DNA from: Arthrobacter sp. AQ5-05
GTDB taxonomy: Bacteria > Actinomycetota > Actinomycetes > Actinomycetales > Micrococcaceae
Assembly (NCBI RefSeq): GCF_003287975.1
Contig: NZ_QMKQ01000015.1
Span: 1-64,000, forward strand
Direction of reading: 5' to 3'
DNA length: 64,000 nt
Both the position numbers and the translations under genes were made by a program. Positions 1 through 64,000 of this stretch are shown here, one piece after another. The notes under the pieces were generated by a model. That model was not told the origin of the DNA. It saw only the letters and a list, made by a program, of their open reading frames with translations, and ran no database searches. Numbering within the stretch: the stretch's first letter is position 1; each line of letters begins with the position of its first letter.

Positions 1-2
1 TC

Positions 3-104
3 ATCACCCGGGTGGCCTTCGGATTCAAAGCACCCGAAGCCCTCATCGGCCTGGCGATGCTCAGCCTCGGAGGCCGGAAACCGGTACTCCCGGGACGGGG
101 ATGA
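3..104 (+). CDS. IS transposase C-terminus (partial)
   Basis: Open frame entering from the left edge that encodes 33 residues ending in GGRKPVLPGRG and a TGA stop. The segment containing RVAFGFKAPEALIGLAML resembles the C-terminus of actinobacterial IS transposases that I associate with the ISL3 family. Only the last part is present, so the catalytic DDE residues cannot be seen. A candidate terminal inverted repeat follows directly. The family assignment is from memory of the tail motif and is moderate; an IS remnant of some kind is likely. Confidence 0.55.
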   Translation: MTRVAFGFKAPEALIGLAMLSLGGRKPVLPGRG

Positions 105-127
105 CCCACGGAAGAGTCAGTAGAGCC
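104..127. repeat. Candidate right terminal inverted repeat of the IS
   Basis: Immediately after the transposase stop, the reverse strand reads GGCTCTACTGACTCTTCCGT and continues GGGT. A GGCTCT...TTCCG-type end is typical of ISL3-like elements. The left copy lies outside the window, so pairing cannot be confirmed. Confidence 0.45.
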
Positions 128-292
128 CAATAATTGCTGCTATGAATGAAGGTCTTTTGATGCGACAGATTTCAGAACCTTCTTTCGGGGTACTCCCCGA
201 CAGTCATATCCACGCGAGCGAATTCGACAGCAGAGACAGTCATTAGAGCAACCCTATTTGGCCCAAGCGCCCTATATGACCTGTTCCAACGT

Positions 293-340
293 CGGAGGCC
301 CGTGGCAATCCCCTCTTGCAGGGAACGCCACGGGCCTCCG
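293..340 (-). terminator. Hairpin downstream of putA
   Basis: Perfect 14-bp arms, CGGAGGCCCGTGGC at 293-306 and its complement at 327-340, about 18 bases after the putA stop. No clear T run follows on the minus strand, so the hairpin is strong but the intrinsic terminator is not classical. Confidence 0.6.
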
Positions 341-357
341 TCGTGCGATGCCGGTGG

Positions 358-3300
358 TTAGATCACCGAATCGCTCAGGTGGTTCGGGGTGCCGAAGCGG
401 TGCGCGGTGATGGAGACTGCCTGCTCGTGCAGGAAGGTCAGCATTTCCACCCGACCCGCGGAGACCACGTTGTTGCCGTAGATGGCGACATCGGGCTTGC
501 CGTTGGTTGCCTCGGCAACGTCCATGACGGAGCCGCCGATCAGGCGGATGCGGGCCGCCGAATCCGGGCCGGTCTTGGCGGCCAGGCGTGCGGCGCGGGC
601 ACCGAAGCCCTGGGCATCCTCAACCACGACGGTGGCCGAGGATTCGGTGAGCACCGTGCGGATCGCTGCGGGGACCTCGACGGCGGAGGACACCGTGACG
701 CGGGAACCGGCGGCGATGCCTGCGGCAACGACGCGAACCAGCTCGGCGATGCCGTGGCCCGAGGTCTCGTTCTCGAAGCGCACGGTCACCGGCAGGGCGC
801 GGTAGCGGAAGACGTTGCGCTCGGCGTGCAGGCCGGAGACGTCCTTGGCGGTGTTGAACTCGTTGGCCCACGCGGTGGCGTCGGAGGCCAGTGCGTCCTG
901 AAGCCAGGACAGGTCCGCGGCCTCGAGGCCGGATTCGCCGGCAGCCTTCAGCAGCGCGGCGGAGGTTGCCGAGAGCGCATCGGTGTGTGCCACCGGGGCG
1001 TCTTCCCAGGAGCCCATGCCCACCAGGTAGTTCGGTCCGCCGGCCTTGGTGCCTGCGCCGATGGCCGACTTCTTCCAGCCGCCGAACGGCTGGCGCTGCA
1101 CGATGGCACCGGTGATGCCGCGGTTGATGTAGAGGTTGCCGGCCTGGATGTTCTCCAGCCAGTAGCTCATCTCATCCGAATCCAGCGAGTGCAGGCCGGA
1201 AGTCAGGCCGTAGTCGATGTCGTTGACGATGGCCACTGCCTCTTCGAGGGTCTCGGCGGTCATGACGCCGAGGATCGGGCCGAAGTACTCGGTCAGGTGG
1301 AACTCGGAGCCCCGCTTGACCCCGGAGCGCACGCCCGGGCTCCACAGCTTGCCCGACTCGTCGAGCTTCTTGGGCTCGAGGACCCACTTCTCGCCCTCGC
1401 CCAGGGTGGTCAGGCCGCGCAGCAGCTTGCCCTGCGCGGGCTCGATGACCGGGCCCATCTGGGTCTGCGGGTCCTGCGGGTAGCCGACCTTCAGCGAGCG
1501 GATGTCATCGACCAGCTGGTTGTGGAAGCGCTTGGAGTCGGCTGCAGATCCCACCAGGATCACCAGCGAGGCGGCCGAGCACTTCTGGCCGGCGTGGCCG
1601 AACGCAGATGCGGCGACGTCCTTGGCGGCCAGGTCCAGGTCGGCGTGCGGGGTGACGATCACGGCGTTCTTGCCGCTGGTCTCGGCCAGCAGCGGCAGGT
1701 CCTTGCGGAAGGACCGGAAGAGCTGGGCGGTCTCGTAGCCGCCGGTGAGGATCAACCGGTCAACGCTCGGGTGGGACACCAGCTCGGTGCCCAGGGACCG
1801 CTCGGAGAGCTGGACCAGCTGCAGGACATCGCGCGGCACGCCGGCTTCCCACAGCGCCTCGACCATGACGGCGCCGGAGCGTGCCGCCTGGCCCGCGGGC
1901 TTGATGACGACCGAGGAACCGGAGGCCAGGGCCGAAAGGGTGGAGCCTGCCGGGATGGCGACCGGGAAGTTCCACGGCGGGGTGACCACGGTCAGTTTGG
2001 ACGGCACGAAGGTGGCGCCGTCGATCGTGTCCAACTCCAGGCCGCGCTGGGCGTAGTAGTGGGCGAAGTCGATGGCCTCGGAGACCTCGGGGTCGCCCTG
2101 GTCCAGGGTCTTGCCGCATTCGGAGCCCATGACCTCGAGCAGGGCGGCGCGGTGCGCTTCCAGGGCGGCACCGGCGCGGTGCAGGATGGCGGCGCGGGCG
2201 GCGGCACCCATGGCCTGCCAGGATGCCGAGGCCGCAACGGCTCTCTGAACGACCTGGTTCAGCTCGTCCTCGGTGTGGATCATGGCCTTCGCCACGGAGT
2301 CCTTGCCCAGGGTCGAACCGACCATCTTGTTGACGATTTCCCGGCCCCAGGCGCGGTTGCCCGGCAGGTCCGGATCGGTGTCCGGGGTGTTTTCGAAGTC
2401 GGCGGTGCCATCGGCCAGCGCGGCCAGCTTGGCCTCGATCGCTTCGGGGTCCACGATGTTGCGGTCCTGGATGCGGTGCGGGGCCGGGACGGAGTCGTCC
2501 AGGTCCGCCAGGGAGGCGAGGAAGCGCTGCTTCTCGCGCTCGAACAGGGCCTCGTTCTTGTCCAGCTCGAAGACGGCGGACATGAAGTTTTCCTGGCTGG
2601 CGCCCTCTTCGAGGCGGCGGATCAGGTAGGCGATGGCCACGTCGAACTCGCCCGGGTGCACGACCGGCGTGTAGAGCAGCAGGCGCCCGACGTCCTTGCG
2701 CACTGCCTCGGCCTGGCCGGTGGCCATGCCCAGCAGCATCTCGAATTCGATGCCCTCGGTGACACCGCGGCCCTGTGCCAGCAGCCAGGCCAGGGCGACG
2801 TCGAAGAGGTTGTGGCCGGCGATGCCGATGCGCACGTTTTCCACGTGGCCGGGGCGCAGTGCGTAGTCGAGCACCGACTTGTAGGAGGTGTCCGAGTCCT
2901 GCTTGGTGTTCCAGGTGGCGACCGGCCAGCCGTGCAGGTTCGCCTCGACCTGCTCCATCGGAAGGTTTGCACCCTTCACGACGCGGACCTTGATCGGGGC
3001 CCCTCCGGCGCCCACGCGCTTGGCGGACCATTCCTGCAGGTGGATCATGGCCGACAGGGCATCGGGCAGGTAGGCCTGCAGCACGATGCCGGCCTCCAGG
3101 TCACGGAATTCGGGGAGGTCGAGGATCCGGGTGAAGACCGCAATGGTCAGGTCCAGGTCCTTGTACTCCTCCATGTCCAGGTTGATGAACTTCTTCTTGG
3201 GCGCGGCGGTGGCGGCCAGGCGGTAGAGCGGGATGAGCTTTTCGATGATGTGCTCGACGGCCTCGTCGAAGGCCCAGTGGTTGTGCGGTGCCACGGTGGA

Positions 3301-3894
3301 GGAGACCTTGATGGACACGTAGTCGACATCGTCGCGGGCCAGCAGCTTGTGGGTTCCCTCGAGGCGGCGGGCGGCTTCGCCTTCGCCGAGGATCGCTTCG
3401 CCCAGGAGGTTGACGTTGAGGTCGATGCCCTCCTTCTTGATCTTGGAGATCGAGGCACCGAGCTTGGCGTCGGTGGCGTCGATGATCAGGTGGCCGACCA
3501 TCTCGCGCAGCACGCGGCGGGCCACCGGGACCACGATGCCCGGCAGGATCGGGGCCATGGTGCCGCCCAGCGCGACGGCCGACTTCATGTACCAGGGCAG
3601 GAAGGAGGGGACCTTCGGGGCCAGGGCCTTGAGGTTGCGTGCGGCGACTTTCAGGTCCTCGGGGCGGATCACGCCGTCGACGAAGCCGACGGTGAAGTCC
3701 AGTCCGTTGGGGTCCTTGAGCACACCGGCAAGCTGCGCGGCGGAGGCATCGACGGGAACCTTCGAGCCTTCGGTGAGCCAGTGGCGCACCAGCTTGATGG
3801 CTTCGTCTGCAAGATCCTGGGGGCGGACCAGAGCGGTGCCGTCGGCGGCGAGGGCCGGCGGGACTACACGCACGTGCGGGGTCGTTAGGGACAC
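358..3894 (-). CDS. putA: Bifunctional proline dehydrogenase / L-glutamate-gamma-semialdehyde dehydrogenase
   Basis: 1178-residue PutA that oxidises proline to P5C with FAD and then to glutamate with NAD. The N-terminal third is the proline dehydrogenase barrel. The aldehyde dehydrogenase domain follows, with LAETSGKN holding the general-base Glu and GHAGQKCS holding the catalytic Cys near residue 772. About 180 further residues form the C-terminal domain seen in long PutA proteins. The GTG start (VSLTTPHV) is chosen because AAGGAG lies 8 bases upstream; an ATG 16 codons earlier lacks this. It is divergent from a LysR regulator, with putP beyond. No DNA-binding ribbon-helix-helix domain is seen, so this is not the autoregulatory E. 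coli type. Confidence 0.97.
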   Translation of the reverse strand: MSLTTPHVRVVPPALAADGTALVRPQDLADEAIKLVRHWLTEGSKVPVDASAAQLAGVLKDPNGLDFTVGFVDGVIRPEDLKVAARNLKALAPKVPSFLPWYMKSAVALGGTMAPILPGIVVPVARRVLREMVGHLIIDATDAKLGASISKIKKEGIDLNVNLLGEAILGEGEAARRLEGTHKLLARDDVDYVSIKVSSTVAPHNHWAFDEAVEHIIEKLIPLYRLAATAAPKKKFINLDMEEYKDLDLTIAVFTRILDLPEFRDLEAGIVLQAYLPDALSAMIHLQEWSAKRVGAGGAPIKVRVVKGANLPMEQVEANLHGWPVATWNTKQDSDTSYKSVLDYALRPGHVENVRIGIAGHNLFDVALAWLLAQGRGVTEGIEFEMLLGMATGQAEAVRKDVGRLLLYTPVVHPGEFDVAIAYLIRRLEEGASQENFMSAVFELDKNEALFEREKQRFLASLADLDDSVPAPHRIQDRNIVDPEAIEAKLAALADGTADFENTPDTDPDLPGNRAWGREIVNKMVGSTLGKDSVAKAMIHTEDELNQVVQRAVAASASWQAMGAAARAAILHRAGAALEAHRAALLEVMGSECGKTLDQGDPEVSEAIDFAHYYAQRGLELDTIDGATFVPSKLTVVTPPWNFPVAIPAGSTLSALASGSSVVIKPAGQAARSGAVMVEALWEAGVPRDVLQLVQLSERSLGTELVSHPSVDRLILTGGYETAQLFRSFRKDLPLLAETSGKNAVIVTPHADLDLAAKDVAASAFGHAGQKCSAASLVILVGSAADSKRFHNQLVDDIRSLKVGYPQDPQTQMGPVIEPAQGKLLRGLTTLGEGEKWVLEPKKLDESGKLWSPGVRSGVKRGSEFHLTEYFGPILGVMTAETLEEAVAIVNDIDYGLTSGLHSLDSDEMSYWLENIQAGNLYINRGITGAIVQRQPFGGWKKSAIGAGTKAGGPNYLVGMGSWEDAPVAHTDALSATSAALLKAAGESGLEAADLSWLQDALASDATAWANEFNTAKDVSGLHAERNVFRYRALPVTVRFENETSGHGIAELVRVVAAGIAAGSRVTVSSAVEVPAAIRTVLTESSATVVVEDAQGFGARAARLAAKTGPDSAARIRLIGGSVMDVAEATNGKPDVAIYGNNVVSAGRVEMLTFLHEQAVSITAHRFGTPNHLSDSVI

Positions 3895-3993
3895 GGCTGC
3901 TTCTCCTTGAAGGAAAGGGGGTGGCTGAAAAGGGGCTACCACTACCCATCTTGCACACGAAACGCGTCGCTTTGATAGGCGGGTTCACCAGCC

Positions 3994-4027
3994 AGTATGG
4001 ACCCAAGCATCACTTCAGCAAAAGTGA
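3994..4027 (-). promoter_or_regulatory. putA promoter with LysR-type palindrome
   Basis: Reading the minus strand, TTGCTG (4021-4016) and CATACT (about 4000-3995) are spaced 16 bases and would drive putA. The -35 is covered by TCACTT-N6-AAGTGA at 4010-4027, a perfect 6+6+6 inverted repeat in the putA-lysR intergenic region. It is a good candidate for the LysR operator. Both elements are inferred from sequence. Confidence 0.5.
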
Positions 4028-4127
4028 ACAAACCCGAACGATTTACTTCGGCTTTTCCAATGTATCGTTGGGGTGTCGACAAAGGCCGCATTCCGGCCGC
4101 GCCAAAGAGGATCCCAGGGGGCCAACC

Positions 4128-5072
4128 ATGCTTGAAATCCGCCGCTTGCGGCTGCTGCGGGAGCTGAGCATCCGCGGCACCATTGCCGAGGTTTCCGACG
4201 CCCTGAGCTACAGCCCCTCCTCCGTTTCCCAGCAGCTTTCGCTGCTGGAAAAGGAAACCGGCGTGACGCTGCTGCGCAAGGTCGGGCGGCGCCTGCAGCT
4301 GACCCCGCAGGCCGAGGTCCTGGTCGCCCACACAGACGAGTTGCTCGATTCCATGGAACGGGCCGAGGCCGACCTCGCCTCGACCCAGCCGGCGATTGCC
4401 GGGACGGTGCGTCTGGCGGTGTTCCAGACCGCGGTGCTCTCGCTGATTCCCCCGGTGCTGCGCGAGCTGCGGCGCCAGTACCCGCACCTGCGGGTGGAGA
4501 TGGTGCAGCACGAGCCGGAAACCGCGCTGCATGAGACGTGGGCGCGGGATTTCGACCTGGTCGTCGCCGAGCAGTACCCCGGGCATGCGGCCCCGCACTA
4601 CAAGGCCCTGGACCGCAAGATCCTGGCCCACGATGCCATCCGCCTGGCGCTGCCGGGAAACAACGACGAGATGCCCGCGGAGTTCCGCCACGTCTCCTCC
4701 ATCGAGGCCGCGGCGGGCCTCCCGTGGGTCATGGAGCCTCGGGGTGCGGCCTCCCGGCACTGGGCCGAGCAGGCCTGCCGCACCGCGGGCTTCGAGCCGG
4801 ATGTGCGCTACGAGACCGCGGACCTGCAGGCCCACGTGCGATTGGTCGAGTCAGGCAATGCCGTGGCCCTGCTCCCGGATCTGGTCTGGGCGTACCGGGC
4901 CCGGGACCTGCGCGTGATCGACCTGCCCGGCGCCCCGCACCGGACCATCTTCACCGCCATGCGCCACTCCTCCGCGCAGCACCCCGGGCTGGTGGCCGTG
5001 CGCAAGGCGCTGCACGAGCAGGCGGTGGCGCTTCCGGGACCGCATGCTGTCGGTGACAGTACGGTTACTTAG
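4128..5072 (+). CDS. LysR-family regulator of proline catabolism
   Basis: 314-residue LysR protein. Residues 1-60 form the winged helix-turn-helix (LRLLRELSIRGTIAEVSDAL, SPSSVSQQLSLLEKETGVTL), and residues 90-300 form a substrate-binding-protein-like effector domain. The ATG at 4128 is preceded by AGGGGG. The frame stays open 69 codons upstream, but that stretch is intergenic, covers the putA promoter and is rejected. Its position between divergent putA and downstream putP suggests proline-responsive control of both. The effector is inferred from context only. Confidence 0.93.
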   Translation: MLEIRRLRLLRELSIRGTIAEVSDALSYSPSSVSQQLSLLEKETGVTLLRKVGRRLQLTPQAEVLVAHTDELLDSMERAEADLASTQPAIAGTVRLAVFQTAVLSLIPPVLRELRRQYPHLRVEMVQHEPETALHETWARDFDLVVAEQYPGHAAPHYKALDRKILAHDAIRLALPGNNDEMPAEFRHVSSIEAAAGLPWVMEPRGAASRHWAEQACRTAGFEPDVRYETADLQAHVRLVESGNAVALLPDLVWAYRARDLRVIDLPGAPHRTIFTAMRHSSAQHPGLVAVRKALHEQAVALPGPHAVGDSTVT

Positions 5073-5253
5073 GTCACAAACGCGTAACGGCGCCGTGAGA
5101 GCCGCCACAAACCGGCGCGAATTCCTGTCATACTCGAGACCGGTTGCGTTCCATAGGCACGTGCCGGTGCGGCAGTGCAACCGTGCCGCCGGCAACAAAA
5201 GACCCCGGAGATCACCCTTCCCCGGGACGCCCCAACCTTCATGAGGACCCATC

Positions 5254-6783
5254 ATGTCCGATTCAACATTCCAGCTGATAGCCATCGCGGTGTACCTTGC
5301 CGCCATGCTGAGCATCGGCTACTTCGCGTTCAAGCGCACCAACAACATCGACGACTACATGCTAGCGGGCCGCGGGCTGAAGCCCGGGGTTGCAGCGCTC
5401 TCCGCCGGCGCCTCCGACATGTCCGGTTGGCTGCTGATGGGCCTGCCCGGCGCGATCTACCTCAACGGCCTCATCGAAGCCTGGATCGCCATCGGCCTGA
5501 CCATCGGCGCGTGGCTGAACTGGAAGTTCGTGGCCCCGCGCCTGCGCTCCTACACGGCGGTGGCGCAGAACGCGATCACCATCCCGAGCTTCTTTGAGAA
5601 GCGCTTGAAGGACAACAGCCACTACCTGCGCATCGCCGCGTCGGTCATCATCCTGGCGTTCTTCACCTTCTACGTCTCCTCCGGCATGGTGGCCGCCGGC
5701 AAGTTCTTCGAGTCATCCTTCGGCTGGAACTACTTCACCGGCCTGTTCGTGGTCGCCGCCGTCACGCTGCTCTACACGCTCTTTGGCGGCTTCCTCGGGG
5801 CAACCCTCACCGATGTGGCCCAGGGGCTGCTGATGTTTGCCGCACTCATTGCCGTCCCGATCGTGGCGATCTTCCAGATGGGCAACATCGGGCAAATCGG
5901 TGAAAAGATCACGCAGGTCAACCCCGATGCACTGAACCTGTTCTCGTCCTTCAACACGACCAACGGCTTCCTGGCCGCCGTCGCCATCTTCTCCACCGCA
6001 GCCTGGGGCCTGGGCTACTTCGGCCAGCCGCACATCATCGTGCGCTTCATGGCCCTGCGTTCCCCGTCCGAGGCCAAGACGGCCCGGCGCATCGGCATCG
6101 GCTGGATGATGCTCACGGCGGTGGGCGCGATCGTCACCGCGCTGGTCGGCGTCGCCTACTTTGCCGGCAGCCCCGAGAAGGAGATCACCGACCCGGAGAC
6201 GGTCTTCCTGTTGCTGAGCCAGATCTTCTTCCACCCGTTCGTGGCCGGGCTGGTGCTCGCCGCGGTGCTGGCCGCCATCATGTCCACCATGTCCTCGCAG
6301 CTGATCGTCTGCTCCTCGGCCCTGGTCGAGGACCTGTACAACATCGCCGGCAAGAAGCTGAGCCCCAAGCGGGAGGTCATGCTCGGGCGCACCGGCGTGC
6401 TGGTCGTGGCCATCGTCGCAGCGGCGCTGGCCCTGAACCGCAACTCCAGCATCCTGGAGCTGGTCTCCTTCGCCTGGGCCGGCTTCGGCGCGGCCTTCGG
6501 ACCGATCGTGTTGTTGAGCCTGTACTGGCGCAAGCTGACCTCCACCGGCGCTCTGGCGGGCATGCTCACCGGTGCCGTGACGGTCTTCGTCTGGGGCAAC
6601 ATCGACGTGTTGTCCTCGGCCATGTACGAGATCGTTCCGGGTTTCGTGCTCAACCTCGTCGTCGCCGTGCTGGTCTCCCGTGCCACCTACAAGCACAACG
6701 CCGCCATCGAGGAGGAGTTCTCCGCGATGGAAGCGGAAATCGAGGAGAACGCACCCTACGTCGAGGCACCCGCCGTTCCGTAG
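5254..6783 (+). CDS. putP: Sodium/proline symporter
   Basis: 509-residue SSS-family transporter with about 13 hydrophobic segments, importing proline with Na+. GASDMSGWLLMGLPG in the second segment and AIMSTMSSQLIVCSSALVEDLY match the sodium- and proline-binding helices of PutP. The tail is acidic and cytosolic. It lies 181 bases after the LysR gene on the same strand, and CATACT near 5130 could be its own -10. Together with putA it gives uptake and oxidation of proline. Confidence 0.95.
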   Translation: MSDSTFQLIAIAVYLAAMLSIGYFAFKRTNNIDDYMLAGRGLKPGVAALSAGASDMSGWLLMGLPGAIYLNGLIEAWIAIGLTIGAWLNWKFVAPRLRSYTAVAQNAITIPSFFEKRLKDNSHYLRIAASVIILAFFTFYVSSGMVAAGKFFESSFGWNYFTGLFVVAAVTLLYTLFGGFLGATLTDVAQGLLMFAALIAVPIVAIFQMGNIGQIGEKITQVNPDALNLFSSFNTTNGFLAAVAIFSTAAWGLGYFGQPHIIVRFMALRSPSEAKTARRIGIGWMMLTAVGAIVTALVGVAYFAGSPEKEITDPETVFLLLSQIFFHPFVAGLVLAAVLAAIMSTMSSQLIVCSSALVEDLYNIAGKKLSPKREVMLGRTGVLVVAIVAAALALNRNSSILELVSFAWAGFGAAFGPIVLLSLYWRKLTSTGALAGMLTGAVTVFVWGNIDVLSSAMYEIVPGFVLNLVVAVLVSRATYKHNAAIEEEFSAMEAEIEENAPYVEAPAVP

Positions 6784-6800
6784 CCAACGCGTGCATGTGA

Positions 6801-6837
6801 CAGGGTTCCCTCTCCGTTTTTCGGCGAGGGGGCCCTG
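6801..6837 (+). terminator. Terminator after putP
   Basis: CAGGGTTCCCTCTCCG pairs, with some G-U pairs, to CGGCGAGGGGGCCCTG around a TTTTT loop. It starts 17 bases after the putP stop and before the next gene. No long T tail. Confidence 0.6.
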
Positions 6838-6907
6838 TCGTGTTTGACTTGGTACGACAAATAGTCACTCGCTTATACAAAGCCCCCCTGAGAGGGAGGA
6901 AAGTCGC

Positions 6908-7315
6908 ATGAAGGAACTTTTCGATTTCAATTTCGACAGCTTCGTGACCCCCAAGGTCGTCAAGATCGTCTATATCTTGATCACCATCGGATTGGGCATC
7001 CTGTACCTGGGCATCGTGATTTCCGCGTTCGCCACCCGCCAGGTGGCCTTCGGCTTCCTGGCGCTGATTATCATCGGCCCGCTGGTGGTGCTCATCTATC
7101 TGGCCCTGGCACGCATGGGCCTGGAATCGCTGATCGCCACGATCCGCACCGCACAGAACACCGGCGAATTGGTGCGCCTGGCCGGCGGCAACGCCGCGGG
7201 CTCCAACCAGCCGGCTCCCGGCACCTACCCAGGAACCTCCGGCCCGTCCCTCGGCGGCCCCGCAGGTCCTCCGGCACCGCCGGCCAACCCCTACGGGAAC
7301 GCACCGCAGGCCTAG
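6908..7315 (+). CDS. DUF4282 membrane protein
   Basis: 135 residues. The start MKELFDFNFDSFVTPKVVKIVY is the typical DUF4282 opening. Two transmembrane segments (about residues 18-40 and 46-70) are followed by a short helix and a Pro/Gly/Ala-rich cytosolic tail from about residue 95. The function of the family is unknown. The start is preceded by GAGAGGGAGG. It stands alone between two terminators. Confidence 0.85.
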   Translation: MKELFDFNFDSFVTPKVVKIVYILITIGLGILYLGIVISAFATRQVAFGFLALIIIGPLVVLIYLALARMGLESLIATIRTAQNTGELVRLAGGNAAGSNQPAPGTYPGTSGPSLGGPAGPPAPPANPYGNAPQA

Positions 7316-7336
7316 CCGCAGCACCAGCCACGCCGC

Positions 7337-7405
7337 GAACCGGCGGTGGATTCATGGGAAGGCCCAAGCGGCCCCGCGAATCCACCGCCGGTTCCGTTTT
7401 CCCCC
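7337..7405 (+). terminator. Strong intrinsic terminator
   Basis: Perfect 17-bp arms, GAACCGGCGGTGGATTC (7337-7353) and its complement (7378-7394), followed by CGTTTTCCCCC. It ends the DUF4282 gene. Confidence 0.85.
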
Positions 7406-7464
7406 GTCACCGCCGGGCGCGGGCATGCCGGGAAACCACGGGTTTTCAGAGGTAGGATCTTGGC

Positions 7465-8985
7465 ATGCCTGATGCCTCTGTTCCTTCCCCGAACGCGCCC
7501 GAGACCACGCCCAAGCCCGAGGTCGTGGACGATTTTGTCACCCGCAGCCACCGCACCGCCTCCGGCCTGCGCTACACCAGCACCACCGGCCGGATGGTGC
7601 TGCGCAAGGAGGAGGACGCCGAGGGCAAGACCGAGGGCTTCAATGCCAAGGCGGAAATCTTCCTGGTCGCCTACACCGCCGAGACCGAGGAAACACCCGC
7701 CACCGGGAACGGGACCAAGTCCCGGGCCAAGAAGCCCGCCGGACCGATGGCGGCCAACCGGCGGCCGGTGGTGTTCGCCTTCAACGGCGGCCCCGGCTCG
7801 GCCAGCCTCTGGCTGCACATGGGCCTGCTGGGCCCGCGCATCGTCGATTCCGGGGACGTGGGAAACATGACCCCGGCACCCTACGGCGTCATCGACAACC
7901 CCGAGTCGCTGCTCGAGCACGCCGACGTGGTGATGATCGACCCGGTGAACACCGGGTTCTCCCGCGTGGTCGAGGGCGGGACCACCGACGAATTCCATTC
8001 CTTCACAGCCGACCGCGACCTGGTCGCCGAGGTCATCCGGCTCTGGGTCACCCGCAACCAGCGCTGGCTCTCCCCCAAGTACCTGGTTGGCGAGTCCTAC
8101 GGCACCATGCGCGCGGTGGCCGTGGCCCGGCGCCTGCAGGAGGCCCACGGCATGGCGGTGAACGGGCTGGGGCTGATCTCCACGGTGCTGAACATGTCAA
8201 CCCTGGAATTCGCCCCGGGCAACGACACCCCCTACGCCCTGCACCTGCCCACCTACGCGGCGATCGCCCACTACCACGGCCGGCACGGCAACCGCCCGCT
8301 GGAAGAGATCGTGCGCGATGCCGAGGACTACGCCTCGGGCGACTACGTGGTGGCGCTGCATCTGGGCAACCGCCTTTCCAAGCGCAAGCTCGACGGCGTG
8401 GTCAAGCACCTGGCCGAGCTCACCACGCTCTCCGAATCCTTCATCCGGCGCACCAACCTGCGCTGGGACTACATGGAATTCGCCACCGAGCTGCTGCGCG
8501 AAAACGGGCTGATGGTCGGGCGCATCGACGGGCGCTTCACCGGGGTGCCCCCGCGCCTGCAGGAATCCCACACCTGGGACGACCCCTCGCTGCGGGCCAT
8601 CACCCCTGCCTATGCCGCGGCCATCAACCACTACGTGCGCGCCGAGCTGGGCTACGAATCGGACCTGCCCTACGAGGTGCTCACCGGCCGGGTGCACCCC
8701 TGGAGCTACGACAGCTTCGAGGGCAAGCCCATCGACGTCACCGCGGACCTCGAGCGCCTGCTCATCGACATCCCGGAGCTGCGCGTGCACGTGGACTACG
8801 GCTACCACGACGGCGCCACCCCGCACTATGCCGCCGAGTATGTCTGGGCGCACCTGGATGTCCCGGCGGCCGCCCGGGAGCGCTTCAGCCACCACTATTA
8901 CGCGGCGGGGCACATGATGTACCTGGACCCGGCCGTGCGCGCCGCACAGCTGGCCGCCCTGGCCGAGTTCGTCACGCGGGTGTAG
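7465..8985 (+). CDS. S10 family serine carboxypeptidase-like peptidase
   Basis: 506-residue alpha/beta hydrolase of the S10 family. FAFNGGPGSASLWLHMGLLGP is the oxyanion region, GESYG at residues 209-213 holds the nucleophile Ser211, and GHMMYLDP near the C-terminus holds the catalytic His. There is no signal peptide, so it is probably cytosolic; the natural substrate is unknown. The hexamer TAGGAT (7453-7458) ends 6 bases before the ATG, so the mRNA is probably leaderless. Confidence 0.92.
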   Translation: MPDASVPSPNAPETTPKPEVVDDFVTRSHRTASGLRYTSTTGRMVLRKEEDAEGKTEGFNAKAEIFLVAYTAETEETPATGNGTKSRAKKPAGPMAANRRPVVFAFNGGPGSASLWLHMGLLGPRIVDSGDVGNMTPAPYGVIDNPESLLEHADVVMIDPVNTGFSRVVEGGTTDEFHSFTADRDLVAEVIRLWVTRNQRWLSPKYLVGESYGTMRAVAVARRLQEAHGMAVNGLGLISTVLNMSTLEFAPGNDTPYALHLPTYAAIAHYHGRHGNRPLEEIVRDAEDYASGDYVVALHLGNRLSKRKLDGVVKHLAELTTLSESFIRRTNLRWDYMEFATELLRENGLMVGRIDGRFTGVPPRLQESHTWDDPSLRAITPAYAAAINHYVRAELGYESDLPYEVLTGRVHPWSYDSFEGKPIDVTADLERLLIDIPELRVHVDYGYHDGATPHYAAEYVWAHLDVPAAARERFSHHYYAAGHMMYLDPAVRAAQLAALAEFVTRV

Positions 8986-9015
8986 CACCGCAGTCCGGGT
9001 GGCTAAGCTGGGACC

Positions 9016-10416
9016 ATGGCCTGGCAGCGCACGCAAACCCACTTCCTCGCACGTCCCGTCGCCTCGGTGTGGGAGGTGCTGCGCGATCCGTCCCGGGTCC
9101 CCCAATGGAACCGGGCCATTGCGCGCCTGGAACCGCACGAGGTCCCGGCATCCGCCGGGACCGAGCTGGAGCTGGCCCCCGCGGGGAAGCTCATCGGGCC
9201 GATCCATTCGGCCACCGCACCTGCGGCAACCATCACCCGGTTCGACGAGGGCAGCTCCATCGCCTGGCGCCAGCCTCAGCCCGGCGGGCACCTGTTGGTG
9301 GACTGGTCGCTGCGCGGGGTTCCCGGGGGCACCGAGCTGACCCAGTCGGTCTCGGTCGCCGGCCCGGCATCCGTTGTGTTTGCCGAGACCGCGGCCAAGC
9401 CGATCGCGGCGCACTTCGCCGAGAATTGCGCCCGGCTCTACGCGCTGGCCGGCGGAACGCCCACGCAGAAGTTGCGCATCGTCATTGCCGGGGGCCACGG
9501 ATTCCTCGGCTCCCGCGCCGCGGCGGACCTGTACTGCCGCGGGCACGAGGTCACGGTCCTCACCCGCACCGCCCGTCCCGACAGCCCCTACACCCAGGTC
9601 CTGTGGGACGGGAAGAACCAGGGCCCCTGGTCCACGGTGCTGTACCGCGCCGGACGCGACACCGCGGTGCTGAACCTGGCCGGGGAACTGGTGGACCTGC
9701 CGCCGACCGAGGCGAACATCGCGCGCCTGCGCTCCTCCCGCGTCGATTCCACCCGCGCGCTGGTGGACGCCTCGCATGCCGCCCCGGAGCCGCTGGCCGC
9801 GTTCCTGCAGGCCAGCACCACAGCGATCTTCGCCGACGCCGGCGAGCGGCACCTCACCGAGGACTCCTCCCTGCCCACCGGCGCGGCCGCGCTGGCGCAG
9901 ATGACCGGGGTGGCCAAGCCCTGGGAGGATGCGGCGGCCGGGGCGCACACCAAGCGGTTGAACATCCTGCGCACCTCCCTGGTCTTCGAGCGGGAGAGCC
10001 CACTGGTGGACCGGCTCTCGCTGCTGGCCCGGGTCGGCCTGGGCGGCCCGGTGGCCGGTGGGGAGCAATGGGTCAGCTGGATCCACCTGGCCGACTGGCT
10101 GCGCATCGTCCGCGCCGCACTGGGACTGGAGGAAGGCCTGGTCCTCCCGGGCGGGATCATCCACCTGGCCGCCCCGCACCCGGTGCGCAACAGCCAGATG
10201 ATGGCCGCGCTGCGTGCCCGGGTGGCTCCCAGGCCCCTGCGCAGGTTCTCGCTGCCCACCCCGGCATCCGTGCTGGCCGCCGGCGCGGTGCTGCTGCACA
10301 CCGACCCGGCGCTGGGCACCACCGGACGGCACGTGACCTCCAGGGTGCTGGCCGATGCCGGGTTCGAGTTCGCCCACCCCGATTTCGAGGCGGCGCTGGG
10401 GCAGATCCTTGGCTGA
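9016..10416 (+). CDS. SRPBCC domain fused to TIGR01777-type NAD-dependent epimerase
   Basis: 466 residues. Residues 1-145 look like a START/SRPBCC ligand-binding domain (SVWEVLRDPSRVPQWNRAI). From residue 153 comes a short-chain-type Rossmann domain, RIVIAGGHGFLGSRAAADL, with the NAD-binding GxxGxxG and the C-terminal signature GGEQWVSWIHLADW of the YfcH/SulA-like TIGR01777 family. The substrate is unknown. TAAGCT (9004-9009) lies 6 bases before the ATG, suggesting a leaderless start. ogt overlaps its 3' end. Confidence 0.88.
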   Translation: MAWQRTQTHFLARPVASVWEVLRDPSRVPQWNRAIARLEPHEVPASAGTELELAPAGKLIGPIHSATAPAATITRFDEGSSIAWRQPQPGGHLLVDWSLRGVPGGTELTQSVSVAGPASVVFAETAAKPIAAHFAENCARLYALAGGTPTQKLRIVIAGGHGFLGSRAAADLYCRGHEVTVLTRTARPDSPYTQVLWDGKNQGPWSTVLYRAGRDTAVLNLAGELVDLPPTEANIARLRSSRVDSTRALVDASHAAPEPLAAFLQASTTAIFADAGERHLTEDSSLPTGAAALAQMTGVAKPWEDAAAGAHTKRLNILRTSLVFERESPLVDRLSLLARVGLGGPVAGGEQWVSWIHLADWLRIVRAALGLEEGLVLPGGIIHLAAPHPVRNSQMMAALRARVAPRPLRRFSLPTPASVLAAGAVLLHTDPALGTTGRHVTSRVLADAGFEFAHPDFEAALGQILG

Positions 10417-10936
10417 GGAACGCCGACTGCACCACGGCATCATGGATTCGCCCCTCGGCGAGCTGCGGATCGTGGCCTCGACCCGCGGGATCACCGGGAT
10501 CTACATGGAAAACCACTCCCATCCGCCGGACCCCGAGATGCTCGGGCAGCTGCTGGACCCGGTGGCCGATGACCCGTTCATCCCCCAATGCGCGAGCGAG
10601 CTTGCCGAATACTTCGCCGGCACCCGGACCACCTTCGGGGTGCCGCTGGATGCACGGGGAACCGAGTTCCAAACGCGGGTCTGGGAGCAACTGGCCCGCA
10701 TTGAATTCGGCACCTCCCGCACCTACGGCCAGCTGGCCCTGGCACTGGGCGACGAGAAGCTGACCCGGGCCGTGGGAACCGCCAACAGCCGCAACCCGAT
10801 CCCGATCATCGTTCCGTGCCACCGGGTCATCGGTGCGGACGGCTCACTGACCGGATATGCCGGAGGCCTTGGCGCGAAGCTGTTCCTGCTGCGCCTCGAG
10901 GGCATCGAGCCGCCGCCCGAGCCAACCCTGTTCTAG
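10409..10936 (+). CDS. ogt: Methylated-DNA--protein-cysteine methyltransferase
   Basis: 175-residue O6-alkylguanine-DNA alkyltransferase, a suicide repair enzyme. PIPIIVPCHRVIG holds the acceptor Cys, and the recognition helix and GYAGGLGAKLFLLRLEG follow. The start is taken as TTG at 10409, overlapping the preceding stop by 8 bases, which implies translational coupling. ATG 10442 (MDSPLGELRI) is the alternative and would just spare the core fold. Its coupling to the epimerase is noted but unexplained. Confidence 0.92.
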   Translation: MAEERRLHHGIMDSPLGELRIVASTRGITGIYMENHSHPPDPEMLGQLLDPVADDPFIPQCASELAEYFAGTRTTFGVPLDARGTEFQTRVWEQLARIEFGTSRTYGQLALALGDEKLTRAVGTANSRNPIPIIVPCHRVIGADGSLTGYAGGLGAKLFLLRLEGIEPPPEPTLF

Positions 10937-10953
10937 GAAAGGGCGGACGCGCC

Positions 10954-11730
10954 TCAGGCCAGGATCAGCGTGTCCAGGGCCTGGCGCAGCAGGACCTTGG
11001 CTTCCCCGTCCAGGCGTGTTCCGGTGATCAGCGCGTCGACCTGGGACAGCGGGGCGATCTGGCACAGCCCGGTCACTCCCCACTTGGTGTGGTCGGCCAC
11101 GATGATCTGCCGTGCCGCAGCCCTGATGAAGGCCTGGTTGGTCTGCGCCTCGAGCATGTTCGGGGTCGTGAACCCGTCCTCGGAGGTCATGCCGTGCACT
11201 CCCAGGAAGAGCACGTCCACGTGCAGCTGGCCCAGGGCCGAGAGTGCCAGCGGTCCGACCAGGGCGTCGGAGACGGTGCGGATCCCGCCGGTGAGGATGA
11301 TGTTCTGGCTCGGGTTGGCCGCGGCATAGAAGATCTCGGCGATCCGCGGGGAGTTGGTCACCACGGTCAGGTCCTTGATGCCGGTGCACTGCGAGGCCAG
11401 GGCGTAGGTGGTGGTGCCCGAGTTCAGCGCGATCGACATGCCGGGCTTGATCAGCTTCACGGCGGCCTGGGCAATGGCCTGCTTTTCTCCGGATTCCAGG
11501 GCGAGCTTGTGCGTGAAGCCCGGCTCGCTGCTGGTCGGGGCGGCATCCAGGGTGGCCCCTCCGTGGACCTTGACCAGCGCGCCGCGCTCGGCCAGCGCGT
11601 TCAGGTCGCGCCGCACCGTCATCTCCGAGACGCCCAGCTCGGCTGCAAGGGACGTCACACGCACCTGCTCGCGTTCGCGCAGGGCATCGAGGATGCGTTG
11701 TTGCCTGGCACTGGCCAGCATCTCGGTCAT
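10954..11730 (-). CDS. DeoR/GlpR-family regulator of galactose genes
   Basis: 258 residues. The N-terminal DeoR helix-turn-helix (RQQRILDALREREQVRVTSLAAELGVSEMTVRRDL) is followed by KVHGGATL and a DeoR C-terminal sugar-phosphate-sensing domain containing LNSGTTTYALA and LFLGVHGMTSEDGFTT. It is divergent from galT with 269 bases between, so it most likely controls galTK and itself. The effector is probably a galactose-derived phosphate, by inference. Confidence 0.92.
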   Translation of the reverse strand: MTEMLASARQQRILDALREREQVRVTSLAAELGVSEMTVRRDLNALAERGALVKVHGGATLDAAPTSSEPGFTHKLALESGEKQAIAQAAVKLIKPGMSIALNSGTTTYALASQCTGIKDLTVVTNSPRIAEIFYAAANPSQNIILTGGIRTVSDALVGPLALSALGQLHVDVLFLGVHGMTSEDGFTTPNMLEAQTNQAFIRAAARQIIVADHTKWGVTGLCQIAPLSQVDALITGTRLDGEAKVLLRQALDTLILA

Positions 11731-11782
11731 GGCGATCCGTTCGGTTGGGCATCTGGTTCAGTAATCCATCGTAGCGAAAAAA

Positions 11783-11809
11783 CGAACACAAATCGTTGTT
11801 TGGTGTTCG
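11783..11809. promoter_or_regulatory. Candidate DeoR operator near its own gene
   Basis: Inverted repeat CGAACAC-N13-GTGTTCG, 53 bases upstream of the deoR-type start in the divergent gal intergenic region. A second AT-rich, repeat-like stretch (TTTGATCGAAA, TTTGATTCAAA) lies at 11946-11972 close to galT. Confidence 0.4.
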
Positions 11810-11999
11810 AAGTTGCGCGGAACCCACCCACGAGCCGATGCCGGGGATTTTCCGTCGTCCACATCCACGAATGTCGCGGAGGCCCGGCAATGGATACCTG
11901 GAAGCAAGCTCTCCTCCTTCCCTCGCACGTTGCCTTCTGATAGAATTTGATCGAAATTGTTTGATTCAAATCGATGACTTGTCTCGCCAAGGAGCAGCC

Positions 12000-13136
12000 G
12001 TGGACCAGAACCCCCGCCCGAGCGAACCGGTGCGCACCACCCTGGCCGACGGACGTGAGCTGCTCTATTTCTTCGACGCGGCCACGGTCCCGGACGGCTT
12101 CACCGCCCCGGCCGACACCCGCGAGCTGCCTGCCCGCCCGGCAACCTCGCAACTGCGCTACGACGCGCTGGCCGGGGACTGGATCTCCTTCGCCGCCCAC
12201 CGCCAACGCCGCACGCACCTGCCAGCGGCCAGCGAATGCCCGCTGTGCCCCACGCGCTCGGACAGGGCCAGTGAGATCCCGGCGGACACCTACGACGTCG
12301 TGGTCTTCGAGAACCGCTTCCCCTCCTTCGGGCCCGGGCAACACGCCTCGCACGTGGAGGCCGAACTCGGCGCGCAGCGCCCGTCCCACGGCCGCTGCGA
12401 GGTCATTGCCTTCGGCCCCGGGCACACCGATTCGCTCACCACGCTCGGCGAGCGCCGCATCCGCACAGTGATCGAGGCCTGGGCCCAGCGCACCACGGAA
12501 CTGGGCGCGCTTGAGGGAATCGAGCAGGTCTTCCCGTTCGAGAACCGCGGAGCCGAAATCGGGGTGACGCTGCACCACCCGCACGGGCAGGTCTACGCCT
12601 ACCCGTATACCACCCCGCGCACCGAGAACCACCTGGCCAGGGCCGCCGCACACAAGGTGCGCACCGGGAACAACCTCATGGCCGACATCCTGGACTTCGA
12701 GGTCGCCGACGGGCGGCGCGTGCTCGAACGCGGCACCCACTTCACCACCTTCGTGCCCTATGCCGCGCGCATGCCCGTCGAGGTCCACCTAGTTCCGCAC
12801 CGCCAGGTCGCGGACCTGGGCGAGTTGACCGGCGAGGAGCGCGACGAGCTGGCCGCGATGTACCACCGGCTGCTGCTCACCGTGGATGGGCTGTATTCCA
12901 CCCCCACCCCGTACATCGCCGGCTGGTTCCAGGCGCCGCGGAGCCACGAGCACCGCGCCGAGGCCTGGCTGCACCTGCAGCTGACTTCCCCGCGCCGCGC
13001 CGAGAACAAGCTCAAGTACCTGGCCGGCTCCGAGGCCGCCATGGGCGCGTTCATCGGGGACGTCACCCCCGAGGCCGCCGCCGAGGCGCTGCGCGAATCC
13101 GCTGCCCGCCTGACGAACACCGTTCCCGCCCTGTGA
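12000..13136 (+). CDS. galT: Galactose-1-phosphate uridylyltransferase
   Basis: 378 residues, Leloir pathway. CPLCPT gives the zinc Cys pair, and HHPHGQVYAYPY carries the His-Pro-His nucleophile that is uridylylated. GTG at 12000 is chosen because AAGGAG sits 6 bases upstream; the open frame reaching back to 11796 is non-coding promoter. It is the first gene of a galTK operon, and galE is not in the window. Confidence 0.95.
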   Translation: MDQNPRPSEPVRTTLADGRELLYFFDAATVPDGFTAPADTRELPARPATSQLRYDALAGDWISFAAHRQRRTHLPAASECPLCPTRSDRASEIPADTYDVVVFENRFPSFGPGQHASHVEAELGAQRPSHGRCEVIAFGPGHTDSLTTLGERRIRTVIEAWAQRTTELGALEGIEQVFPFENRGAEIGVTLHHPHGQVYAYPYTTPRTENHLARAAAHKVRTGNNLMADILDFEVADGRRVLERGTHFTTFVPYAARMPVEVHLVPHRQVADLGELTGEERDELAAMYHRLLLTVDGLYSTPTPYIAGWFQAPRSHEHRAEAWLHLQLTSPRRAENKLKYLAGSEAAMGAFIGDVTPEAAAEALRESAARLTNTVPAL

Positions 13137-14314
13137 AAGACGATGCCATGACCGCCCTGCCCGGCGCCTTCGACGCCCTGCCCGCTTCCTTCACCGAGCT
13201 GTACGGAGCGTCCCCCGACGCGTGCTTTGCCGCACCCGGTCGGGTGAACCTCATCGGAGAGCACACCGACTACAACGAGGGCTTCGTGCTGCCCTTTGCC
13301 ATCGACAGGGCCGCGGGCGTCGGGCTGCGGATCCGCCCGGAGGGTTCCGGGCGGTTGCTGCGCGTCGCCTCGACCCGGGGCGGCCCGGTCGTCGAGACCG
13401 GCCTTGATTCCCTGGTGCCCCAGTCGGTGGCCCCGTGGGCACGGTACGTCGCCGGGGTCTTCTGGGCGCTGGAACAACGTGGGTTCACCCTGCCGGGAGC
13501 CGACATCCTGGTGGATTCCACGGTGCCGATCGGGGCGGGCCTGTCCTCCTCCGCTGCCCTCGAATGCGCCGTGGCTTTTGGCCTGAACGAGCAATTGGGC
13601 TTTGGGCTTTCCCGCGAGGACCTGGTGCTGGTGTGCCAATCGGCCGAAAACGACTTCGTCGGGGCACCCACCGGGATCCTTGACCAGTCGGCCTCGCTGC
13701 GCAGCACCCCGGACCACGCCCTGTTCCTTGACTGCCGCACCCGCCAGGGACGCCAGGTGGCCCTGCCGCTGGCGGCCGCGGGCCTGGTGATGCTGGTCAT
13801 CGACACCCGGGTCAGCCACGCCCACGACTCGGGCGGCTACAAGGAATTGGTGGTCGCCTGCACCCGCGGGGCGAAGGAGCTGGGCGTCAAGGCCCTGCGC
13901 GATGTGGGGATCGAACGCCTGGCGGAGGCCGAGGCCAGCCTGGCCCCGGAGATCTACCGGCGGGTCAAGCACATCGTCACCGAGAACCAGCGGGTGCTTC
14001 GGACCGTCGAGCTGCTTGAAAGCCAGGGACCGGCGGCCATCGGCGACCTGCTGGTGGCCAGCCACGCCTCGATGCGTGACGACTTCGGGATCTCCAGCGT
14101 CGAGCTCGACCTGGCCGTGGACACCGCCATGGCCGCGGGCGCCATCGGCGCCCGGATGACCGGCGGCGGCTTCGGCGGATCGGCGATCGCGCTGGTTGAA
14201 GTCTCGCGCGCCGGTCAGGTCTCGGCCGCGGTGCTGGAGGCCTTTGCCGCGGCCCAATACATCGCCCCGGAAATCTTCTCCGTGGTCCCCGGGCCCGGCG
14301 CCCGGCAGCTGTAG
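13133..14314 (+). CDS. galK: Galactokinase
   Basis: 393-residue GHMP kinase phosphorylating galactose with ATP. The galactokinase signature GRVNLIGEHTDYNEGF is near residue 37, the ATP loop is PIGAGLSSSAALECA, and the GHMP motif 3 is GARMTGGGFGGSAIAL. GTG 13133 overlaps the galT stop by 4 bases (GTGA); ATG 13148 is a possible alternative 5 codons in. It is coupled to galT. The stop abuts the converging stop of the deacetylase gene with no spacer. Confidence 0.95.
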   Translation: MKDDAMTALPGAFDALPASFTELYGASPDACFAAPGRVNLIGEHTDYNEGFVLPFAIDRAAGVGLRIRPEGSGRLLRVASTRGGPVVETGLDSLVPQSVAPWARYVAGVFWALEQRGFTLPGADILVDSTVPIGAGLSSSAALECAVAFGLNEQLGFGLSREDLVLVCQSAENDFVGAPTGILDQSASLRSTPDHALFLDCRTRQGRQVALPLAAAGLVMLVIDTRVSHAHDSGGYKELVVACTRGAKELGVKALRDVGIERLAEAEASLAPEIYRRVKHIVTENQRVLRTVELLESQGPAAIGDLLVASHASMRDDFGISSVELDLAVDTAMAAGAIGARMTGGGFGGSAIALVEVSRAGQVSAAVLEAFAAAQYIAPEIFSVVPGPGARQL

Positions 14315-15535
14315 TCAGCAGGGCAGCGACGAAGGAAGCAGCACGGGCGTCCTGAGAACGGCTCCGGCCCCGTCGGCACCGCGGTAGGCGCGGCACACGC
14401 CCAGCCCGCGGCCGGCCAGGTTGGCCTTGATCTGCCGCAGCGAGTCGGGGGCGAATCCCTGCCACTGCATGTGCATCAGCACGGTGTCCCCGGCCCTGGC
14501 GGCCGAGGCCCGGGCCACCGTGGTCGCCTTCGACTTGGTGCTCCAGTCAAGGGTGTCGCGTGACCAGGTCCAGATCGCCATGCCCACCCGGTCGTAGGCG
14601 CATACGACGCTGGCGTCGACCGCACCGTACGGGGGCCGGCCGAAATTGGTGTGCACGCCGGTGCCGCCGAGCTGGGCGGCGGCGGCCGAACAACTCAACG
14701 GGCGCAGGTCCGGGTGGCTCACCGAGTGGTTGATGACCCATTGCCCTTTGGCCCGGGCCCGCGCCGCCAGGTCGACGCCGTAGCGCGCCTTGAACGAAGA
14801 GAGGCAGTTGCCGGTCGGTGCGATGACCAGGCCCATGTTGTGGCTTGCGGCGTAGTCGATGGCCGCGGTGAAGGCGCTGAGCGTGCGCGGGCAGTCGTCA
14901 AAGGTCAGCACCACGCGCGAGGTGCGGTTCGGTCCGGTGGACCGGGGCGTGCTGGGCGCCGTTGGCGTGGAAGTCCCGCTGCCGGTGGTGACATACGCAT
15001 TGGAAACCCAGCCGGTGCGGCCGGCGTAGCTGACCTTGTACCAGCCGTTGGAGGCCCGGTCGAAGACCTTCACCGTGGTGCCCTTCGGGATGGTCGCCAG
15101 GATCCGGTACCCGGTGCTGGGTCCCGTGCGCAGGTTCAGGTTCGCGGTGGTGCGCACCGACGCCGGCAACGCCCCCGGAGACGAGGAGGCCACGGCGGTG
15201 ACGTAGTGGTTGCTGACCCATCCGGTGCGGCCGGCGTAGCTGACCTTGTACCAGCCGTTGGAGGCACGCGACAGCACCTTGACCGTGGTGCCCTTCGGAA
15301 TGGTCGCCAGGATCCGGTACCCGGTGCTGGGTCCCGTGCGCAGGTTCAGGTTCGCGGTGGTGCGCACCGACGCCGGCAGCGCCGCCGCCACCGTCACGGA
15401 CGCCGAGGCCGCAGCGGCGGGCACCTCGGAGACCCCGGCAGCCATCGTCGGAACCGACGAAACCAGCAGCGCCGCGGCCACCAGGAGCCCGCAGGCGCCC
15501 CTCACCGAACTGTATTGTCCCCAAGATCCCAACAT
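14315..15535 (-). CDS. Secreted polysaccharide deacetylase with two SH3b domains
   Basis: 406 residues. An N-terminal signal peptide (GACGLLVAAALLVSSVPTMAA) precedes two bacterial SH3 domains (each LNLRTGPSTGYRILATIPKG...GWYKVSYAGRTGWVSN) and a C-terminal NodB-like deacetylase domain (VVLTFDDCP, NHSVSHPDL, RPPYGAV). It probably binds the cell wall and deacetylates peptidoglycan or another surface glycan. TFDDC and HSVSH supply the metal-binding Asp and His residues. The ATG at 15535 has GGGGGAA upstream; an ATG 29 codons earlier would bury the signal peptide and is rejected. Confidence 0.88.
   Translation of the reverse strand: MLGSWGQYSSVRGACGLLVAAALLVSSVPTMAAGVSEVPAAAASASVTVAAALPASVRTTANLNLRTGPSTGYRILATIPKGTTVKVLSRASNGWYKVSYAGRTGWVSNHYVTAVASSSPGALPASVRTTANLNLRTGPSTGYRILATIPKGTTVKVFDRASNGWYKVSYAGRTGWVSNAYVTTGSGTSTPTAPSTPRSTGPNRTSRVVLTFDDCPRTLSAFTAAIDYAASHNMGLVIAPTGNCLSSFKARYGVDLAARARAKGQWVINHSVSHPDLRPLSCSAAAAQLGGTGVHTNFGRPPYGAVDASVVCAYDRVGMAIWTWSRDTLDWSTKSKATTVARASAARAGDTVLMHMQWQGFAPDSLRQIKANLAGRGLGVCRAYRGADGAGAVLRTPVLLPSSLPC
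15012..15173. repeat. Direct repeat, SH3b unit 2
   Basis: 162-bp unit encoding the second SH3b domain, near-identical to 15222-15383 at DNA level, including a long identical run through the LRTGPSTGYRILATIPKG codons. The two copies are offset by 210 bp (70 codons). Confidence 0.8.
15222..15383. repeat. Direct repeat, SH3b unit 1
   Basis: First copy (towards the N-terminus) of the 162-bp SH3b repeat. The few differences from the other copy cluster around the codons for LSRAS versus FDRAS and in the inter-domain linker. Confidence 0.8.
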
Positions 15536-15798
15536 CGAAAATTCCCCCCTGGTTGCTTCCCCCCAGAAGACTGTTGCAGCCAGTATGGGGCCGCAGGCCG
15601 CCACCCGCAATCGATATTCCATGTTGTGCCCTTATTGTGCGCAACACGATGCATTCGCGCCGGTTGGATAACGTCTTGGGGTGTGCGCCGCGGGCACCGC
15701 ACTCCTAGCCATTTCCCTGGAAATGCGCATACTGTGGAAGGGAATGACGCGCGGGTCCTGCCCGCGCGCTGCGTTCGTTGCAGGAATGAGGGATTCGC

Positions 15799-16215
15799 AT
15801 GGATCGCGTTGCCATCGTCTACTACCAACGTGATGCACTTGCCAAGCTGCGTTCCACTGAGCTTGCCGAGCAATTGCACACCCATGAGCTGCGCTCCGAA
15901 ATCCTTGAAGTCACCAGTTCATCGGCGCACGAGCTGATCTACTTTGACGGCGTGGTCCTGGTGGGCCCGCTGCGTTTTTCACGCATGCACGGGCTGGCGC
16001 TGGTCAAGGCCGTGTTCGGGTTCCGGCCCGTTGCCCTGCTGCTGACCGGTGCCGGCGACAGCGACCGCATCCTGCGCCTGCTGCCCAAGCACATGCGCGG
16101 GGAGGTGCCCGTGTTCACGGCCGGAAGCAGCGACCTCCCGCACGCCGGGATTTCCCCCTTGGTGACATGGTTGCGCGCCATGATCGGCTATCCGGGATAC
16201 CGGGCCATCGGCTGA
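15799..16215 (+). CDS. Flavodoxin-like small protein of unknown function
   Basis: 138 residues, not assigned to a named family. The alternating pattern VAIVYYQRDALAKLRSTELAEQL followed by YFDGVVLVGPLRF and PVALLLTGAGDS suggests a flavodoxin-like alpha/beta fold, but no clear FMN loop is visible. The start is supported by GAGG 8 bases upstream. It is divergent from the deacetylase and followed by the tRNA terminator hairpin on the other strand. Confidence 0.7.
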   Translation: MDRVAIVYYQRDALAKLRSTELAEQLHTHELRSEILEVTSSSAHELIYFDGVVLVGPLRFSRMHGLALVKAVFGFRPVALLLTGAGDSDRILRLLPKHMRGEVPVFTAGSSDLPHAGISPLVTWLRAMIGYPGYRAIG

Positions 16216-16226
16216 GCCAAACGACG

Positions 16227-16276
16227 CGAAATACACGAAAGGCCCCAAACATGATGTTTGAGGCCTTCCGTATTTC
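16227..16276 (-). terminator. Terminator of tRNA-Ala(GGC)
   Basis: On the minus strand, GGCCTCAAACA pairs with TGTTTGGGGCC (16265-16241) and is followed by TTTCGTGT. Outer arms (CGAAATAC and GTATTTCG) lengthen the hairpin. It lies directly after the tRNA 3' end. Confidence 0.75.
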
Positions 16277-16277
16277 G

Positions 16278-16350
16278 TGGAGGTAAGGGGATTCGAACCC
16301 CTGACCTTCTGCATGCCATGCAGACGCGCTACCAACTGCGCCATACCCCC
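16278..16350 (-). tRNA. tRNA-Ala (anticodon GGC)
   Basis: 73-base cloverleaf on the minus strand. GGGGGTA pairs with TACCTCC in the acceptor stem. The D arm is GCGCAGTTGGTAGCGC. The anticodon stem-loop is CTGCA-TGGCA-TGCAG with anticodon GGC, and the T arm is AGGGGTTCGAATCCCCT. The discriminator base is A, and no CCA is encoded. Confidence 0.97.
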
Positions 16351-16723
16351 GAAAAGGATTGGTTTCAGGCTTTCCCGAAGGGCTGCCGAACCGAGATAAC
16401 AATCTACAGCACCCCGGCACCCAAACGCCAATCGACCCGGGCCCACCCGCCCCGCACCCCGGCGCAACCGCGCCAACGACCGCAAGAAAGCGCAAAAATA
16501 CGCGGCAAAACCAACACCGCAACCCCAAACGAGACATCGATCACAAAGGTTTTCCGGCCCCGGCGGATCTGCTGCACCACGGCACCGACACGCTTCGGTC
16601 CCTTGGACGGACAGCCGTCCCCGCTCGCGCCGCAAAATCCACTTCCCGCGCGTCTTTACAGGTCAGGTGGCACACCTAATACCGCGGTGTGTCCGGTTAG
16701 TAAGCGCTGGCCCAAAATCTCGC
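16351..16723. other. Intergenic region between tRNA-Ala and TetR gene
   Basis: No convincing gene. It should hold the tRNA promoter on the minus strand. TAGATT near 16400 is a candidate -10. TTGCGG...TATTTT, spaced 16 bases near 16525-16497, is a stronger-looking but more distant alternative. It is C/A-rich on the plus strand. Confidence 0.5.
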
Positions 16724-16735
16724 TACTCTAGCAAC

Positions 16736-17344
16736 ATGGCAATACGTGGTTCATACGCAAAGGGCATAGCAAAGCGTGCCGAGATTCTAGATGTGGCGCT
16801 GGAGGTGTTTGCACTTGAAGGCTACCGGGGAACATCCCTGCGCAAGGTCGCAAGCCTGTGCAATCTGTCCCTGGCCGGGGTGATGCATTACTTCGACTCC
16901 AAGGAAGACCTTCTCGTCCAGATCCTGCGCAGGCGCGACGCCCGCAATGAAATCACCGGCACCCTGGAGCAGCAAGAAGACCAGTTTGCCGACATCTTGG
17001 GGCAGGGCCCCAACGAACCCGGCCTGATTGCCCTGTACGTGACGATGGCCGCGGCGGCCTCGAACCCGGATCATCCCGCGGCGGCGTACTTCCAGGAACG
17101 CAACGCCCGGTTGCTGAAGATCTCTGAAGACTCCTACTACGCCGGCAAGCCCGCGCCGTCGGCCGAGGAACTCGAGTATTTCCGCACCATGACGCGCTTG
17201 GTCCTGGCCGCGGCCGATGGCCTGCAGCTTCAGTGGCTGGTGGACCGCAACATCGATGTCGTGGGCACCATGCAGGAACTGATGTCCCAGACGCACGAAG
17301 CCATGGACAAGAAGTTGGGGCGCCTGGCGGCGACGTCCGAGTAA
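16736..17344 (+). CDS. TetR/AcrR-family regulator
   Basis: 202 residues. The HTH at residues 8-55 (RAEILDVALEVFALEGYRGTSLRKVASLCNLSLAGVMHYFDSKEDLL) is typical of TetR. The C-terminal ligand domain is helical (LVLAAADGLQLQWLVDRNID), like BetI-type regulators. The ATG at 16736 has no Shine-Dalgarno, but TACTCT (16724-16729) ends 6 bases upstream, which fits a leaderless mRNA. It converges with an MFS exporter gene, 17 bases between stops, which may or may not be its target. Confidence 0.9.
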   Translation: MAIRGSYAKGIAKRAEILDVALEVFALEGYRGTSLRKVASLCNLSLAGVMHYFDSKEDLLVQILRRRDARNEITGTLEQQEDQFADILGQGPNEPGLIALYVTMAAAASNPDHPAAAYFQERNARLLKISEDSYYAGKPAPSAEELEYFRTMTRLVLAAADGLQLQWLVDRNIDVVGTMQELMSQTHEAMDKKLGRLAATSE

Positions 17345-17361
17345 CACGCCTGCGGGCGCGG

Positions 17362-18594
17362 CTACCTTGGCGCGGCTGCTGCCAGGCGCTTGGCCCGCAT
17401 TCCCGTGGCCAGGGCCAGCAGCAGCCCGAGGAACGCCAGGCCCGCACCGAGGAATGCAGGGGCCCGGTAGCCAAGCCCGGCGGTGATGACAGCTGCACCC
17501 AGGGCCGCGCCCAGGGCGTTGGCGACATTCAGTGCCGAGTGGTTCAGCGAGGCGGCCAGCGACTGCGCGTGCGGGGCCGAATCCATGAGCAGTGCCTGCA
17601 GCGCGGGCACCAGCAGCGAGCCGGTGCCGCCGAGGATGAAGACCAGCACGAGGGTCGGCACCAGGTGCGTCGCCACCACCCCGAACAGCGCCATGAACAC
17701 GACCATGGCGGAGGTCGCGACGTAGATGGCGCCAAGAACCGACCAGTCGGCAAGCCGCCCGCCGATCAGCGAACCGACCACCATGCCGATGCCGTAGAGT
17801 CCCAGCACCAGCGGAACCGCCCGGATCGGCAGCCCGGTGACATCGGTGAGGATCGGGCTGATGTAGGAATACACGGCAAAGAACCCGCCGAAGCCGACGA
17901 TGCCGGTGAGCATCGCCATCCACACCTGGCCGCTGCGCAGCGCGGACAGTTCCCTGCGGATGCTGGCTCCCTCGTGCACCGGGGAGAAGGGCACGAAGAG
18001 CCGGATGGCGATCCAGGTCAGCGCCCCGACGAGGCCGACCACGGCAAACATCCAGCGCCAGCCGAAGGCCTGCCCCAGGAACGTCACCACGGGCACGCCA
18101 AGCACGTTGGCGACGGACAGCCCCAGCATCACCCAGGCGATGGCGCGCCCGCGCATCGACGCGGGCACCAGGGTGCCTGCAAGGATCGCGGCGATGCCGA
18201 AGTACGCGCCGTGCGGCAGTCCGGCCAGGAAACGGGACACGAGCATCCACTCGTAGCTCGCGGCGAACAGGGAGCTGAGGTTCGCCAGCGTGAAGAACGC
18301 CATGAGCCACAGGACCATGGTCTTGCGGGCGACCCGGGCACCCAGGGCCGTGAGGATCGGGGCCCCGACCACGACGCCCAGGGCATAGGCGGAGATCAGC
18401 AGGCCCATCTGGGCGTTGCTGACGCCAAGGTCCGCTGCTCCTTCCTGGAGCAGGCCCATGATGGTGAATTCGGTGGTGCCGATGCCGAACCCGCCCATGG
18501 CCAGGGCCACGACCGCCAGCAGCAGTGCCCGCCCCGAAAGTTGGGTGGAGCGTTTGTGGTTGGTGCTGCCCGGGGCGATGGCGTCGGAATTCAC
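17362..18594 (-). CDS. MFS transporter, AraJ/sugar-efflux-like
   Basis: 410 residues with 12 predicted transmembrane segments. MGGFGIGTTEFTIMGLLQ in TM1 and GLPHGAYFGIAA in TM4 match the drug:H+ antiporter DHA1 group that includes AraJ and purine or chloramphenicol exporters. The start is GTG with AAAAAAGGGA upstream. The substrate is unknown. A small palindrome lies 43 bases upstream of the start. Confidence 0.88.
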   Translation of the reverse strand: MNSDAIAPGSTNHKRSTQLSGRALLLAVVALAMGGFGIGTTEFTIMGLLQEGAADLGVSNAQMGLLISAYALGVVVGAPILTALGARVARKTMVLWLMAFFTLANLSSLFAASYEWMLVSRFLAGLPHGAYFGIAAILAGTLVPASMRGRAIAWVMLGLSVANVLGVPVVTFLGQAFGWRWMFAVVGLVGALTWIAIRLFVPFSPVHEGASIRRELSALRSGQVWMAMLTGIVGFGGFFAVYSYISPILTDVTGLPIRAVPLVLGLYGIGMVVGSLIGGRLADWSVLGAIYVATSAMVVFMALFGVVATHLVPTLVLVFILGGTGSLLVPALQALLMDSAPHAQSLAASLNHSALNVANALGAALGAAVITAGLGYRAPAFLGAGLAFLGLLLALATGMRAKRLAAAAPR

Positions 18595-18636
18595 GGGTCC
18601 CTTTTTTCGAGGTTCGGTGCTGAGGTGGCGGCGCGC

Positions 18637-18650
18637 AAACGCTTGCGTTT
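18637..18650. promoter_or_regulatory. Palindrome upstream of the MFS gene
   Basis: AAACGC-TT-GCGTTT, 43 bases before the MFS start. It resembles a half-size LacI- or TetR-type operator. Short, so it could be chance. Confidence 0.25.
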
Positions 18651-18769
18651 TTGCCGCCGCAGATTCCAGACTACGTGGCCACGGGCAACGAAGGGGGCCT
18701 TGGTGAGCACCCCCACAGCCGGTGCGGACGGGCGGGTGCCACGCGTGTTCAGGGACCCGTGTTCCGGCT

Positions 18770-20023
18770 CTAGAGGGCCATCAGGTCGTTGTCCGTGTCC
18801 TGGAGCGTCGCGACCGGGATGTTCTTGCCGATCATCGAGCGCAGGTGGTCGTTGACGTCCCAGATGTTCACATTCATGGCGGCGGTGAGGACGCCCTTGC
18901 GCAGCCAGAAGATGATGAACTCCCCCGAGGCCATGTCCCCGCGCACCACCACGTCGTCCTCGGCCTGCCGGTCCCCGACGTATTCCATGCCCAAATCGAA
19001 CTGGTCGGTGAAGAAGTACGGCAACCAGTCATAGGATTCATCGCGTCCCAGGATGGTGGCGGCGGCGAGCTTGCCCTGGCGGATCGCGTTGTCCCAGTGC
19101 TCGACCCGCATGTTCCGTCCCAGGGTGGTGTTGTAGGCCTCGGCGATGTCGCCGATCGCCAGGACGCTCTTGTCGCTGCTGCGCAGGTGCTCATCGACAA
19201 CGACCCCGGTGCCGACCTCGAGGCCCGCGGCGACGGCCAGCTCGTTGTTGGGCACCGCCCCGATGGCCAGCAGGACGATATCCGCGGGGATGTCCCCGGT
19301 CGGGGTCTGCACGGCCAAACCCTTCAGTGGGTCCGCGGCGATTCCGGTGACTGCGGTCCCGAAGTGGCACTGGACGCCGTTGGCGACGTGGAGCTGGGCC
19401 ACGTGCGACCCGAATTCGGAACCCATGGCCACCGCGAGGGGAACCTGGTCCGGGGTCAGCACCGTGACCTCGAGGCCGGCCGCGCGTGCCGAGGCCCCGA
19501 CCTCCATACCGATCCACCCGGCGCCGATGATGACCAGGTGCTTTCCGGAAACCAGTTGCTCCTTGATGGCCTTGGAGTCTTCCAGCGAACGCAGCGTGTA
19601 GACGCCGGGCAGGTCCCACCCGGTCATGTTGGCGTTGCGCCCGCCCAGCCGGGAACGGCATCCGGTGGCGATCACGAGGTTTTCGTAGCCCAGGGTCGAG
19701 GAGTCCGACAGGGAGACGGTCTTGGCTGCCGTGTCGATGGATTCGGCAGTGGTGCCCAGGCGCATCGCGATGTCCGCGCCGGTGTACCAGCTTCCGGGGA
19801 AGGGCTCGAGTTCCAGGGCGGGCTTGCTGCCCTGGAGAAATTCCTTGGAAAGCGGCGGCCGTTCGTAGGGAACTTCGTTTTCGGAGGCGACGAGTGTGAT
19901 GGGCTTGGTATAGCCGCCCTCGCGCAATTCGTGGATGCAATGGGCCGCGGCAAGTCCGCCGCCAATCACCACAGTCCCCAACTTTCCTTGCGCTGCCGCT
20001 TCTGTCGTCGCCGCTTCGCTCAT
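18770..20023 (-). CDS. FAD-dependent ferredoxin/rubredoxin reductase-like oxidoreductase
   Basis: 417 residues. FAD-binding GTVVIGGGLAAAHCIHELREGG lies at the N-terminus and PYERPPLSKEFLQG is the typical ferredoxin-reductase motif. The NAD(P)H Rossmann VVIIGAGWIGMEVGASARAAG follows, then SVLAIGDIAEAYN (FAD), and the C-terminal reductase domain. The class moves electrons from NAD(P)H to a ferredoxin, often for a cytochrome P450 or dioxygenase. No ferredoxin or oxygenase gene is adjacent, so the partner is unknown. The ATG at 20023 has GGAGAC upstream. Confidence 0.92.
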   Translation of the reverse strand: MSEAATTEAAAQGKLGTVVIGGGLAAAHCIHELREGGYTKPITLVASENEVPYERPPLSKEFLQGSKPALELEPFPGSWYTGADIAMRLGTTAESIDTAAKTVSLSDSSTLGYENLVIATGCRSRLGGRNANMTGWDLPGVYTLRSLEDSKAIKEQLVSGKHLVIIGAGWIGMEVGASARAAGLEVTVLTPDQVPLAVAMGSEFGSHVAQLHVANGVQCHFGTAVTGIAADPLKGLAVQTPTGDIPADIVLLAIGAVPNNELAVAAGLEVGTGVVVDEHLRSSDKSVLAIGDIAEAYNTTLGRNMRVEHWDNAIRQGKLAAATILGRDESYDWLPYFFTDQFDLGMEYVGDRQAEDDVVVRGDMASGEFIIFWLRKGVLTAAMNVNIWDVNDHLRSMIGKNIPVATLQDTDNDLMAL

Positions 20024-20272
20024 GGTTTTCGTCTCCTGCCAGGATGGTGCCACCGCCGTGATTCGGGATTTTCGGGAAAGTGGTGGTGACCGTGTGTATT
20101 CCTCTCTTCAGAATGTCACTTGGCGTGGCAAGAGTCGAGGGTTCGGGACTGGCCGATGGATGGGGGCCGAATAACTGCAGCATTCAGGCTGGGAATCACG
20201 TGACAGATCTCTGGGCGGAATCACAGCCGCCGTCCATGCATCGAACAGCGCGATGTGCGATTCTTGGTAGCG

Positions 20273-21259
20273 ATGCCTGTTTACCCGCCCCGGCCACGCG
20301 CTGCGAAACGTACCCGCCGACCTCCCTCGCGCGCCCAGCGTTTCCTGAGATTCCTGGTTTTTCTCGGCGCACTGGGAACCGCGCTGCTGATCGCTTTCCA
20401 CACCCGCATACCGGATGCCATGGGACTGGGCCTGCTGCTGGACAACGCCGCACCTTGGCTGGGACTCGTGGTTCCGCTGCTGTTGCTGGTGGCGTTGGCC
20501 TCGCGCAGCCGCACCTCGCTGCTGGTCCTGTTGGTGCCCGCGCTGACCTGGATCCTCATTTTTGGCCCGGCCATCGTTCCGTTGTCATGGACGGCACCGG
20601 CAGCCGCTGCCCACACGCTGACGGTTTCCAGCCAGAACATCAAGGCCGGAACCGGGGCGGCTGCGCAGTCCGCGCAGGAGCTGGCGGCAAACGGAAGCGA
20701 CATCGTTGCCCTGCAGGAGCTCGACGCCGGCAGCGTCCAACGCGTCACCGATGCCCTGGGCGCCGCGTATCCGCACCACTTCGTGGTGGGCACCGTCGGG
20801 GTCTGGAGCAAGTATCCGCTTGAGGGTTCCCGTTCCCTTGACCTGGGGCTGGGATGGAAGCGCGCCCTGTCGGCACGGGTGGCCACCGGGCAGGGAGTGG
20901 TTTCGCTCTACGTCATCCACGCAGCCTCGGCCCGGCCCAACGACCACGTCGACCGCGACGTGATGCTTGATCAGCTGGCCGCCGTGGTGCGGGCCGACCC
21001 GCACAAGAACGTCATGGCCGTGGGCGACTTCAATGCGACCAGCACCGACCGGGCGTTCACGGAAATGTCAACGGTGCTGGAAGAGCCCAACCAGGACGAC
21101 GGGTTCTTCGGATTCACCTGGCCGCGGGCTCCCTTTGCCATGATGCGCCTTGACCACGTGCTGGTGCGCGGGCTGGACGTCACCTCGAACACCAACCTCG
21201 AAGCCGGGCTCAGCGACCACCTGGCCGTTCGGGCCAGGGTGAACCTGCCCGGGGACTGA
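20273..21259 (+). CDS. Membrane-anchored endonuclease/exonuclease/phosphatase family protein
   Basis: 328 residues. A basic N-terminus is followed by three hydrophobic helices (about residues 20-105). The EEP catalytic domain then shows SSQNIKAGTG, DIVALQELDAG (metal Glu), VMAVGDFNATSTD and LDHVLVRG...GLSDHLAVRA (catalytic His). The active site is probably outside the membrane. The substrate could be DNA or a phospho-lipid. GTG 20255 is an alternative start six codons upstream. Confidence 0.88.
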   Translation: MPVYPPRPRAAKRTRRPPSRAQRFLRFLVFLGALGTALLIAFHTRIPDAMGLGLLLDNAAPWLGLVVPLLLLVALASRSRTSLLVLLVPALTWILIFGPAIVPLSWTAPAAAAHTLTVSSQNIKAGTGAAAQSAQELAANGSDIVALQELDAGSVQRVTDALGAAYPHHFVVGTVGVWSKYPLEGSRSLDLGLGWKRALSARVATGQGVVSLYVIHAASARPNDHVDRDVMLDQLAAVVRADPHKNVMAVGDFNATSTDRAFTEMSTVLEEPNQDDGFFGFTWPRAPFAMMRLDHVLVRGLDVTSNTNLEAGLSDHLAVRARVNLPGD

Positions 21260-21284
21260 CTCGGCGCCCCGAGATCGCCGGGGT

Positions 21285-21956
21285 TCATCCCTCCAGTCCG
21301 GTGACCCTCATGGTGATGTTGATGCGTCCGGATTCAAGCCCGCAACCGGCGGGCGCGGTTCCGGGCAGGACCCTGGTGACGCCGTGGTACGCAAGGCGCG
21401 CCGGGCCGCCGAAGACGAACAGGTCCCCGGAAGCCAACGCAATGTCCTGAAAGGGCTTGTTCCGGTTCAGGGTGTTGCCGAAGCGGAACGTGCAGGTGTC
21501 CCCGATGGAAATCGAGACCACCGGGGCAACCGAGCGTTCGTCGCGGTCTTGGTGCATGCCCATCCTGGAGTCGGCCCCGTAGTAGTTCACCAGGGCGGTG
21601 TCGGGTGTGTAGGCCGCGGCCGCGGCCTTGTCGCCGGTGGCGGCCAACAAGGCCTTGCGTCCCAGCCGAACCATCCAGTCGGGAAAGTCCAGCACCCGAT
21701 TGCCGTTGACGTCGACGGCCTCGCGGGAGTAGGCGTAGGGCCGCCAGTGCCACCCGAGGCACACGGTCCGGACCGACATCTCATGCGCGCCGATCCTGGC
21801 CGCGCGCGGCGGCACCGGGCCCCGCCCCCATTCGTGGAAGCGGGCCACGATCCAGCGTTGTTCCTCCAGATCCAGCCAGTCCGGAACCCACTGGGCCCCC
21901 GGTGCCAGCTCCCGCCGGGGACGGCCCAGGAAGCTGTCGGTAAAGAGCGCGTCCAT
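21285..21956 (-). CDS. alkB: AlkB-like 2-oxoglutarate-dependent DNA dioxygenase
   Basis: 223 residues. It repairs alkylated bases by oxidative demethylation. The iron triad is visible as MHQDRD (HxD) and YHGVTRV (distal His). RINITMR supplies the 2-oxoglutarate-binding Arg, and NYYGADSRMGMHQD is the family core. The ATG at 21956 (MDALFTDSF) is chosen for AGGAAGG upstream. It is the second alkylation-repair gene in the window after ogt, though the two are unlinked. Confidence 0.93.
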   Translation of the reverse strand: MDALFTDSFLGRPRRELAPGAQWVPDWLDLEEQRWIVARFHEWGRGPVPPRAARIGAHEMSVRTVCLGWHWRPYAYSREAVDVNGNRVLDFPDWMVRLGRKALLAATGDKAAAAAYTPDTALVNYYGADSRMGMHQDRDERSVAPVVSISIGDTCTFRFGNTLNRNKPFQDIALASGDLFVFGGPARLAYHGVTRVLPGTAPAGCGLESGRINITMRVTGLEG

Positions 21957-21980
21957 GGGCCTGGGGCCTTCCTGTCTGTT

Positions 21981-22015
21981 CGGTTCCGTGTCCCGGGGCA
22001 CGGGACACGGAACCG
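21981..22015 (-). terminator. Hairpin between ceo-like gene and alkB
   Basis: Perfect 15-bp arms, CGGTTCCGTGTCCCG and its complement, with a 5-base loop, 9 bases after the carboxyethylornithine-synthase-like stop and just before alkB. No T run. It could partly insulate the two genes. Confidence 0.55.
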
Positions 22016-22023
22016 CACCGGTG

Positions 22024-23178
22024 TCAGCCGGCGTTGGTGTTGTGCGGGTACTCGGCGGTCCGGTTCTGGAATTCGAGAATCGCCGGGTTCAGGATCACGC
22101 CGTCCTGGATCTCGATGGCGCGGGCTATCGTCTCATTTTCCTTCCAGGCGCCCGGCCCGTCCAGCACCACGTCCAGGAAGGGCAGGAGCGCCTCGCTGAT
22201 TTCCCAGCTGGCGGAGTTCCACAGGTACGAGGGTGAGTGGTCGACAGCGTAGTAGTTGACATTCCGGCCCACGGTGAACATCGGGTTGGCGAAGGTGGTG
22301 GGCTTGGCCCATTCGAAGCCCATGCCCTCGTCGCAGGAGACATCGATGATCAGGCTGCCGGGATAGAACGCCGTCAGGTCCTCGGTCTGCAGGTACATCA
22401 ACGGTGCGTTGGGGTCCTGCAGGGTGCAGTTCACCACGATGTCGCTTTCGGCCAGGAACGGTGCCAGCGGCAAGCGTCCCTCGTCCGTGATGACCTCGCT
22501 CAGGTTCGGTCCGCCGTCGTGGTCGAACTGGACCATTTGGACGGCGTGGATGGGTGAAGCGACGGCCGCGACGGAGCGTCCGGTCAGGACACGCACGTCG
22601 TGGATTCCGTGGGCGCGCAGGGCGGTGACAGCTCCACGGGCGGTGGCGCCGAACCCGATCACGGTTGCCGAGAGCCTGCGCCCGTAGTCACCCGTGTTGC
22701 CGCAAAGTTGCAGGGCGTGGATGACCGATGAGTAGCCCGCCAACTCATTGTTCTTGTGGAACACATGCAGCCCGAAGCTGCCGTCGGTTCCCCAGTGGTT
22801 CATGGCTTCGAACGCAATGATGTTGAGTTTCTTGTCAATGGCCAGCTGCGTCAGGGCAGTGTCCTGGACACAGTGCGGCCAGCCCCACAGTGTCTGGCCC
22901 TCGTGCATCTGCAGCAGATCCGAGGCCTGGGGCTTGGGCAAGAGAACGATGTCGCTGCCGGCCATGGTTTCTTCGCGAGTGGCAAATTTTCCAACGAATG
23001 GCGCGAGGTCTTCATCGTCCATTCCGCAGGCCACCCCGTAACCGGATTCGACCGTGATGCGGTCTCGGAAGCGCTCGTCGATACGTTCAAAGTGAGACGG
23101 GTGGATCGGCAAACGTCGCTCGTCCACTTTGTTGGAAGTGGCAATAACACCCAGTGTAAGTTCGTTTGTAAAGTCCAT
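22024..23178 (-). CDS. N(5)-(carboxyethyl)ornithine synthase-like / alanine dehydrogenase family
   Basis: 384 residues of the AlaDH/PNT superfamily. The N-terminal lobe starts LGVIATSNKVDERRLPIHPSHF with conserved Arg and Pro. The NAD(P) Rossmann segment is YGRRLSATVIGFGATARGAVTAL, and IIDVSCDEGMGFEWAKPTTF follows. By resemblance to the lactococcal Ceo enzyme it would reductively condense pyruvate with the side-chain amine of ornithine. No arginine or ornithine genes are adjacent, so the substrate is uncertain. Confidence 0.75.
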   Translation of the reverse strand: MDFTNELTLGVIATSNKVDERRLPIHPSHFERIDERFRDRITVESGYGVACGMDDEDLAPFVGKFATREETMAGSDIVLLPKPQASDLLQMHEGQTLWGWPHCVQDTALTQLAIDKKLNIIAFEAMNHWGTDGSFGLHVFHKNNELAGYSSVIHALQLCGNTGDYGRRLSATVIGFGATARGAVTALRAHGIHDVRVLTGRSVAAVASPIHAVQMVQFDHDGGPNLSEVITDEGRLPLAPFLAESDIVVNCTLQDPNAPLMYLQTEDLTAFYPGSLIIDVSCDEGMGFEWAKPTTFANPMFTVGRNVNYYAVDHSPSYLWNSASWEISEALLPFLDVVLDGPGAWKENETIARAIEIQDGVILNPAILEFQNRTAEYPHNTNAG

Positions 23179-23263
23179 GCGTCTTGTTCTCTTCCTAGGT
23201 GGAGCAGGCCAAAATGACCCGCCCCATAGGGCTCACGGTACACCGGGCCGTGATCCGGGGCAC

Positions 23264-24483
23264 TCAGGTTCGACCCGTGTTACCTGCGCTCCGCGGCGGA
23301 TTCTCCGGGCGTTCGCCCGGTGTATTCTCCACGAGCAAGCCGTTGCGCAGCAGCCATGCGGTGTAGAGTCCGCGGCGCCGGTGAAGGATCCTGCCGGCGA
23401 CAACCATCAATGGGCTCGTCGCGGCAAGCATGATGGCGCAGGCCGTGGGATAGAGCACGAATTCGGGGCTGGCGGCAATCCCCGCAAGCAGTGCCCCGGT
23501 GATGAAAATGGGTGCCGCCATGCTGTAGTACAGGATGCCCGTCCCGCGATTTCTGCCCACTGATTTGTGCATGTTGTGCCCGTACCACTGCCTTAACCGC
23601 AGCTTGCCGGGGCGGTCTCTTTTCAGCTTCAGGAAGCCGTGGATGAAGCACGCCAGGGCGACAGGCACCGGCACTACCCGGATTTCGTGGTCGAACCCCA
23701 GGGCCAAACTCATCACCAGCAGCGGGGCAAGAAAGTACACAAAGAGCGGAGCGAATAACATCCAGGCCCGGGCCCAGGCATCGGCAGCGGCAGCGGCTTC
23801 CAGTTCGAATTCGGTGGGCTCTGTCTCGAAGAGCTGCAGACCGGGCGTGACCTCGCGGACCACCCGCCGGTTGGGTTGCGGCGAGGCCCCGTTCTTGGCC
23901 AGGTGCGCGGCGTAGACCTCGTCGCGCACCAGGCGCAGCCTGCGGGCGCGGAGCCGGCCATGGACCGCAATGGCGATGGCCACCCACATCCCCACCAGGA
24001 TGCTCGCCACCCGGGCGATGTCATGGTCGCCGGCCATGAAGGCGACAACCACGGTGAAGACCGCACCGGTCACGGCGATGCCGATGGCGGCAGCCTTGTC
24101 GTCCCGGATCGATTGGTCAGCCACGGTAAGGGCCACCGATGGCCTGGCCGGGGCACGGCCGCCATTTCGGCGACAGCCCCGGAGATCGGCACGAACACGA
24201 AGCCCAGGCCGGTCATCACTGTGGCTCCCCACGGATCAATGTCGGTGCGCCAACGCACCCGCATTGCCGCTGCCGCTGCCGGGAAGATCCCCGCGCCGTA
24301 AAGCGCAATGTGGGAGATGCGGATGCGGCGCTCGACGAATCCGGGTGCCATGTGCTGGAACTCGTTGGCATCGGGAACCTGGGGATCCTCGATCGTGGGG
24401 CCGCACCTGCGGACCAGGGGCATGCAGAAAATCTTTCCCTGCGTGTGGGGACGAGTCGGCGGCCCATGCGGTGCCTGTTCCAC
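23264..24483 (-). pseudogene. Multi-pass membrane protein gene split by a frameshift
   Basis: Two overlapping minus-strand frames read as one protein. The 5' part (24483 to about 24150, starting GTG; or ATG 24423 with GGGAAAG upstream) gives a cytosolic N-terminus and a first transmembrane helix, VMTGLGFVFVPISGAVAEMA. The 3' part, in the next frame, continues from about PSVALTVADQSIRDDK with about six more helices to 23264. Neither half has a good start or end alone. The switch lies in a C/G-rich run near 24140-24165. It could be a true mutation, a sequencing error or, less likely, programmed. The function is unknown. Confidence 0.6.
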
Positions 24484-24618
24484 CGATACATGCTACATGC
24501 GGTTTACCCATCGATTCGTGATTTTGTGCGGGCCACATCTTCTTCCGCCGAGGGATCCCCCTGACGGGAAACGTGCCTATGCTGAAGATCCCATCGTGGA
24601 TTCGGGCAAGGAGACGTC

Positions 24619-25089
24619 GTGGAACAGCAGACACTGGGTGCAGCGCTCGAGGCGGCGCACCGCGAAATCGATGGCGGGATCGAGGCTTATCTGGCCGCGG
24701 GCGGAACCGTGCAGGACCAGTCCGATACCCTGGTGCGCTCCCTGGCCGGACTTCGCCGCCACATCTACCTGGAGGAAGAGTTCCTTTTTCCGTCCCTGAA
24801 AAGGAGCGGTTTGATGGGCCCGATCTTCGCCATGGAACGCGAACACGGCCAGTTGTGGAACACCATGGCCGGCATCGACACTTCGATCGAACGTGGAGAT
24901 GCCCCCGGCACCCGCACGGCTTGCACCGAGCTGCTCACGCTCCTGGACAAGCACAACGCCATGGAGGAAAAGGTCATTTATGCCCAGGCCGACGGGCTGC
25001 TCGATGTTGCGGCGTCCTCGGCATTGGATGATTTCCTTGGTTTCGGGGTCCTGCCATCGGATTGGTCGCCGCGTTCGGCCCTCGGCTGA
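24619..25089 (+). CDS. Hemerythrin-domain protein
   Basis: 156-residue four-helix hemerythrin protein. The diiron ligands are all present: His in AAHREID, His and Glu in RRHIYLEEE, His in EREHGQL, and His and Glu in DKHNAMEEK. This pattern binds O2 or senses iron or NO. GTG 24619 has AAGGAG upstream, and TATGCT near 24576 is a candidate -10. Confidence 0.92.
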   Translation: MEQQTLGAALEAAHREIDGGIEAYLAAGGTVQDQSDTLVRSLAGLRRHIYLEEEFLFPSLKRSGLMGPIFAMEREHGQLWNTMAGIDTSIERGDAPGTRTACTELLTLLDKHNAMEEKVIYAQADGLLDVAASSALDDFLGFGVLPSDWSPRSALG

Positions 25090-25136
25090 CCCGCCAGTGA
25101 CGCCGCACCCGAGCCAGCTCGGATAGTCTCGGTGGC

Positions 25137-26363
25137 ATGGGACAACACGGAAAAACAACCATCGGCACCGCATGGATCGTTGCCGGGGCAGGACTCCTTT
25201 GGCTGTTCAGCGGCGCTCTGAACGGCTGGATGCTCGCCCACCAGGTTCGCCTGCCCGCCCAATTCATCCGGATGCTTTTTCCCGAGACGATCGCCATGCG
25301 AATCTGGCAATCGGCCCAGCCGTGGCCGATCCTGCTAACCCTGTTTTCCGTCCTGGCATTGATGGCCTTTACGCTCCTGCTGCTGCGCGGAGCCGGCATG
25401 CGTGCGGGCAAGCAAGCCGGCGATCCACCCATCGGATTCCTTGCCGTGTGGATGTCCATCGTTCTCGCCGGATTCGCCACGGCCACCTTCGCATCCCTCG
25501 GCTACGTCATTGCATCCTGGCCGCCGGCGCGGTTGGCGTGGTTGCTGGACGGTGTCCAGCCCGCGTTGCTCGCGGCCGGCTACTGGGGAATCATCTGGGG
25601 CTGGTTGCCGGCACTTGCGGGAACCCTCGCCATGAAATCCGCGAAGCAGCTCCCCGTCCCAAAGGCCGGGCGGCGGCAGCCCGATGCCATGCCGTTGCTG
25701 GTGGCCGGGCTGCTCGCGGTGATACTTGCCGTCACGATCCCCGCCGCCTACAACTACACCAATGACGCCCAAACCCCGCAGGCTGCTCCCCCGCCGCCCG
25801 ATGCCCCTTCGCCGAACCCGTACGGCTGGCCAGACCGCTCGGACGCCTTCCAACCAGCCGGGGAAAACTGGTGTTCGGGCGAAGGCGTGTCCATCTTATG
25901 GCATGAACCGGAGGGGGCGACGGGACACCGAGGCATGGGCTTCGACCTGACAAATACCGGGACCGGGCCTTGCATCTTGGAGTCCTACCCAGACATCGCC
26001 TTCAACAACGCCGAAGGGTGGGCGATCGAGGTATTGGTGGTCCATGGCGGTTCGTTCATGACCGATGACCCCGGGGTCTCGGCCATCACCCTGTCGCCCG
26101 GTCAAAGCGCACGGGCCTTCCTTGGCTGGAACGCCATGGCGGCGGCCGGCGACGTGCGCACCGGGACCATGCTGGTGGCACCCTATGCAGGAACGTTGCG
26201 CCACAGTTCGCCGGTGGACCTGGACATCGTTGACGGCGGCGCCGTATCGGTCACCGCCTGGGAGCCCGTCCCGGAATCAGCCGGCACAAAAAAAGCACCC
26301 GCCCAAACCCATAGGGTTCCGGCGGGTGCCGATGTGTGGAGCATAGCGGAATCGAACCGCTGA
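25137..26363 (+). CDS. Membrane protein with DUF4232-like extracellular domain, running into a tRNA gene
   Basis: 408 residues. Four to five transmembrane helices (residues about 8-30, 62-85, 98-125, 140-162, 185-205) are followed by a Pro-rich linker and a beta-rich domain (WCSGEGVSILWHEPEGATGHRGMGFDLTN) that resembles DUF4232. TAGTCT (25124-25129) lies 7 bases before the ATG. The last 27 or so codons are read from the antisense of the tRNA terminator and the tRNA-Ala gene, so the natural C-terminus was probably earlier or has lost its stop. The function is unknown. Confidence 0.75.
   Translation: MGQHGKTTIGTAWIVAGAGLLWLFSGALNGWMLAHQVRLPAQFIRMLFPETIAMRIWQSAQPWPILLTLFSVLALMAFTLLLLRGAGMRAGKQAGDPPIGFLAVWMSIVLAGFATATFASLGYVIASWPPARLAWLLDGVQPALLAAGYWGIIWGWLPALAGTLAMKSAKQLPVPKAGRRQPDAMPLLVAGLLAVILAVTIPAAYNYTNDAQTPQAAPPPPDAPSPNPYGWPDRSDAFQPAGENWCSGEGVSILWHEPEGATGHRGMGFDLTNTGTGPCILESYPDIAFNNAEGWAIEVLVVHGGSFMTDDPGVSAITLSPGQSARAFLGWNAMAAAGDVRTGTMLVAPYAGTLRHSSPVDLDIVDGGAVSVTAWEPVPESAGTKKAPAQTHRVPAGADVWSIAESNR
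26288..26329 (-). terminator. Terminator of tRNA-Ala(CGC)
   Basis: On the minus strand GCACCCGCC pairs with GGCGGGTGC around a 17-base loop and is followed by TTTTTTT. It lies inside the 3' end of the oppositely oriented DUF4232-like ORF. Confidence 0.85.
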
Positions 26364-26409
26364 CCTCTTCGATGCGAACGAAGCGCTCTACCAACTGAGC
26401 TAATGCCCC
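26337..26409 (-). tRNA. tRNA-Ala (anticodon CGC)
   Basis: 73-base cloverleaf on the minus strand. GGGGCAT pairs with ATGCTCC, the D arm is AGCTCAGTTGGTAGAGC, and the anticodon stem is CTTCG/CGAAG with loop TTCGCAT (anticodon CGC). The T arm is AGCGGTTCGATTCCGCT. No encoded CCA. Confidence 0.97.
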
Positions 26410-26487
26410 GTGCCATGGCGTCGAGCCCCAACATTTTCAGCCTAAACCCGTGGCGACCCACCTGCAAAATCGAAGGTCGCCGGGTTC

Positions 26488-26706
26488 CTATTCCTCGTCG
26501 CCGTCGGCGGCTGAGGCCTCGATGGATTCGCGCGCCACGGTGTACTGGCGCTGGATATAGGCCTCGAGTTCGCTGCGCTCCACCCGCCAGACCCCGCGAC
26601 CGCCGATCTTGATGGCCGGCAGGTCGCCGCTGCGTACCAATGACCGCACCTGCGGCAGGTTTACATTCAACTCGTCGGCGACATCTTCTAGACGCAGGAA
26701 CCTCAT
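26488..26706 (-). CDS. Small helix-turn-helix (excisionase/MerR-like) protein
   Basis: 72 residues. The winged HTH reads LRLEDVADELNVNLPQVRSLVRSGDLPAIKIGGRGVWRVERSELEAYIQRQY, a pattern shared by excisionase-type and BldC-like actinobacterial regulators, with an acidic tail. The ATG at 26706 (MRFLRLED) is preferred; an upstream start (26751) would add 15 residues. It is probably a host regulator, since no integrase or phage gene is near. The target is unknown. Confidence 0.8.
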   Translation of the reverse strand: MRFLRLEDVADELNVNLPQVRSLVRSGDLPAIKIGGRGVWRVERSELEAYIQRQYTVARESIEASAADGDEE

Positions 26707-26751
26707 GTAATGAAGGCTACCCGTTTCCGGGTTCACCGAGGCGCTCAACAT

Positions 26752-27026
26752 CGCTTCTGTGGATAACGGATGCCGGATTCACCGGTTTCGGGATCGCCGA
26801 GGGGCAAAAACAAGAGTGGTCCGCGATGACTCCAAGTTTTGGAATCTTTGCGGACCACTCTTACGTTTCGACCTGAGGCCTTGTGGGCCAACCCGTAGCC
26901 CGGCCTGGATCCGGTCCAGCTACAAGGGTCTGCTCCCCGTAGCTTGTGACCTTGGCTGAGCTTCTAACAACCACTAAAGCAACAACCGGGCATACCGTGC
27001 AACACAGTTGGGTATCACTGATCATT
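26752..27026. other. Intergenic region with a long inverted repeat
   Basis: No gene. It contains a perfect 13-bp inverted repeat, AAGAGTGGTCCGC at 26812-26824 and its complement at 26850-26862, with a 25-base loop. A further structured stretch follows, CCTTGT at about 26880 pairing with ACAAGG near 26925. On the minus strand the first hairpin is followed by GTTTTTGC, like a terminator, but no minus-strand gene lies upstream. Confidence 0.55.
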
Positions 27027-27074
27027 TTGACTAACATGGAGCGGTAGCTACCGAACAACTTGGTCAGTCTGACC
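27027..27074 (+). promoter_or_regulatory. Promoter and palindromic operators of the AsnC gene
   Basis: TTGACT (27027-27032) and TACCGA (27049-27054), spacer 16, form a plausible promoter. CGGTAGCTACCG (27042-27053) is a perfect 12-bp palindrome over the -10, and GGTCAG-T-CTGACC (27062-27074) lies just downstream. Autoregulation by the AsnC protein is likely. Confidence 0.45.
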
Positions 27075-27096
27075 GAACCTAGGCGAAGGAGCCGGA

Positions 27097-27573
27097 ATGA
27101 CGCCGGAATCGTACCAACTGGATGATACTGACAGGCGCATTCTCTTGGCCCTGGACGAGGATCCCCGCGTTCCCACCATGATGCTGGCACAGCGCCTCGG
27201 CTTGGCCCGAGGAACCGTCCAGACCCGCATGGAACGTCTGGCCAGCTCCGGCGCCTTGCGCCCGAACTCGAGCCGCGTGAAGCCCGCCTCGGTCGGACGC
27301 GGCGTCTCGGCCGTCGTCAGCGCCGAGCTTGACCAGTCGCACCTGGAGGAAGCCATCGCGGCGTTGAGCCTCATTCCCGAGGTCCTCGAATGCGTCGCTC
27401 CGGCCGGGGACACCGACCTGCTGATCCGGGCTGTCGCCACCGATCCGGATGACCTCTACCGGGTCAGCGAGGAAATCCGGCTGTGCCCGGGAATCACCAG
27501 GACCTCCACCTCGATGATCCTGCGCGACGTGATCCCCTACCGCACCACCGCACTGCTCGACCACCTGAGCTAA
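27097..27573 (+). CDS. Lrp/AsnC-family regulator
   Basis: 158 residues. The AsnC HTH (LDDTDRRILLALDEDPRVPTMMLAQRLGLARGTVQTRMERL) is followed by the RAM effector domain (SVGRGVSAVVSAELDQ...VLECVAPAGDTDLLIRAVATD). AAGGAG lies 5-6 bases before the ATG. RidA follows on the same strand with about 107 bases between, so amino-acid sensing linked to enamine detoxification is possible but unproven. Confidence 0.92.
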   Translation: MTPESYQLDDTDRRILLALDEDPRVPTMMLAQRLGLARGTVQTRMERLASSGALRPNSSRVKPASVGRGVSAVVSAELDQSHLEEAIAALSLIPEVLECVAPAGDTDLLIRAVATDPDDLYRVSEEIRLCPGITRTSTSMILRDVIPYRTTALLDHLS

Positions 27574-27679
27574 CCGGCCGAAACATGCCCGGCAAGGTTC
27601 AGGCGACCTTGTCCTTGATGCCCTAGTCTTTTTCCGGGCGGCGTTTTGCCGTCCGCACCACATCTGATTGAGGAGCATC

Positions 27680-28075
27680 ATGGGCACTTCGGGCCTTACG
27701 AACATCGACGTCGCAGGAATCACCACCGAGGCAAGCCCGTTCCCGAGCGCCACCCGCGCCGGAGACCTGGTTTTCGTTTCGGGCATGGTCTCCAAGGACG
27801 AAAACAAGGTCTTGGTCGGATCCGGCGACATCTACGCGCAAACTGTCCAGACGCTCAAGAACCTGCGCACCGTCCTGGCCGCCTACGACCTCGGGCTCGA
27901 TGCGGTCGCCACGGCGACGGTCTACATCAACGACGCGGCCATGGCCGGGGAATACAACCGTGCCTGGGTCGACACCTTCGGCACCCACCGCCCGTCGCGC
28001 GCCACCATCGTTGCGCCGCTGCTCGCCCCCGAGCTGCTGGTCGAGGTCCAGGCCACTGCCTGGGCGGGCAACTAG
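27680..28075 (+). CDS. RidA-family enamine/imine deaminase
   Basis: 131 residues of the RidA/YjgF trimer family, which hydrolyses reactive enamines formed by PLP enzymes. Visible motifs are FVSGMVS, NLRTVLAAYDLGLDAVATATVYIND and the C-terminal RATIVAPLLAPELLVEVQATA. RATI here stands where active RidA proteins carry an Arg-containing R-x-x-V segment, so activity is plausible. The ATG at 27680 follows GAGGAG. TAGTCT near 27624 is a likely -10. Confidence 0.9.
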   Translation: MGTSGLTNIDVAGITTEASPFPSATRAGDLVFVSGMVSKDENKVLVGSGDIYAQTVQTLKNLRTVLAAYDLGLDAVATATVYINDAAMAGEYNRAWVDTFGTHRPSRATIVAPLLAPELLVEVQATAWAGN

Positions 28076-28106
28076 CCCTCTCGCAGGACATTGGCTTGCA
28101 GGGACG

Positions 28107-28147
28107 CGAAGGACCGATCCCAACTATTGATTGGAGCCGGTCCTTCG
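28107..28147. terminator. Convergent terminator between ridA and acyl-CoA dehydrogenase
   Basis: Arms CGAAGGACCG and CGGTCCTTCG, with a further pairing stem inside, in the gap between two converging genes. No clear T run on either side. Confidence 0.6.
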
Positions 28148-28243
28148 TGTCCTCGTAGTGCCAGGGGAAACCCTATCCCCGAGGGCATAGGCTCCACGAC
28201 CCCAGCCACGGTGGCCGGGCTCGGCCCATCCCGCGCGGCGAGC

Positions 28244-29380
28244 CTACTTCTCCACGGCCAGGCGCCCGATGACCAGCCGCATGATTTCGTTGCTGCCCTC
28301 AAGGATCTGGTGCACGCGCAGGTCGCGGACGATCTTCTCGATTCCGTATTCGGACAGGTAGCCATAGCCGCCGTGTAGTTGCAGGGCCGTGTTTGCGGCG
28401 TTGAACCCGGCGTCCGTGGCCACCAGCTTGGCCATCGCGCAGAGCCTGACCGTATCCGCGGTGCCGCGTTCCAAGGCGTCTGCGGCGCGCCAGATCATGG
28501 TCCGGGCGATTTCGAGTTCGGTTTCCATGTCGGCGATGGCAAAGAGCAGCGCCTGCTGCCCGATCAGTGGCTTGCCGAAGGCCTCGCGTTCCTTCAGGTA
28601 GGCCACGGATTTGTCCAGCGCGGACTGTCCGCCGCCAACCGAGCACGCACCGATGTTCACCCGGCCGCCATTGAGTCCCTTCATGGCGATCCCGAAACCC
28701 GTCCCCTCCTCGCCGAGGCGGTTGCCCACGGGGATCCTGACGTTTTCCATGACCACCTGGCGGGTGGGCTGGGCGTTCCAGCCCATCTTTGCCTCCAGCG
28801 CCCCGAAGGACAGGCCCTCGGTGCCGTCCGGGACGAGGAAGGCCGTGATCCCGGCGCTGCCGGTGTCGGCGGTCCGTGCCATCACCAGGTACACACCCGA
28901 GGTCCCGGCGCCGGAAATGAATTGCTTGGTCCCGTTGAGCACGTAGGAATCCCCGTCGAGCACCGCCCGGGTGCTCAGTGCCGCGGCATCCGAGCCGACG
29001 CCGGGTTCGGTCAGGCAGTAGCTGCCAAGCATTTCCATGGTGCACAACTGCGGAACCCAGGCCGCGCGCTGCTCGTCGTTGCCGAAGCGGTCGATCATCC
29101 ACGCGACCATGTTGTGGATGGAGATGTAGGCGGCGATCGTCGGGTCGGCCTTGGACAGCTCCTCGAAGATCAGCGCGGCGTCCAGCCGGCTCATGCCCGA
29201 TCCCCCGAAGTCCTCGCGGACATAGATCCCGCCCATGCCCAGCTCCCCGGCCTGTGCCAGCACATCGACGGGGAAGTGGTGGTCCCGGTCCCAGGCTGCT
29301 GCATATGGTGCGATGTTCTCGGCGGCGAAGTCGGCCACCATCTCGACAATGGCCTTTTGGTCTTCGGTGAGTTCGAACAT
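28244..29380 (-). CDS. Acyl-CoA dehydrogenase, isobutyryl-CoA dehydrogenase-like
   Basis: 378-residue ACAD. It has the usual helical N-domain, YCLTEPGVGSDAAALSTRA and FISGAGTSGVYLVMART in the middle beta domain, and the C-terminal ILEGSNEIMRLVIGR with the catalytic-base Glu region. Overall pattern and length are like ACAD8 (isobutyryl-CoA, valine breakdown), but the acyl specificity is inferred. The ATG at 29380 follows AGGAG. It is the last gene of an operon with EtfBA and a cytochrome b, which would take its electrons. Confidence 0.93.
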   Translation of the reverse strand: MFELTEDQKAIVEMVADFAAENIAPYAAAWDRDHHFPVDVLAQAGELGMGGIYVREDFGGSGMSRLDAALIFEELSKADPTIAAYISIHNMVAWMIDRFGNDEQRAAWVPQLCTMEMLGSYCLTEPGVGSDAAALSTRAVLDGDSYVLNGTKQFISGAGTSGVYLVMARTADTGSAGITAFLVPDGTEGLSFGALEAKMGWNAQPTRQVVMENVRIPVGNRLGEEGTGFGIAMKGLNGGRVNIGACSVGGGQSALDKSVAYLKEREAFGKPLIGQQALLFAIADMETELEIARTMIWRAADALERGTADTVRLCAMAKLVATDAGFNAANTALQLHGGYGYLSEYGIEKIVRDLRVHQILEGSNEIMRLVIGRLAVEK

Positions 29381-29433
29381 TCTCGGCTCCTGGGTCGTCG
29401 GTGGCGGGCGGATGGACGGAAGGTGTTTTTTGG

Positions 29434-30366
29434 CTACTTGCCGACCTTGCCGGTCAGCGAGGCCAGCGGGCGCAGGAAGACGGGTTGGGCCAGGAACCAG
29501 ACGCCCACAATCACCACGATGGACACCGCGAAGATGATGAGCCCGGCGAACCCTGCCGAGTCGTTGGCCGCGTACATGTGGTTCAGGTTGCGCAGCACCC
29601 CGGTGGCCAGCACCAGGGCCACGTGCACCACGGTGAAGGCAACGAAGTAGATCATGACCGGGAAGTGCAGGGCACGGGCCAGTTCCATCGGGTAGGCCTT
29701 GTTCAGGGCGGCGGCCTTCTTGGGCCAGGCGCCGGACATGCGCAGGCCGGTGGCGATCGCCAGCGGTGCGGCGATGAAGACGGTGACGAAGTAGGCGAGC
29801 ACCTGCAGGGCGTTGTAGTTGACCCAGCCGGTTTCGGTCGGCCAGTGAAGGGACAGGTACTGCAGGCCGGCGGAGAGCGCGTTGGGGAAGATGTCCCAGC
29901 TGGTGGGCACGATCCGGACCCACTGTCCGGAAATAAAGAGCACGATGATGAAGATGATGCCGTTGAGCACCCACAGGGCATCGAGGGTCAGGTGGAACCA
30001 GAGGTCCAGGCTGATCTTCGTCGGGGCGCCCTTGGTGCGGATCGGGCCCTTGTTGTTGCGCACCCAGTGGGCGGCGGGCCGGGTATTGGTGCGCACCTGC
30101 CAGCCGGTGCGCACGATCAGCACCAGGAAGAACACGTTCAGGAAGTGCTGCCAGCCCAGCCAGGCCGGGAAACCGACCGGGGCGCCGGCGGGCAGCGCCG
30201 AGTGCCCGGTGTAGGTTTCCAACCACGTCTTGACCGACTCGAGGCCGACCAGCCAGCGGGCCACGACGACGGCGATGACCAGCAGGACGACCAGGGACCC
30301 GGCGATGATGCCGGCTCGTGCCCAGGTATTGGTGGCCTGCTTTTTGGGGGTGGACCGGGCCGTCAT
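29434..30366 (-). CDS. Cytochrome b561/b6-like membrane protein in an ETF operon
   Basis: 310 residues, about five to six transmembrane helices. His residues sit in hydrophobic segments: GWQHFLNVFFLVLIV, LWFHLTLDALWVLNG, and LHFPVMIYFVAFTVVHVALV with two. This suits a di-heme cytochrome b of the b561/FdnI type. It lies between etfA (53-base gap) and the acyl-CoA dehydrogenase (53-base gap). A role in passing ETF electrons to the quinone pool is an attractive inference. The ATG at 30366 (MTARSTPKK) is chosen over an upstream start inside etfA. Confidence 0.78.
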   Translation of the reverse strand: MTARSTPKKQATNTWARAGIIAGSLVVLLVIAVVVARWLVGLESVKTWLETYTGHSALPAGAPVGFPAWLGWQHFLNVFFLVLIVRTGWQVRTNTRPAAHWVRNNKGPIRTKGAPTKISLDLWFHLTLDALWVLNGIIFIIVLFISGQWVRIVPTSWDIFPNALSAGLQYLSLHWPTETGWVNYNALQVLAYFVTVFIAAPLAIATGLRMSGAWPKKAAALNKAYPMELARALHFPVMIYFVAFTVVHVALVLATGVLRNLNHMYAANDSAGFAGLIIFAVSIVVIVGVWFLAQPVFLRPLASLTGKVGK

Positions 30367-30418
30367 CTGTGGTGCCTCGCGTTCGTGGTTTGGATCGTCT
30401 TCGGGGGTGGACCGGGTG

Positions 30419-31387
30419 CTAGGTCCGGGACTTGAGCAGCTCAATCACCTGCGGAACCAGCGTAAAGACATCTCCGACGATCCCCAAGTCGGCGATGTCA
30501 AAGATCGGGGCGTCCTCGTCCTTGTTGATCGCCACGATGGTCTTGGCCGTCTGCATCCCGGCGCGGTGCTGGATGGCCCCGGAGATGCCCAGGGCCACAT
30601 AGAGCTGCGGGGAGACCGACACGCCGGTCTGCCCGACCTGCGCGGTCTGGGTGATGTAGCCGGCGTCGACCGCTGCCCGGGAGGCACCCACTGCACCGCC
30701 AAGTGCGTCGGCGAGCTGCTCGACCAGCACGAAATTCTCCGCCGAGCCCAGGCCGCGTCCGCCGGAGACCACGGTGGCTGCCCCGCGCAGCTCGGGCCGG
30801 GCGGACTCTTCCGGGGCATCGGCAAAGGAGGTCACGGTTGCGCTGCGGGTGGCGGGCGGCGCCAGGGCCACCGCGTTGAGCGTTCCGGCGGCCGGGGCTG
30901 CAGACTCGTCGATGGCACCCGGGCGCAGCGTGATGATGGGCAGGGCGCCGGAGACCCGGGCGCGGACGGTGTAGCCGCCGCCGAAAACCGAGTGCTCCGT
31001 GACGATGCCGGCGTCCGTGGTCGCGGCGTCAACGACGTCGGCCAGCAGGCCGCCGCCGGTGCGCACGGCCAGGCGTGCGGCAGCCTCGCGCCCGTCGACC
31101 GAGGCAGCCACGAGCACCGCGGCCGGTTCGTGGGCCGCCACGGCGTCGGCAAGGGCGTCGACCAGCGGGGTGATGAGTGTGCCGTTGGCCCCGGGGACCT
31201 GGACCGCGTGGATCGTGGCGGCACCAAGGTCGGCCAGCTGCGCCGCGGCGGCTGGGTCCAAGACGGTTTCGGAGGCGGTGACGGCCACGGGGGTGCCCAG
31301 CCGGGCGGCGACGGCCAGCAGGCCGCGGGCCGATGCGGCCAGGTGTCCGGTGTGGGTCAGTTCAACCAGTGCCAGGATGTTTGCCAT
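30419..31387 (-). CDS. etfA: Electron transfer flavoprotein subunit alpha
   Basis: 322 residues. The C-terminal FAD domain is clear: [22 protein letters not shown], then [27 protein letters not shown], and [23 protein letters not shown]. The N-terminal half is the variable alpha/beta lobe. The ATG has AAGGAAC upstream. It follows etfB by 15 bases in one operon. Confidence 0.95.
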
Positions 31388-31402
31388 GGAAAGTTCCTTA
31401 TG

Positions 31403-32167
31403 CTAGATCAGGCGCCGGGAGGCGAGGAAGTCGACGAGTTCGGCGGCAGCGTTCCCGTCGTCGGTGATCTTGGCCCCTGCGGTGCGGGCGGGGCGCTTGG
31501 AGACTTCAAGCACGGTGCTGGCCGCCCTGGTCTCCCCGCCGAGTTCCGTGGCGGACAGGGTTTCCACGGGCTTGCGCTTGGCGCCCAGGATGCCCTTGAA
31601 GTTGGGGAAGCGTGCTTCGGGGAAGCGTTCGGTCACGGTGATGATGGCGGGGTAGGTCGCGACGACCTCCTGGGTGCCGGATTCGTTCTGCCGACGGCCG
31701 CTGACCGAGCCGCTGCCGATCTCCGCTGAAACCAGGGAGCCGAGCATGGGCAGGGAAAGGTGTTCTGCGACCATGGCCGGGAGCATGCCGGCGCGCCCGT
31801 CGGTGGACTCGTTGCCGGCGATGACCAGGTCCGCACCGGTCTCGCGCAGCGCGGCGGCCAGCATCCTGGCGGTGAGCACCAGGTCGGCCCCGGCCAGGAG
31901 GTCGTCCAGCACGTGGATCCCGGAATCAGCGCCCATCGACAGTGCCTTGCGGATGGACTTGGCCGTGTCGGCCGGCCCCATGGACACGACCACCACCTCG
32001 GTGGACTTGTCCTGGTCCTTGACCGCCAGGGCCAGTTCCAGGGCGCGCTCGGTGATCTCGTCGATCACCGGGTCGCTTGCCCCGCGGTCCACCCGTCCGC
32101 TGCCCGGATCCAGGATCCGCTCCTCGGCGGTGTCCGGAACCTGCTTGATCAAAACCGCGATCTTCAT
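31403..32167 (-). CDS. etfB: Electron transfer flavoprotein subunit beta
   Basis: 254 residues. MKIAVLIKQVPDTAEERILDP opens the AMP-binding beta subunit. VIAGNESTDGRAGMLPAMVAEHL and GILGAKRKPVETLSATEL (recognition-loop region) are typical. It accepts electrons from acyl-CoA dehydrogenases as a heterodimer with EtfA. The ATG at 32167 (AAGGGAA upstream) is preferred to one 11 codons earlier. It is the first gene of the operon, downstream of a 28-bp palindrome. Confidence 0.95.
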   Translation of the reverse strand: MKIAVLIKQVPDTAEERILDPGSGRVDRGASDPVIDEITERALELALAVKDQDKSTEVVVVSMGPADTAKSIRKALSMGADSGIHVLDDLLAGADLVLTARMLAAALRETGADLVIAGNESTDGRAGMLPAMVAEHLSLPMLGSLVSAEIGSGSVSGRRQNESGTQEVVATYPAIITVTERFPEARFPNFKGILGAKRKPVETLSATELGGETRAASTVLEVSKRPARTAGAKITDDGNAAAELVDFLASRRLI

Positions 32168-32228
32168 CCGTGTTCCCTTCCCGGGCGTCGTGTCGTTCAC
32201 TCATTCGCGACTCTACTGGGAAGGACCA

Positions 32229-32256
32229 AAATTTACTAGGTCTTCCTAGTAAATTT
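32229..32256. promoter_or_regulatory. Perfect 28-bp palindromic operator before etfB
   Basis: Arms AAATTTACTAGG (32229-32240) and CCTAGTAAATTT (32245-32256) with spacer TCTT. It is AT-rich in a GC-rich region and lies 62 bases upstream of the etfB start. The size and symmetry suit a TetR- or MarR-type repressor; the regulator is not next to it. Confidence 0.65.
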
Positions 32257-32345
32257 GCCGCAACGTCGCCCACCGCTTTTCTCCTGGATTCAACCCCCGG
32301 CCTGCGCCGGCGGTGTTTCACCAAGGTGCCCTAGAAAGGCAAAGA

Positions 32346-32375
32346 CCTTCCCCCGCGCCAGGGCGGGGGAAGGTT
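32346..32375 (-). terminator. Terminator of idi
   Basis: On the minus strand ACCTTCCCCCGC pairs with GCGGGGGAAGGT around a 6-base loop, followed by CTTTGCCTTTCT. It lies 23 bases after the idi stop. Confidence 0.75.
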
Positions 32376-32397
32376 GGAGGGCGGTGCCGGGCACCGA

Positions 32398-32928
32398 TCA
32401 GGGGCGGGGGCTATCCAGCGATCCCTGGCCGATCTGTTCCAGCAGCCATGGGGAGAAGGCGAAGGGCGCGGCCAGCGCGGCGGTCTTCAGCGCCAGGGGA
32501 TCGACCCACGCGTATTCGGCGACCTCGTCCGGGTTGGGCGCCAGCTCGGAAGCGACAAGCGCGGAGAAGACCGGGCAGACCTCGTTCTCCACGATTCCGG
32601 AGGCGTCCACTGCGCGGTAGGCGAAGTCCGGAAGCAGCGGGGCGATCGAGGAGATGGTGGTGCCCAGTTCCTGCTCGGCGCGCCGGGCGATGGCATCGGG
32701 AAAGGACTCTCCCTCGCCCGGGTGCCCGCAGAACGAGTTGGTCCACACCCCGGCCCAGGTCTTCTTGGACAGGGCGCGCCGGGTCATCAGGATCCGGCCC
32801 TGGCCATCGTAGAGGTAGCAGGAGAAGGCCAGGTGCAAGGGCGTGTGTGCGGTGTGCACGAGCGCCTTGGATGCCGTTCCGATGCGGGTGCCGTCGTTGG
32901 CCAACAACACCACAAGTTCCTCGCTCAT
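32398..32928 (-). CDS. idi: Isopentenyl-diphosphate delta-isomerase, type 1
   Basis: 176-residue Nudix-fold IDI that interconverts IPP and DMAPP. TWAGVWTNSFCGHPGEGES holds the catalytic Cys, HTPLHLAFSCYLYD a metal-binding region, and GIVENEVCPVF the catalytic Glu. The ATG at 32928 follows GAAAGAGAG. It is monocistronic, and no carotenoid or MEP genes are adjacent. Confidence 0.95.
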   Translation of the reverse strand: MSEELVVLLANDGTRIGTASKALVHTAHTPLHLAFSCYLYDGQGRILMTRRALSKKTWAGVWTNSFCGHPGEGESFPDAIARRAEQELGTTISSIAPLLPDFAYRAVDASGIVENEVCPVFSALVASELAPNPDEVAEYAWVDPLALKTAALAAPFAFSPWLLEQIGQGSLDSPRP

Positions 32929-33029
32929 GACTCTCTTTCTTCGAAGGTGGTTGGGCAATGCCCCCATGCCCCCATCATCCCATGCCCGCCCGGTCCCGGT
33001 TCGTGCTCGCGTTTCGGCCTTAACCAGGA

Positions 33030-33074
33030 GGCTGCCGGTTTGGCGGGGATCAAGTCACCGCCAAACCGGCAGCC
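33030..33074. terminator. Hairpin downstream of the APC permease
   Basis: Perfect 17-bp arms GGCTGCCGGTTTGGCGG and complement with an 11-base loop, starting 26 bases after the permease stop. No T run. Confidence 0.6.
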
Positions 33075-33099
33075 GCTAGGGGTCTTGCCGGGCCAACGC

Positions 33100-34626
33100 C
33101 TACAGCATGCGCTTGAGCGTCTCGCCCTTGAAGAACCCTGGCCGGCGGATGCGCATGTAGAACATCACGCCCACACCCAGGACCAGCACGCCCATGCCCA
33201 GGATGAACACCATGCCCAGCCCGGCGATGTTGGAACCCGACCCGTAGTCCGGGTCCATGGAATCGCGTGCTGTGCTGGCGAACATCACCAGCAGGATCAC
33301 CCCGCCCACCAACGGGGCCAGGAACTTGAAGAAGAAGCCGCGCACGGTGTCGAACGCCTCGCGGCGGAAGTACCAGACGCAGGCCAGTGCGGTGACTCCG
33401 TAGTAGAAGCAGATCATCAGGCCCAGCGCCGTGATGGTGTCCCACAGGGCGTTTTCGCTCAGCAACCGGGTGACCACATAGAACACCGCGGCCGCCGAAC
33501 CGGCGGTGATGGTGGCCGTGGAGGGGGACATGAAGCGCGGGGAGACCTTGCCGAAGCGCTCGGGCAGCGCCTTGTAGTAGCCCATGGCCAGGATGGTGCG
33601 GGCCGGGGACACCAGGGTGGACTGCAGCGAGGCCGCCGAGGAGGACAGGATCGCCAGGGACATCAGGATCGCGAACGGGCCCATGATCGGCCCGGCCAGC
33701 ACCGCGAAGATCGATTCCTGGTTCTCCGGGTTGCCGGCGCCCAGGCCCGTCTCCCCGATGCCCGCGTAGGAGATCACGGCCAGCGAGATGACCATGTAGA
33801 TGCCCATGATGATCAGGATCGTCAGCGTGGCGGCTCGGCCCGGGACCTTGGCCGGGTTGGTGGTTTCCTCGTTCATGGTCAGGGTGACGTCCCAGCCCCA
33901 GAAGATGAAGATCGACAGCGAGACGCCGGCGGCGAAGGCCCCGAAGGACTGCACGGCCATGGGGTTGAACCAGTCCAGCGAGATCGGCGTCGGGTCGAAG
34001 GCGGTGCCGTTGTTCACGTGGCTGAACGCGGCCACGGCGAACCAGGTGAGCACCACGAGCTGGAAGGCGACCAGCGCGTATTGGAACGCCTTGGTGGTTT
34101 GCATGCCGCGGTAGGAGATCCAGCAGGCGGCGGCGATGAACACCAGCGTCGTGGGGATGTTGACCCACAGGTTGCGCGTCAGCTCGGCGATGGCGTCGTT
34201 GCCGGTGAGCTGGGCGATCAGCAGGTAGAAGAAGTCCACCGCGACCGCGGCCAGGTTGGAGAGCACGATGATGGTGGCGGCGATCAAGCCCCAGCCGCCC
34301 ATCCAGCCGATCCAGGGGCCGAAGGCGCGGGTGGCCCAGGTGAACGAGGTGCCGGAGTCCGGCATCGCCGCGTTCAGTTCGCGGTAGCCCAGGGCCACCA
34401 GCAGCATCGGCAGGAACCCGGCCAGGAAGATCGCCGGCAGCTGGGTGCCGACCTCGGCGACCGTAGGGCCCAGGGCAGCGGTCAGGGTGTAGGCGGGGGC
34501 AATGCAGGAGATGCCGATGACCACGGCGCCAAGCACGCCGACGGTGCCCTTGGACAGGCCTTTGTCGCCCAGGCCTGATTCGGCAGCCGCTGTGGCGCGG
34601 GATTCGGTCGCTGTGTCACGACTCAT
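33100..34626 (-). CDS. APC-family amino acid/polyamine permease
   Basis: 508 residues with about 12 transmembrane helices. GISCIAPAYTLTAALGP in TM1 and MPDSGTSFTWATRAFGPWIGWMGGW are the substrate-binding features of APC importers. It sits downstream of a putrescine-oxidase-like gene and a universal stress protein on the same strand, so putrescine or a related amine is the likely substrate. The start is supported by AAGGAA. Confidence 0.88.
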   Translation of the reverse strand: MSRDTATESRATAAAESGLGDKGLSKGTVGVLGAVVIGISCIAPAYTLTAALGPTVAEVGTQLPAIFLAGFLPMLLVALGYRELNAAMPDSGTSFTWATRAFGPWIGWMGGWGLIAATIIVLSNLAAVAVDFFYLLIAQLTGNDAIAELTRNLWVNIPTTLVFIAAACWISYRGMQTTKAFQYALVAFQLVVLTWFAVAAFSHVNNGTAFDPTPISLDWFNPMAVQSFGAFAAGVSLSIFIFWGWDVTLTMNEETTNPAKVPGRAATLTILIIMGIYMVISLAVISYAGIGETGLGAGNPENQESIFAVLAGPIMGPFAILMSLAILSSSAASLQSTLVSPARTILAMGYYKALPERFGKVSPRFMSPSTATITAGSAAAVFYVVTRLLSENALWDTITALGLMICFYYGVTALACVWYFRREAFDTVRGFFFKFLAPLVGGVILLVMFASTARDSMDPDYGSGSNIAGLGMVFILGMGVLVLGVGVMFYMRIRRPGFFKGETLKRML

Positions 34627-34711
34627 GGTTGTATTCCTTCATCCAGGCGGTGCCGCGCCTCCTTCCCTGGCGGGCAGGGGGAAACGCGGCACCGTCATGC
34701 GGTGATTGGTG

Positions 34712-35590
34712 CTAGGAGCGGGCGGGTTCGGACTTGTGGCTCTTGGGAACCACAATCATCGGGACCGGCAGGGTCCGCAGCATGCGTTGGGCAGTGGTGC
34801 CCAGGAAGAGCCGGCGCTTGCGCGCCAGGCGGCTCGAGCCGACGACGGCGACCTCGCCGTCCTCCCAGTCGAGTTCGGCGATGGCATCGTCGATGCCGGC
34901 GCCGGAGGCCACGATGATCTCCGCGGTGACGCCCAGATCCTGAACGACCGCGGCGGCGGTGGCCCGGGCGCGTTCGATGGAGTCTTCCGCTTCCGGAGAC
35001 CCGGCCGTGGCACGGTCCTGGGCCACCAGGGACACCACGCGCAGCGCCAGTTTCTGGTTGCTTGCGGCGGTTGCGGCCGCCTGCACGACGGCGCGGGCAC
35101 CGGGTCGGGTGCCGACGAACGCGGTGATCCGGCTGAGCTTGCCCCCGGCCCGTTCCAGGGACGCGACGGCGCCTGGGGTGCTCATGGCCACCGGGAACGG
35201 CGATGCGTGCAGCAGCGAGCTGGCCACCGAGCCCGGGACAAAGAACCCTGCCACGTGGCGCTTGCGCCCGCCGAGCACGATGACCTGGGCACCGGTTTCC
35301 TTGGCCATGGCGATCAATCCGGCTGCCGGGGAGGCGACCGCGCGGGCGATGACCCGGGCGGTGGGGCCGGCCGGAACCAGCTTGAGCGCTTCCTTGGCCC
35401 AGGCGTCGACCTGGTCCGCCAGGATGGAGGAGTAGCCGTGGTCGCTGCCCGGGTAGGTGGCCGAGAACGGGGTGTCCTCGGGCAGGACAATGGCGATGTC
35501 CAGGTGGGCCGTGGGCCCGCCCAACGCCGCGGCGAGCGCGATGGCCTCCGCGCCGCGGGCGTCGGCTGTGTATCCGATCAAGTAGCGCAT
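34712..35590 (-). CDS. Tandem-domain universal stress protein
   Basis: 292 residues made of two Usp domains (about 1-145 and 150-285). Each ends with the nucleotide-binding loop pattern: GGRKRHVAGFFVPGSVASSLL and GSSRLARKRRLFLGTTAQRML. TVPV-type endings, SPFPVAMS and LPVPMIVVP, follow. The ATG lies 5 bases after the amine oxidase stop and it is followed by the APC permease, so it belongs to the putrescine operon. Actinobacterial amine operons often carry such a protein, but its role there is unclear. Confidence 0.9.
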   Translation of the reverse strand: MRYLIGYTADARGAEAIALAAALGGPTAHLDIAIVLPEDTPFSATYPGSDHGYSSILADQVDAWAKEALKLVPAGPTARVIARAVASPAAGLIAMAKETGAQVIVLGGRKRHVAGFFVPGSVASSLLHASPFPVAMSTPGAVASLERAGGKLSRITAFVGTRPGARAVVQAAATAASNQKLALRVVSLVAQDRATAGSPEAEDSIERARATAAAVVQDLGVTAEIIVASGAGIDDAIAELDWEDGEVAVVGSSRLARKRRLFLGTTAQRMLRTLPVPMIVVPKSHKSEPARS

Positions 35591-35595
35591 GGAAC

Positions 35596-37020
35596 CTAGG
35601 CGTCCAGCGAGGTCAGGGTGCCGAACTTGGAGATGACCCCGTCGTACCCCAGGTCGTCGTCGGTGCCGTCCACGGCGGCGACGATGCGGGCGGCGGTGCG
35701 CCGTCCCATGCGCACGGCGCCGTCCACGTGCTGGTAGCCCTCGCCGGCCAGGTCCGAGGAGGAGAAGTAGATCGGGCCGACGTTCTTGTTTTGGTCGGGC
35801 CCGAAGCGGAACAGCCCACCCAGGTCGTAGCTGGTGGCGTAGGCGCCGCGGGTCCATTCCTCGGAACCGAAGTCGGAGAGGTAGAAGACCTTCGCATCCA
35901 GGGCCTTGGGGCCCAGGTACGTGGCCATGTCCTTGAGGATGGTTTCCTTGCGCTCGGCCTCGGAAAGCTCAAACATCGCGTCGGCCTGCAAATCGGAGAT
36001 GAAGCCGACCAGGGTGCCGGTGGTTTCCCCGTGGTAGGTGTTGTCGTAGATTTCCTGCACGATCGAGGACGGGCCGAAGCAGGTGCCCGAGAGGCCCTCT
36101 TCGCGCCAGAACGGGGTCTCGTAGACGGCGTGGACCTTGATGACCAGGCCCATGGACTGGTGCTGGTGGGTCACGTGCTGGCGGCGCGGCAGCGGCGGGT
36201 TGTAGGAGATCCGCGAGTACAGGTTCGGCGGAACGGCAACGATGACCTTCTTGGCGTTGACGGTGACGTCCGTGCCGTGGGCGGTCACGCCCTCGTCGGA
36301 CCAGTCGAGCTTGAGCACCGGGTTGTTCAGGTATACGTCCTCGCCCAGTCGCTGCGCCACGGCGATCGAGACGCCCTGCATGGTGCCGACCATGCGTCGG
36401 TCCAGGATGAAGTCCTCGTCCACGAGGTTGGAGAACGAGCCGGCGGAGGAGGACATCAAGAGGGCCTGCAGCGCGGAGAAGGTGTGGGCGGGCTTGGTGA
36501 GCATGCCGCCGGCGATGAACAGGCCGACGTTGTTGCAGGCCAGCTCGTCGTCGGAGAGGGTGCGCAGCCAGTGGTGGAAGGAGACCATGTCCAGTTCGGC
36601 TGCCTGCGGGTGCTCCCACGGGGCGTCCGGGTCGACCTGGGCGGTGAGGCGGTCCATCTCGGCGATGAGCTTGTTCATTTCGGCGACCGTGGATTCGGCC
36701 ACCGGGAAGTCCTCGCCGGTGTAGACGGTGCGGGTGCCGTCGGCCGCCATGTAGACCGAGGCGCCTTCCTTGTAGCGCTCGAAGGTCTCGATGCCCAGTT
36801 CCTCGATCAGCGAGTACAGGCCGGTCTGGTCCGGGGAGATCCACTGGCCGCCGATCTCGATGGTGGCCCCGTCCATGTCCTGGCTCCAGGTGCGGCCGCC
36901 GACGCGGTCGCGGGCCTCGAGCACAGCGACGGTCTTTCCCGCCTTGCGCAGCTCGTAGGCGGCGGTCAGGCCCGAGGGGCCGGCTCCGATGATGACGACG
37001 TCGCGATCCAGGGTTGTCAT
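35596..37020 (-). CDS. puo: Flavin monoamine oxidase, putrescine oxidase-like
   Basis: 474 residues. The FAD-binding N-terminus DVVIIGAGPSGLTAAYELRKAG is followed by EARDRVGGRTW and EIGGQWISPDQTGLYSLIEELG. The C-terminal FAD signature is DLAGEGYQHVDGAVRMGRRTAARI. The overall sequence is close to putrescine oxidases of Rhodococcus and Kocuria, which turn putrescine into 4-aminobutanal and H2O2. The ATG at 37020 is preferred (GGAAGAAG upstream); GTG 37029 is the alternative. It is divergent from a TetR gene and heads the operon with USP and permease. Confidence 0.92.
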   Translation of the reverse strand: MTTLDRDVVIIGAGPSGLTAAYELRKAGKTVAVLEARDRVGGRTWSQDMDGATIEIGGQWISPDQTGLYSLIEELGIETFERYKEGASVYMAADGTRTVYTGEDFPVAESTVAEMNKLIAEMDRLTAQVDPDAPWEHPQAAELDMVSFHHWLRTLSDDELACNNVGLFIAGGMLTKPAHTFSALQALLMSSSAGSFSNLVDEDFILDRRMVGTMQGVSIAVAQRLGEDVYLNNPVLKLDWSDEGVTAHGTDVTVNAKKVIVAVPPNLYSRISYNPPLPRRQHVTHQHQSMGLVIKVHAVYETPFWREEGLSGTCFGPSSIVQEIYDNTYHGETTGTLVGFISDLQADAMFELSEAERKETILKDMATYLGPKALDAKVFYLSDFGSEEWTRGAYATSYDLGGLFRFGPDQNKNVGPIYFSSSDLAGEGYQHVDGAVRMGRRTAARIVAAVDGTDDDLGYDGVISKFGTLTSLDA

Positions 37021-37044
37021 GGTGTCCACTTCTTCCGATGTTCT

Positions 37045-37063
37045 AAATGAATGACGTTCATTT
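37045..37063. promoter_or_regulatory. Candidate TetR operator of the putrescine operon
   Basis: AAATGAA-TGACG-TTCATTT, a perfect 7-bp-arm inverted repeat 25 bases upstream of the amine oxidase start and 68 bases from the divergent TetR start. This fits autorepression and control of the operon. Confidence 0.6.
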
Positions 37064-37130
37064 ACTAGACTGGTTCCATGTTAGGCCATGTTGTGCAGTA
37101 TTGTGAAGTGGGCCACGTCAGGAGCGGAAC

Positions 37131-37805
37131 TTGAACCACGAACCAGCATCTTCCACGGCCGCGCCGCGCCGCCGCGCCGGGCGCCCGAGGTCGGTGGTGC
37201 TGGACCGGGAGCTCATTGCCCGGGCGGCGCTGAAGCTCGTGGCGGCGGGCGGATACTCCACCCTGACCATGTCGGCACTGGCCAAATCCCTGTCGGTCTC
37301 GCCCTCGGCGCTGTACAACCACGTGGAGTCCAAGCAGGAGATCATGCAGTGGATCCAGGAAATCGTGATGGACGGGGTCGACTCGACGGTGTTCGAGACC
37401 CTGCCGCTGGATGAGGCACTGATGGCCTGGGCGGTGACCTACCGCGACATCTTCGCGGGGCACGCACCGCTGATTCCGCTGATCGCGGTGCTGCCGGTCT
37501 CGGGGTCCCCGCGCACGCTGGAGATGTATGAGAAGGTTGCGGCCGGGTTCACCCGCGCCGGTTGGAAGCAGGAAGACATCATCCCTGCCATCGTGGCCCT
37601 CGAGTCGTTCATCTTCGGCTCGGCCCTCGATGCCACCGCCCCGCTGGACATCTTCGACCCGGGCGAGAACACGGGAAACATCCCGAACTTCGAGGGCGCG
37701 CTGGAGGCGCAGCGGGCCACGGGCCGGCACAGCGCCGACGCCGCGTTCCACGCCGGGCTGCGCGCCATCGTCAACGGCCTGCTGGCAACATCCCGGACCA
37801 CATAG
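37131..37805 (+). CDS. TetR-family regulator of the putrescine operon
   Basis: 224 residues. The HTH is ELIARAALKLVAAGGYSTLTMSALAKSLSVSPSALYNHVESKQEIM, preceded by a basic arm (RRRAGRPR). The C-terminal helical domain (TGNIPNFEGALEAQ) resembles the TetR_C family found beside amine and amino acid genes. The start is TTG with AGGAG 7-10 bases upstream. TATTGT near 37110 is a possible -10. It faces the amine oxidase. Confidence 0.88.
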   Translation: MNHEPASSTAAPRRRAGRPRSVVLDRELIARAALKLVAAGGYSTLTMSALAKSLSVSPSALYNHVESKQEIMQWIQEIVMDGVDSTVFETLPLDEALMAWAVTYRDIFAGHAPLIPLIAVLPVSGSPRTLEMYEKVAAGFTRAGWKQEDIIPAIVALESFIFGSALDATAPLDIFDPGENTGNIPNFEGALEAQRATGRHSADAAFHAGLRAIVNGLLATSRTT

Positions 37806-37843
37806 CCGCCCGTCAAACAGCGAATCCGCGATAGGCTGGCAGC

Positions 37844-38083
37844 ATGAGCGAATCCCCGGAAACCGGAACGAACCCCGTAGTCCGGTTCCTCTCGCGGATG
37901 ACCGCCAAGAACTGGATAGCGATCGTCGGCGCCGTCGCGGTGCTGGTATTCATCCTGCAGAACCGCCAACGGGTCCGCATCGAGCTGCTGTTCCTGGACC
38001 TGAACGCACCGCTGTGGATTTCGCTGGGCGCGGTGCTGCTCATTGGCTGGATCATCGGTCGCTTCTCGTTCCGCAAGCGCTAG
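37844..38083 (+). CDS. LapA/DUF1049 small membrane protein
   Basis: 79 residues. Two transmembrane helices (NWIAIVGAVAVLVFILQN and LWISLGAVLLIGWIIGRF) flank RVRIELLFLDLNA, which is the DUF1049 (LapA) pattern. TAGGCT (37832-37837) ends 6 bases before the ATG, so a leaderless mRNA is likely. Confidence 0.85.
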   Translation: MSESPETGTNPVVRFLSRMTAKNWIAIVGAVAVLVFILQNRQRVRIELLFLDLNAPLWISLGAVLLIGWIIGRFSFRKR

Positions 38084-38115
38084 GCAGGCCTCTCCCCCGA
38101 ATCCTGCGCGGGCGC

Positions 38116-38163
38116 AAAAAGCCCCGTCGGCCGACACCTTTTGACGGTGCGTCGCGACGAGGC
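38116..38163 (-). terminator. Terminator of the 38.2-kb small gene
   Basis: On the minus strand GCCTCGTCG pairs with CGACGGGGC and is followed by TTTTTGCGC. Confidence 0.75.
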
Positions 38164-38187
38164 GGCAAGCGGGAGGGCGGGTCCCCC

Positions 38188-38571
38188 CTAGAAGGTGGTG
38201 CCCATCATGCCCACAAGCGATTCGTGATCGCCGTAGTTGAAAATGACCCAGCCCAGTGCGCCGATGAAGGCGGTCGAGGCAACGGCCCAGATGCCGGTGA
38301 CCTTGGCCATGAACCGGATTTCTTGGCGGCTGACCGGAAGCCGGTCCGCCGAGTAGTCGCCGGCGACCTTGGTGAAACGCTCGGCGGGGGTGGTCGCGGC
38401 CATCGCATTGAGGCTCACCAGGAAGTTCGAGGCAGTATCGGTGCTGCCGTCGACAAGGCGGGCGCGGGTCAGGTTGTTCTTGCGGTCCTGGGTCATCTCC
38501 ACGATGCTCGACCCGTGACGTGCCAGCAAGATGTCTTCACCCAGTGGCATTGTCTTTTGCAGCAACCGCAT
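38188..38571 (-). CDS. Hypothetical protein with one or two membrane helices
   Basis: 127 residues, not recognised. Residues 1-80 are soluble (GSSIVEMTQDRKNNLTRARLVDGSTD). The C-terminal part holds a hydrophobic helix, VTGIWAVASTAFIGALGWVIF. ATG 38571 has AGGGGTAGGGA upstream; ATG 38550 is a later alternative. The gene is followed by a good terminator, which supports expression. Confidence 0.65.
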   Translation of the reverse strand: MRLLQKTMPLGEDILLARHGSSIVEMTQDRKNNLTRARLVDGSTDTASNFLVSLNAMAATTPAERFTKVAGDYSADRLPVSRQEIRFMAKVTGIWAVASTAFIGALGWVIFNYGDHESLVGMMGTTF

Positions 38572-39075
38572 TCCCTACCCCTTTTCAGCTCGCGGGGAAA
38601 TCAGCACCCGCCCAAGATTCGTTCGTTATACCGTCGAGATTACGTGTGTTTTCACGCCCGGATGCGCTATTGTGCACTTTCGGTTGGCAAGCTCACAGGG
38701 GGTTGTGGCCTGGGCCGCGCATTTACCGTGGCGGGCGGCACAATGCTCCGGACCGGCCTCGATCCCGGGCGGTGCCGCTGCCCCGCATCAGGCGGCACCG
38801 TGATCGCCACCAGGCGGCGACCCGCGCTACGTGCAGGCAGAGGACCTGCCGTCCGCCTACCGCGCGGACTTCCGGGACGAAAACGGCGCAAGCGACGCAT
38901 GGCGGTTGACCGGCGCCGACGACGTCCACGAGGTGCTGCGGTGGGCGCAGGCGCATCCCGCGGGCAGGGCGGCTTCCATTTGTGCTGGATTTGCCTACGT
39001 GGAGCGCGGCGAAAGAACGGTGGCACCGATCCGCCCGGGCGGGCCCGCCCACGCGACGAGCCCGGCAGGCCGGGA
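38572..39075. other. Gap with a possible degraded ORF
   Basis: Upstream of 38831 nothing codes convincingly. From GTG 38831 a plus-strand frame reads a protein-like segment (LPSAYRADFRDENGASDAWR, then GADDVHEVLRWAQ) for about 55 residues. It then loses character and runs on as antisense of the DUF456 gene without a proper stop. It may be the remnant of a small hypothetical gene. No other signal is seen. Confidence 0.3.
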
Positions 39076-39576
39076 TCAGCGCGTGGTGAAGTGCACGATC
39101 ACACCGATCATCCACACCGACGAGGCCATGGCCGCGCAGCCGAATTCGACCAGGACACCGATCCCCATGGCCTTGAGCGCGGAGCCCGAGGCACGCAACG
39201 CGGCGGGAAGATCCTTGCGCCGCCCGTATTCCCCCAGCACCAGCCCCAGCGCGAAGCCGATGAAGAGCCCCAGCACGGGAATGACGAACATGCCCACCAC
39301 AGCCAGCCCGATGGCAAGGGCAATGGAGCCGCGCGGGATCTTTTGCTGCTTCAGGTTCCGGCCGGTCAGCACCGTCGAGGCGCTCCAGCCGGCGAGCGCC
39401 AGTCCCATGCCGATCCCTGCGCACCACCAGGCGGCGGGGCTGCCCATGATCCAGCCCCAGGCCAGCAGCGTGCCGATGGCCAACAGGCTCCCGGGGAGCA
39501 CCGGAACGATGGTTCCCACGACGGCGACCGCCAGGAGCAACCCGGCAACAACGGTGCTGATGATTTGGATATCCAC
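39076..39576 (-). CDS. DUF456 membrane protein
   Basis: 166 residues, about four to five hydrophobic helices. TIVPVLPGSLLAIGTLLAWGW, GRRKD-type loops (LKQQKIPRGS) and FVIPVLGLFIGFALGLVLGEY are the DUF456 pattern. GTG 39576 (VDIQIIS) is taken as the start because it begins the first helix; the frame is open further upstream. The function of the family is unknown. Confidence 0.85.
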   Translation of the reverse strand: MDIQIISTVVAGLLLAVAVVGTIVPVLPGSLLAIGTLLAWGWIMGSPAAWWCAGIGMGLALAGWSASTVLTGRNLKQQKIPRGSIALAIGLAVVGMFVIPVLGLFIGFALGLVLGEYGRRKDLPAALRASGSALKAMGIGVLVEFGCAAMASSVWMIGVIVHFTTR

Positions 39577-39643
39577 AGGTGCAAGTCTGGCACCCGGCGG
39601 GCCCGGCGCGGAGGGGCGCGCCGACCCCGCGCGGGAAAGGGGC

Positions 39644-39832
39644 TCAGTCGTCGACGATGGCCCAGCTGCCCGCGGGCTTGAATTCGCTGTCGTAGATGTC
39701 TTCGCCGGCGCCCGGATCCATGGGGTAGTTCTTGAGGTTCCCGGCCCAGTAGCGCAGCGCACGGGAGATCTCCGCCTCGGGGTCCAGCTTCATCGCCTCG
39801 GTGCCCATGTCGACTTCGAAAATGAATCTCAT
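39644..39832 (-). CDS. Small acidic hypothetical protein
   Basis: 62 residues (MRFIFEVDMGTEAMKLDPEA..., ending AGSWAIVDD). The ATG has AAGGGGAG 7 bases upstream, and codon use fits the region, so it is probably real. It is not recognised beyond a conserved-looking actinobacterial small protein. It lies 67 bases upstream of the DUF456 gene on the same strand. Confidence 0.7.
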   Translation of the reverse strand: MRFIFEVDMGTEAMKLDPEAEISRALRYWAGNLKNYPMDPGAGEDIYDSEFKPAGSWAIVDD

Positions 39833-39973
39833 CTGTCCGCTCCCCTTGGATCGGTGCGATGCCCGTTTGGCGGCACCACTGCCTGTGTTTTCCCATCCTA
39901 GGCGCCACCTCGGCGAATGCACCACGACAAATCGCGGGGATGAAAGGTGGCGGCAAGGGAAACCAGCAACGAA

Positions 39974-39990
39974 AGATTGTTGAACAATCT
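39974..39990. promoter_or_regulatory. GntR-type operator before pxpA
   Basis: AGATTGTT-G-AACAATCT, a perfect palindrome with 8-bp arms, 51 bases upstream of pxpA. The core TTGTTGAACAA (39977-39987) recurs at 58195 before the NRAMP-like gene. FCD-type GntR regulators commonly bind sites of this shape. Confidence 0.65.
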
Positions 39991-40041
39991 TCGTTCATAG
40001 TGCATCCTTAAGGGAACCACAACACGAGACGGGGGTCACAA

Positions 40042-40800
40042 ATGCCTTACATCGACCTGAATTCCGACGTCGGGGAGTCCTTCGGCAGCTGGGTGATGGG
40101 CGACGACGCCGCCATATTCACCTCCGTATCCTCGGCGAACGTTGCCTGCGGATTCCACGCCGGGGAACCCAGCGTCATCGCCCAGACCTGCCGCGACGCC
40201 GTCGCCGCCGGGGTCACCATCGGCGCCCACGTGGGCTACCGGGACCTGGCCGGCTTTGGCCGCCGCTTCCTGGATTGCTCCCCCATGGAGCTGGCCGACG
40301 ACGTGCTCTACCAGCTTGGCGCCCTCGAGGCCCTGGCCCGCGCGTCCGGCTCGTCCATCAAGTACGTCAAGCCGCACGGCGCGCTCTACAACACCATCGT
40401 GCACCACGAGGCCCACGCCCAGGCCGTCATCGACGCCATCCGCGCCTTCGGCTCGGACCTGCCGGTGCTGCTGCTTCCCGGCTCCGTCGCCTTGGCCAAG
40501 GCCGAGGCCGCGGGCCTGCGCCCGGTCGCCGAGGCCTTCGCCGACAGGAACTACACCCCCGCCGGCACCCTGGTCTCGCGCCGCGAGGCCAACGCGGTGC
40601 TGCACGACCCGGCAGCCGTCACCGCCAACATGATCCGCCTGGCCACCGAGAAGACCATTGTCGCCATCGACGGCTCGGTCATCCCCATGGACGCCGAAAG
40701 CATCTGCGTGCACGGTGACACCGCCGGGGCCGTAGCCATGGCCGCGGCCGTGCGCGCGGGCCTGGAATCCGCCGGCGTCACCATCAAGAGCTTCGTATGA
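40042..40800 (+). CDS. pxpA: 5-oxoprolinase subunit A (LamB/YcsF family)
   Basis: 252 residues. [24 protein letters not shown] and [14 protein letters not shown] are the diagnostic LamB/YcsF motifs with acidic and His residues at the active site. Together with PxpB and PxpC it hydrolyses 5-oxoproline to glutamate with ATP. GGGGGT precedes the ATG. It heads an operon whose genes overlap by ATGA. An FCD-type GntR operator candidate sits in its promoter. Confidence 0.95.
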
Positions 40801-42416
40801 GCGTGATCGCCACCCGCTTCGCCGGAACCCGGTCGGTGCTCGTGGAGCTCTCCGACCTCGACTCGGTGCTGGCCCTGGACGCACTGCTGGGGGCCAGCCC
40901 CCTGCCCGGGCAACTCGATGTGCTGGCCGCGGCAAGCACCGTGTTCATCAAGGCCGATTCCTGGGCCAACGCACAGAAGATCGCCGGCACCGTGCGCACC
41001 CTGGAGCTCGGGTCCGCCCCGGCCGACGCGGGCACCGAGGTGGAAGTACCCGTGCACTACGACGGGGAAGACCTCGCCGAGGTCGCGGAAAAGACCGGAC
41101 TGAGCCTCGAGGGCGTCATCAACGCCCACTCGCGGCAGCTGTGGCGGGCTGCCTTCGGCGGCTTCGCACCGGGCTTCGCCTACCTGCTGGGCGAGGACCA
41201 GGTCCTGAACGTTCCGCGTCGCTCCACCCCGCGCAAGGTCGTGCCCTCCGGCGCCGTGGCACTGGCCGGGGACTACTCGGCCGTGTACCCGCGCGCCTCC
41301 CCCGGCGGCTGGCAGCTGATCGGGCACACCGATGCAGTGCTCTGGGACCTGGACCGGAAGAACCCTGCACTGATCCGCCCGCAGGACCGGGTGCGCTTTG
41401 TTCCCACGCGCACCGCCATGCAGGTGGCCGCCACGCCCCGGGCGCACAGCGCACCGGTGACCGGCGGCAACCTGCTCGAAATCCTGGACCCCGGGCTGCA
41501 ATCCCTGATCCAGGATCTGGGTCGCCCGGGCTACGGCGAGCTGGGGGTGTCGGCGGCGGGCGCCGCGGACACCGCCTCCGCCGCGCAGGCCAACCGGCTC
41601 GTGGGCAACCGCGCCACCGAGGCCGTCATCGAAAACCTGCTCGGGGCCATGAGCCTGCGCGCCCACGGGGACGCGGTCATCGCGGTGTCCGGAGCCACCG
41701 CCACCATCCGGGTGGACCCGGTGGACGGGGACGACTTCCACGGTGAGCGCGAGATCCCGATGGACACCCCCTTCGCGCTGCTTGACGGCGAGGTGTTGAC
41801 CCTGGAACCCGGTGGCAACGGGCTGCGCAGCTACCTGGCGGTGCGCGGCGGAATCGACGTCGCGCCGGTGCTCGGCTCGCGCTCCACCGACTCGATGTCA
41901 GGCATCGGCCCGGCGCCGCTCACGGCGGGCACCCGGCTGCCGGTCGGCGCGATCCACGGGGCCCACGTGGTGGGCAATCCCGAGCCTTCCCCGCTGCCGG
42001 TTCCCGACGCCCAGGGCATCTACACGCTGCGCATCAGCGCCGGCCCCCGCGGGGACTGGTTCGGTGAAGCGGGTCTGGAACGGCTCACCGGGCAGGCTTG
42101 GAAGGTCTCGGCCGAATCCAACCGTGTCGGTGTCCGCCTGGCCCTGGGCCAGGACGCCGAACCGCTGCAACGCATCCGCGAGGGCGAACTGGCCTCCGAG
42201 GGCGTCGCCGTAGGCGCGCTGCAGGTCCCGCCCTCCGGCCTGCCGGTGCTCTTCCTGGCAGACCACCCGGTCACCGGCGGCTACCCGGTCATCGCCGGGG
42301 TCATCGCCGAGGATCTGCCCGCCGCGGCCCAGCTGCCTCCCGGGGCCACCATCCGTTTTGAATATGTCGCTCCCACCCAGTCCGGCACTTCCACCGACGA
42401 AGGAACCCACGCATGA
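40797..42416 (+). CDS. pxpBC: Fused 5-oxoprolinase subunits B and C
   Basis: 539-residue fusion. Residues 1-205 are the KipI/PxpB (allophanate hydrolase subunit 1) domain with [20 protein letters not shown]. Residues from about 222 are the KipA/PxpC (subunit 2) domain, opening [20 protein letters not shown] and including [20 protein letters not shown]. The same two domains form the carboxyltransferase of urea carboxylase. It overlaps pxpA and the biotin carboxylase gene by 4 bases each. Confidence 0.94.
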
Positions 42417-44155
42417 AAAAAGTATTGATCGCCAACCGCGGGGAAATCGCCGTCCGCATCGCCCGCGCCTGTGCCGACGCGTCCCTGGTTTCCGTGGCCG
42501 TCTACTCCGACCCCGATGCCGACGCGCTGCATGTGCGCCGCAGCGATGAGGCCTACGCCCTGAACGGGGCGGCCAGCTCCGATACCTACCTGGACATCGA
42601 CAAGATCCTGGACATCGCCGCCCGCTCGGGCGCCGACGCGGTCCACCCGGGCTACGGCTTCCTGGCAGAGAACGCCGACTTCGCCCAGGCCGTCATGGAA
42701 GCCGGGCTGACCTGGATCGGCCCGGATCCCGACGCCATCCGCGCACTGGGCAACAAGGTCACCGCCCGCGAAATCGCCGTGCGTGCCGGCGCGCCCCTGG
42801 TCCCGGGCACCGATGGACCGGTGGAATCGGGCGCCGAGGTCCGCGCCTTCGCCGAGGAGTTCGGGCTGCCTGTGGCCATCAAGGCGGCCTTCGGCGGCGG
42901 CGGACGCGGCATCAAGGTCGTGCGGACCCTCGAGGAAATCGACGACGCCTTCGAATCCGCCGTGCGCGAGGCGACCGTGGCCTTCGGCCGCGGCGAATGC
43001 TACGTGGAGCGCTTCCTGGATCGGCCGCGCCACGTCGAGGCCCAGGTCCTGGCCGACACGCACGGCAACGTCGTGGTGGTCGGCACCCGCGACTGCTCGC
43101 TGCAGCGCCGCAACCAGAAGCTCGTCGAAGAGGCCCCCGCCCCGTTCCTGACCGATGCGCAGCGTGCCTCCATCCATTCCTCGGCCAAGGCGATCTGCCG
43201 CGAGGCCGGCTACCAGGGCGCCGGAACCGTCGAATACCTGGTCGCCCCGGACGGCCTGATCTCCTTCCTGGAGGTCAACACGCGCCTGCAGGTCGAGCAC
43301 CCGATCACCGAGGAAACCACCGGTGTGGACCTGGTGGCCGAGCAGTTCCGCATCGCCGACGGGCAGGCGCTCTCGATCACGCAGGACCCGACCCCCACTG
43401 GCCACTCCTTCGAGTTCCGCATCAACGCCGAGGACCCGGCCCGTGGCTTCCTGCCGGGCCCCGGACGCATCACCGCCTTCGAAGCGCCCACCGGATCGGG
43501 CATCCGCGTTGATTCGGGCGTGCGCACCGGTTCGGTGATCCCCCCGCACTACGACTCGTTGATGGCCAAACTGATCGTCACCGGCGCCACCCGCGCCCAG
43601 GCGCTGCGCCGGGCCAAGGTCGCCCTGGATGAGATGGTCATCGCCGGGGTTCCCTCGGTGCTGCCCTTCCACCGTGCGGTGGTGCGCAACGCCGACTTCG
43701 CCAACAACAAGCGCTACGGGGTCTACACCACCTGGATCGAGTCCGAGTTCGCGGCCGAGCTGGCCTCCAGCCCCGAGATCGCCGCGGCCGAGCCGGGCTC
43801 GGCGCGCGAGACCCTCACCATCGAGGTGGACGGCAAGGCCATGAACATCGGCCTTCCGGCCTCGCTCGTGGACTCGATCCGCCACGGCGGCACCGGTGCG
43901 GCCTTCGACGCGGCAGCCCAGAACATCGCGTCCGCGGCCGACGAATCGACACTGGCCGCCCCGATGAACGGAAACCTGGTCAAGTGGGTCGCCGAGGATG
44001 GCGCCGCAGTGGCCGAGGGCGACACCGTTGCCGTGCTTGAGGCCATGAAGATGGAATCAAACATCACCGCCCACCGTGCCGGCACCTTCGGCCGCGGAAC
44101 CCAGGAACCGGGGACCGCGATCGCCCGCGGCGAAGCACTCGGGAGCATCGCTTAA
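42413..44155 (+). CDS. Biotin carboxylase with C-terminal biotin carrier domain
   Basis: 580 residues. The biotin carboxylase N-domain [19 protein letters not shown] is followed by the ATP-grasp glycine loop [13 protein letters not shown], then [18 protein letters not shown], and the C-terminal BCCP with the biotinylated Lys in [11 protein letters not shown]. This looks like an acyl-CoA carboxylase alpha chain. But it is the third gene of the pxp operon (ATGA overlap), so its carboxyl acceptor is probably offered by PxpBC, not an acyl-CoA. 5-oxoproline as acceptor is an inference. Confidence 0.92.
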
Positions 44156-44196
44156 CGCTTGCGGTTTCCGCGGACAGGTTCGATTAGATTGAAAGG

Positions 44197-44883
44197 ATGC
44201 CAGTGAACGCCTTGTTATCGTCCCTGCCCCTGGCCGAGGGGTCAACCCACGCGCACACCGGTGCGTGGGTTGCCGCGGTGTTGCGTTCGCGGATCGCCGA
44301 GGGCCAGCTGCTGCCCGGCACCAAGCTTTCCGAGCAGGCGCTCTCGGCCGCCATGGGGGTCTCGCGCAACACGCTGCGCGAGGCCTTCGCCGTGCTTGAC
44401 CACGAGCTGGTCATCACCCGCATCCCCAACCGCGGCGTTTTTGTTTCCTCCCCCGGGCCCGAGGGAGTGCGGGAGATCTATGCGGTGCGCCGGATGATCG
44501 AGCCCGCCGCGGTGCTGTGGGGACCCGACCTGGACGTCGCGGCCCTTGAATCCATCATCGTTGACGCGCGCGCCGCGCTGAAGGCCGGGGACATCGCCAA
44601 GATGGCCGATGCCAACCAGTGCTTCCACGAGGAACTGGTCCGGGCCACCGGCAGCGTGCACCTGCAGGAACTGATGACCAAGGTGCTGGCGCGGATGCGC
44701 CTGGTCTTCCATGCCATGGGGGACGCCCCCGACTTCCACTCGCACTACGTGGAATTGAACGCCACGCTGGTGGACCTGCTGCAGTCCGGCAAGCGCGAGC
44801 AGGCCTCGGAGGAAATGCGCGGGTACCTGGATCGCGCCGAGGCCGAGCTGCTGGCCCACATCGCGGCCGACGAGGAACACTAG
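44197..44883 (+). CDS. GntR-family (FCD domain) regulator
   Basis: 228 residues. The winged HTH (VLRSRIAEGQLLPGTKLSEQALSAAMGVSRNTLREAFAVL) is followed by an FCD ligand domain with VREIYAVRRMIEPAAV and a metal-site His pattern. It sits 41 bases after the pxp operon and most likely binds TTGTTGAACAA sites at pxpA and at 58.2 kb. TAGATT (44185-44190) ends 6 bases before ATG 44197, so it probably has its own leaderless transcript; GTG 44203 is the alternative start. Confidence 0.9.
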   Translation: MPVNALLSSLPLAEGSTHAHTGAWVAAVLRSRIAEGQLLPGTKLSEQALSAAMGVSRNTLREAFAVLDHELVITRIPNRGVFVSSPGPEGVREIYAVRRMIEPAAVLWGPDLDVAALESIIVDARAALKAGDIAKMADANQCFHEELVRATGSVHLQELMTKVLARMRLVFHAMGDAPDFHSHYVELNATLVDLLQSGKREQASEEMRGYLDRAEAELLAHIAADEEH

Positions 44884-44907
44884 GCTCCCACGCGCGACAC
44901 CGCCACG

Positions 44908-45672
44908 TTACATGCCCATGGTGATCTTGGCGTCCTTGCGCAGCACCGCGACGTAGTCCTTGACCGCTGCGGCCTCTTTCTGGAGCTTGAGCTGCTGTTC
45001 GAGCTCGGACTTCATTGTCTTGTAGCTTGGCGCCTTTGGCGCGTCCTTGTCGGTGGTCGCCTGCTTCTTGAACTGGTCGAGCACCACCTGGTATGCGGCC
45101 TTGGTTTCCTTTTCGGAGGGCCGGAAGTCGCCCACCTCCTTGGCGATCAACCGCTCGACCTCGAGCTGGGTCTTCAGTTGCGCGCGTACGGCGTCCTGGT
45201 TCAGTCCCTGGGCGTCCATGGCCGCCAGGAATTCCTTGGTATCCATGTCGTTGGACTTGGCAACGTCCCCCAGTGCCGCGTCCAGGTCCTTGGAGGTGGC
45301 AAAGACCTTCTTCTTCGCCGCCTGCTGGATCAGCAATTCGGTGTTCACCAGGCCCTCCGCCGTCTGCTTGCGCAGTTGGCCTTGGTCGAGTTCCTCGCCT
45401 GAGAGCTGCGCCTGCTGCAGGACCTGGGCGAACTGGCCCTCATAGATCCGGGTGAAGTCGGCCTTGGTGATTTCCTCGCCGTTGACGGTGGCGATGATCT
45501 CGGGGACCCCGGCGAGGTCCGGGGTCGGGCTTGCGGCATCGGACGGTGCAGCCTCGACGGCCGCGCTGCTGGAGGCGGGGGCCGCTTCCGGTTCCGCCGT
45601 GGCACTGCACCCGGTCATGAACGACAACGAGGCGACAAGGGCCATGGAAAGAACCCACTTCTTCTGCAACAT
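44908..45672 (-). CDS. SurA-N-like lipoprotein, parvulin-type chaperone candidate
   Basis: 254 residues. The lipoprotein signal ends in the lipobox SFMTGC. A Ser/Ala/Pro linker follows, then IIATVNGEEITKADFTRIYE and a helical SurA N-terminal domain (GLVNTELLIQQAAKKK, LNQDAVRAQLKTQLEVERLI). No full PPIase domain is visible, so it is a chaperone-like trafficking factor by inference. GGGAG precedes the ATG. It lies 117 bases after the ABC ATPase gene and may be separate from it. Confidence 0.82.
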   Translation of the reverse strand: MLQKKWVLSMALVASLSFMTGCSATAEPEAAPASSSAAVEAAPSDAASPTPDLAGVPEIIATVNGEEITKADFTRIYEGQFAQVLQQAQLSGEELDQGQLRKQTAEGLVNTELLIQQAAKKKVFATSKDLDAALGDVAKSNDMDTKEFLAAMDAQGLNQDAVRAQLKTQLEVERLIAKEVGDFRPSEKETKAAYQVVLDQFKKQATTDKDAPKAPSYKTMKSELEQQLKLQKEAAAVKDYVAVLRKDAKITMGM

Positions 45673-45789
45673 AAACTCCCAGCATTTGGATCGACCCTTC
45701 GAACACTAACAGGCGAAACCGGGCGGCCGCTGGACACCCGCAGGTGGACGCGGCCGCATGACCGGCACCCATATCCCGGAGCACCGCCG

Positions 45790-46599
45790 CTAGATCACGT
45801 TTTCCAGGAAAGCGCGGGTTCGTTCGTGGCTGGGGTTGCCCAGCACCGCGGCCGGTGAACCGGATTCCACCACGACGCCGCCGTCCATGAACACCACCTC
45901 GTCGGCCACGTTGCGCGCGAACCCGATCTCGTGGGTCACCACGATCATGGTCATGCCGCTGGCGGCGAGCTTCTGCATCACGTCCAGCACATCTCCCACC
46001 AGTTCCGGGTCCAGTGCGCTGGTCGGCTCGTCAAAGAGCATCAGCTTCGGTTCCATGGCCAGCGCCCGGGCAATGGCCACGCGTTGCTGTTGGCCGCCGG
46101 AGAGCTTGGCCGGGTGCAGGGCGGCCTTGTCTCCCAGCCCGACCTGTTCCAGCAGCTCGTGGGCCTGGGCAATGGCTTGCGCCTTGGGGATCCTCTTGAT
46201 GCCGATGGGTGCGGCGATGATGTTTTCCAGCGCGGTGAGGTGCGGGAAGAGGTTGAAGCGCTGGAACACCATCCCGATGCCCCGGCGTTGCCGTGCGACC
46301 TCGCGCGGCTTCATCTCGTGGAGCTTGCCATTGCGCTGGGCGTAGCCGATGAGTTCGCCGTCGAAGTTGATCCTCCCGCCGTCGATGCGTTCAAGGTGGT
46401 TGATGCAGCGCAGGAAGGTGGATTTGCCCGACCCCGAGGGCCCGAGCAGGCACATGACCTGCCCGGCATCGACCTGCACGTCGATGCCCTTGAGCACCTG
46501 GAGCTGGCCGTAGCTCTTGCGCACCCCCCGGGCCTGGACCAGCGGCAGGCGGTGCTCGTCGGTGCGGACCGGGGACGGGGATTCAAGGATCGAGTTCAT
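45790..46599 (-). CDS. Polar amino acid ABC transporter ATP-binding protein
   Basis: 269 residues. The Walker A is GPSGSGKST, the Q-loop VFQRFNLFPHLTALENI, the signature LSGGQQQRVAIARAL, the Walker B LMLFDEPTSALDPE, and the H-loop VVTHEIGFARN. This is the GlnQ/HisP-type PAAT family. The ATG overlaps the permease stop (ATGA). It is the last gene of a lysA-linked operon. Confidence 0.95.
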   Translation of the reverse strand: MNSILESPSPVRTDEHRLPLVQARGVRKSYGQLQVLKGIDVQVDAGQVMCLLGPSGSGKSTFLRCINHLERIDGGRINFDGELIGYAQRNGKLHEMKPREVARQRRGIGMVFQRFNLFPHLTALENIIAAPIGIKRIPKAQAIAQAHELLEQVGLGDKAALHPAKLSGGQQQRVAIARALAMEPKLMLFDEPTSALDPELVGDVLDVMQKLAASGMTMIVVTHEIGFARNVADEVVFMDGGVVVESGSPAAVLGNPSHERTRAFLENVI

Positions 46600-47549
46600 T
46601 TTCTGTTGCCTTCCTGGCTGCGACGTACGCGATGGACAAGGGCCACGGCCCGGCCGATGGGTGTGGGTCCCAGGGTGCGGGACCCCCGGCCGTAGTGGCG
46701 TTCGAGGTGGTACTGCGGCACCGACAGGATGGAGGTCAGCGCCAGGTACCAGATGCTCACCACGATCAGCAGCTCGACCTGGTGAAGGTTCTGCGAGGAG
46801 ATGCGGGCGGCCACCGTGTAGAGCTCGGCCACGGCGATCAGTGAGAGCAGCGCGGTGTCCTTGAGCATGGAAATCGTCTCGTTGCCCATGGGCGGGATGA
46901 TGACGCGCATGGCCTGCGGCAGCTCCACCTTGAACAAGGTGAACAGCGGGGTCATGCCCAGCGAATAGCAGGCCTCCTTCTGCCCTTGGTCGACCGAGAG
47001 CATGCCGGCGCGCACGATCTCCGCGGTGTAGGCCCCCTGATTGGTGGTCAGGGCGATCACGCCGGCCACGAAGGCCGGGATCAGCGCGTTGGTGTCGACG
47101 GTGAAGACCGTGAAGTCGGTGAACGGAACCCCCAGTGACAGCTGCTTGTAGAGCAGGCCCAGGTAGCCCCAGAACACGATCTGCACCAGCAGCGGGGTGC
47201 CGCGGAAGATCCAGATGTACAGCCAGGCGACGGAGTTCAGCACCGGATTTTCGGAGAGCCGCATCAGCGCCAGCACGATCCCCAGGATCGTGGACAGCAC
47301 CATGGTGATGATTGTCAGCGCCACGGTGAGCACCGCGCCGGCCACGATCCGGTCGCTGAAGAGGTACCTGGCGATCGTGGGGTGGTCGATGTTGGGGTTC
47401 TGCCACAGCGAGGTTCCAACCCCGAGCAGGGCCAGCAGGATCAGGGATGCCAGCACCCAGCGACCTGGGTGGCGCAGCGGGACGGCCACGATGTCGTGGG
47501 CACCGGGTTCCACCGCCACGGGGGCCGGCGGTGCGGGTTGCCGGTGCAC
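46596..47549 (-). CDS. Polar amino acid ABC transporter permease
   Basis: About 317 residues with five to six transmembrane helices. IFRGTPLLVQIVFWG and the EAA loop GQKEACYSLGMTPLFTLFKVELPQA are diagnostic of HisMQ-type permeases. GTG 47549 has GGGAAG 7 bases upstream and starts 4 bases after the binding-protein stop. ATG 47567, overlapping that gene by 14 bases, is the alternative. Basic tail. Confidence 0.93.
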   Translation of the reverse strand: MHRQPAPPAPVAVEPGAHDIVAVPLRHPGRWVLASLILLALLGVGTSLWQNPNIDHPTIARYLFSDRIVAGAVLTVALTIITMVLSTILGIVLALMRLSENPVLNSVAWLYIWIFRGTPLLVQIVFWGYLGLLYKQLSLGVPFTDFTVFTVDTNALIPAFVAGVIALTTNQGAYTAEIVRAGMLSVDQGQKEACYSLGMTPLFTLFKVELPQAMRVIIPPMGNETISMLKDTALLSLIAVAELYTVAARISSQNLHQVELLIVVSIWYLALTSILSVPQYHLERHYGRGSRTLGPTPIGRAVALVHRVRRSQEGNRK

Positions 47550-47553
47550 GGTG

Positions 47554-48495
47554 CTACTTCCCGCCATTGTTCACACCGGCCTCGGTCACGGCGAAGTCGG
47601 ACAGGTCGTACTTCTCCATGAGCTGGGTGTAGGTGCCATCCTCGACGAGCGACTGCAGCGCCAGGCGCAGCGCCTCGGTGAGGTCCTTGTTTTCCTTCAG
47701 CAGGCCGATGCCGGTGTAGACCGGATTGTAGCCGTTGGGGAACCCGGGGTCCTTGACCAGTTCGAAGAGCTTGCCGTCTCCCGCTGTGGCCGCGGCATAG
47801 GTGGCCACCGAGGCGTCCACGACGTCGGCAACGGCCTTGCCCGAGCGCACCGCGGTTTGGGCATCAAGCTCGCTGGGCAGTTGCACCAGCTCGATCGGGG
47901 ACTTGCCGGCCTCCTGGCACTTGGCGGCGAAAGCGGCCAGGTACTCGCCCTGCACCGTCGCCTTCTGGACGGCAACCGGCTTGCCGCACAAATCGATGAT
48001 GGATCCGATCCCCTCGGGGTTCCCCGCGTTGACCAGGATCTTGAACCCGGCATGGAAGTAGTCCACGAAGTTCAACACCTTCTGGCGTTCGGCGGTGTCG
48101 TTCATCCCGGCGAAGATGATGTCGTTCTTTCCCGCCTGCAGCGACGGGATCGAGGAGTCGAAGGCCTGCTGCTGGAAATTGAACTTCACCCCCAGCTTCC
48201 CGCCCATGGCCTGGGAGAGGTCGTAGTCAAGGCCGGTGGGGTTGTTGTTCTCATCCAGCATTTCCATGGGCGGGTTGGGGATGTCGGCGGCCACGTTGAT
48301 GGCCCCTGCGTCCTTGTACCTTGCCGGCAGGGCAGCCGCGGCGGCGGCGTCGACCTCGACGCCCACCTGGGGTGCCGGGGTTCCCGCGGTGACCGGCTCA
48401 TCGACGGAGCAGCCGGTCAGGGCCAGTCCAATGGCCAGGGTGGCGGCCGAAAGGGTGATCAGCCCGGGACGGTTCTGGTGCGATGTGGTGTTCAT
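47554..48495 (-). CDS. Amino acid ABC transporter substrate-binding lipoprotein
   Basis: 313 residues. The lipobox is LALTGC near residue 29. The SBP_bac_3 fold shows NPPMEMLDENNNPTGLDYDL, DIIFAGMNDTAERQKVLNFVDY and KPVAVQKATVQGEYLAAF, and a C-terminal ENKDLTEALRLALQSLVEDG. The substrate is not clear from motifs. It lies directly downstream of lysA, so lysine or diaminopimelate is a context-based guess. Confidence 0.93.
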   Translation of the reverse strand: MNTTSHQNRPGLITLSAATLAIGLALTGCSVDEPVTAGTPAPQVGVEVDAAAAAALPARYKDAGAINVAADIPNPPMEMLDENNNPTGLDYDLSQAMGGKLGVKFNFQQQAFDSSIPSLQAGKNDIIFAGMNDTAERQKVLNFVDYFHAGFKILVNAGNPEGIGSIIDLCGKPVAVQKATVQGEYLAAFAAKCQEAGKSPIELVQLPSELDAQTAVRSGKAVADVVDASVATYAAATAGDGKLFELVKDPGFPNGYNPVYTGIGLLKENKDLTEALRLALQSLVEDGTYTQLMEKYDLSDFAVTEAGVNNGGK

Positions 48496-48555
48496 GGCGG
48501 TGCGGTTTCCTTTGGGAGTGGGAGGCAATCGGGAATGCAGGGGGGTGCGGCCTGG

Positions 48556-49860
48556 TTACCAGCGGCGCAGCAGGGCAGGCTGTTGGGTGCGCAGCAGGTC
48601 CTCGTAGGTTTCCCGGGCGACAGCGAGCGTGGAGGACCCGTCGGCGCAGAAGATCACCGGCGGCTTGCACGCCCCGTTGTAGTTGTTGGCCAGGGTGTAG
48701 GCGTAGGCACCGGTGGCCGGCATGGCCACCAGGTCCCCGACCTGCGGGTCGGCCAGCAGCGCGCCCGCGGACATGAGGTCGCCCGATTCGCATTGCCGCC
48801 CCACCACGTCGGCGATGACGGTGGGTTCGGCCCCGATCTTGGTGGCCATCAGGGCCTCGTAGCGCTGTCCGGTCAGGGCGATGTCGATGTTGTCCGCCAT
48901 GCCGCCATCGATGGCGACGAAGGTCTTGCCAGTGGTCTTGACCGTGTTGACCGAGTACAGCGTGATGCCGGCGCGGGCCACGAGCGAGCGGCCCGGCTCG
49001 ATGATGAGCTTCGCTTCGGCCGGGAGCAGCCGGTCGGCGGCCTCGGCCAGGGTGTCCAGGTAGGCCTCGACGCTCGGGGCGATCTCGTCGTAGGTGTATT
49101 TCACGCCCAACCCCCCACCCACGTCGTAGGTGTCGAAGGTGCCGAACTCGGCAACGGATTTCACGGCCTGCGCGAACGGCTCGGTTTCCAGCACCTGGGA
49201 GCCGATGTGGACGTGGATGCCCTCGAAGTGCAGCAGCGGGTGCTTGGCGATGCGTGCGATGGCGCGGGTGATGTCCGCGGGGGGAAGCCCGAACTTCGAG
49301 TCGTTGCCGCCGGTGACCTGCGAGGCGTGGGTGGCCGGGGTGATGCCCGGGATCATGCGAAGCAGGACACGCTGTTCCTTGGTGGCCATGGCCTCGAGGC
49401 GGTCCAGGTCGTCGAAGTTGTCCACGATGATCGCCCGGATTCCCGCAGCCAGCGCCATCTGGATTTCCGCATCGGACTTGGCGTTGCCGTGCAGGTAGAT
49501 GTTCGAGGGGCAGACCCCGGCGGTCAGCGCCATCATGAGTTCCCCGCCGCCGGCCACGTCGACGCTGAGGCCTTCGGCCTGGGCGATGGCGTACATGGCA
49601 ACGCACGGCAGGGACTTGGAGGCGAAAAGCACCTCGGAGTTCGGGCGCCGGGAGCCCAGGCCCTGGACGAAGCGGCGGATCTGCCGGCGCAGCCCGGTCT
49701 CGTCCATGATGTAGGCCGGGGTTCCGTACTGGCGGGCCAGTTCGCTGACCGATACCCCGCCAATGGACAGTTCCCCGGTGTCGGAGACCGTTGATTCTTC
49801 CGGGAGGATGTCCATCAACAAGTTGATGTCCGGGTGCTGCAGCTGCTGGGTCACTGTCAT
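48556..49860 (-). CDS. lysA: Diaminopimelate decarboxylase
   Basis: 434-residue PLP fold-III enzyme that makes lysine from meso-DAP. EVLFASKSLPC holds the PLP Lys. HVHIGSQ, YDVGGGLGVKY, IEPGRSLVARAG and the C-terminal CESGDLMS contribute the PLP phosphate and substrate sites. It is the first gene of an operon with an amino acid ABC transporter and is divergent from a PucR regulator. In actinobacteria the usual lysA sits with argS and thrA-type genes, so this may be a second, catabolic copy. Confidence 0.9.
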   Translation of the reverse strand: MTVTQQLQHPDINLLMDILPEESTVSDTGELSIGGVSVSELARQYGTPAYIMDETGLRRQIRRFVQGLGSRRPNSEVLFASKSLPCVAMYAIAQAEGLSVDVAGGGELMMALTAGVCPSNIYLHGNAKSDAEIQMALAAGIRAIIVDNFDDLDRLEAMATKEQRVLLRMIPGITPATHASQVTGGNDSKFGLPPADITRAIARIAKHPLLHFEGIHVHIGSQVLETEPFAQAVKSVAEFGTFDTYDVGGGLGVKYTYDEIAPSVEAYLDTLAEAADRLLPAEAKLIIEPGRSLVARAGITLYSVNTVKTTGKTFVAIDGGMADNIDIALTGQRYEALMATKIGAEPTVIADVVGRQCESGDLMSAGALLADPQVGDLVAMPATGAYAYTLANNYNGACKPPVIFCADGSSTLAVARETYEDLLRTQQPALLRRW

Positions 49861-50046
49861 GGTGGTGTGCCGTGCTTTCTGGTGTTTTCGACCGGTCCTT
49901 GCCTCGGCAAGCCCCGGGAACGAATGTGATCTGCGTCAACTGTAAGATTGGCGTCATCGAAAAAGTTCGTAGTTGAATCCAGGCTTCGGCTTGCATATTT
50001 GTCCGATCCGCTAAAGACGCATGCGGGACGAAAGGAATGGATCCCG

Positions 50047-51687
50047 TTGAACAGCTCCGGAGCACCACTGACCTTGGCCGGGCTCCTGGAAAGCCTGGGA
50101 GCCCCGCTGCTGACACCCCTCACCGGCGTCCAGGGCCTTGACGCCTCGATCTCCGTCCCGGTCATCCACGACCAGCTGGATCCGCTGCCCGAAACTCCCG
50201 GGGGCATCCTGCTGCTGGTGGGAGTCTCTCCGGCCAACCCCGACCTGGCCGACCTCATCGGGCGGGCGGCCGAGAACGGATTCGGCGCGGTCGTGCTCAA
50301 GGGCCATGGGCGGGAACCCGATGCAGCGCAACTGGCAGGCGCCGGCTTGCCCGTCCTGGTCGTGGATGACCAGGTCCCCTGGCTGCACCTGGACAACCTC
50401 ATCACGGCGGTGACCCGGGGCCGTCCCGCAGGCGGCAGGGGCGCCGGCGCCCACGGCGAGGACCTGTTCGTATTGGCCAACGCCCTGGCCACGGCCACCG
50501 ACGGCGCGGTGGCCATCGAGGACCTGGACCAAAACATCCTGGCCTACTCGAACCTCGAGCGGCACGCCGTCGATCCGTTGCGCCGCAGCGGCATCCTGGC
50601 CCGGCAGGTCCCGGAAATGGAGAAGAACGCCGCCCAGTACCGGGCCGTGATGCTCACCGATTCGGTGGTCCATTTCCCCTACGATCCGCTCGACGGCGAA
50701 TTGCCCCGCTGCGCGGCGCCGGTGCGCGCGGGCCGGCAGATGCTCGGTTCGATCTGGGTGATCGAGGACAAGGCGCCGCTGGGACCGGACGGCGAGGCGG
50801 CAGTCCTGGAAGTCGCCCGGCTGGCAGCCATCCACATCCTGCGCTCGCAGAACGCGGTGGACCTGGAACGCCAGGTGCGCACCGAATGGTTGCGCTCGGC
50901 GCTCGAGGGCCACGGTTCCGATCCGGGGACCTCGGCACGTTTCGGGCTCATGGACGGGGTTGCCCCGGTGCTTCTCGGTTTCACCTTCGCCCCGGACCCC
51001 GCGGGCCAACGTCCCGGCCACGCGTTGCCGCTGACCCGCCAGCTGGCCGTTGCCGCCGAGCAGTACTGCTCGATCTTCCACCCCAATGTCTCCTCGGTGG
51101 AATCCGGGCGCATGGTCTATGTCCTGGTTCCGGCCATCGGCACTGCGCAGGCGGCCATGCGCCTGGCCGTCGGGGCATCCACCGCGCTTGCGGCCCGTTT
51201 GGGTTTCCAGGTGGACGTCGCCGTGGGCTCCGTGGAACCGGGCACCCCGGGCCTGCCTGAATTGCGCAAGGAACTCGAGGAGGTGGTGCAGGTGTTGGAG
51301 ATCCCCGGTCCACGCGGTGCTGTCGGACGTGTGGTCGGCTCCAGGGACGTGAATGCTGCCCTGCTGCTGGACCAGCTCGCGCGCATCATGGAGTCGCGGC
51401 CCCGACTGGTGCATCCGGGGGTGCTGGAGCTGCTGGAACACGACGCCGCCTCGGGTACCGAATACCGTGCGAGCCTGTCCGCCTATTTTGCCGCGACCGG
51501 AGACGTGGCCGCCGCCGCCCGCGCGCTGAACGTGCACCCCAACACGCTGCGCTACCGGATCAAGCGCGCCACCGAGCTATTCGGGCTGGACTTCTCGACC
51601 GGCGACGAGCAACTGGCGCTGTGGATGCAACTGCGCGTGGCGAAGCCGCACGGATCCCGGACGTGGCCTGGCCGGGCACAACGATGA
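50047..51687 (+). CDS. PucR/CdaR-family regulator
   Basis: About 546 residues. An N-terminal PucR ligand domain (LAGLLESLGAPLLTPLTGVQGLDASISVPVIHD) is followed by a GGDEF-like middle region and the C-terminal HTH_30 (LSAYFAATGDVAAAARALNVHPNTLRYRIKRATELFG). The start is TTG 50047 with AAAGGA 10 bases upstream; an open frame back to 49948 is probably leader, since TAAGAT near 49942 looks like a -10. It is divergent from lysA-ABC, which it may control. Confidence 0.88.
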   Translation: MNSSGAPLTLAGLLESLGAPLLTPLTGVQGLDASISVPVIHDQLDPLPETPGGILLLVGVSPANPDLADLIGRAAENGFGAVVLKGHGREPDAAQLAGAGLPVLVVDDQVPWLHLDNLITAVTRGRPAGGRGAGAHGEDLFVLANALATATDGAVAIEDLDQNILAYSNLERHAVDPLRRSGILARQVPEMEKNAAQYRAVMLTDSVVHFPYDPLDGELPRCAAPVRAGRQMLGSIWVIEDKAPLGPDGEAAVLEVARLAAIHILRSQNAVDLERQVRTEWLRSALEGHGSDPGTSARFGLMDGVAPVLLGFTFAPDPAGQRPGHALPLTRQLAVAAEQYCSIFHPNVSSVESGRMVYVLVPAIGTAQAAMRLAVGASTALAARLGFQVDVAVGSVEPGTPGLPELRKELEEVVQVLEIPGPRGAVGRVVGSRDVNAALLLDQLARIMESRPRLVHPGVLELLEHDAASGTEYRASLSAYFAATGDVAAAARALNVHPNTLRYRIKRATELFGLDFSTGDEQLALWMQLRVAKPHGSRTWPGRAQR

Positions 51688-51748
51688 GGCGGCGTTCCGG
51701 CGCGGCCGGGCTGTCGGTTCGCGCGCCGGACGTGGCCACCGGGGGTCC

Positions 51749-52261
51749 ATGGGAGGGACCGGTGTTTCGGCTCCGCGATCGGCGCTTTGCACCCATTTGT
51801 TGCCTCCCGCTGTCATCGGAACCGGCATGTTGCCGGCGGTCGCCGGGTGCACCGCGCCCATCAACACGTCCACTTCGTGCATGCCGCCGGCCTGCACCCG
51901 CGATTCCCCGGTCGTTGCCCCGGGCGAAACCTTGGGGATATCGGCACCCGATGCCTTGTGCAACCCGGGCCACGGCGAGGATGCCCTGGTGCGCGTTGAA
52001 CTCGTCGACGCTCGGCAGCAAGTCCTGCCCACCAGGCTCGCGCCCATGTCGGATGCCGGTTCGTTCGCCATTGGCCTTCGCGTCCCCGCTGGAACCACGC
52101 CGGGTGCCTACGGCATTGCGGGCATGCCGGATCGATTGGATTCTTGCGGCGACACCGGCCGCAACAACCGGTTGGGCAGCGCCGGCACCGGGATCGAAGG
52201 CAGTGCCCAGGCTCGCGCATCCTGGGCCATGCCCCGCGTCGGGTTCCGGGTCGCCAAGTGA
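51749..52261 (+). CDS. Putative Cys-rich exported protein or lipoprotein
   Basis: 170 residues, not recognised. A weak hydrophobic stretch ends in AVAGC, which could be a lipobox. TSCMPPACTRDSPVVAPGET and RVELVDARQQVLPTRLAPMSDAGSFAIGLRVPAGTTPGAY follow, a beta-sandwich-like pattern seen in actinobacterial secreted proteins. ATG 51827 is an alternative start. No strong ribosome site, so it may be weakly expressed or decayed. Confidence 0.5.
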   Translation: MGGTGVSAPRSALCTHLLPPAVIGTGMLPAVAGCTAPINTSTSCMPPACTRDSPVVAPGETLGISAPDALCNPGHGEDALVRVELVDARQQVLPTRLAPMSDAGSFAIGLRVPAGTTPGAYGIAGMPDRLDSCGDTGRNNRLGSAGTGIEGSAQARASWAMPRVGFRVAK

Positions 52262-52288
52262 CCGCCCGGCGACCGGGTATGGCCTGGA

Positions 52289-53539
52289 TCAGCGGGTCTT
52301 TTGTTCGCGCCCGTGCTCGACCGGCAGGGGTTCGACCCGTTCCAGGGCGTGCGGCAGGAACTTGCGCGAGTTCGTTCCGATAAAGGCCAGCGACACCAGG
52401 GCCAGGGCCATCATGGCGAGAATGATCCAGGCGCCGTCGATCCATTGCGCGGCCACGGCCACGGCTGTCGGGGCCAGGAATCCCACGTAGGCCAGCGTGT
52501 AGAAGAACCCGGTGAGCTTGCCCAGCTCGTGGGCCGCGGCCAGCCGCTGGATCTCCAGCAGCCCGCCGACCATCAGCAGCCCGTTGCCGCAGCCCAGCAC
52601 CGCGGAGGCCACCAGCCCCAGCGCGGGGCTCGGCACCAGGATCGCGGCCAGCAAGGCCGCCAGACCCAGCAGCACGACCAAGGCGCCGGTGAGCAGCGAA
52701 CGGGCCGAAACCACGGTGTCCAGCCGGCGGGCCAGCGGCTGGATCAGCACGCTGCAGCCCAGCGTGATGGCCACCGCCGCCGTGGCGTAGGCCAGCCGTC
52801 CCTCCCCCAGCCCCGGAACAATGGCGGGGACGACGGCGAAACCGGTGGTGCCGGAGGCAAAGACCCATGGCGCCGCCGGCGCGACCACCAGCCTGAACCG
52901 CTTGCGGGCCCGCGGGTTGGCGGCCTGCGCCTCCTCGGTTCCGCCGACGGGTTCTCCGGCGATGCGCGTCTCGGGCAGCCTGGCCACCACGAAAAGCACC
53001 GGAACGCATAGGGCAATGTGCACCGCGTACGGGAGGAACGCCGGGGCGGGGGCGTTGTTGGCCAGCAACCCACCGACCACCGGGCCGAACCAGAACCCGG
53101 CGCTGGTCAGCAGGGACGCGCGCCGGGCTCCCGATCCTGCCACCGAGTGCAGGTCCCACGGCGCCTGGGAGAGTTCCTTGACCCAGCTGGTGGCCGCGGC
53201 CATCACCAGCCCCGTGGCGACGCCCGCCATGAGGCGCCCGGCAAAGAGCGGAAGGGCCCCGAGAACCGAGCCCATCATCGCCACGTTGGCCGTCATGGAC
53301 AGGGCCACGGCAAAGAGGGTGATGTGCTTGCGCCCGGTCCGGTCCGAGTACCTGCCGCCAAGCAGCAGTGCCGGCACCAGCCCCAGCACGTAGACACCCA
53401 GCATCGAGGTGACCATGATCTCGGAGAAGCCGTGCTCCTGCCGGTAGTAGACCAGCAGGGAGACGAACTGGTTGGCACCCCAGCCGACCATCATCAGGCT
53501 CAGGGCTGCGGGGAACCAGGGCTTGGCTGGGCGGGACAT
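52289..53539 (-). CDS. MFS transporter
   Basis: 416 residues, 12 predicted helices. GWGANQFVSLLVYYRQEHGFSEIMV in TM1 and LGGRYSDRTGRKHITLFAV (the loop 2-3 MFS signature) place it in the major facilitator superfamily. RLPETRIAG closes the first half. The substrate is unknown, with exporter-type features. The start is supported by AAGGATCG upstream. It is divergent from the nucleoside hydrolase. Confidence 0.88.
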   Translation of the reverse strand: MSRPAKPWFPAALSLMMVGWGANQFVSLLVYYRQEHGFSEIMVTSMLGVYVLGLVPALLLGGRYSDRTGRKHITLFAVALSMTANVAMMGSVLGALPLFAGRLMAGVATGLVMAAATSWVKELSQAPWDLHSVAGSGARRASLLTSAGFWFGPVVGGLLANNAPAPAFLPYAVHIALCVPVLFVVARLPETRIAGEPVGGTEEAQAANPRARKRFRLVVAPAAPWVFASGTTGFAVVPAIVPGLGEGRLAYATAAVAITLGCSVLIQPLARRLDTVVSARSLLTGALVVLLGLAALLAAILVPSPALGLVASAVLGCGNGLLMVGGLLEIQRLAAAHELGKLTGFFYTLAYVGFLAPTAVAVAAQWIDGAWIILAMMALALVSLAFIGTNSRKFLPHALERVEPLPVEHGREQKTR

Positions 53540-53839
53540 GGCTGTGATCGCGATCCTTCAACGGGCGGTGGCATACGTGCTTGCTGGCCAGTGTTTCACG
53601 GTTGCGCCCCGGCAACGGGGTTGATGACTCGGTGCATCGCCGCCCCGGTGGGCCTCGCGATGTCCGGCCCGCTCCAGGTCCCCTCGTTCACCGCGAAAAC
53701 CACGGCCTGCCGGCTCGGGATCGCTGCCGGCTGCGCGGGAGGGCCGGGCCCCTGGACCCCGAATTCTTCCACGGGCAGCCGAAGGACACCCGGACGCCGC
53801 CGGCCACCACCCGCGGCTGGCCGAAGCCCGGGCGCCCGG
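53540..53839. other. Intergenic region, nothing recognised
   Basis: Between the divergent MFS and nucleoside hydrolase genes. Open frames exist on both strands, but neither gives a recognisable protein. The minus-strand frame ending near 53596 (VFAVNEGTWSGPDIARPTGA) looks protein-like and could be a remnant. Confidence 0.35.
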
Positions 53840-53912
53840 TAGTCTTGATACCTGATTCCGCGAAGGCTCCCCCGGGCAACTGCGCACCACGCGCCCCGGC
53901 CGAGGGAGCCTT
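53840..53912 (+). promoter_or_regulatory. Promoter and structured leader of the purine salvage operon
   Basis: TAGTCT (53840-53845) is a plausible -10. The 100-base leader after it folds on AAGGCTCCC (53863-53871) pairing with GGGAGCCTT (53904-53912), with an inner CCCCGG stem. It could be an RNA regulator or just a stable hairpin. AGGGG precedes the start at 53954. Confidence 0.4.
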
Positions 53913-53953
53913 GCGCGTGGCCAACCCACCGACCAACAGCAGGGGCAACACCT

Positions 53954-54943
53954 ATGGACAGCAGCATCGACACGCGACCGTTCTTCCTGGATTGCGACAC
54001 CGGGATCGATGACGCCCTGGCGCTGGCCTACCTTCTGGGGGCCGGGGCCAACCTCGTGGGCATCGGCTCGGTCTCCGGGAACACCAGCGCGGCCCAGGGG
54101 GCGCTCAACACGCAGAACCTGCTGGCGCTGGCCGGCCACGCGGGAATCCCGGTCGCGCTGGGCCACCACGACGCGCAGGCCCGCCCGTACGGCGGAGGGG
54201 CACCCCATGTGCACGGGAACAACGGCATCGGCGAGGTCCAGCTTCCCGACGCGGGCCTGGAACTTGCCCCCGAGTCCGCGCCCGAGATGCTGGTGCGGCT
54301 GGCCCGGGCGCACGCCGGGGAATTGCGCGTCATCGCCATCGGCCCGCTGACCAACATCGCTTCGGCGCTGCGCTTGGACCCCGGGCTTCCCTCGTTGGTG
54401 AAGGAACTGACCATCATGGGTGGCGCGGCCCTGGCCCCGGGCAACATCACCGCCGTCTCCGAGGCCAACATCCACAACGACCCCGAGGCCGCCGCGGAGG
54501 TCTTTGCCGCCGGCTGGGAGATCGTGCTGGTGCCGCTGGATGTGACCATGAACCACGTGCTGGAGGAACACGACCTCCAGACCCTGGCTGCCAGCGAGTC
54601 ACCGGCAGTGCAGGCGGTCGCGGCGATGCTCGGCTACTACTTCGATTTCTACCAGGGCGTCTTCGGCAGGCGCTGCTCGGTCATGCACGACCCGCTGGCC
54701 GCGGCCATCGCGATCGGGAAGGTGCGGCCGACCTCCGCGCCGTACGCGCGCGTGGTCGTTGACGCCACCGACGGGCCGGGCCGCGGGCAGAGCATCTGCG
54801 ACATGCGCGGAGTCTACAAGGGCCACCCCAAGCCCGACGGAGCGCACTGCCGCGTGGTGCTGGCGGCCACCGAGGATGCCATCGGGGAGATCGTGCGCGG
54901 CACCCTGGCGCTGGCCGCTGCGTCGCTGGTGGCTCTCCCGTGA
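53954..54943 (+). CDS. Nucleoside hydrolase
   Basis: 329 residues. DCDTGIDDALAL is the N-terminal Asp cluster that binds Ca2+. ELTIMGGAALAPGNITAVSEANIHNDPEAAAEV and the late Asp in MHDPLAAAIAI complete the inosine-uridine nucleoside hydrolase family. It splits ribonucleosides into base and ribose. A GTGA overlap links it to the deaminase gene. Confidence 0.93.
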   Translation: MDSSIDTRPFFLDCDTGIDDALALAYLLGAGANLVGIGSVSGNTSAAQGALNTQNLLALAGHAGIPVALGHHDAQARPYGGGAPHVHGNNGIGEVQLPDAGLELAPESAPEMLVRLARAHAGELRVIAIGPLTNIASALRLDPGLPSLVKELTIMGGAALAPGNITAVSEANIHNDPEAAAEVFAAGWEIVLVPLDVTMNHVLEEHDLQTLAASESPAVQAVAAMLGYYFDFYQGVFGRRCSVMHDPLAAAIAIGKVRPTSAPYARVVVDATDGPGRGQSICDMRGVYKGHPKPDGAHCRVVLAATEDAIGEIVRGTLALAAASLVALP

Positions 54944-55929
54944 AATTGCCCGTTGCCGAACTGCACATACATCTGGAAGGGACCCTGGAGCCCGAGACCA
55001 TCCTGCACCTGGCCGGGCAGAACAACGTTGACTTGCCGTGGCCTTCGCTGGAGGAGCTGCGCGCGCAGTACGACTTCAGCAACCTCCAGTCCTTCCTCGA
55101 CCTGTTCTACGCGAACTTGGCGGTGCTGCGCACCGCTGCGGACTTCCAACAGATCACCACCGCATACCTGCGCCGGGCCCACGAATCGGGCGTGCGGCAT
55201 GTTGAGTTGTTCTTCGACCCCCAGGCCCACCTCGAACGCGGCCTGACGCTTGCCGAGGTGATCTCCGGGATCCGTGCGGGCCTCGAGACGGGGTTGTCCC
55301 GCTGGGGCATCACGCACAAGCTCATCGCCTGCTTCTGGCGCCATGCCCCCGCCGAATCCGCGATGGAGATCCTGCGCACCCTGGTGCGGGAGAAGCACGC
55401 CGTCGACGGCATCGGGCTGGATTCCTCGGAGCTCGGCTACCCGCCGGTGCTGTTCCGGGAGGTCTTCGCCTACGCCCGGGAAAACGGGTTGCACGTTGTG
55501 GCCCATGCCGGCGAGGAGGGCCCGGCCGAGTACATCGTCCAGGCCCTCGACCTGCTGCAGGTCGAACGCATCGACCACGGAATCCGCTGCCTCGAGGACC
55601 CGGCCCTGGTACAGCGGCTGGTGGCCGAGCAGATGCCGCTGACCGTGTGCCCGCTCTCGAATGTCCGGTTGCGGGCAGTGGACACCATGGCCGAGCATCC
55701 GCTGCGGCGGATGCTGGACCTTGGCCTGAAGGTATCCATCCACTCGGATGACCCCTCCTACTTCGGCGGCTACCTGGACGCGAACTTCGACGCGGTCATC
55801 GCGCAGTTCGACCTGAGCCGCGGGGAGCAGGCGGTGCTGGCCAGGAACTCGATCGAGGCGTCCTTCCTCGACGCCCCGGCCAAGGCACTGCTTTTCGGCG
55901 AAGTGAACGCCTGGCTGGAATCACGCTAG
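54940..55929 (+). CDS. Adenine/adenosine deaminase
   Basis: 329-residue amidohydrolase. The metal His pair is in ELHIHLEGTLEPE, the next His in VVAHAGEEGPAEY, and HSDDPSYFGGY holds the metal Asp. CPLSNVRLRAVDTM and the pattern HPLRRMLDLGLKVSIHSDDP match the adenine-deaminase branch (Aah1-type) better than adenosine deaminase. With the coupled nucleoside hydrolase the route would be adenosine to adenine to hypoxanthine. The start is GTG overlapping the previous stop. Confidence 0.88.
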   Translation: MKLPVAELHIHLEGTLEPETILHLAGQNNVDLPWPSLEELRAQYDFSNLQSFLDLFYANLAVLRTAADFQQITTAYLRRAHESGVRHVELFFDPQAHLERGLTLAEVISGIRAGLETGLSRWGITHKLIACFWRHAPAESAMEILRTLVREKHAVDGIGLDSSELGYPPVLFREVFAYARENGLHVVAHAGEEGPAEYIVQALDLLQVERIDHGIRCLEDPALVQRLVAEQMPLTVCPLSNVRLRAVDTMAEHPLRRMLDLGLKVSIHSDDPSYFGGYLDANFDAVIAQFDLSRGEQAVLARNSIEASFLDAPAKALLFGEVNAWLESR

Positions 55930-55943
55930 ATTCAGGCCAAGAA

Positions 55944-56000
55944 CCCCGAGCAAGGCCATGCCCGCCCTGTTGAACAGGGCGGGCATGGCTTTGCTCGGGG
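55944..56000. terminator. Strong bidirectional hairpin terminator
   Basis: 26-bp arms (55944-55969 and 55975-56000), nearly perfect, around loop TTGAA, followed by TGTGTATTTG on the plus strand. It separates the deaminase gene from the converging DUF1445 gene. Confidence 0.8.
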
Positions 56001-56023
56001 TGTGTATTTGCGCCGCTTGCTTG

Positions 56024-56839
56024 CTACGGCACCAGGTAGTTGCTGTCGCGGGCGTCGGTGATGAGCATGTGCCCGGGCGCATGTCCGATGGCCAGCGCGG
56101 GCTTGGACTCCATGACGGCCGCCTGCGGGGTGACCCCGCAGGCCCAGAACACCGGGATGTGCCCGGCCGGGATCTGGACCGGATCCCCGAAGTCCGGCTT
56201 GGACAGGTCCGTGATGCCCAGTTCCTCCGGGTTGCCGATGTGCACCGGGGCCCCGTGCACCGCGGGGTAGCGGGAGGTGATGCGCACCGCGTCGGACACC
56301 TGGGAGGCGGGGATCGGGCGCATGGATACCACCATGGGCCCGGACATCGACCCGGCCGAGGCGCTGCGGATGTTCGACTTGAACATCGGAACGTTCACTC
56401 CCTGGTCGATGTGCGCGATCCTGATCCCGCCCTCCATCAATGCGGTCTCGAAGGTGAACGAGCAGCCCACGATGAAGGTGACCAGGTCATCGCGCCAGTA
56501 CCCGGACAGGTCGGTTGGCTCTGCGACCTTCACGCCGTTTTCGTAGACGACGTACTTCGGCACGTCGGTGCGGATGTCCCCGCCGGCCAGCAGTTCCCCG
56601 CTGGTCTCCCCCGCGTCCAGCACGCCCAGGATCGGGCAGGACTTGGGGTTGCGCTGGGCGAAGAGCAACACGTCGAAGGCCTGGTCCCTGGGCACGATGA
56701 TCAGGTTCGCCTGGGCGTAGCCGAGGGAGAAACCGGCGGTCGGCACGGCCAATCCGTTGCGGAACAGTTCACGTGCCTGGGCCGGGGACAGGTCTGCGCG
56801 TTCCCCGGCTCCGGGTGTTGGCGAATTGGCGGGTGTCAT
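56024..56839 (-). CDS. DUF1445 putative hydro-lyase (YcsI-like, D-glutamate cyclase relative)
   Basis: 271 residues. LSPAQARELFRNGLAVPTAGFSLGYAQANLIIVP, CSFTFETALMEGGI, SMRPI and the Cys-containing FWACGVTPQAAV are the family motifs. Homologues include bacterial YcsI and the domain related to D-glutamate cyclase, an enzyme that makes 5-oxo-D-proline into glutamate. Directly downstream of the NRAMP-like gene, forming a two-gene operon. In Bacillus subtilis ycsI lies in the ycsF-kipI operon, so the link is 5-oxoproline metabolism. Confidence 0.88.
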   Translation of the reverse strand: MTPANSPTPGAGERADLSPAQARELFRNGLAVPTAGFSLGYAQANLIIVPRDQAFDVLLFAQRNPKSCPILGVLDAGETSGELLAGGDIRTDVPKYVVYENGVKVAEPTDLSGYWRDDLVTFIVGCSFTFETALMEGGIRIAHIDQGVNVPMFKSNIRSASAGSMSGPMVVSMRPIPASQVSDAVRITSRYPAVHGAPVHIGNPEELGITDLSKPDFGDPVQIPAGHIPVFWACGVTPQAAVMESKPALAIGHAPGHMLITDARDSNYLVP

Positions 56840-56908
56840 GGTGGCTGGCGTCCTTTCGACAGGGTGTTTCAGCTTGCGGGGATGTTGGTGGGCGTTCGGG
56901 CTTCGGGG

Positions 56909-58126
56909 CTAGACCCAGAGCTTGGAGAGGCCCGCCAGGGAGTTCCAGCCGAGGAAGAGGGTCAGCAGCCAGGTGGCGACGCCGATAATCAGCAGCCACT
57001 TGGGGTAGACGTAGCCCTGCAGCAGGTCGCGGCGGCGCCAGGCGGCCCAGAGCAGGACCGCGAAGCCGACCGGCAGGATCAGTCCGTTGAAGGCGCCGGC
57101 GAAGATCAGCAGCGTCTGCGGGGCCTGGCCCAGGAAGAGGTAGATGACCGCACACACCGCGATGAACGCGACGGTGATCAGATTGCGGGTGCGCTCGGGG
57201 GTGGTGGACTTGGTGACGAAGGAAACCGAGGTGTAGGCGGCACCGATGACGGATGTCAGGGCGGCGGCCCAGAGGATCACGCCGAAGGAGCGCATCCCGA
57301 TATCTCCCGCAGCGTGGCCGAAGGCCTCGGCGGCCTTGTTGTCGCTGGTCAGCACGACTCCCCCGGCGACAACGCCGAGGATGGCCAGGAACAGCAGCAC
57401 GCGCATGATGCCGGTGACGATGATGCTCAGGATGGAGGTGCGGGTGATGTCCTTGACGTTCTCGACACCGGCCGCGCCCGAGTCGAGCATGCGGTGGGCG
57501 CCGGCGTAGGTGATGTAGCCGCCGACGGTGCCGCCGATCAGCGTGGTGATGATCAGGAAGCTGATGTTCTCCGGCAGGACCGCGTTCTTCAGCGCCTCGC
57601 CCACCGGGGGTGCGGCGACGATGGCCACGTACAGCATCAACAGGATCATGATCGCGCCGAGCATCACCACGATCTTGTCCAGGGCCATGCCGGCGCGCTT
57701 GGAGAGGAAGATCAGGATCGCCACGACGGCGGAAAGGATGCCGCCGATCTTGGGGTCGAGCCCCATCATGGCATTCATGCCCAGGCCGGTGCCGGCGATG
57801 TTGCCGATGTTGAAGACCATGCCGCCGATGAAGACCAGCGCGGCCAGGACCCATCCGATGCCGGGGAGCACCTTGTTGCCAAGTTCCTGGGCGCGGAGAC
57901 CCGAGACGCCGATGATGCGCCACACGTTCAGCTGGACGGCGATGTCCACCAGGATGGAAACGACGATCGCGAAGGCGAAGGAGGCGCCGATCTGGACCGT
58001 GAATTCGGTGGTCTGGGTGATGAAGCCGGGCCCGATGGCGCTGGTGGCCATGAGGAACATGGCGCCAAGCATTGCTGTGCGCCTGGCAGAAGTACTGAGC
58101 TTCGGTTTCGTGCTTGGAGTGGCCAT
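56909..58126 (-). CDS. NRAMP-related transporter (YcsG-like)
   Basis: 405 residues, 11 predicted helices. AIGPGFITQTTEFTVQIGASF in TM1 replaces the DPGN metal site of classic NRAMP (reads GPGFITQT), and TM6 (GGTVGGYITYAGAHRM) lacks the MPH motif. It is therefore unlikely to be an ordinary Mn/Fe importer. YcsG of Bacillus subtilis sits with 5-oxoproline genes, so an organic or amide substrate is plausible. It is preceded by two TTGTTNAACAA palindromes. Confidence 0.85.
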   Translation of the reverse strand: MATPSTKPKLSTSARRTAMLGAMFLMATSAIGPGFITQTTEFTVQIGASFAFAIVVSILVDIAVQLNVWRIIGVSGLRAQELGNKVLPGIGWVLAALVFIGGMVFNIGNIAGTGLGMNAMMGLDPKIGGILSAVVAILIFLSKRAGMALDKIVVMLGAIMILLMLYVAIVAAPPVGEALKNAVLPENISFLIITTLIGGTVGGYITYAGAHRMLDSGAAGVENVKDITRTSILSIIVTGIMRVLLFLAILGVVAGGVVLTSDNKAAEAFGHAAGDIGMRSFGVILWAAALTSVIGAAYTSVSFVTKSTTPERTRNLITVAFIAVCAVIYLFLGQAPQTLLIFAGAFNGLILPVGFAVLLWAAWRRRDLLQGYVYPKWLLIIGVATWLLTLFLGWNSLAGLSKLWV

Positions 58127-58194
58127 GATTCCATCCGTCGGGGGTGCGGGTGACAGCTGTCACAAGTGGGGAGCGATGAAAGGTACATTACAGG

Positions 58195-58229
58195 TTGTTG
58201 AACAATCATGGCAATAGGTTGTTCAACAA
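58195..58229. promoter_or_regulatory. Two GntR-type operators before the NRAMP-like gene
   Basis: TTGTTGAACAA (58195-58205) and TTGTTCAACAA (58219-58229), 24 bp centre to centre, in the promoter of the minus-strand operon. The first is identical to the core of the pxpA site at 39977. Reciprocal control by the pxp GntR protein is the simplest reading. Confidence 0.65.
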
Positions 58230-58300
58230 TTCATCCCGGGCACCCCCTCCCCCGACGCCGAAGGAAACCCGCGGATTGCACCCGAACCCGGACACGACAA

Positions 58301-58342
58301 GGCCCTTCCCCGCGCCGCGGTTCGCCGGCGCAGGGAAGGGCC
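58301..58342 (-). terminator. Terminator of the DUF1540 gene
   Basis: On the minus strand GGCCCTTCCC pairs with GGGAAGGGCC, with an inner GCGCCGGCG/CGCGGCGC stem, followed by TTGTCGTGTCC. Lies 14 bases after the stop. Confidence 0.7.
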
Positions 58343-58356
58343 CAAACAGTCGCGAC

Positions 58357-58650
58357 TCAGGCGCCGTGCTCGTACGTGAGACAGTCCGCATTGTCCGCGC
58401 CGGGCCCCACGCGCACCGATTCCGCCGCACACATCAGGTGGTCATTGTGGGTGCATTCCATGCGCTGGCAGGCACCCACCGAGGCCAGGATCTTGGGCAG
58501 GCCGCCGTGCACGCCGGTGTCGATGAACGTCGCGCATTGTGCGTGGTCGGCATTTCCGCCGATGGTGATGCCCGATGCCCCGCAATGGGTGTGGTCGTTG
58601 AACGAGCAATTGGACACGGAACATTCGGTAACGGGCACGGTGACTGTCAT
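58357..58650 (-). CDS. DUF1540 protein with two Cys4 repeats
   Basis: 97 residues. Two copies of the pattern C-x4-C-x7-C-x14-C: CSVSNCSFNDHTHCGASG and CQRMECTHNDHLMCAAES, each followed by a final Cys in HAQC and NADC. This is the DUF1540 metal-binding pattern, possibly zinc. The ATG at 58650 has GAGGAG 7 bases upstream. Function unknown. Confidence 0.88.
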   Translation of the reverse strand: MTVTVPVTECSVSNCSFNDHTHCGASGITIGGNADHAQCATFIDTGVHGGLPKILASVGACQRMECTHNDHLMCAAESVRVGPGADNADCLTYEHGA

Positions 58651-58882
58651 GATGCACTCCTCGAACCGGCGGTCTCGCGGATTTCGAACCGCTCCGGGTA
58701 CCACGGTAACCCCAAACCGTGCCCGGAAATTAGTGCTGCTTACGGGTCCCAATCGGGAGGGTCGCTACCCTCGGATACACGATTGCGGGGCACGATTCAG
58801 TGCGCCGAATATGCCCGAATCCCGATCGCGCACCCCGCCTACGGTGATGCACCTCACGCGCGGGACGTGCGTGCGGCTGTAG

Positions 58883-60349
<1,467 letters not shown>

Positions 60350-60356
60350 GACGGGG

Positions 60357-60851
60357 CTACAGCCAGGGCACCGCGCCCTGGCTGTGCTCGAAGACCAGCG
60401 AGGTCTGGGTGGTGGCCACCGCAGGGTTTGCCGAGAGGTTGTCCAGGACGAACTGGCGCACGTCCTTCGAATCGCGCACCGCCACGTGGATCAGGAAGTC
60501 GTCCGCACCGCCCAGGAAGAAGAGCTGGGTGACCCCGGGCTTGGCGCGCATTTCTTCGGCAAAGGAGGACATCAGGTGGCGGGCGCCGGGGCGGATCTTC
60601 ACGAAGATCAACGCCTCGAGCGCGTGCCCCAGGACCTCGGGGTCGATTTCCAGGGTGAAGCGGCGGATGACCCCCGCCGAGCGCAGCGCGTTGAGCCGGG
60701 CCAGGCAGGTCGAGGGGGCGATGCCCAGTTCCTCGGCAAGCGAGTTGTTGGTGCGGCGCGCATTCTCCGTGAGCATGCGCAGCAGCCCGCGGTCGATGTC
60801 GTCCAGCTCCACGGGGTTGGACTGGCGAATATTCCTTTGAGTGATGGCCAT
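60357..60851 (-). CDS. Lrp/AsnC-family regulator
   Basis: 164 residues. HTH: LDDIDRGLLRMLTENARRTNNSLAEELGIAPSTCLARLNAL. The RAM domain: IDPEVLGHALEALIFVKIRPG and FFLGGADDFLIHVAVRDSKD. ATG 60851 (MAITQRN) is chosen; the frame runs on to 60872. It converges with guaB1 with 7 bases between stops. The target is unknown. Confidence 0.92.
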   Translation of the reverse strand: MAITQRNIRQSNPVELDDIDRGLLRMLTENARRTNNSLAEELGIAPSTCLARLNALRSAGVIRRFTLEIDPEVLGHALEALIFVKIRPGARHLMSSFAEEMRAKPGVTQLFFLGGADDFLIHVAVRDSKDVRQFVLDNLSANPAVATTQTSLVFEHSQGAVPWL

Positions 60852-61003
60852 GCCGGTACCCAGCTCTCGCACTAAAACAATGGTTCCCTGAATCGTACCG
60901 ACGAATATTTGCCAAAGCGCTCAACGCGCCGCAGGAAGAACACGACAGTGCACCCACTCGTTGCCGGGGTCCCGGGGCCCAGTTCAGTTGCGGGAGCCCT
61001 TGG

Positions 61004-61456
61004 TCAGGAGTCTTGCCGGCGGTAGCGGATCCACGCCAGGGTCGTAATCGCCAGCACCAGCGCCCCCGCCACGATCCACTGCCAGCCCAGGGCCAGCCAG
61101 GCGTAGATCACTGCCATGCCCACGGTGGAATACATGGTGGCCCAGATCAGGCAGCCGACAACGACCGCCGGGAGGTAGCGCAGCACCGGCATCCGGGCGA
61201 CACCCGCGCTGGCGTTGACCGCGGTCTGGATGCCCACGGTCATGAAGGACAGCGGGATGGCAAGGATGCCCCAGCGCTGGATGAACCGTTCGGCCCGCTG
61301 GTAGATCGGCCCGGTGAGCACATGCTGGAAACGGGTGTGCTTCACCCCGGCGGCGATGCCGCGGCCCAGCCAGTAGGTGGTGTTCGCACGGGCCATGGAA
61401 AGCAGGAACAGAAAGGCAAACGCCCAGCCGAAGGGTGCGTCTTTTAACCAGTCCAT
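61004..61456 (-). CDS. VTT/SNARE-associated (DedA-like) membrane protein
   Basis: 150 residues, four or so hydrophobic segments. ANTTYWLGRGIAAG, FIQRWGILAIPLSFMTVGIQTAVNASAGVARMPVLRYL is the VTT-type segment with the re-entrant Pro/Gly loops. It is short for DedA, so it is a small paralogue. TAGGCT (61464-61469) lies 7 bases before the ATG, again leaderless-like. No regulator nearby. Confidence 0.83.
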   Translation of the reverse strand: MDWLKDAPFGWAFAFLFLLSMARANTTYWLGRGIAAGVKHTRFQHVLTGPIYQRAERFIQRWGILAIPLSFMTVGIQTAVNASAGVARMPVLRYLPAVVVGCLIWATMYSTVGMAVIYAWLALGWQWIVAGALVLAITTLAWIRYRRQDS

Positions 61457-61535
61457 GGTTCCCAGCCTATCGGTGCCGGGCCGCGGGACCTGACTTTCGT
61501 GAGCCACCATACACCGCCCGGTAAGTGCTCTTTTC

Positions 61536-62822
61536 CTACGGAACCGAGCGGATGTTGCGCACCAGCAGGGCACCGAAGATGCCGATGATGGCTGCCACGA
61601 CGAACAGGGCCGTGTAGCCGCCGAGCATCTTCAGCGAAACGAACGCGAGCGCCGGGGCGATGACCTGGGGCAGCGAGTTGGCCACGTTGATCACACCCAT
61701 GTCCTTGCCCCGGGACTTGGCCGAGGGCAGCACCTGGGTCAACAGCGCAAAGTCCACGGCCAGGTACGCGCCGAAACCGAGTCCCAGCACCCCGGCACCG
61801 ATGATGGCGCCGGTGAAGTTCTGCGACACGGCAATGATCAGCGCGGAGCAGGCCACGACGATCGAGGAAACGATCACGAAGATCTTCCGCTTCCCGCTCC
61901 TGTCGCTGATGGGCCCCAGGATCACGGCGCTGATGATGACCATGACCGCGTAGATGCCGGTCAACACCAGCACCCCGCCGGCGGGGTCGGGGTGCTCGAC
62001 CACGTCCGTGAGGAAGAAGAGCAGGTAGACGATGGTCATCTGGTTGCCGGTGTTCATCATGAACCGGGTCAACCAGGCCCAGCCGAAGTCCCGATGTGTC
62101 AGCGGATTGATCCAAAAGCCCTTGACGAAGTCCAGCAGGTTGAAGTCGGTGCGGAATTCACGCGGAAGCTGCGGGTCGTTGGGGCGCAGCACATAGGGGA
62201 CGACCGCAACCACCAGGGCAGCGGCGCAAATGAAGTAGCCAACGGCGATGTTCCCCGAAATCACGAAGCCCACCACGGCCCCGAGCAGGATGCCGACGGT
62301 TTGGCCCATGGCCGCCAGTCCCCCGATGCCGCCGCGCCGGCGTTCGGGCACGCGGTCGGGGATGGTGGCGGTGACGGTGGAATAGGCTGCGTTGGCGGCG
62401 GCCTGCAGGCCGCACCAGCCCAGCAGCATCAGCCCGACGGTGGTGGCCCCGGAGAGCACCAGCAGCGCGGCCGCACCCAGGATGGCCCCGGCGAGGATCC
62501 ACGGCGAGCGGCGGCCCATCTTCGAGACCGTGCGGTCCGACAATGCCCCGAAGAGCGGGTTGGCCACCAGTGCCACCGATGCGCCGCAGGCGGTGACCAG
62601 CGACAGGATCGCTTCCTTGGACCCGGCATCGATGGCCGTGGCCTGCAGCCCGAGCAACACGTTGATGGGGGCGAAGAAGACGATGTTGATGCCGATGTTG
62701 ATCGCCACGACCGAGGCCACCCAGCTGCGGGTGACGTCCTCGGTCGGCGTGCGCAGGGCCTCGGGGAGCCCGGCTTCTCCACCGCCGGCAAGGGCCGTGG
62801 GATCGTGGGGTGTGCCCGCCAA
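61536..62822 (-). CDS. MFS transporter, glycoside/sugar-type
   Basis: 428 residues, 12 helices. GALSDRTVSKMGRRSPWILAG is the MFS signature loop, and GPISDRSGKRKIFVI is its second-half copy. The layout resembles the SLC45/GPH-like sugar transporters of actinobacteria. The TTG start at 62822 follows the TAG stop of a 32-codon ORF with no spacer, implying translational coupling. Confidence 0.88.
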   Translation of the reverse strand: MAGTPHDPTALAGGGEAGLPEALRTPTEDVTRSWVASVVAINIGINIVFFAPINVLLGLQATAIDAGSKEAILSLVTACGASVALVANPLFGALSDRTVSKMGRRSPWILAGAILGAAALLVLSGATTVGLMLLGWCGLQAAANAAYSTVTATIPDRVPERRRGGIGGLAAMGQTVGILLGAVVGFVISGNIAVGYFICAAALVVAVVPYVLRPNDPQLPREFRTDFNLLDFVKGFWINPLTHRDFGWAWLTRFMMNTGNQMTIVYLLFFLTDVVEHPDPAGGVLVLTGIYAVMVIISAVILGPISDRSGKRKIFVIVSSIVVACSALIIAVSQNFTGAIIGAGVLGLGFGAYLAVDFALLTQVLPSAKSRGKDMGVINVANSLPQVIAPALAFVSLKMLGGYTALFVVAAIIGIFGALLVRNIRSVP

Positions 62823-62921
62823 CTAGATCATGCCCGAGAGCATGCCTGCTCCGGTCCCCACGAGCAGGGCCCCGATGAGCAGCCAGGTGATCACTTTGAC
62901 GCGTTTGCGAATCGATTCCAT
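62823..62921 (-). CDS. 32-residue membrane peptide coupled to the MFS gene
   Basis: MESIRKRVKVITWLLIGALL then VGTGAGMLSGMI. A basic N-terminus is followed by one transmembrane helix. The TAG stop is immediately followed by the TTG start of the MFS gene. TACGAT upstream ends 9 bases before the ATG, a plausible -10 with a near-leaderless start. Too short for standard gene finding. It could be a small subunit of the transporter or a coupling leader. Confidence 0.6.
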   Translation of the reverse strand: MESIRKRVKVITWLLIGALLVGTGAGMLSGMI

Positions 62922-63025
62922 AGTGCGTTTATCGTAGGCGAGTTTTGCTCCCGGCGCCCCTTTGCGGAAACCTGTATTGCGCGTACCGCACATCCTTTCG
63001 GGCCGGGGCAGATTAGGCTACTGGC

Positions 63026-63859
63026 ATGAACAAAAGCGGATCCGAGCCAATGTTGTGGGCCCCGCGCCACAGCGGCTGGAATCTGGCCCACCATTTGCTG
63101 CCGTCCTATGTGTTGCTGGCCTTCCTGGCGGGCACCGGGGTGTACGCGCTGCTGAACGGACGGCCGGTGCTTTCCACCGGGTTGCTGGCCAGTGCCCTGG
63201 CCGTGCTGATGGGCGTCGTCGCCGCATATCGCCGCCCCACCGCGGACCAGGAGGCCGGGACCGGGGCGGTCGGCACCAGCACGGGACCGCGGGCAGCCAC
63301 GTGCTTCCCGATGTTCCGGACCTCGCCGCAGTGGGCAGCCGCGGTGATGGGCCTGGCGGTGGTGATCCTGGTGGCCACGGTGGCGCTGAGCGCACGGCTG
63401 TTGGTCATCCACAGCTACGACCCGATGGTCTTGATCGTCCTGCTGACGATTTTCCTGCTCGGGATCGGCGTCTATGTCTTGAACCGCGGGATCCGCATGG
63501 CGCGCATTGCCGCCGCATCCCAGGATCCCGGGGTCTATCTCACCCGCAGCCGCATCGTGCTGCACTCCTCGCGCGGCACCCGGGAAATCTACTGGAACGA
63601 CCTCGAGGGCATCGAGCCAACCGATCCGGCCCGCCACCGGCCACTGGGCAAGCGTGGCCCGGCTTGGATCGTGGTGCACCCGCGGGCCGGGGACACCGTC
63701 GGCGCGAAGGACCTGGTGATCCTGGTCCACGAGCTCACAGCCAACCCGGACCAGCTGATGCGCACCCTGGAGCATTATTGGGTCAACCCGGCGGACCGGG
63801 CCGAGCTCGGGACCGCTGCGGCGCTGGAACGCGTGCGGGGATTCGCTCCGCTTCCCTAG
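63026..63859 (+). CDS. Hypothetical membrane protein
   Basis: 277 residues, four hydrophobic helices (about 25-47, 50-70, 110-135, 140-160) and a C-terminal soluble domain (LTRSRIVLHSSRGTREIYWNDLEGIEPTD) resembling a bacterial PH-like domain. TAGGCT (63014-63019) lies 6 bases before the ATG, so it is probably leaderless. Its stop overlaps the stop of the converging Rieske gene (CTAG). Function unknown. Confidence 0.75.
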   Translation: MNKSGSEPMLWAPRHSGWNLAHHLLPSYVLLAFLAGTGVYALLNGRPVLSTGLLASALAVLMGVVAAYRRPTADQEAGTGAVGTSTGPRAATCFPMFRTSPQWAAAVMGLAVVILVATVALSARLLVIHSYDPMVLIVLLTIFLLGIGVYVLNRGIRMARIAAASQDPGVYLTRSRIVLHSSRGTREIYWNDLEGIEPTDPARHRPLGKRGPAWIVVHPRAGDTVGAKDLVILVHELTANPDQLMRTLEHYWVNPADRAELGTAAALERVRGFAPLP

Positions 63860-64000
63860 TTTCCGCCCGCGGCCGTTCCCGGATGCAGCAGCACCCGCCC
63901 GGCCAGGAGATCGACCCTGTGGGTGCGGGCATCGCGGAGGGCCGGCAGGCACAGCACCTTCCCGTCGCACAGGCGGAAGCGCGAGGAATGCAGCGGGCAT
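63856..64000 (-). CDS. Rieske 2Fe-2S protein, C-terminal fragment (cut by window edge)
   Basis: 47 residues from the edge to the stop: CPLHSSRFRLCDGKVLCLPA then LRDARTHRVDLLAGRVLLHPG. CPLH is the second Cys-His pair of a Rieske cluster, followed by the typical G-rich turn. The first CxH pair lies outside the window. Could be a stand-alone Rieske ferredoxin. Confidence 0.75.
   Translation of the reverse strand, partial: CPLHSSRFRLCDGKVLCLPALRDARTHRVDLLAGRVLLHPGTAAGGN

Follow-up and report, generated by a model that had tools for sequence, protein, structure and literature searches.

The operon lies at positions 40042..44155 of the window, the 64,000-nucleotide stretch of Arthrobacter sp. AQ5-05 DNA that was analysed, and consists of three genes on the plus strand. 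The first, pxpA (40042..40800), encodes a LamB/YcsF-family hydrolase of 252 aa, subunit A of 5-oxoprolinase (PF03746, LamB_YcsF, 5.4e-97); the second, pxpBC (40797..42416), a fused PxpB-PxpC of 539 aa of the urea-carboxylase-type carboxyltransferase family, with CT_C_D followed by CT_A_B; and the third (42413..44155) a biotin carboxylase fused to a biotin carboxyl carrier domain (BC-BCCP, 580 aa), in which Pfam recognises Biotin_carb_N, CPSase_L_D2, Biotin_carb_C and Biotin_lipoyl. The first-pass annotation had described these genes as overlapping by ATGA and had pointed to an EAMKMES biotin motif in the BCCP; both junctions are indeed ATGA overlaps, and the motif is present, its biotin-accepting lysine being residue 546 (codon 44048..44050, plus strand). 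A gene for a GntR-FCD regulator downstream of BC-BCCP (44197..44883, plus strand; PF00392 and PF07729), a candidate PxpR-like 5-oxoproline sensor, is an addition to that picture of the operon. A promoter search across 39700-45000 gave no candidate site. The genome's only matches to PF03746 and PF02626 are pxpA and pxpBC, respectively, and homologues of pxpA, pxpB and pxpC all fall within one operon, with PxpB and PxpC as a fusion, which is the gene content of a PxpABC system. PxpA passes two NCBIfam PxpA subfamily models (352.9 against a cut-off of 226 and 260.1 against 213) and stays below the cut-offs of the three NCBIfam PxpA equivalog models.

The window BC-BCCP possesses both the BC catalytic residues and the BCCP biotin lysine of a biotin-dependent carboxylase. 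Of 125 pxp-linked relatives, 124 or all 125 conserve each of twelve alignment columns that we take to be catalytic from the E. coli residue names; of the 95 BC-BCCPs among them that are complete, 94 have lysine at the biotin position and one has a gap there. The closest relative in the PDB is AccA3, an acyl-CoA carboxylase subunit. This kinship speaks for an explanation that we judge quite improbable, namely that PxpABC phosphorylates 5-oxoproline directly and that the BC-BCCP either belongs to a separate acyl-CoA carboxylase, its gene travelling with the operon, or regulates the 5-oxoprolinase. The AccA3-like paralogue of the genome is found at C2:253659. As the window BC falls outside the AccA3-like group in the BC tree, and as the acyl-CoA carboxyltransferase domain PF01039 has no match on the contig of the BC-BCCP, an assignment as alpha subunit of an AccA3-type acyl-CoA carboxylase was rejected. 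Of 16 genomes, 14 have the pxp-linked BC as their best match to the window BC, and in the other two an AccA3-like subunit is nearer; L327 and L328, from Nocardioides and Corynebacterium, are pxp-linked BCs and not paralogues.

PxpBC is, by domain content and modelled fold, a carboxyltransferase of the urea carboxylase type, with carboxyl transfer as its predicted reaction, and the homology asserted at first pass for PxpB and PxpC is borne out by Pfam domains and PDB relatives alike. PF02682 covers residues 7-192 and PF02626 residues 249-522, and the domain model TIGR00724 is passed (238 against 230.2), while the full-length urea carboxylase equivalog TIGR02712, with a cut-off of 1303.85, is reached neither by PxpBC (150 bits) nor by BC-BCCP (521 bits). 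An AF2 model of PxpBC, built from an alignment (mean pLDDT 93.8), retrieved TTHA0988 at Z 39.2 and, for residues 216-535, the urea amidolyase of K. lactis at Z 34.0, followed by two uncharacterised proteins (Z 11-13), ArgR C-terminal domains (Z 7-11) and cupins (Z about 5). Urea carboxylase/urea amidolyase (K. lactis, 3va7, 5i8i) shares BC, BCCP and, in the PxpC part, the carboxyltransferase fold with the window proteins, and natural one-frame fusions of all domains also exist among pxp loci (PxpBC-BC-BCCP at L168 and L173, in two genomes). The order of domains differs, however, with BC-CT_A_B-CT_C_D-BCCP in urea carboxylase and CT_C_D-CT_A_B-BC-BCCP in the pxp fusions, and the hydrolase of urea amidolyase is allophanate hydrolase, whereas here it would be PxpA. 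A further difference concerns Lys1605 of urea carboxylase, its likely general base (PMC5770610), which is lysine in 11 of 12 actinomycete urea carboxylases (a gap in the twelfth) but arginine in all 70 PxpB sequences sampled from 162 available, BC-linked or not; in the window it is Arg141 in the PxpB part of pxpBC (codon 41217..41219, plus strand). The arginine would count against a chemistry identical to that of urea carboxylase and lends weight to direct phosphorylation, as does the ATP hydrolysis stated for co-purified PxpB and PxpC (PMC8453981); phosphorylation of 5-oxoproline by PxpB/PxpC is described as the accepted assumption (PMC13274462). Against it stands that Pfam finds no ATP-binding domain in PxpBC.

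BC-BCCP directly follows PxpBC at 125 of 166 fused loci as opposed to 2 of 78 split loci, in samples partly chosen by similarity and with some genomes in two samples, so that loci do not equal genomes (L219 and L302 are identical duplicate rows, as are L208 and L255). Both BC-linked split loci look like frame-broken fused genes, and the 41 fused loci without a linked BC include L243, which is uninformative with only 49 bases downstream. In Pseudomonadota, BC-BCCP is linked in 34/34 loci of a similarity-chosen set and, where genomes were drawn evenly, in 4/4 fused loci fetched, a fifth place and the chosen centre genome not being counted. Judged by the class sample alone, the arrangement seems rare, with 1 case among the 74 loci counted as pxp; 20 loci were set aside, 12 of urea carboxylase type, whose BC and PxpC share a frame, and 8 with weak carboxyltransferase matches, among them the pxp locus L137, which the rule excluded as well. 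Its spread emerged from the family and further-genome samples, which were picked by similarity or taken by hand in list order. In the class sample, all 68 split actinomycete loci are without a linked BC in the stretch examined, which again favours direct phosphorylation and implies that PxpABC there either works without biotin or borrows it. Nevertheless, since many genomes from two phyla repeat the gene order, and since a BC gene would stand beside a random gene in about 1 case per thousand (an estimate from 4 BC domains in roughly 4,000 genes), the adjacency of pxpBC and BC-BCCP is neither chance nor a local accident. BC remains beside pxpBC where pxpA is inverted (L205) or unseen (L202, L212), and a different BC, of AccC type with a separate BCCP, is found near split pxpB/pxpC in other genomes; presumably accB/accC also lie beside pxpABC in Staphylococcus. 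Adjacency in two phyla, one-frame fusions and the AccC-type BC near split pxpB/pxpC all argue against direct phosphorylation.

In the BC tree, one origin of the linked BCs is compatible with the alignment (AU p 0.655), while the unconstrained tree needs 2 changes for the linked group, not 1; a single clade is therefore allowed by the data without being established. The weak BC matches L186 and L223 were left out of the alignment and five sixths of the linked family BCs out of the trees, and the AU-test tree was also built without duplicates (L138, L327, L328), long branches (L003, L004, L330, L244), urea carboxylase rows and up to 16 near-duplicates. The PxpBC tree, which retained split class loci with numbers divisible by four and linked family loci with numbers divisible by five, and omitted 17 named rows as well as rows with weak PxpB or PxpC matches, shows linked and unlinked fused PxpBC interleaved, with 14 changes. 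Because of this interleaving, the linked BC appears to be dispensable or replaceable in Actinomycetota. A tree-aware test of PxpB-PxpC fusion against BC linkage gave p = 1, with only 4 independent pairs. Small genomes offer a different kind of evidence: those of Photorhabdus, Gilliamella and Bartonella each have 2 BCs, two partial PF01039 matches fitting AccA and AccD, and one PxpBC. On this count, their sole carboxyltransferases are acetyl-CoA carboxylase's own and PxpBC, so that no spare acyl-CoA carboxyltransferase appears to be left for the linked BC, which is a further point against direct phosphorylation. In the window genome, 4 BC domains stand against two acyl-CoA carboxyltransferases, one pyruvate carboxylase-sized protein and one PxpBC. 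That the BC-BCCP is tied to PxpBC itself is supported by recurrence, by the one-frame fusions, by linked BCs compatible with a single clade and by the small genomes, in which no other partner is free.

The neighbouring genes give clues to the substrate. A D-glutamate cyclase gene is found inside many BC-linked pxp operons, and the family protein of the window (56024..56839, minus strand; PF07286, 7.1e-66), which we take to be YcsI-like, is the only PF07286 match in a search of its own genome. Next to it lies a gene for an Nramp-family transporter (56909..58126, minus strand; PF01566, 1.8e-24), a candidate PxpT/YcsG-like 5-oxoproline importer, which matches the Nramp of a Pseudomonas pxp operon (L246) with 457 bits in phmmer; GntR-FCD regulators also flank other BC-linked operons. 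The D-glutamate cyclase family is linked to 5-oxo-D-proline, and lamA/lamB of Aspergillus nidulans to 2-pyrrolidinone. Cyclase, Nramp and GntR-FCD neighbours together support 5-oxoproline as the substrate. PxpABC of B. subtilis and the pxpTABC system of C. glutamicum likewise combine PxpA, PxpB and PxpC homologues with Nramp and GntR partners, whereas in the window PxpB and PxpC are fused and BC-BCCP belongs to the operon. It is unlikely, though deserving of more weight than direct phosphorylation, that BC-BCCP is indeed the partner of PxpBC but acts on another lactam or cyclic amide, or on 5-oxo-D-proline only, and not on 5-oxo-L-proline. The family name of the embedded cyclase points to D-glutamate, PxpBC stays below the NCBIfam equivalog cut-offs (PxpC_5OPro 171 bits against 500, PxpB 122.4 against 145.55), and some genomes have further PxpB/C sets (Variovorax G343, Cedecea G353); on the other side, the window genome has one PxpABC only, and the Nramp and GntR-FCD partners fit the experimentally studied 5-oxo-L-proline system, for which an Nramp-related PxpT and a GntR-type PxpR that binds 5-oxoproline are reported (PMC13274462).

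Taken together, this evidence leads us to assign a probability of about 60% to the operon encoding a biotin-dependent 5-oxoprolinase with a mechanism similar to that of urea amidolyase, in which BC-BCCP feeds carboxybiotin to PxpBC and thereby activates 5-oxoproline for PxpA. BC enzymes use ATP and bicarbonate to carboxylate biotin, and here the acceptor would be the protein's own BCCP domain, from which carboxybiotin would swing over to the PxpBC carboxyltransferase. PxpBC would then move the CO2 to the lactam of 5-oxoproline, either onto the nitrogen, comparable to the formation of allophanate from urea, or possibly onto the lactim oxygen, and the PxpA hydrolase would open the activated ring to give a carboxylated glutamate that loses CO2 to become glutamate. 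The net reaction would be 5-oxoproline + ATP + 2 H2O -> glutamate + ADP + Pi; bicarbonate would act as a catalytic cofactor that this overall stoichiometry does not reveal. In lineages without a linked BC, a housekeeping biotin subunit (AccA3-like or AccB/AccC) may serve instead. Of the first-pass suggestion that the lactam is carboxylated before ring opening, the tie between PxpBC and BC-BCCP and the substrate have found support, the general base of urea carboxylase is not conserved, and carboxylation as such is what we infer. A precedent by analogy for bicarbonate-dependent lactam opening is the caprolactamase CapAB (PMC8453981), which likewise depends on ATP and bicarbonate but belongs to the unrelated hydantoinase/oxoprolinase family and has no biotin domain described in the passages on it.

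PDB entry 9yx5 (released 2025-11-26), for which a paper search by entry code found none, is given as the M. smegmatis long chain acyl-CoA carboxylase complex with MSMEG_0435-MSMEG_0436 bound, and thus places PxpC/PxpB homologues on a complex with AccA3, to which the window BC-BCCP is closer than to any other solved structure. The biotin subunit in that entry is AccA3, whereas here it is a dedicated BC-BCCP encoded in the pxp operon. As unlinked mycobacterial PxpB/PxpC sit on a biotin-subunit complex there, the BC inside the operon may be the specialised counterpart of a subunit that is otherwise borrowed, and the earlier statement that canonical PxpABC works without biotin is unproven as written. 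The same entry could be taken to mean that PxpBC is a non-catalytic adaptor recruited to biotin complexes, with a structural or regulatory linkage; we regard this as highly improbable, as the many invariant residues among PxpBC relatives and the conserved BC catalytic positions point to catalysis. A wider proposal, plausible with the odds somewhat against it, is that PxpABC 5-oxoprolinases are generally biotin enzymes with bicarbonate as a catalytic cofactor, receiving carboxybiotin from a dedicated BC-BCCP, a dedicated AccB/AccC or a housekeeping acetyl/acyl-CoA carboxylase subunit. The assumed phosphorylation mechanism would then be wrong, and fatty acid synthesis would face competition for carboxybiotin from the use of 5-oxoproline.

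Most of the prokaryote genomes that have been analysed are reported to encode a 5-oxoprolinase of the PxpABC type (PMC13274462), an enzyme whose way of spending ATP has so far only been assumed and can be tested directly where a dedicated BC stands beside it, as in two phyla. If the biotin-dependent mechanism proposed for the operon is true, lactams join the substrates of biotin-dependent carboxylation, and the likeness of 5-oxoprolinase subunits to urea carboxylase is explained; in 2011, gene pairs with homology to the halves of the carboxyltransferase of urea carboxylase, evidently PxpB and PxpC homologues, were listed as of unknown function, with a BC-BCCP partner unmentioned in section 8 of that article (PMC3199775). 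It would also provide a function for genes that may be annotated as additional subunits of acetyl-CoA carboxylase; in Lactiplantibacillus pentosus, a supernumerary BCCP and BC are reported and, in a separate context, pxpB/pxpC (PMC12427679). Were PxpABC enzymes generally biotin-dependent, component A of Meister's P. putida enzyme would be BC-BCCP plus PxpBC. That 5-oxoprolinase comprises component A (64 and 51 kDa) and component B (82 kDa), which the relevant passages of PMC8453981 do not connect with these genes, and the sizes predicted from six Pseudomonas loci (BC-BCCP 60.5-61.9 kDa, PxpBC 55.3-57.1 kDa, three PxpA about 80 kDa) fit roughly, within about 10 to 12%.

On the + strand at 40042-44155, in a genome of 4.65 Mb and high GC, three genes overlap by ATGA at each of two joints: pxpA (LamB_YcsF domain) comes first, followed by the fused pxpBC (539 aa; CT_C_D, then CT_A_B) and by BC-BCCP, which spans 580 residues and carries all three domains of a biotin carboxylase plus a biotinyl domain. 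The first-pass annotation had proposed such an overlapping set, and its gene order, domains and both joints are borne out. The gene of a GntR-FCD regulator starts 41 bases past the last operon stop. Also in the window lie genes for an amino acid permease, a flavin amine oxidase and a TetR regulator (33103-37805), as well as amino acid ABC transporter genes (SBP_bac_3, BPD_transp_1) with an ornithine/DAP-family PLP decarboxylase (45790-49860, - strand).

The linkage of a biotin carboxylase (BC) to pxpBC was traced in the neighbourhoods of CT_A_B or PxpBC loci, which were taken as three sets. In the evenly drawn class sample of 148 genomes, 81 of which have CT_A_B, 20 of 94 places were left out, 12 being of urea carboxylase type and 8 matching only weakly, leaving 6 fused and 68 split pxpB/pxpC loci with a BC downstream in 1/6 and 0/68, respectively. 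The window's family, with a PxpBC match in 177/197 genomes, was represented by 90 loci (the 30 best and 60 hand-picked down the match list), and a BC lies downstream in 70/87 fused loci, two of these 70 having only a weak and probably broken BC, and in 1/3 split loci. The third set, the best 80 of 580 named loci ranked by similarity to an alignment, gave 54/73 fused (including L233, with a gap of 525 nt) and 1/7 split. Pooled, a BC accompanies 125/166 fused versus 2/78 split loci, and both BC-linked split loci, L163 and L257, resemble fused genes with a broken frame.

By phylum, a BC is present in 34/34 Pseudomonadota and 21/46 Actinomycetota loci of these best 80 of 580, the former including Pseudomonas, Variovorax, Comamonas, Photorhabdus, Gilliamella, Acinetobacter, Shinella, Rhizobium, Bartonella, Paracoccus and others. 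Among 150 evenly drawn Pseudomonadota genomes, 45 have a PxpBC match; with the centre G343 left uncounted, as it was chosen for having the operon, five fused places were seen in four genomes, with a BC in 4/4 places read. No unlinked PxpBC was found among the sampled fused ones of Pseudomonadota. In Actinomycetota, linked and unlinked fused PxpBC interleave on the PxpBC tree (14 changes), and in species of this phylum that have no linked BC an AccA3-like acyl-CoA carboxylase subunit could act as stand-in. The BC of L249, a Cryobacterium MAG, is nested within those of Pseudomonadota and its PxpBC stands beside theirs, for which whole-unit transfer or a binning error is possible.

The BC is tied to PxpBC, as it stays after pxpBC when pxpA is inverted (L205) or not found within the 9 kb examined (L202, L212). 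In L168 and L173 of the window's family, PxpB, PxpC, BC and BCCP share a single open frame with a joining stretch rich in Pro/Ala/Ser, an internal start being possible; the domain content of L168 is backed by Pfam. Two further genomes (G218, G238) have open frames of similar length.

Of the positions for ATP, bicarbonate and biotin, twelve were tested, and each is conserved in all 125 linked BCs or in 124 of them. The position of E. coli His236 is variable (N 78, H 44, F 3); among the 95 linked BCs with a complete C-terminus, Arg338 is conserved in 95 and the biotin lysine in 94. A 65-row tree allows the linked BCs of the two phyla to form a single clade (AU p 0.655); the tree so constrained scores 5.35 log units better than the one from the free search, which itself needs two changes. 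They adjoin actinobacterial AccA3-like subunits, distant from AccC. The window genome's own AccA3-like paralogue on contig C2 is 60% identical, and on contig C21 a BC immediately adjoins an acyl-CoA carboxyltransferase.

The AF2 model of PxpBC (pLDDT 93.8) has the fold of the urea carboxylase carboxyltransferase, with Z 39.2 to TTHA0988 and, for residues 216-535, Z 34.0 to K. lactis urea amidolyase. A domain search found no ATP-binding domain in PxpBC, and the sole ATP-grasp of the operon is in the BC. Beyond the observed gene order, domains, residues and phylogeny, we infer a route in which a carboxyl group would be transferred to the lactam, PxpA would open the ring and CO2 would then be lost. 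What speaks most strongly, at sequence level, against PxpBC simply copying urea carboxylase chemistry is that Lys1605, the likely general base of that enzyme according to the text available of PMC5770610, is replaced by Arg141 in 70/70 PxpB sampled from 162. Speculatively, Arg141 may hold the 5-oxoproline carboxylate instead. As it is common to unlinked PxpBCs too, it does not mark biotin users.

Predicted masses at six Pseudomonas loci are 60.5-61.9 kDa for BC-BCCP, 55.3-57.1 kDa for PxpBC and 26.5-27.2 kDa for PxpA; split PxpB and PxpC are some 24 and 33 kDa. The P. putida 5-oxoprolinase is described as having a component A of 64 and 51 kDa polypeptides and a component B of 82 kDa (PMC8453981, seen in part), sizes which fit BC-BCCP plus PxpBC better than split PxpB/PxpC, if only loosely. 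The same source reports ATP hydrolysis by co-purified PxpB and PxpC. That canonical PxpABC works without biotin, as first supposed, was not supported by the sources consulted: in the portion consulted of PMC13274462, substrate phosphorylation by PxpB/PxpC is only "assumed", and PDB 9yx5, by its title M. smegmatis long chain acyl-CoA carboxylase with MSMEG_0435-MSMEG_0436 (PxpC/PxpB homologues) bound, lists AccA3 among its chains. This entry shows that other workers are close. Already in 2011, gene pairs with homology to the urea carboxylase carboxyltransferase were flagged as unstudied (PMC3199775, in excerpt), and, judged by titles and text excerpts, no description of a biotin-dependent 5-oxoprolinase was among the matches listed from open-access literature, a body outside which most subscription papers and all preprints fall.

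Clues to the substrate come from neighbouring genes. In the third set, a D-glutamate cyclase relative lies between pxpA and pxpBC in 14/34 Pseudomonadota loci, that of L246 being PF07286 by Pfam. Within the stretches examined, cyclase, Nramp and GntR-FCD genes accompany 24/54, 27/54 and 44/54 BC-linked fused loci of this set versus 2/19, 2/19 and 5/19 unlinked ones; the split loci of the class sample have a cyclase in 11/68. As far as the parts of PMC13274462 seen show, C. glutamicum grows on 5-oxo-L-proline via the Nramp-related PxpT, PxpABC and PxpR, a GntR sensor whose KD for 5-oxoproline is 726 nM. In the window, a D-glutamate cyclase gene (56024-56839, - strand), the sole PF07286 match of the genome, sits beside an Nramp gene (56909-58126, - strand), and the pair is likely the remainder of a 5-oxoproline module. 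It lies 12 kb from the operon, flanked within 53954-60349 by a nucleoside hydrolase, an adenosine deaminase and an IMPDH-type gene.

Twenty Pseudomonadota loci picked by hand, most of them with split pxpB/pxpC, revealed a second kind of linkage. In four (L368, L372, L373, L386) an AccC-type BC and a BCCP are encoded nearby as separate genes, pxpB/pxpC of L372 being on the opposite strand to BC, BCCP and pxpA; L379 has an AccC-type BC with no BCCP found by motif scan, L370 has a BC of BC-BCCP type, and in 14/20 no BC was found within 14 kb. The coupling thus seems to have arisen more than once, from BCs of different types. The Variovorax genome G343 holds three PxpB/C sets: fused with BC-BCCP (L338), split with AccC-type BC and BCCP (L368), and split without BC (L369).

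Against four BC domains, the genome of the window has two acyl-CoA carboxyltransferases, a single PxpBC and one protein of pyruvate carboxylase size. In Photorhabdus, Gilliamella and Bartonella there are only two BCs each, one AccC-sized and one linked; alongside them, each has a single PxpBC and two partial PF01039 matches that would correspond to AccA and AccD. Cedecea has one more PF01039 match, its third, and also a second CT_A_B.
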